A stretch of 64,000 nucleotides of DNA, taken from contig NC_026661.2 of NCBI RefSeq assembly GCF_000004075.3, positions 4,650,001 through 4,714,000 of the forward strand, written 5' to 3'. The translations under genes and the position numbers were made by a program. Shown here piece after piece: positions 1 to 64,000 of the stretch (the first letter of the stretch is position 1; the number at the start of each line of letters is the position of its first letter). The notes beneath the pieces are model-generated. The model was not told the DNA's origin. It did not search any database and saw nothing but the letters and a program-made list of their open reading frames with translations. The DNA is from Cucumis sativus (Eukaryota > Streptophyta > Magnoliopsida > Cucurbitales > Cucurbitaceae).

Positions 1-116
1 CTTAAATTTCTCGAAATCAAAATTCTAAGCTTAAGAATCACCTACAATCAGTTCATTTGTATCTATTTTACATTTACCCTCATACTGGTTCTTGAAACAT
101 ATTCATCTTTCTGCAG

Positions 117-188
117 ATGGATAATGAATTCTGTTTAACATTAAAGGACCTAGTGAAGAATTTGCAATCGACTTTGCGCTCGTTTTAA
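117..188 (+). CDS. Possible terminal coding exon of an upstream gene (partial)
   Basis: A pyrimidine-rich stretch ending in CTGCAG (111-116) looks like a splice acceptor. It is followed by one frame open for 23 codons to a TAA at 186-188; the other two frames stop almost at once. The peptide, with a stretch like KDLVKNLQSTLRS, looks like a helical C-terminus. I do not recognise the family, and the rest of the gene would lie to the left of the window. The exon could be chance. Confidence 0.3.
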   Translation: MDNEFCLTLKDLVKNLQSTLRSF

Positions 189-219
189 CAAGAAGATAGA
201 AGAATGCATTAAATAAGAT

Positions 220-246
220 CAGGAGCAGGAGCAGGAGCAGGAGCAG
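220..246. repeat. Short GGAGCA hexamer repeat
   Basis: About four head-to-tail copies of a GGAGCA-type hexamer lie just after the putative terminal exon. It is a simple sequence repeat of unknown significance. Confidence 0.7.
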
Positions 247-2073
247 CCCTTGTGCTACAACAAAATAAAATCAACCATAGACAAAACTTATCCCTTTCTA
301 AAACCATTATGTTTACAGGTCTGTGATGTTTCAACAAATTTGAACCAATAACCTTTCAAGCAAACCAGTTGTGAGATTCACATTTCAGGGTGGGGGTTTT
401 TCTTTTTCATTTTTGCATGTGAAACCATGTTCTGTTTGTCACCTACCTGTTTTTCATAGCTTGTTTGGAGGGTGTTTTTTTTTTCCATTGAAGATGTTGC
501 TCTAAAAGCAGCAAAATCTATGGATTCTTCTTCTTGGGTGTAGATGATGAAAAGGGGAAGTTGGTTTTTTTGAGTTTGTTAGTCAGATCAGGCCTTTGTT
601 GTTCATCTTTCTTCTATTTGTATTTGGTGTTTTAGAGGGCATTCATGGAAATGTATGAGCCTCTTTTTCAGTGAACTTTGGTTTGTAATGTCTCTTGTTT
701 TGAAGTGATGAAATAGTTTATAAACTTTGCTTCTTTCATTTTGTTACCAAACTACAGTTCTCTCTCTCTCTTCTTAATCACACATTTAGTCTCTTTCAAC
801 TTCTTTTTTTTCTTTACTATTAGTTTCCTACACATATAATATTAAGTTTATATAATTGACATACACTTAGAGGTTTGATCATCAGACCATAAATCAATAA
901 TTAAATTCATGTCACAATATACTATGCTATTTTTCTACATTAAATATGTAGTTATTATATACTACAATTGATCACAAATCTTGGCAATCTTTGTTCATTG
1001 GAAGAATGAGAGTCAACTTTGAAATCCTCTACCCTATATTCAGTTTCTTGAGTTATACACTTCCATATTTTAATAACAACAATTAAAAAAAAAAACTTAT
1101 TGTATACAATCATTAAGAAGAGACAGTAAGATTCATTGCTAATTAAAATTTAATTTTTCATATTCCAAGAATCTCACAAAACATTACATTTCATCAAAGA
1201 TTTGCTAAAACTTTGTAATATATTATCTTTAACATTTGATGAATTTAGATGTCTGTCTAATAAAAAAATGTTATTTGATTTTAAACTTTAATAAGAGATT
1301 CAAATATTTTCCTTTAATCCTTACATTTATCTATTAAATGACCCTACCAAATGAATTAACATTAAGTTTGATTCAACATCTCTTTCATTTAATTAAATAA
1401 GTATTTACTTTTATTTTTTATATACACGTTATTAAATTACAAAACACAAATATTTAAGTTCTACATTCAAACACATACATTAATTATTCTAAACATTTTG
1501 AATCCATACATTCAAATCCCAAATAATTAATATTTATATTCATCGAACAATATATACGATTCAAACGGTTCCTAAGATTTAAGCTATAGACAAAAAAACA
1601 AAAACAAAAAATTGAAATAGTTATCAAACAGGTTGATAGAATGATTAACTAATTTAACAATTTCCACTTTTAGGAAATAATTTTCCCACATCGAAGAGAA
1701 TTTAATTGTTAAAGTTCTTCTTATTAAGAAAGCTAAAATTTGCTTGGCACCTGTGGTGTTAGTGGACGTGAGGACCAATTGTTAGTCCACATATTTACCT
1801 ACGTGGTAATGCATGGGTGTGTCTACGGAGGGGAGGCTTAATTTGATTATGCTTATTCGTAGAATTCGACTTTATCAGAGCGGCACCTTTGTGTTACTTC
1901 TAAACGTATGGTGTTGCTATGTTCCAACCCTTTGGTTCATTAGTTGTATTCGGACGCCCTCTTGGTTCCTCACGACCACCCTTTTTCTTCAAGATTAGGA
2001 TTAAGTTCTACATGAGTTTGTTTTTAACTATTTTTTCAACACACTATTTTCCGAAACACTTCTTTAGATTTTT
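247..2073. other. AT-rich intergenic DNA, no gene seen
   Basis: No splice-consistent reading frame, RNA gene or clear transposon was found here. The first few hundred bases could be the 3' UTR of the upstream gene. The short open frames at 1584-1998 are low-complexity and unsupported. Confidence 0.5.
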
Positions 2074-2164
2074 GAATTTGTTTTAAATTTGTTTTAATTT
2101 TGATTTAAATTTGTTTTTAATTTGTTTCTAATTTGTTTTTAATTTGTTTTTAATTTGTTTTATT
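2074..2164. repeat. Degenerate TTAATTTGTTT tandem repeat
   Basis: Roughly eight imperfect copies of an 11-12 bp T-rich unit (TTAATTTGTTT and variants) end about 40 bp before the tRNA gene. This is a simple minisatellite. Confidence 0.75.
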
Positions 2165-2202
2165 ATTTAAAAATAAATAATTTGTTTTCTTCTTCAACAA
2201 CT

Positions 2203-2276
2203 GGTGTCGTGGTGTAGTTGGTTATCACGTCAGTCTAACACACTGAAGGTCTCCGGTTCGAGTCCGGGCGACGCCA
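2203..2276 (+). tRNA. tRNA-Val (AAC)
   Basis: This 74-nt gene folds as a complete cloverleaf. The acceptor stem GGTGTCG pairs with CGACGCC, allowing one G-U pair, and is followed by discriminator A. The anticodon stem is TCAGT/ACTGA with loop CTAACAC, giving anticodon AAC. The T arm carries the B box GGTTCGAGTCC. No intron is present and CCA is not encoded, as expected for a plant nuclear tRNA. Confidence 0.97.
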
Positions 2277-2282
2277 CTTTCC

Positions 2283-2287
2283 TTTTT
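2283..2287 (+). terminator. RNA polymerase III T-run terminator of tRNA-Val
   Basis: A run of five T residues lies 6 bp after the mature tRNA end, the usual Pol III stop signal. Confidence 0.75.
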
Positions 2288-2381
2288 CTTCCTCCATTTT
2301 TCTTTTTTCTAAATATTTCCAAACATAGTTTTATATTTATATTTTTATCATATCTATCGAAGGAAAACAAAACCATAAATT

Positions 2382-2389
2382 CCACGTGG
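2382..2389. promoter_or_regulatory. Palindromic G-box (CCACGTGG)
   Basis: A perfect CCACGTGG palindrome lies about 390 bp upstream of the TIN1 start codon. G-boxes bind plant bZIP and bHLH factors. It sits with a heat-shock-like and an ER-stress-like motif, so a stress role is plausible but inferred. Confidence 0.5.
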
Positions 2390-2439
2390 ATGAGAACCGC
2401 GACAAATGCGGACCGGAAAAGGTGGAGCCCACTAACTTT

Positions 2440-2452
2440 TTCAAGAAGCTTC
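2440..2452 (+). promoter_or_regulatory. Heat-shock-element-like motif
   Basis: The bases read TTC-nn-GAA-nn-TTC, three perfectly spaced inverted heat-shock modules, about 330 bp upstream of the TIN1 ATG. Such trimers bind heat-shock factors. Whether this one is active is not shown by sequence alone. Confidence 0.5.
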
Positions 2453-2520
2453 CAGAGAGAAAACGGAACGGAACGGAGCGGAATCCCTCGAAATAAAAAT
2501 GAAAATCCAACGGAAGAAAG

Positions 2521-2595
2521 CCAATACGGTGTCATCATCGCATCAGTTGCTCGATTCCTATTGGCTCATTCCTCCTTCGCTGTTCCACGTCATCG
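2521..2595 (+). promoter_or_regulatory. ER-stress (UPR) type motif cluster upstream of TIN1
   Basis: CCAAT (2521-2525), TCATCG (2535-2540), ATTGG (2560-2564) and CCACGTCATCG (2585-2595) cluster within 75 bp. CCACGTCATC is the right half of the plant ERSE/UPRE element of ER chaperone promoters recognised by bZIP28/bZIP60-type factors. Here ATTGG and CCACG are 20 bp apart rather than 1 or 9-10, so this is not a canonical ERSE. The cluster lies 35-110 bp upstream of the TATA box, a suitable place for control. Confidence 0.55.
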
Positions 2596-2627
2596 CTTCT
2601 CTAAATTCCTCCAATTTCTCCATTCTC

Positions 2628-2636
2628 TATATTTAA
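2628..2636 (+). promoter_or_regulatory. TATA box of the TIN1-like gene
   Basis: TATATTTAA lies about 150 bp before the ATG at 2780. That would place transcription start near 2660 and leave a CT-rich 5' UTR of about 120 nt. Confidence 0.6.
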
Positions 2637-2779
2637 TTTCATTCTCAATCAACCGACTCTCCCCATCTCCTTCCTTCCCGCTACATTCTTTCTCTTTAAC
2701 ATTTTCTCTCCGTATTTTTCATCCATTTTCAAGAGCTTTCACAATCCACGACGAATTGATCTCTGTTTCTGGTTTTCTT

Positions 2780-5663
2780 ATGGCTGCTCTTCCCAGATTT
2801 TTTCTCTCCACCCTTTTCTTGCTTCTGGTTCTTCGTCCTTCCTATGGAGCTCTCCATTCTTCCCCTCATCTCAACCCCACCAACCCCAAATCCGTTTCTG
2901 TCAGTAATTCTTTCTCTCATCAATCATCGTTTGTTTGTTTGTTTTTTTTTTTTAATTATTTTTATTTTTATTTTTATTTTGTGGGGTTTTGAGATTTTGA
3001 TATGTTTTTCTGTTTTGATTGAAGTTTTTGTTGGGTTTTTGTTTTTGAAGGATTTGGTTTTGTTGTTTTGGTGTCTCGTTTTGTATTCTTTGATGGGTCT
3101 GGCTATTTGATGCTTAGTTTGCAACTTTTGAGGATTTTTTTGGTGTTTGATTGGGTTTGTTCTTGTTATATTTTAAAGGATTTGATAATTTGTTTCTTCG
3201 TAGGTTTCTGATTTGATGCTTAATCTGTGGGGTTTTGATCATTTTCTGCTCACATTGTGTTGTTTGATTGTTTCTCTAACCAGCCAGTTGGGATTTTAAG
3301 GATTTGATTATTTTATTTTGTTTTTGTAAATGTTTGATTCCTCATGCTTTAATTTGTGGATTTTAGGGGTTTTGTTAGTTTTTCCTGCTTAGATTTTGGT
3401 GCTTTTATTGATGGGCTGGGTTTGTTGGCTTTTTGATGAATTGATAATGGTTTTCTAAATCTCTGATTATTGATGCTTAATTTTGATACTAACATTGTGG
3501 CGTTTTTATTGTTTTCTTTGGACAGTCGATTGAAACTATGGTAGATGGGTTTACAAAGGATTTAAAAGAGATGATTAAGAAGGGATTAGGGTTTAGGGGC
3601 GACGATTTCAAGGTCTCAGGAGTTGATTTCAAAGATGCAAGGGCTGGGAATTCGGTTGCTTATGAGTTTGAGTTGGAGATTGATAACCAAGTTTTTCCAT
3701 TGAAGTTTTTGGAAAATGCCCAACAATGGGACTATGTGGATTTGCCTATTTTTCAGATTCAAGAGCAGTCTCAAGACGAAGATAAAAATTTGTTGGCCCA
3801 GAAACGTAATCTGGGCTCTGATTTACCTGTTTTGGCTCCCTTTCAGCTCGCCGGTCCGATGGAGCTCTGGATTCAGGATGCTGATGGCATGAGGGTCTCA
3901 TTGCCAGTGAGTATCTTTTTATTGCTTTTGATTTGGTTCATTATAAGTTTCTACTGACTTGATAGACTGCTGCAATTTGTGCTTTTGGGGGTTTAATGGT
4001 TGATGATGATACCCATTGGATTAGAATTTGTCTTCTATTTTGTTTATCTGCGTATGTATCTTGATGAAGGCTTTAGGTTTGGAAGTTCTGGTTTGAAAAT
4101 GTAGGTGGTTTACTATAGTTTAGTCTAGTTTTTCATGTTTATTGACTCCACTTTTGAAAGTTCTGCTTTAGACTTAACTTTGCATAAAAAGATCATCGCT
4201 GTTACTGATTTGATGACAAAAATAGGTAGCCTTTTGTTCATTGGCTTGATCCATTGACACACTAATATGAAAAATTGTTTGAAGCCATATGGATTAGATG
4301 TTGTCTTGAACCTTAATTAAAAGATGTTAACGTACGTGCAAGTTAATTTGAAACGTACCAAAACTAGCGCAACAGTATTTGCTATGCATTCCTTCCTTGA
4401 GGTTGGAGTTTCAAATCTCCACATCTCACTTATCGTACTGAAGGAAAAAAAAAGAATTTCTTTTCGGACAGGTGTTAAAATTAACTTTTAGTACTTTACA
4501 TGATCTTTTAAACTTCAAGGACATAGTTATACAACCTACCTCTTGTTCAAGTAATGTCGTTTCTATTTGTACTAGTTATACAACCTACCTCTTGTTCAAG
4601 TAATGTTGTTTCTATTTGTACTAGTTATACAACCTACCTCTTGTTCAAGTAATGTCGTTTCTATTTGTACTAGTTATACAACCTACCTCTTGTTCAAGTA
4701 ATGTCGTTTCTATTTGTACTATGGATGTTAATTCATATATCTTTGTAATACATAAACTCTGCTGCCTTCTTGTGCCCTTTTGAATGTAATTGTACATATA
4801 GCAAGCATGAAAGGCTATTTTCTAAGCTGTTGCTTTGTTTGCCACTGAATTTGCAGCACGATGTAGATGCTGGTGTCTTGAGAAAGGTTGTTCTGGCAGA
4901 TGGAGCAGTTGTTACTGTAACTGGTGCTAGATCTGTTAGCCTTCGTCAACCGCTCGATCTTCCTCTCCCTCTCAATCGAACAACCCCTGGTTTCGCTACG
5001 GGTCTGGTAGCCTTAGCCGAACAACTCCGCCACACATCTCGATCTCAATCAACCCCACTCCTTTCTCTTCGCATAGTTGGTCCTACCTCCCTCACTTCAT
5101 CTCCTAGCTCCACCAACAAGCTCAAGCTCAAGCGCCTAGCCCCTGGCCTAGTCGAACTCTCATCCCCCATCCAAGCCATCCAGTCTCCTTCCCCAGTCCA
5201 TCTTCAACCCAATGCCCCAACCATTCTAACACCAAAGGCATTCACAACACTGTGGCCAATCACCTCCATCAACGGCTCGAACTCGAAATTAGTTGGTTTC
5301 GAGACACTTCTGACATCTCTTCTCGGCCCGAAAGCAAATGGAAAGGGCTCATTCAAGCTGTTAAAGGCCAATGTCTCCGCTCAAACAACTGTGAGGATTG
5401 GTTTTGGTGTTGACAAGAAGTTGGAAGAAGGAGATGGGATCGACATGGAGGGATTTCCTGAATGGAGGACTAAACCTGAGGCTGTGAGGTTGCATTTCGA
5501 GGTTCTGGCAACGCTCGATGGTGAACGGATCATACCAGAGAGGGTAATGCAGGTTAAGCCAGTGATAGTTGAGGACACGGTTGCACCTAATGTGCTACTT
5601 GGGAACGTGAGTATGTCAAAAACTCCTATTGTTTATACCCCATCTGATCCTTTCACCCTGTAG
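2780..5663 (+). CDS. TIN1: Tunicamycin-induced-1 (TIN1)-like secretory-pathway protein
   Basis: Three phase-0 exons (2780-2899, 3526-3906, 4857-5663) encode 435 residues. Residues 1-23 form a signal peptide (hydrophobic FFLSTLFLLLVL, then SYG). The rest has no membrane span, so the mature protein is predicted luminal or secreted. Conserved-looking blocks include GLGFRGDDFKVSGVDFKDAR, LAPFQLAGPMELWIQD and HDVDAGVLRKVVLADG. From memory these match the plant-specific family of Arabidopsis TIN1, an ER-stress-induced protein linked to pollen surface formation; the molecular activity is unknown. The promoter holds G-box, heat-shock-like and UPR-like motifs, in keeping with stress induction. Intron 2 contains a 49-bp tandem repeat. 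The last codons and 3' UTR were copied twice downstream (10.2 and 17.0 kb) as part of the SURNod19 array. The gene converges on SURNod19 copy 1, with 421 bp between the stop codons. Exon structure is firm; the name rests on recalled similarity. Confidence 0.78.
4525..4720. repeat. 49-bp minisatellite, four units, in TIN1 intron 2
   Basis: Four consecutive 49-bp units begin at 4525, 4574, 4623 and 4672, starting AGTTATACAACCTACCTCTT. Units differ by about one base (TGTTG for TGTCG in unit 2). They lie wholly inside intron 2. Near-identity points to recent expansion and probable length polymorphism. Confidence 0.95.
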
Positions 5664-6084
5664 TTGGTATCTGCATGTTTTGGTTGTCTTTTGGGGTCAG
5701 TGCCCTTTTATGGTTAAAAGTGTAAAAAATATATATTGAGTGAATATAGAGAGAAGTTGAGTACTGTAAGAACTACTGATATTCAAAGTTTCTCTACAAA
5801 ATTTTATTTTATTATTTCTTTTTAGGTTATTTGTTTTCTTTTTTTCAAAGGTTGATGGTTTTTGTACAACTCTTTTTTATGTGACTTAACTTAATGCAAT
5901 TGAAATACATTTTTACTATGAAAAGATATTCAGACACAGTGGAATCTTATATTATAACATTATACAAACACACAAACGTTTTAAGTTCAATACCATACCA
6001 TAGGTCTAAATTAGTACATGACAGAGTTCATTATCGTTATCTTATTCATAGACCCGTCAATTGGAATATAATAATATAAAGATT

Positions 6085-8306
6085 TTACATGGTGATCTTC
6101 TTCTTACGATCATTAGCAAGTTGTTTGAGTGGTTCCATTTGAATGATTGAGTTTGGTAATTTTTGTGCGACCATAATATGAAAGAGACCCATAACTCCAA
6201 TGTGAGTTTGAGAAGGATGATATTTGGATATCAGAGTTAACATTTCTTTATTGTTGAGTTTGACTGAGCCTGGCTTTGGATAACAAGTTGACATCCCAAC
6301 CACATAACCCTTCTCATTCCCTATTTCACTTCCATTTCCATATATGGGAGATGAAGAACATAACTCTCTTCCATCCTAATAAATGCATAATGATAGACAT
6401 ATTATACACATATTTAAGAAAACTTCAATTACATATAATTCCGATCATACATACATAAGAAAGATTTCAATTTAGATTGTTTTTACCTATAAGTAGAGGC
6501 TTGAAAAAGTATTTATAATTAAACAGATTTTCATGGCACAGTTTAGTAAACATTTTGTTTCTGGTTTTTGATTTTTGAAAATTTAGCTTTATTTTCTCTT
6601 AATGCTCTTAGTATCTTTCTTAAGTACATATTTAAAAGTTATTTGACACGAAATTGAAAGTTCAACTACATTAAAGTTTCAAAAAAATATGTAATTTAAT
6701 TTTATAAGAAATGAAGAGACCAATTATTAAGTGAAGAAAAAAATACCTGTCCATAAAGCACTGAACCAAGACCACCAACATGGAGATGAGCCATTCCATA
6801 TATGATATAGCCACTACTTGGAGACAATAGCCTCACCATTTTTGTAGCATTACATTCATCACCAACCTTGTTTGTGGAGCAAGTCCCTCTTACATTATAC
6901 TCCACCTGTACACAAACCATCAAATGATATACATGTATATATATAGCAAATTATGGAAGTAGTTTGACTTACAAGACAATTATGTTGTTGTGGAGCTCCT
7001 GTTGAGTCCATCAATGGCTTCCAAGTATCTGTGATATCAAAAATGTAAACCTTAAGAGGAATAACAAGATCATCATCCCAATCCACCCACTTGACTGTAT
7101 ATCTAGCATACAAGTTCCTTTGTTGATCATCTCCTAATTCATTATCATACCCTTTTTTCACTTTACATTGGGTCTGATCATAACAACATCTTAAACCTCC
7201 AATATAATCATCTTCCAAAGCCATTCCCAACCCATCTTTTGTAACATTATACAAATGACGTTTGCATTCAATACATCCAATTCTATCTTCAACACCTCTT
7301 GTATCAATGGCATGAATATTAAGAACCCATTTCTCTTCATACCCTAAAGGGACTTCCTTTTCATTACCAACTTCTATTCCATATGGGTGTGGAAGAAATG
7401 AGGATGTTTTTCTTGAATCTGCCCCTGTCCCAAAGAATTGTGGAAGTGCATGTTTTTGACATACTCCACTGTTTCCTGCTATTATGAAATTTGGTTCTTG
7501 GAGTTGAGTGAAGGAAGTGTTGATGTGTGGATCTTTTGTGTCTTTGCGTTGGTAATACCTGTTGTTGTTGCACAAAAATATGTTATTTTAGATCGGTAAA
7601 AATATAAATGTTTCTCAAATAATCAATTAAACATGTATATACTCACTACTAATATCACTGCTAATACAGTCAATCTAAACTCGTATACTTCATAACTAAC
7701 TCCATTTCAAACAAATTATTTAATACTCCGCATTGCAAGCAAACTTCCTGAATTAGTGAGGTAAAATACTCTTAATTAGACACCAAAAACGTATAGATCA
7801 TTTGACTTGACTCAGATTATAATAACAACAAAAACTATTACGACTAACTTATTCTCTGGAAAATCTTATTACAATAATGTTATTCATAAAAGAGATGTGC
7901 CTGATCAACAGTAATGAGTTATGTTAAGAAATATTCGATTGCCTAGAAAAGAGAGAGAGAAATGGTATAGACAGTAAATAAAACAATAAGAGTAATAATA
8001 GTACCTTAGAATTCCCCAATGGTGAAGATAAGTTTCAAAGAGAGGGATGGGATTGTCTTCTTCATCTACGACTTCAACATCAAAACTTTTGATAGCAATA
8101 TGGCCTTCGGGAAAGTTGGTATTATAGAAGAATCTCTCCACTACATGGCCAGGTTTTAAAGTGAAGAATGGAGTCATATAAGTCTTTGTTTTTATGACTT
8201 GATGATCGTTCTTGTTGTTTATTACAACCCCTTCCAAATATGGTATCATAATTCCTATGGAAGAGAGCAGTAGCAACCACCGAAAACATTGGTGATGCTT
8301 CAACAT
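6085..8306 (-). CDS. SURNod19-family protein, copy 1 (intact)
   Basis: Four exons on the minus strand (8306-8005, 7558-6973, 6905-6747, 6375-6085) give 445 residues. Residues 1-27 look like a signal peptide, so the protein is probably secreted or in the endomembrane lumen. Motifs recalled from the stress up-regulated Nod 19 family (Pfam PF07712) are YLHHWGI (93-99), CIECKRHLYNVTKDG, LRCCYDQTQC, GMAHLHVGGLGS (334-344) and MSTCYPKPGS. The biochemical role of the family is not settled; it was named for stress-raised and nodule transcripts. The start is the first ATG after a good acceptor (TTTTGCAG, 8323-8324), implying a spliced noncoding leader from about 9.4 kb. This is the only copy of the three without a disabling change. 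It faces TIN1 tail to tail. Confidence 0.88.
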
Positions 8307-8322
8307 TTTTCTTTGTTTGATT

Positions 8323-9457
8323 CTGCAAAAAAAATATGAACCGTAATACGGTTTAAATAATCGAAAAAAAGATGAACAAATATTCAGTGACGTGACAGAT
8401 TTTGAGTGAGAGTATAGTTGGTATTACTGTATAATATAAATGGAATGATGATATAATGATAATATTGGGAGTAGGGAATAAAGGAAGTGGGTGGAAAAGA
8501 GAGATTTTCTTAACATAAGAATATGGTTATAATTTCTCTGCCTATTTTTATAATCTAAATTGTCACCTAATTCTTTTTAAATTAATTAAGGGACAAAACT
8601 CACCTAATTTAATTTAAAGTACTAAATTAAAATATTTTCTAGATTTGGATGCTAGCTTTTGAAATATAAGAGATTTTTAGCATCTCATCAAAATCACTAA
8701 TTACACACTTTTAATGACTAACAAAAAAAGCGCGTAAAGTTTTGACTTCTAGGGTACGATCTTGAAAATTTTGAAAGTAAAAAAACCATGATCTTATTTT
8801 GTTGAGGCAAGATTTACAACACCCAAAAATCCTTTTCATGTAATTAGATCAAAGCATACCGAATCACAACATTATTATACTAATATACTTTGAATTAGGT
8901 AAAAACGAATTAGGTAAAAAGGTCTAATTCTTAAGACACCATTAAAAAGTGAATTTTGAATGAGTTGATGCTCCAAATCACTCACTCTCAAACTTTCTTC
9001 GATCATCTCATGCTCACACTCTAAAAACCAAATGATCGAAACAATATATATAGTTTTCAAACTTTTTAAAACAACAATTTAACTAATTCTTAAAACAACA
9101 GTGAATTGTGAATAGTAAGCTCTACGGTCGACTAAATGTGAACGTTAATAAAAAGAGTATTCTCAACAGTGAAAAAAAAGACTTCTTAGTATCAACAAAT
9201 GGTATATATGTATATGCTTCATTAATATTGGATAATCATGCCTCTAACCTATAACACATATGTAACTCAAAATCATGTCTACATCAATATTAACATATTG
9301 ATGGATAGAAGATGAATTAAGAAATTACTAACCGTAGAGATTCTTGAAGAAGAGAGGAAGAAGAAGAAGAAGAACAAGACGGATGCAAATAATAGAAAGA
9401 GCTTTTGATTTGATTGGCAATGGCGGATTTGATTATTTCTCAATCTATATTTTATCG
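8323..9457 (-). promoter_or_regulatory. Predicted leader exon, 5' UTR intron and core promoter of SURNod19 copy 1
   Basis: Read on the minus strand, a TATA-like ATAAAATATAG lies at about 9445-9455. It is followed by a CT-rich leader ending in CTACG|GTTAGT (donor at 9332-9331). The matching acceptor TTTTTTTTGCAG lies 16 bp before the copy 1 ATG. This gives a 5' UTR intron of about 1.0 kb. The leader is also recognisable in unit 2 (16.4 kb), which supports it, but no transcript evidence was available. Confidence 0.55.
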
Positions 9458-9489
9458 ATGGCTTAGCTGGAAGACCATTTAACATAAAC

Positions 9490-10198
9490 TTAGCTTTTTT
9501 AAAAGATCCAAAATATAATTATTATTAATGCTAAAAATAATGTCATAATAAAGACATTAAACAACAAGATTATATTATTCTAATAATTAATTATATGTTA
9601 AAAAAGTTCTCAAACATTTTGGTGTTCACTTTGTTGTTTGGTTCTTATCATGACTTCTTCTCTTTTTTTTTCTTCTTTTTGGTATTATCTAAAAATAGTT
9701 CTAAAATAAATAGAAAAATTTCCAACTTAATAATAAATTAAAATTATAAAGTTTGTAGGGAAGACAAAAAAACAAAAACAGCTCAAAACACCATTTTTTT
9801 TAAATAAAGAATGCAATTAATTAAAAAAAATCAAAACAAAGAAACAAAAATGCAGAAATATATATAAAATTGAAAAAAAGTAAAACATAAATAATTAAAT
9901 TGTTAACTTTTAGTGTAAAAAGTTAAGGAGAAGATATATATTTCTTTTGGTAAAGGATCCAGAAAGATTCACCTAATTCATATACTAAAAGGATTCATTA
10001 TTTTTAATAGATGATATATATATATATATTGCACAAGTTGCATTGCATTTTTGTATATATAAATATTGGTGGACCAAATCAAATAGATTCAATTAATTCG
10101 GTTCGATATTTGAATAAGTTTTATCATAAAATGAAACTATCTTCAGCTTAGTTCTACTTTTTATTTATACAAATTAAATTTTTAAGAAACAAAACTAG
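9490..10198. other. Upstream flank of SURNod19 copy 1, no gene seen
   Basis: AT-rich DNA whose counterpart is at about 16.6-16.98 kb in unit 2, shared up to the junction with the next TIN1 tail. It may hold distal promoter elements. No coding frame was found. Confidence 0.5.
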
Positions 10199-10251
10199 AG
10201 AACGTGAGTATGTCTATTGCTTATACCTCATCTGATCCATTCACCCTGTAG
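10199..10251 (+). pseudogene. TIN1 3'-end fragment, copy 2
   Basis: It carries the final codons of TIN1 (NVSMS ... YTSSDPFTL stop) with an in-frame 9-bp loss relative to the parent, followed by recognisable TIN1 3' UTR. There is no upstream TIN1 sequence, so it cannot make a TIN1 protein. It may still supply polyadenylation signals. Confidence 0.9.
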
Positions 10252-10683
10252 TTAATATCTACAAGTTTTGGTTGTCTTTTGGGATCAACGCCCTTTTGTA
10301 GCCAAAGTGTAAAAAAATATATATCGAATGAGTATAGAGAAGTCGAGTATGGTAGGAACTACTGATATTCAAAGTTTCTCTACAAAAATTTATTTTATTA
10401 TTTCTTTTTAGGTTATTTGTTAAATTGTTTTCTTTTTTAAAGTTTGGTTGTTTTAGTACAACTCTCTTTTCTATGTATCTTAACTTAATGCAACTGACAT
10501 ACATTTTTACTATGAGAAGATATTCAAACACACTGTACAATCTTATATTATAATTACATTATACAAACACACAAACTTTTATACCATAGTGTCAAACTAT
10601 AGGTATAAATTAGTAGATGACAGAGTTCATTATCGTCATCTTCTTCATAGACCCACCAATTGTAATATAATAATGTAAAGATT

Positions 10684-12729
10684 TTACATGGTGATCTTCT
10701 TTTTACGATCATCAGCAAGTTGTTTGAGTGGTTCCATTTGAATGATTGAGTTTGGTAACTTTTGTGCAACCATAATATGAAAGAAACCCATAACTCCAAT
10801 GTGAGTTTAAGAAGGATGATATTTGGATATCATAGTTAACATTTCTTTATTGTTGATTTTGACAGAGCCTGGCTTTGGATAACAAGTTGACATCCCAACC
10901 ACATACCCCTTTTCATTCCCTATTTCACTTCCATTTCCATATATGGGAGATGAAGAACATAGATCTCTTCCATCCTAATAAATGTATAAATACATATAAT
11001 TCACAAACTTAATAAAACTTCTGTCACGTATAATTCGGTTAAATTATAAATTTAGTTTTTTACCTTTAGATTGAAAACTTCAAAAAGTATCTATAATTAA
11101 ACAAACACTGTGCAGTAAACATTTTGTTTCTGGTTTTTTGTTTTTAAAAATTAAACTTATTTTCTCTAATTTTTTAAATTAGTGTATTTTTTAAGTACAT
11201 ATCTAAAGGTTATTTGACACAAAATTGAAATATAAAATTAAAAGATCAACTACGTATATTTTTTACACACATCAAAGTTTAAAAAATGTGTAATTTAATT
11301 TTATAAGGAATGAAGAGACCAATTATTAAGATAAACAAGAAAAAAATACCTGTCCATAAAGCACTGAACCAAGACCACCAACATGGAGATGGGCCATTCC
11401 ATATATGATATAGCCACTACTTGGAGACAATAACCTCACCATTTTTGTAGCATTACATTCATCACCAACCTTGTTTGTGGAGCAAGTCCCTCCTACATTA
11501 TACTCCACCTATACACAAACCATCAAATATTTAATATACATGATGTGTATATATATAGCAAATGGATAAATAGTTGACTTACAAGACAATTATGTTGTTG
11601 AGGAGCTCCTGTTGAGTCCATCAATGGCTTCCAAGTGTCTGTGATATCAAAAATATAAACCTTAAGAGGAATAACAAGATCATCATCCCAATCCACCCAC
11701 TTGACTGTATATCTAACATACAAATTCCTTTGTTGATCATCTCCTAACTTATTTTCATACCCTTTTTTCACTTTACATTGAGTTTGATCATAACAACATC
11801 TTAAACCTCCAATATAATCATCTTCCAAAGCCATTCCCAACCCATCTTTTGTAACATTATACAAATGACGTTTACATTCAATACATCCAATTCTATCTTC
11901 AACGCCTCTTGTATCAATGGCATGAATATTAAGAACCCATTTCTCTTCGTACCCTAAAGGGACTTCCTTTTCATTACCAACTTCTATTCCATATGGGTGT
12001 GGAAGAAATGAGGATGTTTTTCTTGACTCTGCACCTGTCCCAAAGAAATGTGGAAGTGCATGTTTTTGACATACTCCATTGTTTCCTGCTACTATGAAAT
12101 TTGGTTCGTGGAGTTGAGTGAAGGAAGTGTTGATGTTTGGATCTTTTGAGTCTTTGTGTTGGTAATACCTGTTGTTACGTTGCACAAAAATATGTTATTT
12201 TAGATCAGGAATATATAATATAAATGTTTCTCACTCTACTAATATCGATCACTACTAAATATAGTCAACCTAAACTATTACAACTAACTTATTCTCCTGA
12301 TAATCGTCAGTAAAATACTGTTATTCATAAAGAAGATGTGTCTGATATCAACTGTAATGAGTTATGTTAAGAAATGTTGGATTGCCTAGAGAAGCGAGAG
12401 AGAGATAAATTGTAACGATAATAGTACCTTGTTATTCCCCAATGGTGAAGATAAGTTTCAAAGAGAGGGATGGGATTGTCTTCTTCATCTACGACTTCAA
12501 TATCAAAACTTTTGATAGCAATATGACCTTTGGGAAAGTTGGTATTATAGAAGAATCTCTCCACTACATGGCCAGGTTTTAAAGTGAAGAATGGAGTCAT
12601 ATAAGTCTTTGTTCTTATGACTTGCTGATCGTTCTTCTTGTTTATTACAACCCCTTCCAAATATGGTATCATAATTCCTATGGAAGAGAGTAGTAGCAAC
12701 CACCAAAAACAATGGTGATGCTTCAACAT
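10684..12729 (-). pseudogene. SURNod19-family gene, copy 2 (premature stop in last exon)
   Basis: The four-exon layout matches copy 1 exactly (12729-12428, 12168-11583, 11508-11350, 10974 onward). The exon lengths 302, 586 and 159 are identical. In exon 4 the codon that is CAA (Gln405) in copy 1 is TAA here (10807-10809), so translation ends at 404 residues instead of 445. The reading frame beyond the stop is otherwise kept to 10684. Compared with copies 1 and 3 it has its own substitutions (QQVIR, FPKGH, FDIEV, GITRYY). Its 5' leader acceptor seems lost: the GCAG before the ATG has become ACAT. The expected leader exon is pushed about 3.7 kb away by insertions. A truncated product is possible, but loss of function is more likely. 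Confidence 0.82.
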
Positions 12730-12954
12730 TTTGCTATTTGTTTTTGATTATGTGAAAAAGAATTGAATCGTAATACGGTTTAAATAACCAAAGAAGAAAA
12801 AGGGACAAATATTTAGTGATGTGACAGATTTTGAATGAGATTATTTGAATTTGCTATAAATGGAATGATGATAATGACAATTGTGGGGGTAGGAAATAAA
12901 GGAAGTGGGTGTGGAAAAGATAGAATTTTTTCTTTAAAAAAATAAGAATATGAT

Positions 12955-13215
12955 TATTCGATACAAATTTTGAATTGAATGACAAAAACATTTAGAAAAA
13001 ACTGGCTCATGGCACGTAATTTTTTTGTATATGACACAAAATTAAACGGTAATCATAGGGCTATCGAAAGACCATCCGACAGTAATTATCGTGTTGTCGA
13101 CTTTTAAATTTGTTACTTTGTAATTTAGAAGATGTAGTGACATTGACCATATCATCATTTTTTTTTTCTATTTGCGCTAGAAACCCTATTTTTTATTTTA
13201 ATTCTAAAAATGGAA
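12955..13215. repeat. Unit-2-specific insertion (about 260 bp)
   Basis: Units 1 and 2 align on both sides (AAGAATATG... before, TTTTATAATCTAAA... after), but unit 2 carries about 260 extra bases. I found no coding frame or clear inverted ends. It may be a small nonautonomous element. Confidence 0.5.
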
Positions 13216-14495
13216 ACCCTCTATCTACTTTTATAATCTAAACTGTCACTTAATTCTTTTTAAATTAATTAAGGCACATAAAAAGAAATAGACATTTTCA
13301 ACAATAGTAGAGTAAATTAAAATATTTACTAAAATTTTGGATTCTATCGATTATATAGAAATTGATAACTTCTATAACGGTAGAGATATCAATGTTTATT
13401 ATTTATAGAATCTTAAATTTTACGAGTTATTATTTTTTTTATAATTTTTGATAATTTTGAAATCTAGAGATTACGTTTGAAATGATGTAGCTATTAAAAA
13501 GGTTACTTTTCTATTAGAATATAGTAAAACATCACTATCCAATCGTGATAGACAAAATTGATGAACTCGGTTGGATGCTTCGTGTCCCAAAATTGAACTT
13601 CATAGACGAAAAAGATGAATATTTAATTAAAAAAGAAAATTAAGAAACAAATAACATTTTAAAAAAACAAAACACAAAATGAATAAAAGAAGATAAATTA
13701 AAACTCATACCTCATATAAGATAGATGAACGAATGTTGATTTTGAGATGAAATTCTATACTATAATTAAAATAGTGGAGACAAAGCAGGGGTGGACAAGT
13801 GTGTGCAAGGGGAGGCCTTCGAATTGGTGAAGATAAGGAGCAATTTTGTTGAGAGTGACGGGGAGGGCCATGGAGACTCATTGTCATGGGGTGGAGAGTG
13901 ATAGATTTTTTTTTGCTTTGGGGGCCATTGAACTTGTGGTCATGGAGAGGAGAGTGATAGATTTCTTTTAGTTTGAGGATGAGATTCAACCCTTTTTTGG
14001 TCACCTATAATGATAATTCGAGTAAAAGTATATTTTTGGTTTCGATTAAACACTCTAGTCCTTCGAGTTTGTAGAATAGTTCTAAATGGTCTTTCAGTTC
14101 ATTTTTGTTAGTCGTTCTCTAACACAAAATTGTGTTTACGGAATTTAATTTTATTAGGTGGTTTTTTATTTTTCTATTTCATTTTTTTTGTTGGGTATGT
14201 TTTTCCTTTCACTCTCCCTTTTTCCTACCTTTTATCTCTTTTCCATTTCTCTCGTAGTCTCCCTTTCTCCTTTCTCGCAACTCACTTTGAACTGTCCCGA
14301 GGACGTGACATCTCCATCAATAAGAATTTTGTTCAAGCACTCATTTACGAGGTGGGAAATAGATTTAAATATGGACAAAGACATTCCTTTTAGCTTCTCC
14401 ATCCTTACTTTTGGTCTCCCTGGTCTTTGGAAAAAACGTTAAGAAATTGTATGAAAAGACGGAGTGGACCAATTTTAAGCTTTCTTTACATTTTA

Positions 14496-14777
14496 GATAG
14501 GGAAATTGCAATTGATGACTATTTTAGCAATAATAATTAAGGATATAGCAACATTTTAAAAAAATTGCAAATATAGCAAAACTATCACTGATAGACTTGT
14601 ATCACTGATAGACTTCATATGATATATTAGTGATTGACCAATATTTGCAACATGGTCTATCAGTGATAGACTTATATCATTGATAGAATTTGACAAATTT
14701 TGCTATATTTGCAAAATTTTTAAAATTGTGTTATATACTTAATTAATTTGAATTTAATTGCTAAATTTGCAACTATC
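14496..14777. mobile_element. MITE with long (about 75 bp) terminal inverted repeats
   Basis: The left arm runs from GATAG (14496-14500) to GCAAATATAGCAAAA (about 14566-14581). The right arm is its degenerate inverse, from TTTTGCTATATTTGC (about 14697) to CTATC (14773-14777). Between them lie repeats of the CTATCACTGATAGAC type. No transposase frame is present. Related sequence occurs at 20578-20955. Confidence 0.75.
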
Positions 14778-14885
14778 TCGTTAAGATTTTTTTATAAAAA
14801 GACGCAGGTGAGGTGAATTTTCGGAAAGTTTTTCACTATGGAACTTTTCTTGATGTTTAAAAAACGTTAAGAGCTATGTACTTTT

Positions 14886-14910
14886 ACTTGACGTTTTTAA
14901 AATGTCAAGT
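14886..14910. repeat. 25-bp imperfect palindrome
   Basis: ACTTGACGTTTT and AAAATGTCAAGT form near-perfect inverted arms (one mismatch) around a single base. It may be the residue of a transposon end. Confidence 0.6.
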
Positions 14911-15159
14911 AATATCCCTTCAAATGATTGTTTACTTATTATACGATCTGCTAACTTTCCATACAATAATTTAATTTCATACTCTACAAAATACTCGTAA
15001 ACTTACTTTTATTAAATAAATATTCAATCTCCAACCTGATATCCAACCTAACAAAAAAAAAAAAACCAAAATTTTCAACTCAACTCATATTTTTAAACTA
15101 ACACAACCTAACTTATATAATATGAGATGGGAAGGTTGTCGGGTTATTCGAGTTGGACC

Positions 15160-15771
15160 TAAACTCGTACTTGCAACTCTTTTGTTCACCCTGTCTCCAT
15201 CTCTCTCGACTTCTCTTTCAATCTTCGTCTTCGACTCTCTCGCCGAATTGCAGGCGCAAGAATAAACCCTTCTCCGAATTGGGTTTGTATAGCCCATGAG
15301 GGAAGGGTTTCACGTTTGTTTCTCACCCTTTGCTTTGTTCCTCATGACGAGGTTTTGTTTTACAACATTCCTCATATGAAAATTCCATTCACCACTGGCT
15401 CATGGCTTCTTCTTCAATCTTCTTCTCCTCGTTCTGTTCTGTTCTTATTCTTCTCCTTTGTGGCTTTCATTCTCCAGGGTTTCAACCGATTTAGTTAGTA
15501 ATATTATCCTTTTTAATTATATTTTTCTGTTTTGATTATGATGATCATTTTGACCTCAAATATTTTTGTAGGGTTTTTAATTGTAGCTTTTGGTGAAGTA
15601 GGATTGAAGTTTTTAACCATGATGACAATGGCCATTGAAGATGAAGATTCTATGGCTCTTTTACCATTTGGAGGATCAGGCTTTAGTGTTGGAAGCTTCA
15701 TGATCCGACTTCCTCAATGCAGTGGCCCTCATCGGCCAAGTAACTCTTTCCAACTTCATCTTAGATTATAA
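15160..15771 (+). other. Gene-like segment of unknown origin inside the unit 2 insertion
   Basis: Base composition is less AT-rich than the surroundings. A CT-rich, leader-like stretch is followed by short frames at 15316-15498 and 15532-15771. The second encodes a peptide with MTMAIEDEDSMALLPFGGSG and ends RPSNSFQLHLRL. I do not recognise it. It could be a captured 5' gene fragment, a decayed gene or chance. No complete exon chain was found. Confidence 0.3.
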
Positions 15772-16410
15772 CATTTGATACTAAAATGTCAATATGGGCG
15801 TTTCTCTATTAGGGAATAGTAACGTTTTATGCATATCTCCTGGCATCAAGATCAGTGTTTCTTCATTAACTAAATTATAAGAACTACAGCTACAATACAA
15901 GGACAAAAAATATTACTAATTCTTAGGTTACAAATATATTTAATATTTTGCAATATACTATGTATATATGTATATAGATTCATTTGTTTCAATTTTCTAA
16001 TATATATGTAAAAGACTTATCAAATATTTATATTATTTGACACAAACATCAAAGTTTTGATTTGTTACATTTGTTACCGTTTGTATGCAATGCATACAAT
16101 TTGAAATAGTTTGTATCCAAGAATTTGTTATAGCCTATATAATTAATTCTTTTCATCCATGGCGATGAAAAAAACAAATGTGAATAATAAACTCACAGTC
16201 AATCCAAATGTGAATGTCAACAAAAAGAGTATTTCTCGATGGTATAAAAAAATGACTTTTAATTAGTATGAACAAATGGTATGCATAGTTTATTAATCCT
16301 CTAATCTCTAATAACCTCAAACACATGCATGAAACTCAAAATCATGTCTATATTATATATTAACACATTGATAGATAGATATATACTTAGATGAATTAAC
16401 AAATTACTAA

Positions 16411-16560
16411 CTGTAGAGATTCTGAAGAAAGAGGAAGTAGAAGTAGCAGAAGAAGAAAGAAAAAGAAGGAGGAGGATGCAAAGATAGAAAGAGCTTTGAA
16501 TTGATTGGCAATGGAGGATTTGGCTTCAATCTATATTATATTATATTATTATATATCATT
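16411..16560 (-). promoter_or_regulatory. Leader/promoter remnant of SURNod19 copy 2
   Basis: It is collinear with the copy 1 leader: TA-rich box, CT-rich leader, and donor CTACA|GTTAGT at about 16411. It is now separated from copy 2 by the insertion block, and its partner acceptor near 12745 is mutated. Productive splicing to copy 2 is therefore doubtful. Confidence 0.5.
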
Positions 16561-16978
16561 TATGGCTTAGATGGAAAACCATTTAACAAAAACTTAGCCT
16601 TTTTAAAAGTTCCAAAATAATAATTGTTAATGCTAAAAATAATGTCATAATAGAAACATTAAACATCAAGATAATTACATTATAATTGAAAAAAAAGTAA
16701 GACATAAATAATCAAATTGTTGACTTTTAGTGTAAAAAGTTAAGGAGAAGATATATATTTCTTTTGGTAAAGGATCCATAAGGATTCACCTAATTCATAT
16801 ACTAAAAGGATTCATTATTATTAATGGATGATATATATATATATTGCACAAGTTGCACCAAACCAAATAGATTCAGTTTTGTTCGATATTTGAATAAGTT
16901 TTACCATAAAATGAGACTATCTTCAGCTTAATTTTATTTCTGATTTATTCAAATTAAATTTTTAAGAAACAAAACTAA

Positions 16979-17040
16979 GGAACGTGAGTATGTCAAAAAC
17001 TCCTATTGTTTATACCTCATCTGATCCATTCACCCTGTAG
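16979..17040 (+). pseudogene. TIN1 3'-end fragment, copy 3
   Basis: It holds the last 20 or so TIN1 codons with one clear amino-acid change (YTSSDPF for YTPSDPF), the stop codon and 3' UTR, but no upstream TIN1 sequence. Confidence 0.92.
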
Positions 17041-17520
17041 TTAGTATCTGTAGGTTTTGTTATCGTTTGGGGTCAGTACCCTTTTGTGGTTAAAATGTAA
17101 AAATTATATATTAAATGAATATAGAGAGAAGTCGAGTACTATAAGAACTACTGATGATATCCAAAGTTTCTCTACGAAATTTTATTTTATTAGTTTTCTT
17201 TAGGCTATTTGTTAAATTACTTTTGAATTATTTTCTTTGAAAGGTTGGTGGTATTTCTACAACAACGTAACTCTCTTTTCTATGTGTCTTAACTTAATGC
17301 TAAATACATTTTTACTATGAGAAGATATTAAACATATTGTACAATCTTATATTATAACATTATACAAACACACAAACTTTTATGCCATAGTATCATTCAA
17401 GTTCAGTACTCTTAGACTTATAACAAAACCAAACCATAGGTCTAAATTAGTAGATGACAGAGTTCATTATCGTCATCTTCTTCATAGACCCACCAATTGT
17501 AATATAATAATGTAAAGATT

Positions 17521-19759
17521 TTACATGATGATCTTCTTCTTACGATCATCAGCAAGTTGTTTGAGTGGTTCCATTTGAATGATTGAGTTTGGTAACTTTT
17601 GTGCAACCATAATATGAAAGAAACCCATAACTCCAATGTGAGTTTGAGAAGGATGATATTTGGATATCAGAGTTAACATTTCTTTATTGTTGATTTTGAC
17701 AGAGCCTGGCTTTGGATAACAAGTTGACATCTCAACCACATACCCCTTTTCATTCCCTATTTCACTTCCATTTTCCATATATGGGAGATGAAGAACATAG
17801 ATCTCTTCCATCCTAATAAATGCATAAATACATATTATTCACAAATTTAATAAAACTTGGTTAAATTATAAGTTTGGTTTCTTTACTTCTAGACTTTTTT
17901 TTTTTTTTTTTTTTTTGCCTATAAACTGAATTTTCAAAAAGCATCTATAATTAAACAAATTTCTATGACAACAGTGCAGTAAACCTTTCGTTTTTGGTTT
18001 TTGGTTTTTGAAAATTAAGCTTATTTTCTCTCCAATAGTTAGTATGTTTTTTAAATACATATCTAAAAGTTATTTCAGAAATATAAAATTAAAAGTTCAA
18101 CTAAGTATATTTTTTACCCATCAAAGTTAAAAAAATGTGTAATTTTAATTTTCTAAGAAATGAAGAGAACATTTTTTAAGATAAATGAGAAAAAAATACC
18201 TGTCCATAAAGCACTGAACCAAGACCACCAACATGGAGATGAGCCATTCCATATATGATATAGCCACTACTTGGAGACAATAGCCTCACCATTTTTGTAG
18301 CATTACATTCATCACCAACCTTGTTTGTGGAGCAAGTCCCTCTTACATTATACTCCACCTGTACACAAACCATCAAATGATATACATGTATATATATAGC
18401 AAATTATGGAAGTAGTTTGACTTACAAGACAATTATGTTGTTGTGGAGCTCCTGTTGAGTCCATCAATGGCTTCCAAGTATCTGTGATATCAAAAATGTA
18501 AACCTTAAGAGGAATAACAAGATCATCATCCCAATCCACCCACTTGGCTGTATATCTAGCATACAAGTTCCTTTGTTGATCATCTCCTAATTCATTATCA
18601 TACCCTTTTTTCACTTTACATTGGGTCTGATCATAACAACATCTTAAACCTCCAACATAATCATCTTCCAAAGCCATTCCCAACCCATCTTTTGTAACAT
18701 TATACAAATGACGTTTGCATTCAATACATCCAATTCTATCTTCAACACCTCTTGTATCAATGGCATGAATATTAAGAACCCATTTCTCTTCATACCCTAA
18801 AGGGACTTCCTTTTCATTACCAACTTCTATTCCATATGGGTGTGGAAGAAATGAGGATGTTTTTCTTGAATCTGCCCCTGTCCCAAAGAATTGTGGAAGT
18901 GCATGTTTTTGACATACTCCACTGTTTCCTGCTATTATGAAATTTGGTTCTTGGAGTTGAGTGAAGGAAGTGTTGGTGTGTGGATCTTTTGTGTCTTTGT
19001 GTTGGTAATACCTGTTGTTGTTGCACAAAAATATGTTATTTTAGATCAGGAAAAATATAAATGTTTCTCAAATAATCAATTAAACATGTATATACTCACT
19101 ACTAATATCACTGCTAATACAGTCAACCTAAACTCATATACTTCATAACTAACTCCATTTCAAACAAATTATTTAATACTCCGCATTGCAAGCAAACTTC
19201 CTGAATTAGTGAGGTAAAATACTCTTAATTAGACACCAAAAACGTATAGATCATTTGACTTGACTCAGATTATAATAACAACAAAAACTATTACGACTAA
19301 CTTATTCTCTGGAAAATCTTATTACAATAATGTTATTCATAAAAGAGATGTGCCTGATCAACAGTAATGAGTTATGTTAAGAAATATTCGATTGCCTAGA
19401 AAAGAGAGAGAGAAATGGTATAGACAGTAAATAAAACAATAAGAGTAATAATAGTACCTTAGAATTCCCCAATGGTGAAGATAAGTTTCAAAGAGAGGGA
19501 TGGGATTGTCTTCTTCATCTACGACTTCAACATCAAAACTTTTGATAGCAATATGGCCTTCGGGAAAGTTGGTATTATAGAAGAATCTCTCCACTACATG
19601 GCCAGGTTTTAAAGTGAAGAATGGAGTCATATAAGTCTTTGTTTTTATGACTTGATGATCGTTTTTCTTGTTTATTACAACCCCTTCCAAATATGGTATC
19701 ATAATTCCTATGGAGAAGAGTAATAGGAACCACCATAAACATTGGTGATGCTTCAACAT
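17521..19759 (-). pseudogene. SURNod19-family gene, copy 3 (frameshift in last exon)
   Basis: Exons match copies 1 and 2 in position and length (19759-19458, 19011-18426, 18358-18200, 17812 onward). In exon 4 a run of three T (plus strand) is four here (TCCATTTTCC at about 17767-17776). The frame shifts after IYG and stops at 17762-17764, giving about 365 residues and losing the MSTCYPKPGS end. The downstream frame is otherwise open to 17521. Exon 2, intron 1 and most of exon 1 are almost identical to copy 1. Exon 4 instead shares copy 2 residues (KINNKE, GFFHIM, LADD), so the gene looks mosaic. An upstream in-frame ATG at 19837 exists but falls before the conserved acceptor. The normal leader exon is absent. 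Probably nonfunctional. Confidence 0.82.
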
Positions 19760-20577
19760 TTCTGCTTTGTTTGATTCTGCAAAAAAAAAAGTTTGAACCG
19801 TAATACGGTTTAAATAACCAAAGAAAAAAGAGGGCAAATGTTTAGTGACAGATTTTGAATTAGATCAGTATTTGGAATCACTATATAATATAAATGGAAT
19901 GATGATATAATGATAATTGGGGGTAGGGAATAAAGGAAGTGGGTGGAAAAGAGAGATTTTCTTAACATAAGAATATGGTTATAATTTCTATGCCTACTTT
20001 AATTTAAAGAACTAAATTAAAATATTTTCTAGATTTGGATGCTAGCTTTTCAAAAATAAAAGATTTTTAGCATGTCATCAAAATCAGTGATTACACATTT
20101 TTAATGACTATCCAAAAAGCGCGTAAAGTTTTGACTACTAGGATATGATCTTAAAAATTTTGAAAGTAAAAAACTATGATCTTATTTTGTTGAGGCAAGA
20201 TTTACAACACCCAAAAATCCTTTTCATGTAATTAGATCAAATCATACCGAATCACAACGTCATTATACTAATACACTTATTGAATTAGGTAAAAAGATCT
20301 AATTCTTAAGACACTATTAAAAGTGAATTTTGAATGAGTTGATGCTCCAAATCACTCACTCTCAAACTTTCTTCCATCATCCCATGCTCACACTCTAAAA
20401 ACCAAATGATCGAAACTATATGTATAGTCTCCAAACTTCTTAAAACAACAATTTAACTAATTCTTAAAACAACAGTGAATTGTGAATAGTAAGCTCTACG
20501 GTCAACCAAATGTGAACGTTAATAAAAAGAGTATTCTCGACAGTAAAAGACTTCTTAGTATCAACAAATGGTATATA

Positions 20578-20706
20578 TGTAAGTCTATTATCGATAGACC
20601 ATGTTACAAATATTGGTCTATCACTGATAGTTTTGTTATATTTGCAATTTTTTAAAAATTTTGCTGTATCCTTAATTATTATTGTAATCAATTGCAATTT
20701 TCCTAT
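20578..20706. mobile_element. Partial MITE at the broken end of unit 3
   Basis: The central CTATCACTGATAG motif and one inverted arm (TTTTGTTATATTTGCAATTT to CAATTGCAATTTTCC) match the reverse complement of the left arm of the element at 14496. The other arm is missing at the junction with unit 3. Confidence 0.7.
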
Positions 20707-20751
20707 ATTGTAATCAGATATATTCGCAAATTTTTCATTAGATTAAAAAAA

Positions 20752-20955
20752 ATTAAATATATAGCAACATTTTAAAAAATTTATAAATATAGTAAAATTT
20801 GTTAAATTCTATCCATTATAGAAATTTATCACCGATAAATCATGTTATAAATATTGGTCTATCACTAATAGATCATACGAGTCTATCAAATTTTTTAAAA
20901 TGTTATTATATACTTAATTATTTTAAACCTAATTTTCTAAATTTGTATTTACATC
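20752..20955. mobile_element. Degenerate second MITE copy
   Basis: ATATAGCAACATTTTAAAAA at the left, a centre with GGTCTATCACTAATAGA, and an A/T-rich inverse arm at the right mark a decayed member of the same family next to the partial copy. Confidence 0.55.
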
Positions 20956-23510
20956 ATTTAAATTTTAATTTAAACAATTATATGGTTATTATAATTAATT
21001 AATAATTGTAATTATTTTTAATGGTTTCATTTCTCCTCTCTTCACCTTTTCTCCAAATGATGTCGCATCTCAATCATCTCTTCTACTTTCGTCTATCGCG
21101 ATTCTAACTTGCGTTCAATTATCGATTATTGACTTCAATTCTTCAAATGTGGTCTAAAAGATTATCGATCCCGATGTCATGTAAGAGAACATTTTTGTTA
21201 TATTCAAACCTATATAGTTGATGAGTAGTAGTAAATTAATTTGATAGACATGTATGAGTTTTTTAACCCAAAGATTTTGAAAAAAATGAAACTTCAAAAT
21301 CCTTTTCACACGTGTGATAATGAATAAATAATTATATGAAAGAAAGAAGAAGACAAAATAATGTTAAAAGTAATGTGAAATGATGAAATACTTTGTAGAA
21401 AGTTTATAACAAATATTTATTTTCTGACACATTATATTGACTAAGAAATTAAAAAGAGAATGAGTGATGTAAACATAAGAGAATCCTTTGTTGTTGTTTG
21501 AATGACTCTTAAATAATAATAACTCTCTCTCCAATCACTATCACTATCACTCTACAAAACTTTATTCTAATTTTATGGCACATTATATTCCTAACTTTCC
21601 TACCGACACCCTTCACTTACAATAATATTACCTTTCTTTCCGTCCAAACGTGAATATCGACATTTTAAACTTTAGTACAAGTTAAGTATACGATCGTTTG
21701 GTAGATGTGAAATAAATAGGATCAAAGTTCTTACAAAACATATATTTTGCTATATATAATAGCACTATTTACAACCTATTTGTTAAAATGACAAACTGTC
21801 TCTCTTTCTAGTGATTCTGATGACTCCAGCCACTAACACCGACTTCAACAATAAACTACCATCGATAATTGCTACTTCTCCGACAATCAATTCAAATAAC
21901 CACCTTTAACGACCAGTCTAAAGTCACCTTATCATCAACCATAATCACCACTTTCGGTGACCAACTCCAAAACGATCAACTCAAATAACTCCTGCCAACA
22001 ATCAATCTCAGTAAAGTGACCAATTAATTTTGTTGATCACTATCGACAACTACTAACTCTAACAACCAACTAACTTGATGAATTATATACTAATCAAAAG
22101 GAGAGAAAGTCTCAATCAATCACATTTAATCATTACATCCATAGCTATTTGAATCCCACTTCCAAATTAAGAACAAGTTTATAACTAAGACATACATTCT
22201 TCACAAAGGGTTTTGATTCTCAAAAAAATCAAAACTTTGTGTTCTAATAAGGATATATTAATTCTATAAGCAATTTATTATTAATAAATATTGAATCAAA
22301 ATAGTTATTCATTTATTTATTATATGTGAAATCCATTACTTTTGTGGGGAAAAAAATAGTTAAAAGACAAAACTACATTGAACTCTAAAACTAAACAATA
22401 AATTAGAAAAAGTAAACAATGATTTTCACATGATTATCTATTCAAATATTTTGAGTGAATGAAGTTTTAATTTTTTTTGGAAGGATAAGAAAGAAAGAAA
22501 AAGAAAAGAAAAGATTAGGTTTTTGAGTGAAAGAGGTAGGTGTGGCAATGGGACCTTTTTGTCCATAAAAACTTTCAACTTTTAAACTTTAATTTTCTTT
22601 TTTCCTTCACTAAATTTACTTTCTTTTCATAAATAAATAAATAACTCCTAATAATTTATTAATATTTCGAAAATAAATTCTTAGAGAATATTTTCTTTTA
22701 AACTTCTCTACAAACAGTGTGGGAATAATTTTTTGAATGAACCTCTTCTCTTTCACGTCTTTCTTTCTTTTCAAAGAGAGATTCCTTTTACGTCTCTAAT
22801 TTTGGAGCAAATAAATCATTATTGGAATCAAACAAATTCATTTTCTTTCTTTCTTTTTGAAAGAGGAAAAAGATAAAGAATTGGTGCATATATCAAGAGA
22901 GAAATTAATTAATAGAATGAATATGAAAATCAAATAAGATGAGATAATAAAAATACATAGAAATTTGAGAGGGGAAAAGAAAAAAAGTCCAAAATGGTGG
23001 CTATAACATATTCCATTTAATTTTATGATTCAAATAGAAATAATAACAATAAATTCCAATTCCCATTTGACTAAAAACACAAATTTGTTTCTCTTTTTCA
23101 CCCCAACAATGAAGTTCTTGGGGTTGGCCAGCACTGTGTTGCTGGTGAAAGTGATGATATTATATGTTCATTCCAAAACCAAAAAGACTATTTGGATTTT
23201 GTTCTTATGCTGGGAATTGGGCAGTCAAAGCTGGTACCTAACTAATTTAATTAAAAAGGCTTCATTTTTAACTGTATTTTAATGAAATTTTATATGAGAC
23301 TTTAAAAAGAATGATTATGGGAAGATGTACCTTAAACTTCCTTACTGGTGAAAACAAAATTCTTCATGTTACACATGCAACGAAGCTTCAAACTTTGCGT
23401 CTCACAATTTTCTTCTTCAATCACTTTTCAACAATGAATGTGATTTCTCTTCTTCAATTCCCTTTTTTCTTTTTTCTCTCTCTCATTTCCCACCTCTTTC
23501 TTACTCTCCC
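20956..23510. other. Intergenic DNA and RLK7 promoter side, no gene seen
   Basis: AT-rich DNA. A stretch at 21800-22080 is richer in C and A with repeated CAACTCC and ACCAACT-like words, possibly old transposon sequence. The last few hundred bases carry CT-rich tracts typical of a 5' UTR before the kinase gene. Short frames at 23025-23282 and 23311-23514 have no family resemblance. Confidence 0.5.
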
Positions 23511-26500
23511 ATGACTAATTCACCATTTTCCTCCGGCCACCGTCCTCTTCTGCTGGCTCACTTCCTCCTCCTTTTTCTCTTCGTTTCTTCATTTTCCCTC
23601 TCCTATGGTGATGAACTTCAACCACTTTTAGACCTCAAATCTGCCTTTTCTTCTTCTTCTTCTTCTTCTTTGGCTTTTAGCTCTTGGATTAAAGGGAAGG
23701 ATGTTTGCAGCAGCTTCCATGGCATTGTATGTAATTCCAATGGCTTTGTAGTAGAAATCAATCTCCCTGCTCAGAACTTGTCTAGGATTATTCCTTTTGA
23801 TTCTATTTGCTCTTTGAAATCTCTTGAGAAGCTGTCTTTTGGGTTTAATTTTTTGTATGGGAAGGTTAGTGATGGTTTGAGAAACTGTTCTAAGTTGAAG
23901 TATTTGGATTTGGGTGAGAATTTCTTTTCTGGTGAAGTACCTGATTTGTCTTCTTTAGTGGGATTGAGATTCCTGAGTTTGAATAACAGTGGGTTTTCTG
24001 GAGATTTTCCATGGAAATCTCTTGTTAATCTTACTGATTTGGAGTTCTTGAGCCTTGGAGACAATACATTTAACCCAACAACTTCATTTCCATTAGCGAT
24101 TCTTGAGCTTAAGAACCTTCATTGGCTTTACCTCTCTAACTGCACCATTTATGGTGAAATCCCATCTAGGATTGGGAACTTGTCTTTGCTTGAGAATCTT
24201 GAACTCTCACAAAATAAACTCACTGGTGAAATTCCTTATGAGATTGTGAACTTGAAGAATCTATGGCAGTTGGAGTTACATGAGAATTCCTTGACCGGGA
24301 AGCTACCAGTCGGGCTCGGTAACCTCACTGGACTAAGGAACTTTGATGCCTCATCTAATAATCTTGAAGGTGATTTAATGGAGTTGAGGTCCCTGACCAA
24401 TTTGAAGTCCTTGCAGCTCTTTGAGAATCGATTTTCCGGTACGATCCCAGAGGAGTTTGGGGACTTTAAGGACCTTATTGAGCTCTCTCTTTACCGAAAC
24501 AACCTTATTGGCAGTCTCCCTCAAAGAATTGGATCTTGGGCAGCCTTCGTTTTCATTGACGTTTCAGAGAATTTCTTGTCTGGACCTATACCTCCAGACA
24601 TGTGCAAGCAGGGCAGAATGACTGATCTATTGATGCTACAAAACAATTTCATTGGTGGAATCCCAGAAAGCTACACGAATTGTAAATCTTTGAATCGTTT
24701 TCGTGTAAATAATAACTCTCTTTCGGGTGTTGTTCCTACTGGGATTTGGAGCCTGCCAAATCTTAGCATCATTGATCTTTCAATGAATCAGTTTGAAGGT
24801 CCTGTGACTTCCGATATTGGTAAAGCAAAAGCTCTTGCTCAGTTATTCTTATCGAATAACCGGTTTTCGGGTAACTTACCGGCTGAGTTAGGCGAAGCAT
24901 CATCCTTAGTCTCAATCAAGCTCGATTCGAACCAATTTGTTGGTCCAATACCTGAATCACTTGGCAAGTTGAAGGACTTAAGCAGCCTTGCTTTGAATGA
25001 CAACAAATTTTCCGGCAATATACCTAGCTCACTAGGCTCTTGCACTTCTCTTTCTACCATAGATTTATCTATGAATTCATTCTCCGGGCGTATTTCAGAG
25101 AATCTTGGTTACTTGCCAATTCTTAACTCCTTGAATCTGTCTAGCAATGAACTTTCAGGTGAAATTCCAACTAGTTTCTCAAAGTTGAAGCTAAGCAGTT
25201 TCGACCTGTCTAATAACAGGTTAATTGGCCAAGTACCTGATTCGCTTGCAATCCAAGCCTTTGATGAAAGTTTCATGGGAAATCCTGGCTTGTGTAGTGA
25301 GTCTATTAAATACTTGAGTTCATGTTCGCCAACCTCTAGATCATCCTCCAGCCATCTCACCTCGTTGTTGTCATGTACCATTGCTGGAATTCTACTGTTG
25401 ATTGTGTCCTTCTTGTGTTTGTTGTTTGTGAAATGGAAACGTAACAAGGATGGTAAGCATTTACTGAATTCCAAATCATGGGATATGAAGCTATTTCACA
25501 TGGTGCGCTTCACGGAAAAGGAAATCATAGATTCAATCAATTCTCACAACTTGATAGGAAAAGGAGGATCTGGAAATGTGTACAAAGTCGTACTAAGTAA
25601 CGGCAAAGAACTCGCCGTGAAACATATATGGCAGTCGAGCTCTAGAGACCAAGCGAACAGCGGGACTAGTGCAACCATGTTAACTAAAAGAAAGACCAGG
25701 TCATCCGAATATGATGCAGAAGTAGCTACATTGAGTTCAGTGAGGCATAACAACGTGGTGAAATTATACTGTAGCATTTCGAGTGAGGACAGTAACCTGC
25801 TGGTCTACGAGTACTTACCGAATGGAAGTTTATGGGATCAGTTGCATACTAGCAGGAAGATTGAGATGGGATGGCAAATAAGGTACGCGATAGCTGTTGG
25901 AGCAGCAAGGGGCCTTGAGTATTTGCATCATGGGTGTGACCGACCTGTCATTCACCGAGATGTAAAGTCAAGTAATATTTTGTTGGATAGTGATTGGAAA
26001 CCTAGGATTGCAGATTTCGGGTTAGCAAAGATTCTGCAGGATGGCAATGGCCATGGGGTTGGAGATTCATCTCATGTCATTGCTGGGACACTCGGTTATA
26101 TAGCCCCTGGTTAGTTAAATTGAATTTACAGATAAAGATAAAGTTACTTGACGAAAGAAAGGTGATTTTCATTGCTTTCTAACTTTTACTGATTATCTCT
26201 TTACTTTGATGCCACAGAATATGCATACACGTGCAAGATAAACGAGAAGAGTGACGTTTACAGCTTTGGAGTTGTTCTAATGGAACTAGCAACAGGAAAG
26301 CAGCCCAATGAGGCAGAGTTTGGGGAGAACAAAGATATTGTACAATGGGCACACAGCAGAATGAGAGAACTAAAAGGTAATCTGAAAGAGATGGTAGATC
26401 CTAGCATATCAGAGGCTCAGGTGGAGAACGCAGTCAAAGTGCTAAGGATCGCACTTCGCTGCACGGCTAAGATTCCATCTACAAGGCCCTCCATGAGAAT

Positions 26501-26576
26501 GGTGGTTCATATGCTTGAAGAGGCTGAACCTTGTAACTTTATTGACATTGTTGTCAAGAAAGAATGTGAAAACTAA
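23511..26576 (+). CDS. RLK7: LRR receptor-like kinase, RLK7/HAIKU2 type (LRR-XI)
   Basis: Two exons (23511-26109 and 26218-26576, phase 1) encode 985 residues, close to the usual length. Order: signal peptide (about 1-33); LRRNT with SFHGIVCNSNG; about 20 leucine-rich repeats, including FPWKSL, NLWQLELHENSLTGKLP and GPIPPDMCKQG; a transmembrane helix at about 620-642; then a cytosolic kinase. The kinase keeps a P-loop (GKGGSGNVYK, about 681), an AVK lysine, VIHRDVKSSNIL (HRD near 814), ADFGLAK and APE spanning the intron, so it should be an active RD kinase. ADFGLAKILQ and the ectodomain wording match RLK7 and its sister HAIKU2. RLK7 perceives secreted PIP peptides in immunity and development; HAIKU2 controls seed size. 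RLK7 fits better by recalled similarity, but HAIKU2 is not excluded. A TCT microsatellite encodes a serine run just after the signal peptide. Confidence 0.93.
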
Positions 26577-27333
26577 AAGTAATCAGCAAGATTTGCATCA
26601 TTACTACTGCAGTAGCAAAAGGAGAGCATTTATTGAGTTTAGTGTTAGGTCATAATAGGATTTCAAGTCTTTCTCAAAAAGCTTGGAATCATGTGGCTCC
26701 ATCCGTTGACGAGGAGAAAAAGGTTTTGCCCCCTCTTCTACTTTTTCCTCTTGTAGCTTTTTTGCTTCATTAGATAGGAAGCATTTGTAAAATATGGCTG
26801 CCAATTTAAATCCCCAGTGGCATAATCTTTAAGTTTGTAGAATGTAATCATTGCAACAAAAGTATTTATTGGCTATGAAGAACTAGATTAGCCACCATCG
26901 TTACAATCCACCTCTTTTTCTGTTATAAACGACTTCCTGCTTTAGCTATGAAGTTCTACCCTATTCAAACTTTATAGAAAGATGAGATTAAAGTGAAAAA
27001 TATTCCTTAAACTCAAGAGCACGGCTGTACGTAAACTTGTGACACAGTTGTACAATTTATAGAACAAATCCGGATCAAATAAGGTCATAGAACAAAATAT
27101 ACACTCAGAAATTCAAATTCTGCACAAGAATTGATTGACTATAATATGTATTTAAAAATGGGTAAGATACACGACTGGCATGCTATGCTTCAAATTCATA
27201 CAACTTTCACACACTCCTTCCTCGCTTAGAGATGGTTGTGTATAAACTAAATGTAAGTTGTAAAATACAATTCAATGATTTAATTGAACAAACCAAAAAG
27301 AATTCAGCGTTGAACGAATAACTCTGGTGAGGA
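26577..27333. other. Convergent 3' UTR region between RLK7 and the TPX2-related gene
   Basis: The two genes end toward each other with about 757 bp between stop codons. Nothing else was recognised; the interval is probably occupied by both 3' UTRs. Confidence 0.6.
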
Positions 27334-30300
27334 TCACCTTAGCCAATTTTCTTGAGCAGCTCTCCTTGGTAGATGATTTCCATGAAGATTTGGCTCCTTT
27401 GGAATAGTTGCAGCAGGGCTCCTTTTTCGAGATAATGCCTCTGATGGTTTTCTAGCATCTTTGAGACTCGATATCTTCAGAGAGGTTTCTTTCCTTGCAT
27501 TGTGTTGGCTAGGTACCAGAGAAGTTAATTCTTCTTTGGATGATATATCCCTTTAAGAATAGTTACCTGTGTCAGAACATCAGATGCTAGTAATTAAGGT
27601 TCAGAATGTTTGAAATTTTAGTTACCTTCTAGGCTTCCTAACTCTTTGCTGTATCTTTTTTAAGTTAGCCCTTTTCAAGTTGGCCTCTGTTGTCTTGGTT
27701 GCTCTCTTATTGCCAGGTTCAAGCTGACGACAATGTCTTGGTTTCTGGTGTTTTAAAGCAAAACAATTTTGTGAGTCCAATGTACATAACTTGTCTTCAG
27801 AATCTCCCTTTTTGTTGTTTGAGGAATCTGGTATTGTTCCACCCTGTAAACATCACGGATGTTAATCAACTGCATAAAAACAACTAAATTAATTCTCTTG
27901 AATATAATATCAGCTTACTTGTGGATCGTCTGGGAATTTGTTCTCTAACCTCCTTTGTTCATGTTCTTCCTCAACATGATTTTCACATTCAGAATTCTAG
28001 TAAAACGAAAAAAGAATTATATTTTATCTATCCACGGAGGGGGAGAGGGGTAAAAAAATTTATTGAAGAAAACTCACTTGATTCGTGCATTGATTATTTT
28101 TTCTTTGCAACTTGTCCCCATGATGCCTTCGAGATGCAGTGATGTCTTTCAAAGGACAATGAAGCTTTTTCCCCAAGTTTGCTTCCCTAAGTACACCTCT
28201 TTCCTAAAGCGCCACCCCAATGATATCAGATTAGCAATTTGAAGAGATGAAATAAAATAATAAGCTTGGTGGTAAATGAGAGGGACCAGTCCACATACAT
28301 CGGTTCTTAGTCTGAATGGCTTGGGATTCGTGGACTTTGGTCTGCTGGGTTTCAGCCCATGAGAACCAACTGTAGCAGGAGTAGATTTCTCCTTCACGGT
28401 CTTCTTTAATACTTCTTTGACCTGCACCATTTTTATCTATCATCATAACAAGCAAAAACCGAGAAGGACAGTTATCATAGTAAAAAGAACCAAAGAAGTA
28501 ATAGATGCAGTAGCATTCTCAAAAGAACCTTTGCCGCATTAGATCTCACAAGCTTGCCAAATGCCACTGTTGCAGACTGGTCGTGAGAGTTGTCTTCCCT
28601 GCAAGAGTTTCCTTCAATGAATTAATAATCAGAACAACATATTCAACTTGTACACGATTTTTGATCAGTTCATTACCTGTTGTCATTAGGTGCAACATTT
28701 TCATCTGTGGTGGTTTCACTCTCATGCTCTATATCATCATCAGAGGGTACTGCATTATCCTTACTTGCACTCACAACATTTTCTTTGTCATCACTCTCGA
28801 GTTTTGAGATATTCTTTTGTACTTCCCCTGATTTCATTCTCCCTTCACGATTGCATTTGTTATTCTTCTCAGGCTCCACTTCACACAGAACTGAGTTGAA
28901 ATCAATTGCTTCTGAATTTTTCTCTGGATTTGATACTTTAGTATCATCATCAGAATTACTGTTCAGAGGCTCCACAATTTGTAAAACCTTTTCATCTCGA
29001 TTACCATCACTAATTTCAGCTACATTTTCTTTATCATCACTCAACAGAAGTTCTAAAATATTCATCTCTAACACACCTGGTTTGACTTGATCTTCGTGAT
29101 AGTATAATTGGTTCTTCTTATCCTCTACTTTACATTGGACAACCTCGGCATCACTTTTTTCCGAAATTCTCTCCTCATAATTTGAAATGGAAGTTCTATC
29201 AAAATCTTTGGATAAATTATCTGAATCTTCAGGTCTTGAAAGTCCATCTGGATTTTCGTCTTTACCCTTAGAAGAAACTGACAAACAGCACCCTTGCATT
29301 GAAACTTGCCTTGATTTTACATCAATATCCATATCACTGGCATCCTCATCAACTTTTTCTGGAGCAACGTGCTGGGGAAGAGGCGGCTTTATCTTCCTTT
29401 CTTTGCTTCTCCTCTTCAAAACCCTTACAGATTTGGCATCCTGGTGTTTGCAACCGTGTGTTCGTAATGAATCAAAAACTCGGCTCTTCACCTCACGTCC
29501 TCTGAACTGTTTCCGCGGAACATCCTTGGGCAATGACTGTCCATCCCGTAATACATTTTTCTCATGGCCTAAGACATTCTTATTTGCACTGTTAATTTCG
29601 AGTTTCTTCATTGCTGCACATATAGTTTTCACAGAGGTATTCACTTCTGTTGAAGTTCTCTTTTTTGTATCTTTCTTCGGAGACTGAAAGAACAAAGCCT
29701 TAGCTACTTTGGTAGTCTTTGGCTCTTCAGCTGATATTGTCTTAGAATTTTTAACACTCAGAAAAGCATTGGTATTGGAGTTAAGCTTCCTGTTCCTTGG
29801 AGTGGTCATTGCCTTGGCATGAGTTTGCTTTGGCTTTACGTTCGCAGTTGCAGCAGGCTTGGTGGTAGGCAATCTAGATTTAACTCTTGAATCCGCTATC
29901 CTTTTGGAAATGGAAGAAATCAGAGCTAGCCTTGCCATTCTAGACTTCGAAGACTTCGGAGGAGCTGTAAGTGGGCATTTCAGGTTCCTAATAGTTTCAA
30001 AAAACCATGCTATAACTTATCATTCGTGTGAAAAGAAAATAAATGTATGAAGAAGAAGAAAAATTCTGGATCCGGACCTTCTAACTCTCTGAAGCCGTAC
30101 ATTCGGACTTCTCGCTGCCATTACCTGTTTGATTCAACACTTCCTTACATGAAAATGAAACAGCAAAGTAGACAAGAAGTTTGCAGAGAAACTCAATCCA
30201 TCACATACCCGCATTACAAAGTTTTTGTAAACGACATCAGAGTCCATTTCCTCTGGATGTGCCTCTTCACACCCTACATTTTTAATAAAATTGAAATTCA

Positions 30301-30921
30301 AGAGTACACAAAGAAGGGGGAAGCCCTCTGTTCTCGCAAGGAAATAAAGCAATGCAATTTTCAATTTGCGGCATCGAAGTCAAAACATAAATTATGGACT
30401 CTTCACTCAACAAAATGGATTTCAAATAAAAACAAAATGAACAGAGTGAAGAGCAAGCCAAGATAACTTAAAGAACTTCATCTCTCAGCTACTCTAATTC
30501 AAAAGAATTCAAACAAAATTCAAACATTACAACTCTCAGTAAACCCAAAACAGAGTTTTCTACTCCTACTCTTCTTCTTCACCTCCTTAAGCAGAAAATT
30601 CTAAAGCCAAAAAACGAAATCTCTCTCTCTCTCACAAACACACACACAAAAGCAGAGAACAGTAACGCAATGTAGTAAAAGAGAATTATCAGATAATTCC
30701 ACTCCAAGAGAACAAAGAAAAGGGGCTTAAAACCCTAAGAAACAGTGAAAGAGAAAACTAATAAGGAACATACCGACTCGGGAGCAGAACCAGTAGCGAT
30801 CATCGGGAACGTAGTGATCGGAAACGGTGAAGTCGACGAACTTAGGCGCTTCGATCATCTCGTAGAAATCTTCGCCTGAATCGTCACCGGTGGAGTTGAC
30901 AGCTTGAGTATTCTCGTCCAT
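27334..30921 (-). CDS. TPX2-related microtubule-associated protein (cell-cycle-regulated type)
   Basis: Ten exons on the minus strand: 30921-30774, 30273-30209, 30124-30078, 29987-28677, 28598-28529, 28421-28299, 28203-28078, 27996-27919, 27843-27626, 27550-27334. They join in frame to 800 residues. The N-terminus has EAPKFVDF (24-31) then DDRYWFCSRVGC, resembling the start of plant TPX2-like proteins. YKNFVMRVMAARSPNVRLQR follows. The large exon 4 encodes a lysine-rich then acidic, low-complexity region with three SDDKEN-type repeats. KPFRLRTDERGVLREANLGK (from about 581) matches the TPX2-type basic motif. The family is nuclear or spindle-associated; this looks like the At5g62240 type, from memory. 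A perfect MSA box in the promoter supports G2/M expression. The donor after exon 3 is GTCCGG and the acceptor of exon 10 is weak, so those edges are less sure. Confidence 0.8.
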
Positions 30922-31047
30922 GGTGGAAACAATGGAAAGAGAGAGAGAGAGAAAGGGTCTGGAAAATGGGAGTAACGATCGGAAATGAAGATGTGGAGAT
31001 GGTGAGGTAAGAAAGGAGAAATTTTAAATCGGTGCGTTGATGGAAGT

Positions 31048-31057
31048 AGCCGTTGGA
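31048..31057 (-). promoter_or_regulatory. MSA (mitosis-specific activator) element
   Basis: On the minus strand the bases read TCCAACGGCT, a perfect match to the YCYAACGGYY consensus bound by three-repeat MYB (MYB3R) factors. It lies 127-136 bp upstream of the TPX2-related ATG, the normal place for G2/M control. Confidence 0.65.
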
Positions 31058-31235
31058 GAAAAGGGGACAGGCTGGTGGAAGTGAAGGGTATTTTCGGCAT
31101 TTTGAATTTCCTTTTCGTCCGAATCCGAATCCCATGGGACCCGAGACCGAACCAATTTAATTTTTTCGGACCAAAAAAAAAGCCGATTTCAAAATTCGGC
31201 CCAAAACCTCCTTTAGGACAAACAAAATTCGCCAT

Positions 31236-31650
31236 TTTTTCATACTTTTTCTTTTTCTTTTTGTTATCAACTCATTGCTTCAAAAACACACCTTTTTCTT
31301 TCAAGCATTTCTTCTAAATTACCCACAATTGTTATGAACAAATTTAAGCTTATTATGAGTAAAGCTCAACAATGAGCATTGAGTTCAAAGAAGCCTATGA
31401 GAATTTAGAGAGTAAGTATGAGAGAGCTCACGGGGAGTCCGAACTTCAAATAGAGTTCAAAGGAGAGAAATTTGGAGTGAACACGAAAAAAGTATATGAA
31501 TCCACATGAAAAGTCGAGAGGTCTAGAATGATCAGTTTAAGAGAGCTTAGAACAATTTCGCGAAGCTATAATCTATAGAGAGCTTAGAGGATCACTTATA
31601 ATAAAAGTTTCATAATTAAAGTTGTAAAGATCTAAAAATTCACAAGTACA

Positions 31651-31699
<49 letters not shown>

Positions 31700-34600
31700 G
31701 GAATTGAACATAAAATATTTTCTCCAAAATAATAATAATAATGTTGGTGAGAGGATTTAATACTCATATCTACCAACAACTTTGTAGACTAATTAAGAGT
31801 CTTTAATGCCCACAATACCATTAAACCGCCAAAGTTTAGCTTAGTTCATAAGAGTTTAATTCAAAGCTAGTTTTCTTTTTTTGTCAAGTCGATTATTAAT
31901 TAAAGTGGTAAATTTGAATCTCGTTGATCACACCCATTAGGTTATTAATGTTTTGTTTGATAACGTTTTGTGTTTCTCAGTTCTTAAGGTCTGTAATCAG
32001 TTTTTGATTCTTAATGTATATGTATATGATATACACATACTTCAAATATTGTTCATATTTGATATATAATGTTGTCTCTCACTCCAATCATTTAAATGAT
32101 ATCAACTTAGATGATCTTGTTATTATACATATACTGTAAACTTCAAGTTAAAAATTAACTCCACAAATATAAAGTTCATATTAAAAAAAAAAAAACTAGT
32201 ATAATGCTTGTACTATATATATAAACCTAATATCAGATATTCGATTCTATCACGACACATACTTTCTCTAGAACCATCGAACTTAATAGCCTAAAAGCAA
32301 GTCTTGCTTGTGATAAGTTCACTTTCAATTTTTGTTACGTTGCCGTATGTATTTATAGTGATGTGACTTAGCTTTATAATTAAACCTAACTACCGAATCA
32401 AATTAGCATAGTGAATAAAATCAAGAATTTGAGTGGTAGCCCTTCAACACAATAAATAATAATAATATAGCTTTCTAAAATAGCAAATTAAAGTGATATA
32501 TTTGTTGTTTTTTTTTCCTTCTTTTTCAAAATTTTAAAATTAAACTAAAGAGGAAGCATGCAAAATATATAATTATTTTCCTAAACTTTGTAAATATATT
32601 TTAGTTCCCTCTCTAATAAGAATTTATGTTTGTAAAATAATCCTTTTCAAATAAAAAATTTATATTTTTTACCCTTCCTCTAAATTAAAAGTCTAAGCTA
32701 AATTAATTAAAAAATGAAAACATTGCTTTGGAGTGAGTAATATTTATGGTAAGATGTTTATTGCCTTTTAATTAATTTCTTTTCTATGAGGAAAATATAA
32801 ATAGTCTTTCTGTTTCTCATCCAACTACCTAATTAAAATACTCATAAAGTCAAAGAATTATTGAAACATTATAAATTTTAATCAACATGGTGAAAATAAT
32901 TTTAAAATAAAAAATATATATAACAAATGCATTTAATTAAAAAAATACACGAGAAAAATGTGGATTGTTTTGTTTCTTTTTAAATATAATCACTGTTTCA
33001 TAAGCTAATTTAATATAACACGAAAAAATGTTGAGAAAAATGAATATTATAAAATGTGATGTGTAAACCTACCATTGAAATTAAATAATAATAAGATAAT
33101 TTTAAATTATTAACAAAACTTTTAGATAATTCTATCGTCGACTTATAAACTCGTGGATGTTCATCGAATTTAAAATTCTATCATGTTTTTTAAATATTTT
33201 ACTAAATTTATTATTTACCATAATTTTCTTGTTTTAAGATTACAAAATGGTTTTTTTTTTTTTTTTGTTTAATCTAAAATTAAAAAGGGGGGTTTTCAAC
33301 TTAATAATATGATTAATTAAGTTGGTGTTGTGATAGAATCCACTTGGCACGAAACTCAGGATTCCCCTTTAGGTTTTGTATGTAATTATTTTTAATTAAA
33401 AAGGTTTTTTTCAGCTTAATAAATATTAATTTAAGTGAAACCTTAATTAATTAATTCATTCTTAATTCATGTGTTAATAATATATATAATTAGTTGGTTA
33501 CTATATATATATAGTTGCATTTTTATTAAATGAAATAATTACGTGTTTTGATGATGTTCAACGTGAGTGTCATTTATCAAATATAATATATGCTGCTATG
33601 TCTATTCTCTTAATTAAATATATATAGTCTCTTTCTCGAAATAAATATTTGTGTTTATTTATTTATTTGTGTGTGTTATATAGATCAAAACAACATAGAT
33701 TTGAAAATACTAGGCGAAAGAAGGAAGAGACTTGAGTTTTAGGGTTTCTTTGAGCTCGTCTTGACATCGACCTCTCAACCTCATTCATATATTCTTGATT
33801 TAATAGGCCCACGACATGTCTAGTTCGACATACATGTTCACTTGATTTCTGAATAAAAAGGAAGCGACCCTAGTAAATTTGAAATGAAACATGAAGGATA
33901 CTTTTATAATTTTGCCAAAGTTGAAGTCTTTTTTCTTTCCACTTTTCCAAATTATAATAAAATCCTATAGTATTTATTCAATAATTCAAAAGGTAATGAA
34001 AGTCAAGATTATTACATATGCAAGATTAATGATGATCAATTGTTTTAACCTTGGAGCCTCTTGAATACTATAATGATTTTATTGCCACCATCTATTTAAT
34101 AAGTCTAGAGATATGGTCAATTCCAATAAATGTATTTGTTTCATTAGTAATAATTATCTTCTTTGTAATACGAGAATAATGGTCGTCTAACGTTAAAAAA
34201 AATGTTCATATATAATGTATACAACTAGTGATATACAACGTCTCTATAGTTAATCTTTCAAAAGTTTTCTTTGATTGAGGTTGTCCAAGGCAGGGTCCAA
34301 AATCTACTGACAGATCATCGAAGTTCAAATTAAAAGCACCAAAAAAATGCATAGAGGAGTGCACGTCCAAAATGTTAATACTTTAGGGTCTGAGCTGACC
34401 AACTAAGCTGATAAATATATACACATGTCAAAAAATGAAACGAACCAACATGAACTTAACTCAACTTACACCTGTATCTTCGTGTGAACAAGATTTAATG
34501 TCTATCATTGATATTTATAGATTCTAATAAAAGTTTATAGTTATCATGTATCAATCATCGATAGAATTTGAAAAATTTTGATTGTATGTTATAAATACTT

Positions 34601-37600
34601 TTAATACTTTTTCATTTATAATAATTTTTATGGCTAAAAAAAATGAAACATACATCTAAATGCCATTATTTAAAATGGCCATCACAAGTTGAGGTTGATC
34701 TCTCTCATACAAATCTTCAATTTTATGTATTTTTTAAAAAGAAAATTTTTAAGACATTATTAAAATATTTTTCTCTCCACACTCTTCACATGCAAATAAT
34801 TAATTAAATTCTAGCCATCTAAGATAGTCAAATTTAATTTTATTATTCTACTTTACTTATATAACTTCAAATCTAAGTTCTATTTAGTATATACAATGTA
34901 TTTCTTTTACTGCAACGTTTTTATTTAATATTTAACTTTTGAATGGAGAATTATTATTTGAGAGAACGAATCCCTAATATTACGAACAACGATAGTCAAT
35001 TATATCATTAAACTACATATAATAAAAAAAAATCAATTACACACGTAGCTGAGCAATGATTTTAATAAATATATTATATTTTGACCATGTCCATGAAATT
35101 GGAATAGAAAACTTGCATGCTATAAATTATAAAAAGTTCTCTATTACCCGAAGGTGAAGAGAACCAACGTATATGAGAACTCTTATAAAGTGTATTTGTA
35201 TCTAAACTAATCGAGTTATACTTCCTATTGACTATTTACTAACTAATTGAAATATTTTTAATTATGTTCTCATGGTGTCGTACGTGCGTTAATAATTAAG
35301 TATCTAGAGAAGTTGCCAGCAAAGCTTAATTTAATTCGTTTAACCTAAACACTCGTGTATGCACCTAAGTACCGCAAGAAATCTCTTATTCTTTGATCTA
35401 AAAAGTATATATCTCTTTCTTCCACGTTCAACCAATCTATTTACTTTGTTGTGTTAAGTTTGTTCTTTGCAACATATCTTCCTTTTAATTTAGGGTTAAT
35501 AGAAAGACTTGAATCACAACAATAAATAATAATTACAAATTTTTTTAGAAAACAAAATAATTTCCATCTATTATCACTCAACCGATCTTCCACGTACTTT
35601 TTCAATCACGCCCATGGTATTGTTAAGAACCAAGATAGGTTCATTATTCAAATTTTGACTCCATTTGTATTATAAAACAAAACCTAATTAATATATTCAA
35701 ATGACTATGAATAGGTCAAAAAATTATTAGATCCATTACACATTTTCTTTCCAATTCAAACAGGAAGAACTCAATCCAAGGAAAAATTCCATACACCACT
35801 ACACAAAGCTATATATATATTGGGTTTGTACCTAAAACTATATATTAAAAACAATTTATGAATTAAGAAGTTACATTGACAACATTATTATTGTTGGGTG
35901 GCATAAGTTTGAAGAACCCCAACCCATACATATATATATATATATATAGTCAACTTGACAGAAATAAGAACATATATAAAAGAATAAAGTTAAAACAAAT
36001 CATCATCATTATTGTTATTATATAGATATAACTTATGAGTACATCAAATCTGGTGCCACCTACAACTCTCAAAATACATACCCAATGATCTATCTATATA
36101 ATAAAAAATCAAATCAAAGAAACTATAGTTTAAGTTTTTGTTGACTGGGGGCAAAATGGTGAAAACAATACAAATCAAATCATCAAAGTCAACAAAATCA
36201 TTTTTGGGTTATGATCAAAAGCTAAGGTTTATATTTATATATAATTTGGGCATGTAATTGACTTAGCCAATACCCTTATTCTTACTCAACTTAATATACA
36301 TTCAATATTCTTTTTTGGTTTTTTGGCTTTTTACTAAATTATATGTAATAGTTGTGGGGGTTTTTTGTTTAATGTTATTCAATTAAGAATAATATTAACA
36401 TTTTAGTTGTTTGAAAATTGTTTGTTTAATAAATTAATTACTTGTTCAAAGTTGGTATGTTTTGGATTAAAATATATTCCATACCATTAAAATTGAGCAA
36501 TTATCTTTACAATTTTCTTGAAAATACTTGCACTAAATTTTCATATAATCTTTCATTTATGAAAAATTATTTTAGATAAAAAATGGTAGATTTTTTTTAT
36601 ATATAAATATAGTAGTCAATCACAAATAAATTGAATTATTTTATTATATTTGTAAAAAAAAATTGTACATTAATTTGAAATTTTCTATTTATTATTCTTA
36701 TTTATGTGAGTTAAGTTTTGGACAAATTCATTAACCTAACTTAGCTTGTGTGGTTTAACCTTCTTAATATGGAAGAGCTATGATGCTCAATATCTAATAT
36801 TTTGGGCATAGATAGCATTTAATTAATACACTATTTATGAAGAAAAAGAAAACCTTCATGGCTAATTAGGGTTCTTTAGGTCTCGTAAATAATCAAAAAT
36901 ATCAAGCTTTCGGTTTCAATGTCTTACAATGATTTACGTCTTTTTTAAATATAATGATTGAATTAATATATTATTGGCCAAAAATTTTAAAATAAACAAA
37001 AAAAAAAAACTTTTTGAAGGCTATATTTTAGTTTTGAAAAACAACGAAGAATGTCGATAACAAATAAAGAAAGTTGGAGGGAAATAGTGATGAATACTTA
37101 ATTTTCAAAAAGAAAAACAAAAATAAAATGGAAGAGTTGTTATTTTGAAGCAAAGAAACTCAAACTCTGAAGGGAAAGTTTACTTAAGTTGAAATCGAAT
37201 GGTAAAACTATGAGTGAGCCATTAAAAATTATGTTCATTAGAAACTTCATTGGACTATTACAACTTCTCGTAGACGTAAACTGATTTTTGTCAGTTATGA
37301 TCATGTTACAACATCACCATGCTTAATATCTTTTTAACGACCTATTGATTTTATTCCAATTCAACTATTTTGGAAGATAGTATATTAGTATGATATTAAA
37401 TAATTAATTAAAGATGATTAAAATTAAGTTGACTCATATGAATAATGAATAAATAAAACCTAATAACCTAAGTGCCCACCAACTTAATTAAACTCAATTT
37501 CCTTAATTCTCTTCTAAGCTCTCTGCCTTAGTTACTTTGTTATTTTTCAAAAAGAAATCTTCATTGGTAATATATAGGAAGAAATAATAAAGAAGATTAA

Positions 37601-38419
37601 GAATTTAGTGTTTAAAGGAATGAGCAATGTGACTGAGAAAGATCCACATCCTCTTTTGAACATTGATTGAAATTCAACCATTAAAAAGTATATAATTTAT
37701 TATATAGAGTTAATTTCGTATGGTTGTATGTTTCAATATGGTTGTTAAATTTCAATTTTTGTCTCGTTCGTAAATTTTAAAATGTTATGCTTTTACGTTT
37801 TGTTGGTATTAAATTTCTGTCGCACTCATTATTGTTGTCTCAAATATCTTGTGCACTTGAACCCTTAGCTTCAACTTGCACACCGTGTTCCTCCCAGTCT
37901 AATCTCGCTTACCTATGAAAGAGATCTTTGCATCAGTGTAGTAACTACATTTCAATGTCTTAATTAATTAGTCTATCTTGGAGATCGTTATATATCATAC
38001 TATTTATACTTTCTCTCCTCTAACTGATATGAACTACTCGTGCATCAAATTATCAATTCAATTTATTAATCAAAATGTGAAAAGAAAGATAAAATTGAAA
38101 AATATAAAAATTACATCAAAAGTGTATTTAATAATTTTATATATGAGCGATTCATATCACTGATAGACAATACAGTAATGTGTAGTTACATATAACTTTA
38201 ACGATGTTAAGACTGTCATTACCACCTTAGTTTCGATCTCATCCATTTATTAAGCGATTATTTCCAATATTAAGTACCATGTGAAGTAATTAAAATAAAT
38301 GAGTAGCCTTTCTTTTCACCTACAAAAAATTAGGTGTATTAAATAAATAATAATAATAATTTTTATTATTATTAAAAGTAAGAAAATAAATAAGAATTTG
38401 GAGAGAGGAAAATTTGTGC
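31236..38419. other. 7.2 kb AT-rich intergenic region, no gene supported
   Basis: I found no exon chain, tRNA or recognisable transposon protein. It holds A/T tracts, an AT microsatellite at 31655-31697, and at about 34490-34650 words such as CTATCATTGAT and ATCGATAGAATTTG that resemble the decayed MITE family. The stretch at 31360-31600 (GAGAGCTCACGGGGAGTCC...) is less AT-rich but has stops in all frames. Confidence 0.5.
31655..31697. repeat. AT dinucleotide microsatellite
   Basis: About 20 uninterrupted AT units. Length may be variable or mis-assembled. Confidence 0.95.
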
Positions 38420-38428
38420 TATAAAAAG
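38420..38428 (+). promoter_or_regulatory. TATA box of squalene epoxidase gene
   Basis: TATAAAAAG lies 100 bp before the ATG at 38528. This places transcription start near 38450 and gives a CT-rich 5' UTR of about 75 nt. Confidence 0.75.
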
Positions 38429-38477
38429 ACCTAAAAATCCTTCGTATCTCTCCCATATTCCTTTCTCAAACAATTCA

Positions 38478-38518
38478 TCTCTCTCTCTCTCTCTCTTTCT
38501 CTCTTTCTCTCTATCTCT
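38478..38518. repeat. CT microsatellite in the squalene epoxidase 5' UTR
   Basis: A CT repeat with a few interruptions directly precedes the start codon. Such tracts are common in plant 5' UTRs. Confidence 0.9.
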
Positions 38519-38527
38519 AAAACACAA

Positions 38528-41500
38528 ATGGAGCTTCTATCGGCGGCTCTGTTTGGCCTTCTCTTGGCTTCCATCCTTCCTCTCATTTTCTTCTTCGCTT
38601 TCAGAGATGGAATCAACAACTCCTCCGCTCCCAATCCCATCCATCCCAAATCCATCAATTCCCCCGCCCCCCTCCAGATTCCCCCTCACTCCAACGACGA
38701 CAACCCCGACGTCATCGTCGTCGGCGCTGGTGTCGCCGGCGCCGCTCTTGCTTTCACCCTCGCCAAGGTCCGTCGTCTATCTCTCGCATTTCCCTTTTCG
38801 TCTTTCATTTTGAATTTGCTTGTGTTTGTTATTATTATTATTAGAAGACGACGGATGCATTTTTTTCATTTGAATTCTAGTGGTTTAGCATCTCTTAATT
38901 TTTCCACAATTTTGAAAAGTATATATTGACATTTTATTTGTTTTCTAGTATGATATATATATATATATATATTTGTTCTTGTTGATTAAATTAATTTTGT
39001 GATTTATTAGAATTATGTATCCTAAATAGGAATAAAATTAGATTTTTTCAAGACTATTTTCTTTAATTTTAAATGTTATTGTAGGAAATTAGGAAATAGA
39101 ACCTCAATTTTTTTTTCATATAATTTTACTTTAAACTCTAAACATATTTATGTTGTTTTATTTTGTTTCTAAATAATTTCTCTATTTTAGTTTCTTAATT
39201 TTCAAACAATATTACCACTTTTATTTTATTTATTTTCTTCCAATCTACTACACTAAATACTTAGCTTATAAGTCTCCCTATGTAATATATACACAATGAA
39301 TCAAAATTTAATACTCTAAGAATTATTTTCTAAAACTCGAAAATTAATCATGAAAATCAAATCAAAATTAAGAAAAATTAGGAAAAATGGGAGCCGTACG
39401 TTGAATCTAATGAGTTTTTTTTTTTCTTTCTTTTTGGAAGAATGTAATAAGAACTTTGACTAAAAAACAAAAAACAACTATGTATAAATTTAGAAAATAA
39501 ATAATAATTTCTTCCACTACTTTTTTTCATCTAAAAAAAGAATAATAATAAATTCTACTACTACCCAGCTAACAGCCAATTTGTGATATTAGAAAATGGT
39601 TCCAACTATTGAAACATACCATCAATGTTACATCAAATCAAATTATCAATCTAATTCCTTTAAAAAATTAAAGAAAAAAAATCAACATCTTCAACTTACA
39701 ATTTTAAATCTCTTTAGTGAAATAATTTAGTTTATATTGTATATGGCCTAATAACAAATTTACACAAAAATCTAAAACATTACGTCTATTTATTTTGGGT
39801 ATTCAAACAGAAAAAAGGGAAGCGGCAGAATTTGTTATATATATATTTATTTATTTATATGATTTTTAGCTGTCGAATTTTTGGATATATATAAAATATG
39901 TTGGCGTAATTAAGAAGTTTAATTAAATTAATTAATTACTTAAGGATTATAGAAAATGGAAATTGACTTTTTGTTTGATGTATTCAAATAATTAGAACTT
40001 CTGTTGGTAAGTAATTAAGAGTAGGGAGTTGTTGGCATGATTTATTTATTTATATATTTGAAGCCAATTGAGTTATTTTTTTTAAAAAAATAATTCTTTT
40101 TATTAATAAAAAATAATCGTTTAATTTCTCATTTAAATATTTTGAAACCCCAATTCTCAAATTTGGCTTCGTCCAATATCTAAAGTCTTTCCTTAATTTT
40201 TAAATTTTTTCTATTAATAAAATTTAATTTAATCTTCCAACTTTTAATAGACCTTACAATTATTATTGAGAGTTAATTTTTGTTAACTAATTAAAATTAA
40301 AATTGCTAAAGAAGAATTAAAATAATTAAAATAGAGAACATAAAATTTATTTTATTAACAATGGAGAGTTTTGGGTGTGAGATTGTAGGATGGAAGAAGA
40401 GTGCATGTAATAGAGAGGGACTTGACGGAGCCAGATCGAATCGTCGGAGAATTGCTTCAACCTGGTGGCTATTTGAAGCTCATCGAGTTAGGTCTTGAAG
40501 GTAACCCTCTTAAATTCCCATTTCTCATTTCTCCTTATTCTTCAATTTTTCCTAGAACTACACTTCTAATCCATTCCTTCTTCTGCTTTTTTAATCCATT
40601 TCCAACAGACAGTCTTAACGGAATCGAGGCTCAGCAGGTGTTTGGTTATGCCCTCTACAAAAATGGCAGGCACACCAGGTTGGCTTATCCTTTGGAGAAA
40701 TATGATTCCAGTGTTTCTGGAAGAAGCTTTCACAATGGCCGTTTCATTCAGAGATTGAGGGAAAAGGCTGCTGCTTTTTCAAAGTAATTTACTCATTTTT
40801 CCCTTTTCTTTCTTGTTTTTCTTCTTGCTATACCCCGTTTTTTGTTCTTGATCTTTGCAACTGTCAGTTGTAGTTTCTGGGATTTTAGAAAGTTTTCATT
40901 TTAGTCCTTTTTTTTTTTTTTAATTTTATCCCCTTATGCTGGTATGTTATTTTACATTTTTTTCATTGATTTGGAATTGGTATGAAGCATGTTTCGGAGT
41001 GATTTTGAACATGGCAGAATGGGTTTGGTTGTTCTGACCATTTCAAAGATTTATGAACATGCCATCAAAACAAGTGCTTTGATTTTCGACATTTTTCTTC
41101 CTTTCCATTTCACTGATTCTTGGTTTATATCTGTTAATCAATTTTGATATCTTTCCAGTGTGAGAATGGAACAAGGGACTGTAACGTCCATAGTTGAAGA
41201 AGATGGGATTGTGAAAGGTGTGCAATATAAAACCAAGAATGGCAAAGAGTTGACAGCTTATGCTCCCCTCACAATTGTTTGTGATGGTGGCTTTTCGAAT
41301 TTGCGTCGCAAGCTCTGCAAACCTCAGGTAATTCGTACGGAATGTATTGAAGAAGTATTCAAGTTCTGATCATCGATCAATATGTGCAAGTAATATTACA
41401 AGCAGTCATTTTATATTTAGTACAAGATGGAGTTAGAAGTTTGGAATACTTGATGCTTAAGCCCCTGATGATGTTCTCTTAAAACCTTGTCATGATCCTT

Positions 41501-42730
41501 CCTGCAGATTGACATTCCCTCATGCTTTGTTGGTTTGGTCCTGGAGAACTGCAAGCTTCCCCTTGAAAATCATGGACATGTTGTGCTAGCAGATCCATCG
41601 CCTATCTTGTTATACCCGATTAGCAATACGGAGGTACGCTGCTTAGTCGATATACCCGGCCAAAAAGTCCCTTCTGTTGCTAATGGCGAAATGGCACACT
41701 ACTTGAAAACTGCTGTAGCTCCTCAGGTACCTTTACATATTGATTTCTCTTGCGGCTTTCTCAACTTTGTTCTGTATGTTTTTTTTTTCATTGGCACCTA
41801 GAAGTGCAAGAATCTGCCCTTTTGGCTCGCTTGTTGATTTTGAGAATTTCATATTCCAGCTACCGCCTGAGGTGTATCCTTCCTTCATTGCTGCAATCGA
41901 TAAAGGAAACATAAAAAGCACAACAAATAGAAGTATGCCAGCAGCACCACAATCCACACCAGGAGCACTTCTCTTGGGTGATGCATTCAACATGAGACAT
42001 CCTTTAACAGGCGGAGGAATGACCGTTGCTCTCTCTGATATCGTTCTGCTACGAGACCTTCTTCGACCCCTTTCAAATTTAAACGATGCTGATGTCTTGT
42101 CCAACTATCTCGAATCCTTCTACACTTTGCGCAAGGTATCACATACATACTAATAGAGTTAATTACCTCATTATACTAGTTGTGGCCCAACACCTCAAGC
42201 TTTCTTAAACTAATACTGGCTTTCATTCATCCCTTGCAGCCAGTGGCATCTACAATAAACACATTAGCAGGTGCCTTATACAGGGTGTTTTCTGCATCAC
42301 CAGATCCAGCCAGGAAGGAAATGCGCGAAGCTTGTTTCGATTATTTGAGTTTAGGAGGTGTGTTTTCATCAGGACCAGTGGCTCTTCTCTCTGGTCTTAA
42401 CCCACGCCCATTAAGCCTATTCTGTCACTTCTTTGCCGTTGCTATATACGGTGTTGGTCGGTTGCTAATCCCATTCCCCTCACCTAAGCGTATATGGATT
42501 GGAGTTCGGTTGATTACGGTACACATCTATCATCATCCAAATCCTGCTTACATCTGCATATAAACTTACATTATCTATTGAAAGGAGCATTTTTCTTAAT
42601 TACATCTCAACTTTGAATGTTGTAGGTAGCAGCAGGCATAATTTTTCCCATAATAAAGGCTGAAGGAGTGAGACAAATGTTCTTCCCCGCAACAGTGCCT
42701 GCATACTACAGAACCCCTCCTATGTTGTGA
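38528..42730 (+). CDS. SQE: Squalene epoxidase (squalene monooxygenase)
   Basis: Eight exons (38528-38767, 40389-40500, 40609-40783, 41159-41327, 41508-41726, 41860-42135, 42240-42518, 42626-42730) give 524 residues, the usual plant size. The enzyme turns squalene into 2,3-oxidosqualene using FAD, O2 and NADPH-dependent reductase, the step feeding sterols and triterpenes; in cucurbits that includes cucurbitacins. Residues 8-25 form an N-terminal ER membrane anchor. DVIVVGAGVAGAALA (GAGVAG 66-71) is the FAD Rossmann loop, ending in the acidic VIERD. VGELLQPGGYLKL follows. IVCDGGFSNLRR is the DG motif (D218) and LLLGDAFNMRHPLTGGGMT the second FAD motif (GD 345-346). The C-terminus has hydrophobic segments for membrane contact. 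Intron 1 is 1.6 kb and AT-rich. The gene converges with the CNNM-type gene. No defect was seen. Confidence 0.96.
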
Positions 42731-44149
42731 AAGCAAAGGAACAAAGAAAAGAAAAACAAAAATCCATAACAAAAAAGAGAATTTCTGTGAAGAAAACCTT
42801 ATTGTATTTAGTAGTACATTTCCCAAAGTCCAAAGAATTGGAGGAGGAAATGCTACTTATAGGAAAATGAACTTAAATGTAGAGTTTATCTCTTGAGCTT
42901 TATTCTATTATTATTTTTTTCATCTTTTTTCTCCTGTGTAGGAACAAAATTATGTTCACTTCAAAGCTTGATAAGATTCTCATGTACAATCAATCACTTA
43001 TTTGTATACATCTTTCATGGCCAGCCAAGCATCTTTGTAATGACATTGCTCTCTGGTAGGGGAGTAAATTCGTTGAATTGGATTGTGATAATTTGTCTAC
43101 AATACGTTCAAATAACTAAAATAATACAACATATCTAATACAAACTTCATATAAATACCATACGTAATATGTATGCATTATAATATATAAAAGTTAAACT
43201 AACAAAGCGTATAATTTTTTGGAGTGTATAAGTGTATAATTTTTTGATATAAAAGGTGAGGAACTAATAGGTTATAGGAGGAATTATGTGGCTGCTGAAT
43301 TGGGCAAAGAAATGTATGCAAGGAAGGATCATAATTAATAGATAAAAGTTCACCAAACAAGTCCCAATTTCAACGTTATACCATAATCTCAACCGATAGA
43401 TTAAGACATATAATCTATGTTAAAGGATATTTGGATCAAAATAATTATAATTAACACTTAAAAACCAAACACAACCAAAATGTACTTTTTTTTAACCCAA
43501 TTCCTCAAGTATTAAAGACCTGTTTAGTTATCAATCTGAATTTTGTTATTTGAACAAACAAACATGTGTTTGACAAACTTAGGTTTATATTTCTGAAGAA
43601 CAGAAACATTTTTATGTATTTATTATTGAATTCAAAATTTAGATAGAAATTCGTTTTATGTGATGTAACGTAAATCAAATTGTATTGAAATTTTGGTGGA
43701 TAAAATTAGGAGTTAATCCCTATGATTGTAAAGGTTAAACTTCCTTTAATTTACCAAAATTCTCTCAAAAAATCCTTACCTTAGTAACCTTTTGCATAAA
43801 GACTAAGTTCTAACTATAAATTACAAATTCAAAGAGGGAGAGGGACAGATGCAGATGGAGATGATGGGAACTTTTTTTTATACAATAAAAGGGAAGAGAA
43901 AAGAAGAAACATATGCCAATCTGAAATTTGAGTTTCCCCTTCTTCTTCATACTAACATCTAAACATACTCATTCTCTGCTTCTACTACAACACGTACTTT
44001 CCTGCTTCTTATAATCCTCAAAATCTTCCATTTGAGTTTCGTAGGTTCCAAAATCTATAAAGAACATCAACAAATTCAACTAATATTTTCGTCATTATCT
44101 AACCGTGTGTATATAAGTAGAACCAACCATTCCCCTTCACTATCCACTA
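42731..44149. other. Convergent intergenic region between SQE and the DUF21/CBS gene
   Basis: It contains both predicted 3' UTRs and AT-rich spacer. A short direct repeat of GTATAATTTTTTG occurs at about 43209 and 43229. No gene was found. Confidence 0.55.
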
Positions 44150-47100
44150 TCATGAGTCCTCAAAATGATGATCTGTCTCATCAAAGATCTCCTCCTGTGA
44201 AAAAAATGCATGCCTATACTTTTAAGAAAAGAAACAACTAATCAACATTTACTTCATGTCCAAAATGAGCAGTTCGTACCTGTAAAAGTTCTTCAATGAC
44301 ATCCTCCATTGTTATGACGCCGACAGCTTCTTCTTCCTCGGCGAGCTTAGGAAGAGGGCTTCCGTCTATCTGGAGGATATCAGAGTACATATCTTTTGTC
44401 CATTTCTTGCTTCTAGAGCCACTCCTGAATGAATTGTTTGAGGTGGGAAAGCTTTTCCATTTCTGAAGTGGCCTCTTGTTCTTCAAAGTTTTTTCTTGTG
44501 GGGGCTTTTCACCATCCACATCAATTCTAACATCTTTCTGAGAATCTAGTTTGAGAAAGCACTTCAATTAATACAATGCCATTAAGGAACCAGAATCTGA
44601 AAAGTTCAAACAGATTAATTTGTGAATAACAAAGTTACAAACACAGAGGTAGGTATATATACCGTCACTCGTTTTATCATCAGATTTCCCATTCATTTTG
44701 TTGCACTGTTTAACAACAATGGCCATGTGGCTATGACCTTTCTGGAACTCATTCAAAATGTCATACAATGGCATAGTTTCTGGAACCCTGTAACAGAATT
44801 ACGTAACATCAGAGTGACAACTAGAATTTGAACCGTCAAATCTGAAACAAGAATGTTATTTCTGTCACTAATGTACCTAGGAATTCTTCGAATGGTGACA
44901 CTTTTTACTGGAACTTCATCATCTGGGTGGATAGTAAGCAAATTTTTAACCTAATACAAAAAAACAGAAGTGTTAAACAAAAAGAGATATTACCTTTTGC
45001 AAGGGAGGACAGTTGCATTTGGAAAAGTTGGATATAAGAATACAGATAAGGTGAGACATTAACAGAAAATTGCTAGAAAGTGTGCTTGCTGATAAAGAAA
45101 AATGGGAGTAAAGCCTCCAGCTTAGCATCAAAGTGAATAGGTAAAAATGATCTGAAGAGTATTTGCAGAGGTTGGAACCAATCTCAAATTTACTTGACTA
45201 AAATTTGAAATGTCAATGAATACAGGGAAATTAATAATATTGTTCTAAGGAAATATGAAAAGAAAATGTATCCCTGACCAAGCACCAACTATCGTCACCA
45301 TATATACATTATATATTATTCCTATGTTTTCACTTTTGATCCCTGAATTGGATACTTATTACTTCTAATATTAGAATTCAGGTCATCGAACACATCCCTG
45401 AATCAGATGCTTTTTTAAGATCACCCTTTCCTTTTTACGAAAACAGAAAAAGAAAGATAAACAAAAACAAACAAAAGACAGACCACAAAAGTTTCAACTA
45501 CAAACTGTACTATAACAACCAATAATAGTAGAAGAAATTGACTGCTCAGAAGAGACCTCTAAGAAAGTCAGGACTTCTTGTATAGAGAGGTTGTTTGATG
45601 TATACGAAGCAGAGATGATTAACAAGTTTACCAGGATAAGACCAATGATGTTGGTTGGTTCTTCATAATAAACTGGCACCCTGCTATGCCCTTTCTCGAG
45701 AACAAGATTCATCAAATTCCTGTGCAATCATAACAAGTACTTCAGAAGCTATAAATCGGATTAACTTATTGTAAAGGTGAGTTATTTGTTGTCTAACTTC
45801 CAACATGAAATTACCTATCGAGCTTCGCATTGATGTCAATAGCAAACGTTTCAGATATAGGAGTCATGGCGTCACCAGCTGTCTTCTCACTCAATTCAAG
45901 AGCTCCAGCAATAATAGTGGTTTCATCATGTGTCAGCTCTCCCCCCTTTCCAGCCTATAACAGGTTAATAACATCAGGCATTAGTAAATAAAAATTGACA
46001 ACAGAAAAGAAAAGCGAAGAAGTTTGCATAAGAAAGCATGTTGCTACTCTACCAAAGATTTAAAATAAATATGATCACACACCTGACACCCATACGTAGA
46101 GTCAGATCTTACAAGAATAGATAAAAATCAAATTGTATGGGCATTAAACCCACATTTATACCTCATTACCGTGCAAATTGACAAGTGTTTTTAGTTCAGC
46201 TCGACGGAAAAGAGCTACACGTCCATGGCCCAGTAGAAAGTCTAGTAGCTGGAAATCACATTTAGCATGAAAAAGTAAGGAACCATTTTGAACAATAATG
46301 TAGTAAATTTAAGTAACCCAAGTCCTCATTGTCTACCTTGCTGATTGGATATGCAACAGGGAAGCAAATCCAAACAAGAACACGGACAAAAGGAGCAACT
46401 GTTGCTCCAATTGCCAAACCATACCGAGAGCAAACAGACTGTGGTATAATCTGTACATAAAAAGTAAATAGATATTTAATAATTAAATATACCCCTGAAA
46501 TTTGGCATCAGCTGAAAATTGTGAATTGAGGCGCATCAATAAAGCCAAAAGTAGCAACTGTGAAGAATAGACAACTCTGGCTAATTGTCCACATTTATTA
46601 GTTGTACATCCACAATGGTACAATGCAGGTTAATCCTTGAGAGAGCTTGCAAATTTTTATTGAAATAAAAAAGAACAAGTAATCCAAACATGAAAAAGGA
46701 AAGCCATTCCCTAGATAATTGCTCTAACCTCGCCAAATAGAAGAATCAATGTAACTGAGATTAAAATAGCACCCCAAGCTGTAACCAAGCTATCAAGGAA
46801 AATAGGAAGTGCCTGCACGGACAGTTAATTCAAATGTTGAGCATTTTTTCCAGAATTTAATGTATTTGGTCAATCTCCTTCACACTTATTTAAATGTACC
46901 TCCATGGCTGCTGCATTGCATATCAGTAGGGTGCATAGCAATAAATGCTGGTTTTTGACAACTGGCAATATCTTTGCTGTACAAAACCAAGTAAATTATT
47001 AAGGAGAAGTTTCAATCACAATATCACAAACTCATATTGAAGTTTAAACAGAAAAGCATTATAAAGAGGCTGGGGGGGTCATCAGAAGTACAGAAGAGTA

Positions 47101-48867
47101 AAAAGCCACGTTCCTCAAAACCTTAAGACAGCAAAATATAACATTTTAACAAATTTTCCTTGTATCTGATAGAATTTGTCGTATAGGAAAATGTCACATA
47201 TAAGCATGTGCATTTACTCCTGAAAATCAATTCTTGTTCATCTTCCTAGTTATTCTTTACTGTTTGGCTTCAGCATGGAGTAATCTCCTTGTAGTTTGTT
47301 AAATAAGAAACACAGAAAAACAGAACATTACAAATTGTCGGATTCTTATTCTCAAGTGCAATATATACCAGAAAAAGAAAAATAACATAGTTATGTATTT
47401 TAACCTACAAGAAACAAAGTTCAACAAGACGATATCAAATTTTCAAGAATTAGGAAATATCAACTACGAAGTTCAAGTCAACCAAGCAAGCATTCTTGTT
47501 TGTTCTTCTTTTTCAGTTTCTTAGTACAATAGCTGCAGAGTGAGGGATTAAATCATCCACTTTTACAATGGTAACCGGTGTCTTGTCCATTGAACTATGC
47601 TCAAATTGGTAGAAAAGTTTGCTAATAACTACTACATTTCCCAAATAAAATTACTGGTCAAGCACCAAAATACACTAGGAGAAACATTTCTAGATTTAAT
47701 TTTTAATAATGTCAGAATAAGTGGAAGAAGCTAACAATCTCTAAGATCGATTTCTCATCAAAGACAATACGAGATATAAATTAACACAATGCAGTATCAA
47801 TGCTTTCTTTTTTCTATGGTAACACAATCCAACGGTAACCTGAAGGATATGCCATTTTAGAGATATTAACTCGAAGTCTCAAAGGTCAATAAAACGAAAG
47901 TTGAATCGTTCAACATTTAGTACCTCTCCTTTAAAGGTCACATGTTCCAATCCCCTCTCCACTCATCTCCTTCGTAAAGTATTGAATATCAAGGGAAAAA
48001 AAACAAAACTCAATAACCTTAGCCAGATGGAACAATAAAAAAATCTTCGGAAACAAAAAGAGGAAAGTCCCTTGCACGTTAGGGTTTAAGATCTTCCAAA
48101 GTCGTCAATATACCAAAGCGGTACGTAACTTACAAGCTATAGTTTCACTGTTACATTTTGTCGATATATACATTCTTTCATACTCACAGCTTGTAGAAAG
48201 TACATTGAAAAGACGTCATACTAACCCTTCCTTTGACTCAAACAACAAATCAAAAATGAAAACAGAACAAAAAAATTCATCAGACTCCTCATCGCAACTT
48301 TTCTCTGCTTCAAGCAAGAATTCGAAAATTTAAAAACAAAAAAAATTAAATTAAAAAAGAAACTATATGAACCCCACCGCCTAAATATTTATCCTTATCA
48401 CAATTCCCGATTGCCAATTTCCAGTTTCCAATTTCCAATCATATAGTACTCGAAATGTTCAACTCATTCCGTTATTAAATGAGAAAAAAAAAAAAACAGG
48501 GGAATTCCCAAATTAAAAAGGAAAATGGGAAAAGGGAGAACGAAAGATACCGAATAACACAAGAATTAGTAACTAATGAAAGCAAACGTACTAACAAACG
48601 GCCCCACATAATAAATGAAGAAACGGATCGATTAAACAATGAAAGCAGAGTAAAGAAGAAGAAGAAAAAGAAGAAAAGGGAAAGCTTACCGGCGTGTATG
48701 CGGTCCTTGGGGGTACCAGACTTGGCAAGAACTTCAAGATCGACGAGACTCATGGACATGAGGCCAAGGGTGAGACCGGACATCAAGCCGGCGAAGAGGA
48801 CCAAAAGAACGATGATAAGAATATGGATGAAGAAATTGGGGGTGCAGCATTCGTATTCGACGGCCAT
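44150..48867 (-). CDS. DUF21/CBS-domain (CNNM-type) membrane protein
   Basis: Eleven exons on the minus strand: 48867-48690, 46976-46900, 46812-46729, 46450-46337, 46248-46162, 45954-45815, 45719-45632, 44950-44877, 44787-44663, 44545-44280, 44194-44150. They give 425 residues, the length of Arabidopsis At2g14520/At4g33700-type proteins. A DUF21 transmembrane domain comes first: helix from about residue 11 with [21 protein letters not shown], then [33 protein letters not shown] and a fourth helix with [15 protein letters not shown] cytosolic CBS pair follows, with [47 protein letters not shown] and [20 protein letters not shown]. Relatives (CNNM, CorC) act in magnesium or other divalent-cation transport. 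The exact cation in plants is not established. A basic linker (about 320-380) separates parts of the CBS module. Intron 1 is 1.7 kb. The last coding exon is only 45 nt. Confidence 0.92.
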
Positions 48868-48986
48868 TCAAACCGGCCGGCGGTGAGTTGAGGAAATAGG
48901 AAAATTTAAGAAAAGGGGTTGAGTTAGAGAGGTTGGCGGTGGACAAGAGCCATTAGAGAAACAGTGGGAGAGAAAAGAGGGATTTG

Positions 48987-48994
48987 TATATATA
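48987..48994 (-). promoter_or_regulatory. TATA box of the DUF21/CBS gene
   Basis: TATATATA lies about 120 bp upstream of the ATG at 48867 on the minus strand, followed downstream by a transcription-start-like interval and 5' UTR. Confidence 0.55.
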
Positions 48995-48997
48995 GAT

Positions 48998-49100
48998 AGA
49001 AATGAGAGAGAAAGAGAAGAGAGAGAGAATATACGTTTGATCAGAGAGAGAGAGAGGTGAACGTGTAGGTGTACATTAGAGACAGAGAGAGAGAGAAGAA
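48998..49100. repeat. GA-rich microsatellite in the DUF21/CBS promoter
   Basis: Interrupted GA runs lie just upstream of the TATA box. GA/CT promoter tracts can bind BBR/BPC GAGA-type factors in plants; here that is only a possibility. Confidence 0.8.
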
Positions 49101-49850
49101 GGTGGTGATGATGAATGATGATAATGGTAGAGGAGAAGAGGAGAAGAGGAGAAGGGCCTATTTCAAAATTAATACTTTTTTAGGGACCTAACTGCAATAA
49201 TGATGATAAAAAAAAACTCAATATTTAATAAGTTCTTCACATTATTTTCAGCCTAAAAATATCAAAGAGTGAAAAACGTTTTCTTTTTTAATTAATTAAT
49301 TAAAGTTTTTTTCACGGTTTAGGGTATAGGAAAGATAGAAGTTTTCTAGTTCAATCGATCGTTTTTCACTCCTAGGCTTTTCATTTACTTCGTGGGGTTC
49401 ATCCTATTCCTTTTGATAGGCTTTCTTTATCTGAATTCATGTGTAAAGCAAAAATAGAAGATAGACGAGAACTATGAATGAATTGCGTTTTTTTCGTTCG
49501 AATGATCGCTTTTATTCATTGAATTTCAAAAAGTAGAAAAATAGTATGATATTCAAATTTAAGGTTAAGTTGTAATTTAACATTTTAAAAGATTTAGTAC
49601 GTACAACAACAAAAACAAATACGAGGATGGCAGGTTGACTCTTTGACTTAAAAAATATATCTCTTATATCTCAATTGGTGTTGAGTTATGATGACAAGTG
49701 ATAAAGCTTTACATGTGGCATGAGACGTAATGACTAACTTGGTATAAAATTTATAAGGAATTCAACCACTTAATTAAAGAAGAGAGTGGTTGTAACCCAC
49801 CTCTTTTAGAAAATGAAGCTCGTGTTCTTATTTCCATTTTTTTTTTGCAG

Positions 49851-50142
49851 GAGACTGAAGACATACATTTTATATGCCTTGTGGGAAATGTATCACGTTG
49901 TAGGACATTGCGATCTAGTTGAGGTTACTGATGGATAGGAAGTATGTTGAAGGATCATTACGTTAATGTATAACTGGAAACAAGTACGTGAAGATTTATT
50001 GAAAATTCTACCACCTGAAATGAAATATCAAAAGTTAAGCCTTCTATGGTTTGCCAAACAGTTCGTAGAATTATCACCAGATGCTGACGTTATGAGCATC
50101 TAAAGATATGCATGTGCGTACATTATGCAAACTCAGTGAAGG
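49851..50142 (+). pseudogene. Plant mobile domain (PMD, MAIN-like) remnant
   Basis: After an acceptor-like TTTTTTTTTGCAG the bases read ETEDIHFIC, resembling the ETHTFHFPCGE block of plant mobile domains. Further on, in one frame, come DLLKILPPEM, LLWFAKQFVELSPDADVMSI, stop, RYACAYIMQT, stop, resembling the WL..F..LP.DAD and RYARAYIM blocks. In-frame stops and frame changes show it is dead. The domain is found in MAIN/MAIL genes and in plant transposons. No TIR or LTR was found around it. Confidence 0.5.
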
Positions 50143-52039
50143 TTTGTCTTTTTTAGATATCCTATTTTTTACGATAGTTTTTTTAAAAAAATTACTTTTA
50201 AAAAAGCAATTTAATTAGTTCTAGGAAAGTCAGTATAATAACTAACATACAATACAATAACGACAATAAAATTTGTGGTTTAAATCTTCCACTCCTATTA
50301 TACGAACCACCAGTCGAATAATTTAGGTTAAATATTAAAATACCAACAAACTTTATTTAAAATATTTTAAAGATTCTATAATTCTATATTATATAACTAT
50401 GATATCATATTTTAAAAAGAGGAGAAGAAGAAGAAAAAATAGAATTGTGGATGTGTTTTTATTCTATGTGTCCATGTGGATTATTTATTGTCATTCTACC
50501 AAAGTTTAATATTACTTTTGGTGGAGTTTGTGTCACCATTATTTAACATTATTTAATTAACATTTTTCCCTATTTATAGATTAATTTTAATTAAACACAT
50601 TAATTTAGGTATTATTAATTTTTTCATACAAAGGGTGAAATCAAAACATTCTCTAAATAATGATTGGTGTAAAAGTAAGTTTATTTTCCACAATTAGGTT
50701 AATTAATTTGTCATTTTTACACCAAAGTATTCAACTAAGTTCTATATTTCTAATTTTAGAAAGTTTATTCTAAATTGTTTTTTAATATATCATTGTTTCT
50801 TTCTCTATTTTTGTATTTCTAAATGTGATAAATAAATTGAAAAAGCAATCCACGTGGCATGCATTACTCATAAAAGGGAAAATTATAAATTTAATTTCAC
50901 CTATATGATTAATTTGTTTATCTCATTCATCATAGTTGACCTTTTTATTTTGCTTAAATAGTTCCATCAATTTCAAATTTTCAAACATAATTTCATGTTA
51001 TGAAATATGAATTAATATAAAAAACGCCACTATTTCTCGATGATATAGACTTTGGCAAATTATTGTCATATTCTATCACGTATGTAGACTATTATAGTCG
51101 TCTATATCACTATCTATCACTAATAAACCCTTGACACTTCGAGCTATATATATTATTTGTAAATATTTTGATTCATTTAAAATAGTTATCTAGTTTTAAT
51201 ATTGAAAAGCCAGTAAAATTCAAAATTTTCCAAAACTTTATTATCATAGGGTTAGTTATCTTCGATACTTAGCCATTAGGTCTTAATGACTGACCTATGA
51301 TAGTCAATCCTACGGCCTACGTCCATACTTAGCTAAAGAAATTCTCTAGTTCGATAGTTGATTCAACATGTCAGTCTTCATATCTACAAACATTATGCCA
51401 ATTGAGTTGTATGTACTCCTTTCGAGAAAGAAATTTTTAATGGTAACCTATCATTTGTGATGTTATTGATGAAATATTTACTATTTCATAATGTTCATCG
51501 ATCCATAGTAAAATTACATGGTGTAATTGAAATGAGATCTTATTGATGAATCGTCAACCGCAATAAATATTAATTAAATTGCGTCTCTTGATCACATGTA
51601 CTTAAATAGTTTATAAACCTAATTTATCCTCTTAACGGTAACCTATCATTTGTGACATTTTTCACAATTCTCTTATTGTATAACATAACGGTATCTATAA
51701 CCGTGACAGTATTGAATTTGTAACGAACTTTGATTATAAACGAAAAAGTGAAGCTCGTATTACATTAAGATTAAGATTAATAAAACACGTATAATGATCA
51801 AAATCAGACCCACTTGTATTGGGGATGAATAATCTATGTATCTAACAAACGTAAAAGAATCATTTATCAACAAACCCTAATAATCGACCCTATGGGTGTT
51901 GGCCATTTAGTTTTGTCTACGCACGACGTGTCGCGTCAAACTTGTACGGCTCATTTTTCCGTCATGTCGTTTTCACTATTAAATCTTCCTGGGACCCATC
52001 CCTCCAGTGGTTCGTTCTGTTTGGACATAAAAAAGAAAA

Positions 52040-52043
<4 letters not shown>

Positions 52044-52072
<29 letters not shown>
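52044..52072. repeat. A-run followed by AT microsatellite
   Basis: An A tract runs into about ten AT units; simple repeat. Confidence 0.9.
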
Positions 52073-52073
<1 letters not shown>

Positions 52074-53889
52074 ACAAAATTATTATTACTATTTTTTCTA
52101 ATTCCAATTCTTTAATTTGCTTTTTCTTCATCTCCAAAAAGTTTGTATTATTATTTTCCTTTCCAGAAATAAATGTTGAATTATTTTCGAGAAAAAAAAT
52201 TATTATCTTTAGGTATTAATAAAATATTTACTATTTTTATACATTTGCTTTTTCCCTTTCCCTTTTCTTTTAATTCAATTATATACTTCTTTCCCTAATA
52301 AAATTTTAACTATATATATATAAGATTTAAACCAATATATATTGCATGGAAACGCTAACATCTTATACAGTACAATACGTAACGAGACGTGGTGTTTGAC
52401 CACCATCACTCCGAAAATCATGTTATATTAGTAATAACTAACAGAGAGAGTTAGATAATAGAGAATTCATGATTTTTTCAATGTATCTTACTAGAGGATA
52501 CCGAGTTATAAGGCCTTGTGGTGTCGACTTTCCTTTCATGCCTCTTCTTCCGTCTTGCATTTCTTCTATAAGTCATTTTGCTATCTAGTCTTAACTCTCT
52601 CCTTAATTCCTTCTATCCTTTGTTCTTTCCTTTCGCCTCTTGGGAACTTGTACCACTCCGTGGACAAGTGAAGAAAGAGTTTCTCCAATAGCTACTTTCA
52701 AAACCTACACTGCCGCAATCGAAACTATTTCCTAGCTACTTTCTTGTGACACTCATTTCCAAATTATAGTCATTGTAAATGGACTCAAGCAACATGGTTA
52801 GCTTAATAGACAAAAATTTAGTCATAACTTGACTACCAAACTACCATGGCTAACCCTATCTCCATACTTGGGCATTGTTTTTTCTCTCTCACGTATGTCA
52901 GATCCTATAACAGAGTTTTCCTTTATAGTTAGGAATTAACCTTCGTATCTCTAATAGTTAGCAAAATAAAATTTCTTCTCTTCGTGGATCTTATCAACGA
53001 AAATTGTGTTATGACAACCCACCAAGTCAGCCTCTTGCTATTATTTGTTTTTTCTTTTGTAGATAATGATTGTTATTATTTAATTGCAACTTGGAAACAT
53101 AATTCTCTTCATGTATTAATTAATCACATGAGTTCTCAAGATTTGAAGGAATATTTTGTATATGGAATATACTGAAATATATCCAAACACATAATCTGAA
53201 ATGATGTTTATGACATAATTATTTAAATATATAGCAAATGGGAAAAGAAAATATTATTGCTTTTCACATGCCTTTTGTTTTAATTTGTAAGCTTAATTAA
53301 TTTTTAAATTAAATCTAATAAAGTACTTCCTGATCTTCATCATTTTAAATATATATACAATTTGTTAAGATATAAAAAGAAAAATAAAAAAGAAAAGAAA
53401 AGGAATTTCTTGGTGCAATGATAGATTGAAATCTTAATTTAATCCAACAATTACGAACGTAACCCAACACACGTATTGATTATCAATTTGAAAATTTTCC
53501 TTTTATGTTGTAGTAATAGAGTTTGTTAAATTTCTTACTTGAACACGCAATTAAAAGTTTGATCGTGCCACAAATAAAATAGCACACGCATTTGTATGAT
53601 TAGGTTGCATGAACTAGAACGAGAATTGAATTTAAATAGTTGTGTTAGGGTAGAAAATTTAGTTTATAGAAATCTAAATTTAGTAGGATTTTATTATAAT
53701 TGCATTGAAGTCCTCAAAGTGAAAATATTTTGGAAGAGGGGATGGGGCAAATAACAAAGTCCAGCTCATTAGACAATAATACTATTTTGTATTGGACTAA
53801 GATTTGTGGGTCATACACCTTTGATTACATAATATAATGTTTCGAGAAATTTTCATTTCATATATTTTTCAACGTGAAATATTAAAAAA

Positions 53890-54245
53890 AAACGTTTCTA
53901 AAAATAGTAAAATAAACTAAAATATTTACGACATATAATAAAATTTTAGATTTCATCCATGAAAGACTGATAAAAGCGAAATGATTTCTCATTATTTCAA
54001 TTGAAGTAATGAGCCTCACAATATTGTGAGGCTCATTACTTCAACTAGTCCCCGTGTTCCTCGAATGGATCTTCTATCATTGTCTATCAATCAATGTTTA
54101 TTATTGATATAATAAAAAAATCTGCTATATTTTATAATTTTTTTTGTTAAATTTATTATTATTGTTATTATTTGACATTATCTTTTTTTTAAATAGTAAA
54201 ATTTCATATTTTATCAACAACTTAAATTGACAATAATTTATCTAT
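53890..54245. mobile_element. Decayed MITE-like element around the 44-bp palindrome
   Basis: TAGTAAAATAAACTAAAATATTT on the left and CTGCTATATTTTATAATTTT with TAAATAGTAAAATTTC on the right echo the arms and centre (GTCTATCAATCAATG) of the family at 14496. The match is weak, so the call is tentative. Confidence 0.35.
54001..54044. repeat. Perfect 44-bp palindrome
   Basis: Two 22-base arms, the left beginning TTGAAGTAATGAGCC, are exact reverse complements with no spacer; the centre is CACAATATTGTG. The 10 bases to the left (ATTATTTCAA) are a further near-copy of the arm end ATTACTTCAA. Confidence 0.95.
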
Positions 54246-57219
54246 TTAAAATTGTTAAATTGTGTTCCTATTCCTCGTGATTTGTTATAAAATGCATATA
54301 ATTTTTTCTCTCATTTTTTCCCATAGTTTTTGTTAGAGATTTATTTTTAACCGGAATAAGTATTATTGTTATATTAGGACTACGATAACATAGGCATGAT
54401 CATTCCTAGCATGACGTGATATAAAATGTGGTAGTGCGTTATGACGTAAGCATAATGATAGACTTTATATATTTGCAAAGGACGAATAGTTAAATATATA
54501 CGTACTTATAAATGTGTCATTCATAGAAAAAAAACAACTTTAAGACTATTGACGGTTAAGGGTTTGAAATTTATTACTAAATAATTTGAAAAAGTATGAG
54601 CTATATGCTTGAAATCTTTTCGTTTGTACTTTTGTAAATTTAACGATTTATATCGTCCTTCTAATTTCATTTAAAAACATTCTTTTTATGTATTTTTCTT
54701 AACCACGTTATCTTAATTCATTAATGTATCTCTCAATACACCTTTAAAAGGTTTTAAAGGTTCGAGTTATTTTTTTCCCCTGAGAATAATAATTCTTTAT
54801 GTTACTTTTTTTTTTTGTTTTGGTCTAAAGAGAAAGAAAGCATATGGCACACATAAGATATGATTTGATGTGAAAAAGCATATACATGTGTGTGAGTATC
54901 AAATAAAGTGATAAATGTATTAAAAGAAGAAAGAAATTAGGAAAAGTTAGGAGACAATATCAAAATTTCTTATCTTGTTTGTTGAGTTTTGTTTTGCCAT
55001 CTTTTCTATGTTGGAAAGTGCTTAGGACAAAGATTCTCTTTCACTTTTTTGTTAATCAAATACTAAACTCGTTTTTAATTTATTAGAGGAAGATTGTAAG
55101 TATATAAGTGAGGATTACTATCATCAGTGAAGTATGATTGTAATTATATTCTAGAGGTTCATTTGGAGTCCATTTGAGATCCCGAGGTGTTACAATAGAG
55201 GAAATTGCGTTTGAAAGTAGTTTTTCTCTCGTCTCTTTATTTTTTCTTCTAGTTGTTGTAATGTCATATGAAAATATGATTGATTTTATTATTTGATTTG
55301 ACTTTGGTAGTTTGCAATCCTCCGTTTCAAAACTAACTACATAAAATCATATCAAATCATTGTTCAACATATGTCCAATCAAAGTTTCTATTTGTGTAAC
55401 TATTAGTAATAGTAGTTAACATCACATATCAAAATTCACATATCATCGATAATCATTTATAAAATCGTTAGACACTACACATGTATAGACCTCTTGAAAC
55501 TTACAAGGTCCCAAATATTATTACTATGCTACTACACATTTCAGCAACGGTTTTATTGATTTGTAATAGTGTAACGATCTAATTCTTTCTATCCTAATTA
55601 TAAACGAAGAACAAGTTTACTTTTAAGTAAATGGAGATTGAATCTCGATTTTGGATATTAGCTTTTGAGAAATGATTATTTATTTAGGAAAAATCAAATC
55701 AATCAAACTTGCCAATTTTTTTGGTTAATCATATTGACTATGCCTATTATTAATTATACATCAATTATTATGGCTTCCATTTTGTAAAATATAGCCTCAA
55801 AGTTATTGGACCCTACCTTAACAAAAATATTGTTTGTTCAATTATATAGTTTTGGATGATTGGATTTGAGATCATGTTTGAACACAAAATAATAATAAAT
55901 CAAAATAGACATTTTCAAAATCTTTTCTCCAAATTTCAACCCTAATTGTTAAATAAACTTATTTACTTTCCAATCGATTACTTATAACGATAGAAATTTA
56001 TTTTTACGATTTATAAAATCACTCTAAAACATATGATGTTAATGATAAACGTTTAATTTGCCTATATCAATTTATTTAGAAGTTAATTTTTTTATCGGAA
56101 AATTTTATTTCTCGTCTAATAAAAAAGTTATAAAAACTAAAAGGATGATGAGAGTTACATTGTTATGGCATGATCTTAGTTTTATAAAGAGAAAACCTTT
56201 CGAAGATGATTTTTTTTTTCTACGTGAATAGGTCGAGAATGCATGTCTTAATCATCTACTAAGTATTTCATCACATAATACTTGATTTTGCAATAAATTT
56301 GGCTTCTTCGTAACATTAAATTCTTGTAGACATGAAACGTTTTCATAGATACAACATCAACATAAAAAGTATATCGACACAACGTATATGTATCCTTGTT
56401 AAAATGTATAAAATATTTATATACCAATTATTTTATTTCATTAATATTTTAGTAGAATTTTGTTCAAATTGAGGCCTCCAAATCTAACTGGCTAAAGAAA
56501 AATATGAAAATTTCAATCATTTTCCTCCACATCAACACTACAAAACTACCTAATAATTAACTTAAAAATCATATGGTTATTAGTTCAAACCAACCCTAAT
56601 AAATTCATATAATCACTTGAAAATATTTATATTTTAGACATTTATGAAATTATTGTTGTGAATTGCTTGATGATAAATTGTTTAGGGCCCAATAATAGCT
56701 GGGCCAGGCCCAAAAATAGTTGAGTATGATAGGAGAAAGAAACACAAATCTTATGGATCCAAATTTGTTTCTAATTTTTCCCCTAAAGTATTCTTGTAAT
56801 TTAGTGATTTAATTCTTAATAAATTACAAAATTGGTTGGTTTGGTTGAACTTTGAGTTAACTATCAAGGAAAAATAAAACTATTTGTTTTCTTATCTTAA
56901 AGTTTCAAAATAAACCTAATATCAACTCGATTTTAGAGATGGTAATAAAAAATTTATTAAAGTTTTGGATGAATTGTTATAAAATATAAAAAAAGTGTAC
57001 AAATACGTTAAGATTAGTCTAGACGGATGTAAACTAACCCGAATATTCGAACGGAGTAGTTTAATAAATTGCATCCTAAAAATGGACATCATTGTTTAGA
57101 AACTAAACATATATGAATTCTGAAAACAAATCTCTAAAAAATGTATTATGGAAATATTTTGATTGCCTTTTTATGTGATTGTTACGTTATTATTATTTTC
57201 TTTAAAGAAAGAAATAAGC

Positions 57220-57370
57220 TTTTCAAGATTTTTGAGTGAAGACTGAGAGAGTCTTGATGAGCTTCTCCTTCGCTTTGTGAGTGAGGCTGGCGAAACCCAG
57301 ATCTGAAACCACCTTCAAGATCTGAATCTCCTTCGTATCCTGTCATTTCTAAGGAGCTTCAGACTCTGTA
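57220..57370 (+). promoter_or_regulatory. Probable noncoding leader exon of the CGR gene
   Basis: A less AT-rich stretch (about 57240-57370, with CTCCTTCGCTTTGTGAG and CAGATCTGAAACCACC) precedes a long T/G-rich intron-like stretch. An acceptor GGCTTTGCAG ends at about 58354, 16 bp before the ATG. It fits a 5' UTR exon followed by a 1-kb intron. The exact donor is uncertain. Confidence 0.45.
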
Positions 57371-57498
57371 AACTTCTTCTCTTTTTTCTAAATTCTTGTT
57401 CATTTCCCATTCTCATTCACTTCGATTCTGTGAAATTTCCCGTTTTTATGATATCTGATACCTTTTTCTTGAAACCCATTTGATATTGTATGCTAATA

Positions 57499-57520
57499 GT
57501 GTGTGTGTGTGTGTGTGTGT
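57499..57520. repeat. GT dinucleotide microsatellite
   Basis: Eleven GT units within the predicted 5' UTR intron of the CGR gene. Confidence 0.95.
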
Positions 57521-58369
57521 TTTGGTTTTTGGTTGTATTCTGATTTGGGTTTTTTTCGAGAATTGATGTCCCGCGTGAAGGTTGGAACTTTTTACCCTTT
57601 CTTTTCTCGGGCTGTTCTTGGTTTACTCTTCATCTGCTTAATGATTTAAGTTACGTAATTGGTTCGTAACAGTTCTTTTTTTATATATCTAGAGTAGGAG
57701 AGTTGGTTTCCAGTGAACTTTGAATTTCGTTCTGTTCTACTTCTATTTAACCGAATGTCTATGATTGTTGAATACGTATGAGTAACTCTTGAGCCAAGTC
57801 AATGAGATTCCGTATGTAAATTAGTTAATTAGCCGTTTGGCATTGAAGGATTTAATTGATTTTGATCATTTAATGTCAATTTTTGAAATGGGTAGTGGAT
57901 TCTTGGCTCAATATGTTATGTTGCTTAAGTAGGTGGTTTCTACTTTATTAGGTTGGTATTGTTTCTCAACATTTATATGTTTTTTTCCAGTTCTTGTGAA
58001 TTTGCATTATTGGCAAAAAAAAAAAAAAAAAAAAAAACCTTGAATTTTGAGAGAAGTTGACAATTCTTTGAGACAAAATAGCATAGCAAGATGGTGAAGA
58101 ATTTTTAGCAAGTTTGACTGTACCGAGTTTTTTTGTTAAGTAGCTAAGACGTAGTGGATACTGAGAAAGTATGAATTTAACTTGTCGACATGTGTGAGCC
58201 ATTTCATTGTTACTACCAGAGAATCAGACAAATATATATGTGAACCGATGCCTCTTTTTCTGATTTGGAGTTCTGACATAAATTGGTGCGCCAGTGAAAA
58301 CATCTTACTTGGGAATAGTGTTATCAATTGTTGATAAAGAAGAGTGGCTTTGCAGGTTTTCACAAAATC

Positions 58370-61300
58370 ATGTCAAGGAGGCCAGGAAATCCTTCTCGGC
58401 GTCTTGTTGATGGTGGGGGTCTTCCATTTGTTGGAACAATACATTCTAAGACACGTTCATCACCTTTTCTAACCATAGGGCTTGTTCTGGTACTTTTTAT
58501 TTCTCCTCTCTTTTCCCTTTTCAGGAATGGTTGTTACTTTTTGTTGTTGTGGTGGTGGAAGGGTGGTCAAATGAGGATCAAATGACTGAATAAATGTTGC
58601 CGCCTCAACTCTTGGGAATAGTATTATTAGCCACTAATTTTAATTTGCTATGGTTAAAAATTTCAGGGTGCTATGCTTCTTGTTGGATTTTGCTACCATC
58701 AATCAGGTTTTTATTTTTTCGCTTATCTTGACTTATTGTTAATTAATTCTCTCTTTCTCATTCCACAACCACGATCATCATCAATATGCTTGTTTCTCTC
58801 CTTTAGGATGTTGTCTCTGCATTCCCTTTAAATGAATTTTATGTTCACAGAATCACAGTCACTGAAATTTGAATCCTTTCTGAAGTTTTCATCACGATGC
58901 CTACCCGTGTTATATTTTTGCATGCATCTTGAACTTATTAACTATAATGTTTGGGACACTACAAACTTTATTCCTTGTTTATCACTGTGACTTCCATGTA
59001 ATTCACTACCCCACGTTTCAATTGATAGCTTTTAGTATTGCAACATATGGACAGCTCCTTGTCCTTATATTCTCCTCATTCTATTTTGGTCATACTCTCT
59101 GCTGGAAATGTTCTCTCAATTGACTAAGTACTGTCTGAGAATTAGTCAGAGTCACTGGTTTGGTCAAGTAGAGATTTACACCTTAGACATAGTAGTCTGA
59201 CTGCAACTTTCGTAAGTACCCTACTGCACTGCCCCCTTATTTCAAAATTCAGGCTCCTATCCTACTCAGTCTCTTTAAATTTGAGCATGGATTGTGATAT
59301 TGGAGAAACAGTTTCTCTTTGATAGACGCTGCCCATAACTTATCACTTAAGTGACTTTGATTATCTTGTAGCAGCTGGTCCCTAACAATGCTTGCCTTAG
59401 ATAGTTGGTAAAGAGACATATCAATAGCTCTAGCTGAACTTGTACAAATTCATAATGGATATCTCCTACTAGCAAAACTATGTGAAACTGGTAGCCGAGA
59501 ATTAAGAAAAAGAGTAAGGGCATGTTTTTGTGATTGTGGACAAATCTGTCGACTACACTGATATTCTTTTATTAGTTTTTGTTGATGTTGATTACTGAAA
59601 ATTGTTCGGTTACTGATGGCTTGTGAATCTGTGATGCTCCCTCTTTCCTTGATGTAATTACTGTATTTGTTTGCTTATTCATTGTTGATTTGCCTGACAG
59701 GTGGATCAAGAAACGATTTAGAGGCTGTGAGTAGAGTCGAAGGTGAATATATTTACTTTTTATGTATTCTTGAGTAAAAGCATAGTTTCACCAGAATTTC
59801 AAGCCTGAAATGCAATTGATATTGAAGTGGAGGTATTATAATTTGCCATTATTTCTTCTCCTTCCTTTACCCTCAGGCATTAAACTAGTCAACATGATCT
59901 GACCACTGCGTGTTGAGACTATATTACTTAACATTTTTTATCTTTATCTGCATGCATCCTAAAGTGAATATATGACATGTAGTTGATAAATGGCTGAACG
60001 ATCAAAGGGGCTGGGTTTAATGGGTAAAGTCCACTTAATTCGTCCAAATGGTTAATAGAACATAGTGCCTTTGGCACTTGGGTTATCTTTGATGCATCCT
60101 TAATGTGACAAAGGCATTAAAAACAGTGGAAGAGAATTAATGATTGTTTTATCTTATTCAGATCGATTTATTTTTGTTAATCATAACCGTCTGTAGTAAT
60201 TGTAAAAGGCATTTCTCCCCAATCAAGTATGAGAGTTAATGCATCATATATCTTATTTGAAGATCTCAAGCATATATATGTCATATATGTAGGTAGTACA
60301 TCGTGCACTGTAGAAGTCCAACGAGCGATTCCCATTCTAAAGAAAGCATATGGAGATAGCATGCATAAAGTATTGCATGTAGGGCCTGATACTTGCTCAG
60401 TGGTGTCTAAATTGTTAAAAGAAGAGGATACAGAAGCATGGGGTGTGGAGCCCTATGACTTAGATGATGCTGATGCCAGTTGCAAAAGCCTTGTGCGGAA
60501 GGGTATCGTGCGTGCTGCTGATATTAAGTTTCCCCTGCCATATAGAGCAAAGTCCTTCTCTCTTGTCATTGTTTCAGATGCATTGGATTACTTGTCTCCC
60601 AGATACCTTAACAGAACTCTTCCAGAACTGGCAAGGGTCTCTATTGATGGTGTTGTTATATTTGCCGGTAAACCACTGTTCATAAATTGTAATCCTGTGG
60701 TTTTCCTTTATCTAATTTATAATCCACTCGTTCACTCTGTGATAGAATTGCATAAGAAGTAAAAACTCAGTGAAGCAATTGTTTAATAGTCTTTCATAGT
60801 TCTTTTTCTCAATCATGATCTGTGATCTTCTTTATTTTGTGTATATTCTGATATCTTCTCTTTACAATTTTGCAACTTGTGGTACATGAGTTAATTTTGA
60901 TGGATAAAAATTTCAACATTTTCTAATAAATCTCGTCTCGAATTGTCCCTTTTTGTCTTTAATGATTGTATTACGTTATCAACTGTTCTCTCGTAAGTCC
61001 TAATGACCAAAAAACTTCTGATTGTTCCTCCACTTTTTGGTCTAAATTTCTCTATTTACTTCAATTAGTCTAGATTGGTTGATTTTGTTTCTCTCCTTTC
61101 AATGTTGTTTCAATTTGTAGGTTATCCAGGTCGGCAAAAGGCTAAAGATTCAGAACTACCCAAATTTGGACGTCCGGTAAGTACCTTCTTCTACTCTAGA
61201 AAGGTAGTTAGCAATAATAGTAATTGAATTGAAAGACACTGAATGAATAGAATACGAAGCTTTCTAGAATTTAGTTATAGCTTGGATACATTCTTTGGGT

Positions 61301-61796
61301 TGTTTGATGACTAGTCTGGCCACGGATTGTAACCAATAGGGCTACTTTTAATTGATCTACAAATAGAAGAACCATCATATGAACATGCGACGTGTTCTAA
61401 ACTAGACTCCTTCATTCAAGGATACAAATTCACTTTGTGAATTCTGTTGCTCTTATCGTACTCCTTGGAAACCGATCCTGGTAGGTACTACTCGTAATTA
61501 CCCACTTACAAAATAAATCTATGTATACAAAATTGATTCATTGCTTCCTTGTTGTATTTCGAGCCTATTTTCCAAGCAGTAAAACAATCTGAGATGAGAT
61601 AGATGATAACATGCACTGAGATAAATATTTGCTTGTCATGAAGGCGAAATTGCGAAGCTCGTCATGGTGGATAAGGTATTTCGTTCAGACAAGTTTAGAT
61701 GAGAATGAAGCAGTGGTAAAGAAGTTTGATCAAGCTGCAACTAAGAGGTCCTACAGACCAGCTTGTCAAGTTTTCCACCTCAAATCCTACTCTTGA
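58370..61796 (+). CDS. CGR3: CGR2/CGR3-type Golgi pectin (homogalacturonan) methyltransferase
   Basis: Six exons (58370-58489, 58667-58706, 59701-59742, 60293-60667, 61121-61176, 61644-61796) encode 261 residues, the family's usual length. The N-terminus MSRRPGNPSRRLVDGGG is cytosolic. Residues about 33-50 form a single signal anchor, giving a type II Golgi membrane protein. The luminal part has VLHVGPDTCSVVSKLLKEED (from 94), resembling an S-adenosylmethionine-binding motif I, then WGVEPYD, RAADIKFPLPYR, SLVIVSDALDYLSPRYLNRT, GVVIFAGYPG and a C-terminal ACQVFHLKSYS. These match Arabidopsis CGR2/CGR3 (cotton Golgi-related), which methylesterify homogalacturonan in the Golgi and affect growth and mesophyll structure. 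Assignment to CGR3 rather than CGR2 is not certain. A noncoding leader and long 5' UTR intron are likely. No defects were seen. Confidence 0.93.
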
Positions 61797-63918
61797 GAAT
61801 ATCAAAGCTCAAAACTGTATTTCTACTCAACATATTTTCAAGCTTGTTTTGTTTTTGCACAAAGTGCTTAGATATCTTTTCTTTTCTCTTTTTCTTCTTC
61901 CCTTCCCTCTTAAAAAGTTACATGGAAACTGAAGAGCTATATTGTATGTTTAGATAATTGTCTTACATTAGCTCCCTAATTCACAATGCCATTTTCAGTT
62001 GAGCAAGTTGAATACAAGCATTTCTCTAAAGATGAGGTTTTAGTAACGTGCATGCATCAGTTAAAGCAATGTTTTAGCAGTATACCAAACGAGAACTCCA
62101 AGCTTAACGAACCAATGCAGCGCAACTCTACTCTATTCTATCTTAACATTGGACACTAACTTTGCTTAATTCAACATCACGTACATAGAAAATTATTACC
62201 AAGTATCAACTCATTCTGCATCAGATAGACGTATACTACACAGACAACTTGTAATATTTTAAGAACTAAACCCTATATAGTCATGGGAGATGATTGAATC
62301 AAACCTTATTGAGATTATCAAAGTCTAAAGGTGCACCCACATCAATTTCTATTATTTTAGAAACTACAATTTTCTTCATTCATATTGTAGCTTTGAAAGT
62401 AAGCACATGGCCACCCACCAACATAACTTTTTTTTTTTTACCTCCTTAATTTGTGGTCAATTTGTTTACTACTATCCCTCTCTCTTCAATCACCATTTTC
62501 TTCATATACCCAATACCCATAATTCAACATTATTGTGTCACACCTCTATAATATAGTTTGAAGGTTATATTTTTGTTAAATGGAACAAAATTTCTTCCTT
62601 AATTTTATATGGATTGCTATTAGTTTTTCCAAGAAAACCAAATCTAATGCTCTGTACTTAGTTGATAATTCTTAATCTATTCCCTTGATTTATGGTCAAG
62701 TAATTAATTTAGTTAATCCAACAAATACATATAGTTTTCCTCTCTAAGCTACACTTCGGAATATATATCTTTCCATTTTTCTCCTCTTTAAATTATCTTC
62801 GACAATCATCCAATAAATTCTATTATGGTAATTTGAATTTAATAAAAACAGAAGTTTGAATATATAATAAATCAAACCAAGGTTTACACAAGGAGTTTTA
62901 TCAAAAGTTTTAAAATGAAATAAATTTTTAAAAGGTTTTTTTTTCCTCTGTCATTGGTTTGCCCTATATTGTCAAACTTAATGGTGTGTATATTTGTTTT
63001 CCCCCCTTAAATTCTTCCAAAAACATTATCTTTTTCATGTTCAAATAACTTGCTTCTTGCATACTCCATACAATTTGGGAATATATTGTCTTTATTTGTG
63101 GATGATCATGAGAAAATCTTTGAGTTTCTGAAGTTGACATATTGATGAAATTATTATAAGAAACTACAATAGCCATAGCTTGCATGCAACAATAGTTATG
63201 TATATTTAATTAGATCATCAAACAAGAATAAGATAATCAAACCCTATTTTCCAATTCAACTATATTAACAATGCTTAGCTTAGCCTAATACAAGCCACCT
63301 AGCCCTTTTTTTTATATATAAAAAAAGAAATGTTATAAAATAATAAAATAGTAGATGAAATTAATAAAAATTGTAGTCCCGATATGTATTTATTCATTAG
63401 ATTAACTTCATTTTAACAAAACATGAGTGTAGGTATCAATTGTTTTTGCACTCAAATATCTCAACTATATTTGCACATCTTTAGCATTCTCCTCATATCT
63501 CATTGACAATAAATCTTTATGGATGGATAAAGGATACAAAGATCGACGAGTTTAATTAGATGACAATTTGAATGATCAAATTATAAGAAAGAAAAGGGGA
63601 GATGTTGAGAAAGCATGTTGTCAAGTTGAGAAATGTCAATAAGAAAAAGAAGAAGATAAGGAGAGAGACATACACACTCTCACATGGGCAAAGACAGAAG
63701 CACTATTGAGAGAATGACTTTTGATCACAGTTCATTAAATATTAAACAAAACATTTTGATATGAAATTCAACTGTCTAGAGATTGTTAGTTATTTATAGC
63801 CATGTGAGCCAATCACGATAGCTTTTTGTTTTCCATAATTTAAAGCTATGTTTGCGCCACATTTTTTGGTGACACTTTCTTTTCATATTTACCATTTACT
63901 ATCTCTAAATATGTTAGT
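61797..63918. other. Intergenic region downstream of CGR, no gene seen
   Basis: It starts with the CGR 3' UTR, then AT-rich spacer. From about 63590 purine-rich tracts (AAGAAAAAGAAGAAGATAAGG), CATGTG and CCAATCACG words suggest the upstream promoter of the gene beyond the window. Confidence 0.5.
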
Positions 63919-63928
63919 TATATAAAAG
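63919..63928 (+). promoter_or_regulatory. TATA box of a gene starting beyond the window
   Basis: TATATAAAAG is followed about 30 bp later by a CA-rich, leader-like stretch (ATTCAACAACAACCATAC) with no ATG-led frame before the window ends. It looks like a core promoter and the start of a 5' UTR on the plus strand. Confidence 0.5.
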
Positions 63929-64000
63929 CCTCCCCCCACTTGCTTCATTATATTCAACAACAACCATACATAATAATCCTCATCTTCAGAATAATTATAG

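Follow-up and report, generated by a model that had tools for sequence, protein, structure and literature searches.

Three tandem units in cucumber that each join a SURNod19 copy to the end of the neighbouring gene, with one full-length copy and a probable conversion tract between the outer two

Self-comparison of a 64,000-nucleotide stretch of the cucumber genome (C7:4650001-4714000, here called the window) identified three tandem units (Table 1). Each has its left end at an identical position within the last coding exon of an upstream gene, and runs through the tail of that gene to an oppositely oriented SURNod19 copy. This confirmed the array reported in a preliminary description of this DNA, the interpretation of which was upheld in part, with its individual claims going different ways. 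The element that is new here is a tract of near-identity between the outer SURNod19 copies, apparently the product of a more recent sequence exchange. We consider it probable that one illegitimate duplication was followed by homologous amplification, then by decay and then by conversion between the outer copies, and that copy 1 alone is fully working and the tails are passive. The array would be a compact record of tandem formation, of the neighbour fragments that this leaves behind, of decay and of partial homogenisation.

The self-comparison matches pair 5602-8551 with 16979-20003 (90.4%), 5597-7617 with 10194-12233 (87.0%) and 8603-9212 with 19993-20581 (91.3%). All three units start with GAACGTG, at 5603, 10200 and 16980, which bears out the common breakpoint proposed inside the last coding exon. 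Alignment showed no difference in breakpoint between units, the start and the internal joints being the same. The text of the two internal joints matches save for single bases, TTTTTAAGAAACAAAACTA followed by two bases and GAACGTGAGTATGT, and is unlike the parental text to the left of the unit 1 start, GTGCTACTTGGGAACGTGAG. The array thus has the same joint at each internal junction, as a tandem duplication that includes part of a neighbouring gene should. The single start sequence given for all units held for two of them: GGAACGTGAG is exact in units 1 and 3 (C7:4655602 and C7:4666979), but unit 2 reads AGAACGTGAG. The distance between this start and the last base of the stop codon is 61 nt in units 1 and 3 but 52 nt in unit 2, owing to a 9-bp loss within the interval. 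The right end of the array had been placed at 20578, within 3 bp of the 20581 found here.

A genome search (226,625,048 bases, 88 contigs) with the 4,597-bp unit 1, by a method that skips simple repeats and very common words, gave 38 matches from 21 candidates, every one of which was scored. The tail falls within query positions 1-530, a part covered solely by the three window copies. The 10-base unit-start motif has 112 exact matches in the genome (38 forward, 74 reverse), so the extended alignment and not the motif is the evidence for the shared start.

The upstream gene, a putative TIN1 (tunicamycin induced 1), was described as whole in its parental position, and this is borne out by an open spliced model of 435 aa that terminates in GNVSMSKTPIVYTPSDPFTL and a stop codon; other splice choices also fit. 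The predicted protein matched no Pfam family at E 0.001. Four head-to-tail copies of a 49-bp unit lie at 4524-4719 in the second intron.

Table 1. Features of the SURNod19 array and its surroundings (window positions).
Feature	Position	Strand	Remarks
Upstream gene	2780..5663	+	exons 2780-2899, 3526-3906, 4857-5663; 435 aa; open spliced model
Unit 1	5603..10199		upstream-gene tail, SURNod19 copy 1 and DNA upstream of copy 1; from self-comparison
Unit 2	10200..16979		other DNA at about 13347-16175 replaces the equivalent of 8655-9103
Unit 3	16980..20581		without the equivalent of 9213-10199
SURNod19 copy 1	6085..8306	-	exons 8306-8005, 7558-6973, 6905-6747, 6375-6085; 445 aa, full length
SURNod19 copy 2	10684..12729	-	last 41 codons lost to the stop codon 10809-10807; 404 aa remain
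SURNod19 copy 3	17521..19759	-	frame shifted by one extra base in exon 4; 365 aa remain; stop ends at 17762
Orphan coding tail, unit 2	10200..10251	+	9-bp deletion
Orphan coding tail, unit 3	16980..17040	+	reads NVSMSKTPIVYTSSDPFTL, then stop
Putative gene-conversion tract, copy 1 side	6735..8210		8/1476 mismatches to 18188-19663
Putative gene-conversion tract, copy 3 side	18188..19663		partner of 6735-8210
Candidate 5'-UTR intron, copy 1	8323..9332	-	GT/AG-like signals read by eye
Candidate non-coding first exon, copy 1	to about 9420	-	from splice-like signals in units 1 and 2
Putative TATA-like sequence, copy 1	near 9445-9455	-	by eye
High-copy repeat in unit 2	14490..14777		MITE-like, judged from copy number and length
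High-copy repeat family, right end of unit 3	20570..20945		169 matches, 40 scored of 2009 candidates

The units are not equal, contrary to the earlier picture: unit 2 has about 2.8 kb of other DNA, and unit 3 lacks part of the upstream region. Unit 2 tracks unit 1 to 12957, has a short match at 13219-13346, passes into the other DNA and resumes at 16176. This extra DNA is partly MITE-like; its repeat gave 3225 first-look candidates, of which 40 were scored, namely the window itself and 39 others at 90-96%. Within the same insert, 15257-15877 is 81% like C1:27905768-27906238 and 77% like C7:4737689, and may be a gene fragment or a low-copy element. The match of unit 3 to unit 1 ends at 20581, where it meets a high-copy repeat whose family matches lie mostly between query positions 89-137 and 410-466. 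In the rest of the window to the right of unit 3, the matches listed for the equivalents of 9213-10199 were all short and weak: the best scored 38 bits with the unit 1 version and 34 bits with that of unit 2, and none of those listed within 3 kb of 20582 was better than E 0.036.

Both orphan tails that had been proposed were found, at 10200 and 16980. The accompanying suggestion, that they act as polyadenylation or antisense sequence for the SURNod19 copies, found no direct support. The non-coding part of the tail differs by p 0.14-0.15 in all pairs of units, slightly below to equal to the unconverted introns (0.15-0.22). Since it diverges nearly like these introns, no new role for the tail is supported, and the orphan tails are most likely passive by-products of the duplication.

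It is improbable that the tails were instead retained to provide the SURNod19 copies with working 3' ends or antisense sequence. On the SURNod19 strand, AATAAA begins 272 and 277 nt after the full-length stop in unit 1, 285 and 290 nt in unit 2, and 330 and 335 nt in unit 3; in every unit it falls in the interval that separates the SURNod19 stop from the start of the unit. However, none of these signals is in the coding remnant, and because the parental unit has them too, a tail could be used as a 3' end of the ordinary, inherited kind; the tails may contain just such SURNod19 3' ends, as in the parent. Of the 52 comparable sites in the coding remnant itself 3 are variable, compared with 70 of 319 in the stretch that follows (Fisher p 0.004); for units 2 and 3 the counts are 1/52 and 49/319 (p 0.007). 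These tests treat sites as independent and have few of them. This is not predicted by passivity and would speak against full neutrality of the remnant, with the reservation that the sites are few and one orphan has a 9-bp loss. Unit 1 is moreover under coding constraint in this comparison, and short-range conversion or chance could also account for the low divergence. Units 2 and 3 agree against unit 1 at two of the three variable sites of the coding tail.

The SURNod19 genes are oriented opposite to the tails, as stated previously. Three copies are indeed present, but the claim of a triplicated gene does not extend to three complete genes, as two of the three are truncated. All three exceed the curated Pfam cut-off of 25 bits for the SURNod19 family (PF07712), with scores of 536.1, 511.8 and 438 bits for copies 1, 2 and 3. 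A full-length domain is found in copy 1 alone (positions 2-376 of 377); coverage ends at 358 in copy 2, in which codon 405 is the premature stop, and at 319 in copy 3. The extra base of copy 3 sits in a run of A, and this one-base frameshift could be a sequencing error.

A second SURNod19 cluster is located at C1:2522528-2536616 (loci L009-L011, L016, L018, L020, L024 and L025); it comprises at least three long copies as well as decayed pieces that contain several stops. Three exon-4 matches in this cluster run uninterrupted by a stop to profile position 376 or 377, and copy 1 therefore has the length of the family. Two of these relatives were also aligned.

Over exons 1-3, dN/dS is 0.33 for copies 1 and 2 and for copies 2 and 3, and 0.58 for copies 1 and 3, the last based on 13 changes. 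Values near 0.33 indicate that constraint acted on the copies during part of their history. The sole fully working SURNod19 gene of the array is probably copy 1. Copies 2 and 3 are predicted to have lost function; the truncated copies could still make protein. Counting three SURNod19 genes at this locus would probably overstate the number of working copies.

The copy 1 protein has His-His, N-[IV]-H-A and AHxH motifs (residues 95-96, 183 and 336-338) that may resemble those of copper type II monooxygenases. One of four aligned proteins has a different residue at the first H of AHxH. Neither copy 1 nor a four-sequence profile matched any of 177,635 distinct PDB sequences at E <= 10, and Pfam at E <= 10 returned the SURNod19 family only, leaving the likeness as a lead.

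Upstream of the coding sequence, the donor of the candidate 5'-UTR intron is kept in unit 2, and the acceptor-like TTTGCAG of unit 1 reads TTCACAT there. TTTGCAG was also found upstream of the start codon in both C1 relatives inspected (L010 and L011). The segment absent from unit 3 spans the candidate non-coding first exon and the TATA-like sequence. Copies 1 and 3 have a second TATA-like stretch near the start codon, so this loss would not necessarily silence copy 3.

Divergence between the units is a mosaic. Copies 1 and 3 share a tract with 8 mismatches and no gaps in 1476 bp, spanning exons 2 and 3, two introns and roughly two thirds of exon 1. In the flanks, mismatches between these two units number 143/1100 and 62/900 (205/2000, about 10%), counts that exclude two 100-column border bins with 5 and 2 mismatches. 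The borders of the tract were picked after the data had been seen, and its Fisher value is descriptive only. Selection on the protein fails to explain the tract because two whole introns are included, with p of 0.000 and 0.012 between units 1 and 3 against 0.215 and 0.164 between units 1 and 2. The longest run of polymorphic sites at which units 1 and 3 agree is 32 of 345, a length reached in none of 10,000 shuffles (shuffle maximum 19). A high-identity tract that includes introns, lies between diverged flanks and exceeds chance has the features of interlocus gene conversion. The tract links the outer copies and leaves out the middle one, and gene conversion skipping the middle copy appears to be its best explanation. 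It stops before exon 4, the site of the copy 3 lesion. Exon sites polarised with the two C1 relatives did not settle which copy was donor and which recipient.

Other stretches show other groupings. Two-against-one sites group units 2 and 3 in exon 4 and the 3' UTR (18/27) and, more weakly, in intron 3 (38/81). From exon 3 to the 5' flank they favour units 1 and 3, weakly so in exon 1 (9/18) and at 34 of 51 sites in the 5' flank. The non-coding tail, formerly the 3' UTR of the upstream gene, is star-like, with 22, 25 and 21 sites and no pair favoured. Trees of the SURNod19 copies accordingly vary with the part used. The longest run of agreement between units 2 and 3 is 7 sites, reached in 285 of 10,000 shuffles, none of which had as high a segment score; for units 1 and 2 the longest run is 4, reached in 2,764, and the segment score was reached in 153. 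Because sites shared by units 2 and 3 are also clustered, and those shared by units 1 and 2 weakly so, more than one exchange is possible, giving a mosaic over more than one stretch.

Could unit 3 simply be a younger copy of unit 1, with no gene conversion? The 5' flank groups these two units (p 0.085, against 0.217 and 0.193 for the other pairs), as this would predict. However, a copy of the whole unit would be close throughout, whereas units 1 and 3 differ on either side of the tract at the counts given above, and exon 4 with the 3' UTR groups units 2 and 3; we regard this explanation as very unlikely. Also very unlikely is that the array, or its near-identical tract, is an assembly artefact: a single assembly is concerned, near-identity extends over 1.5 kb in the tract and the copy 3 frameshift falls in a homopolymer run, but a false duplication would not produce the p of 0.04-0.22 and the many private indels found between unit pairs in non-coding segments outside the tract, and the cucumber v3 assembly, which this genome presumably is, was made from SMRT reads (sub-read N50 10.8 kb) corrected with Illumina data (PMC6582320, in excerpt).

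The shared joints, the truncations and the divergence mosaic are features of the DNA as it stands, and from them we infer an order of events in which conversion caused the mosaic. In an illegitimate event, a segment with its left end in the last coding exon of the upstream gene and its right end upstream of the convergent SURNod19 gene would have been duplicated in tandem. Unequal homologous recombination between the two repeats would then have added a third unit, copying the same joint; the presence of this joint at both internal junctions points to an illegitimate duplication followed by homologous amplification. The leftmost unit would have kept the whole upstream gene and the remaining units its tail only, because the left breakpoint lay inside that gene. 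Copy 2 would have decayed by losing its C-terminal 41 codons and by gaining, in the region upstream of it, about 2.8 kb of DNA that contains repeats, and copy 3 by losing the far upstream region and shifting frame. Later, copies 1 and 3 would have exchanged the 1.5-kb tract by gene conversion. Against a single history, the site patterns yield no one tree, the non-coding tail being star-like and the 5' flank grouping units 1 and 3; and since more than one exchange is possible, they do not fix the order of the second event.

If plant DNA accumulates 6.5e-9 to 1.5e-8 substitutions per site per year, the larger non-coding divergences would correspond roughly to several to about 20 million years. 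Set against a split of C. hystrix and cucumber about 4.5 million years ago (PMC7917098, in excerpt), this age suggests that the array may be common to relatives of cucumber.

In Arabidopsis NOD19 is membrane-associated and its loss reduces potyvirus infection, and removal of its last 43 residues moves the interaction with potyvirus P1 to the nucleus and cytosol (PMC10326430, in excerpt). As copy 2 is without its last 41 residues, truncated copies could by analogy be expressed and act as NOD19 forms of altered location, a reading to which we give little credence. If it were true, one locus would supply both full-length and shortened NOD19, with conversion between the outer copies partly homogenising the array, and expression of the truncated copies would be relevant to the as yet unsettled part that NOD19 plays in infection by potyviruses. 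Bean Nod19 is copper-responsive and cleaved under miR398 (PMC3882225, in excerpt). A search of the SURNod19 copies with a mature miR398 sequence found no such complementary site, the best having 8-9 mismatches of 21; 20 shuffles of the copy 1 stretch gave best sites with 7-9 mismatches, like the real sequence.

In a survey of literature on SURNod19, cucumber stress up-regulated Nod 19 and TIN1, covering titles and abstract openings with supplements outside its scope, none named this array. Similar arrangements are known elsewhere. Soybean Rhg1, in excerpted accounts, is likewise a tandem unit with gene pieces at its edges, but is about 31 kb long with four genes, present once in susceptible and 2-10 times in resistant lines, whereas the cucumber unit is 4.6 kb with one whole gene, is diverged and decayed, and is known from one assembly. 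In Drosophila Sdic, too, every repeat carries a flanking-gene remnant, an AnxB10-like presumed pseudogene, the copies differ at their 3' ends and gene conversion is common, as it appears to have occurred in cucumber; unlike the cucumber array, in which no chimera was seen and two of three copies are truncated, Sdic is a chimeric new gene for which positive selection has been reported, and 31 of 31 annotated copies have coding potential (PMC7475035, in excerpt). The copy number variation at Arabidopsis AT3G18530-AT3G18535 is also a plant tandem copy change with direct-repeat recombination and sequence conversion, but is polymorphic between accessions (PMC5101643, in excerpt), whereas the cucumber units have reached the non-coding divergence given above. 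The cucumber array is a smaller example of the arrangement seen at Rhg1 and Sdic, an ordinary but well-preserved tandem duplication.

Two further features were observed around the locus. A tRNA-Val (AAC) lies at 2203-2277, shortly before the upstream gene, and the next long open frame to the right of the array (23511-26114) encodes 867 aa with leucine-rich repeats and a kinase-like end, as read from its sequence.
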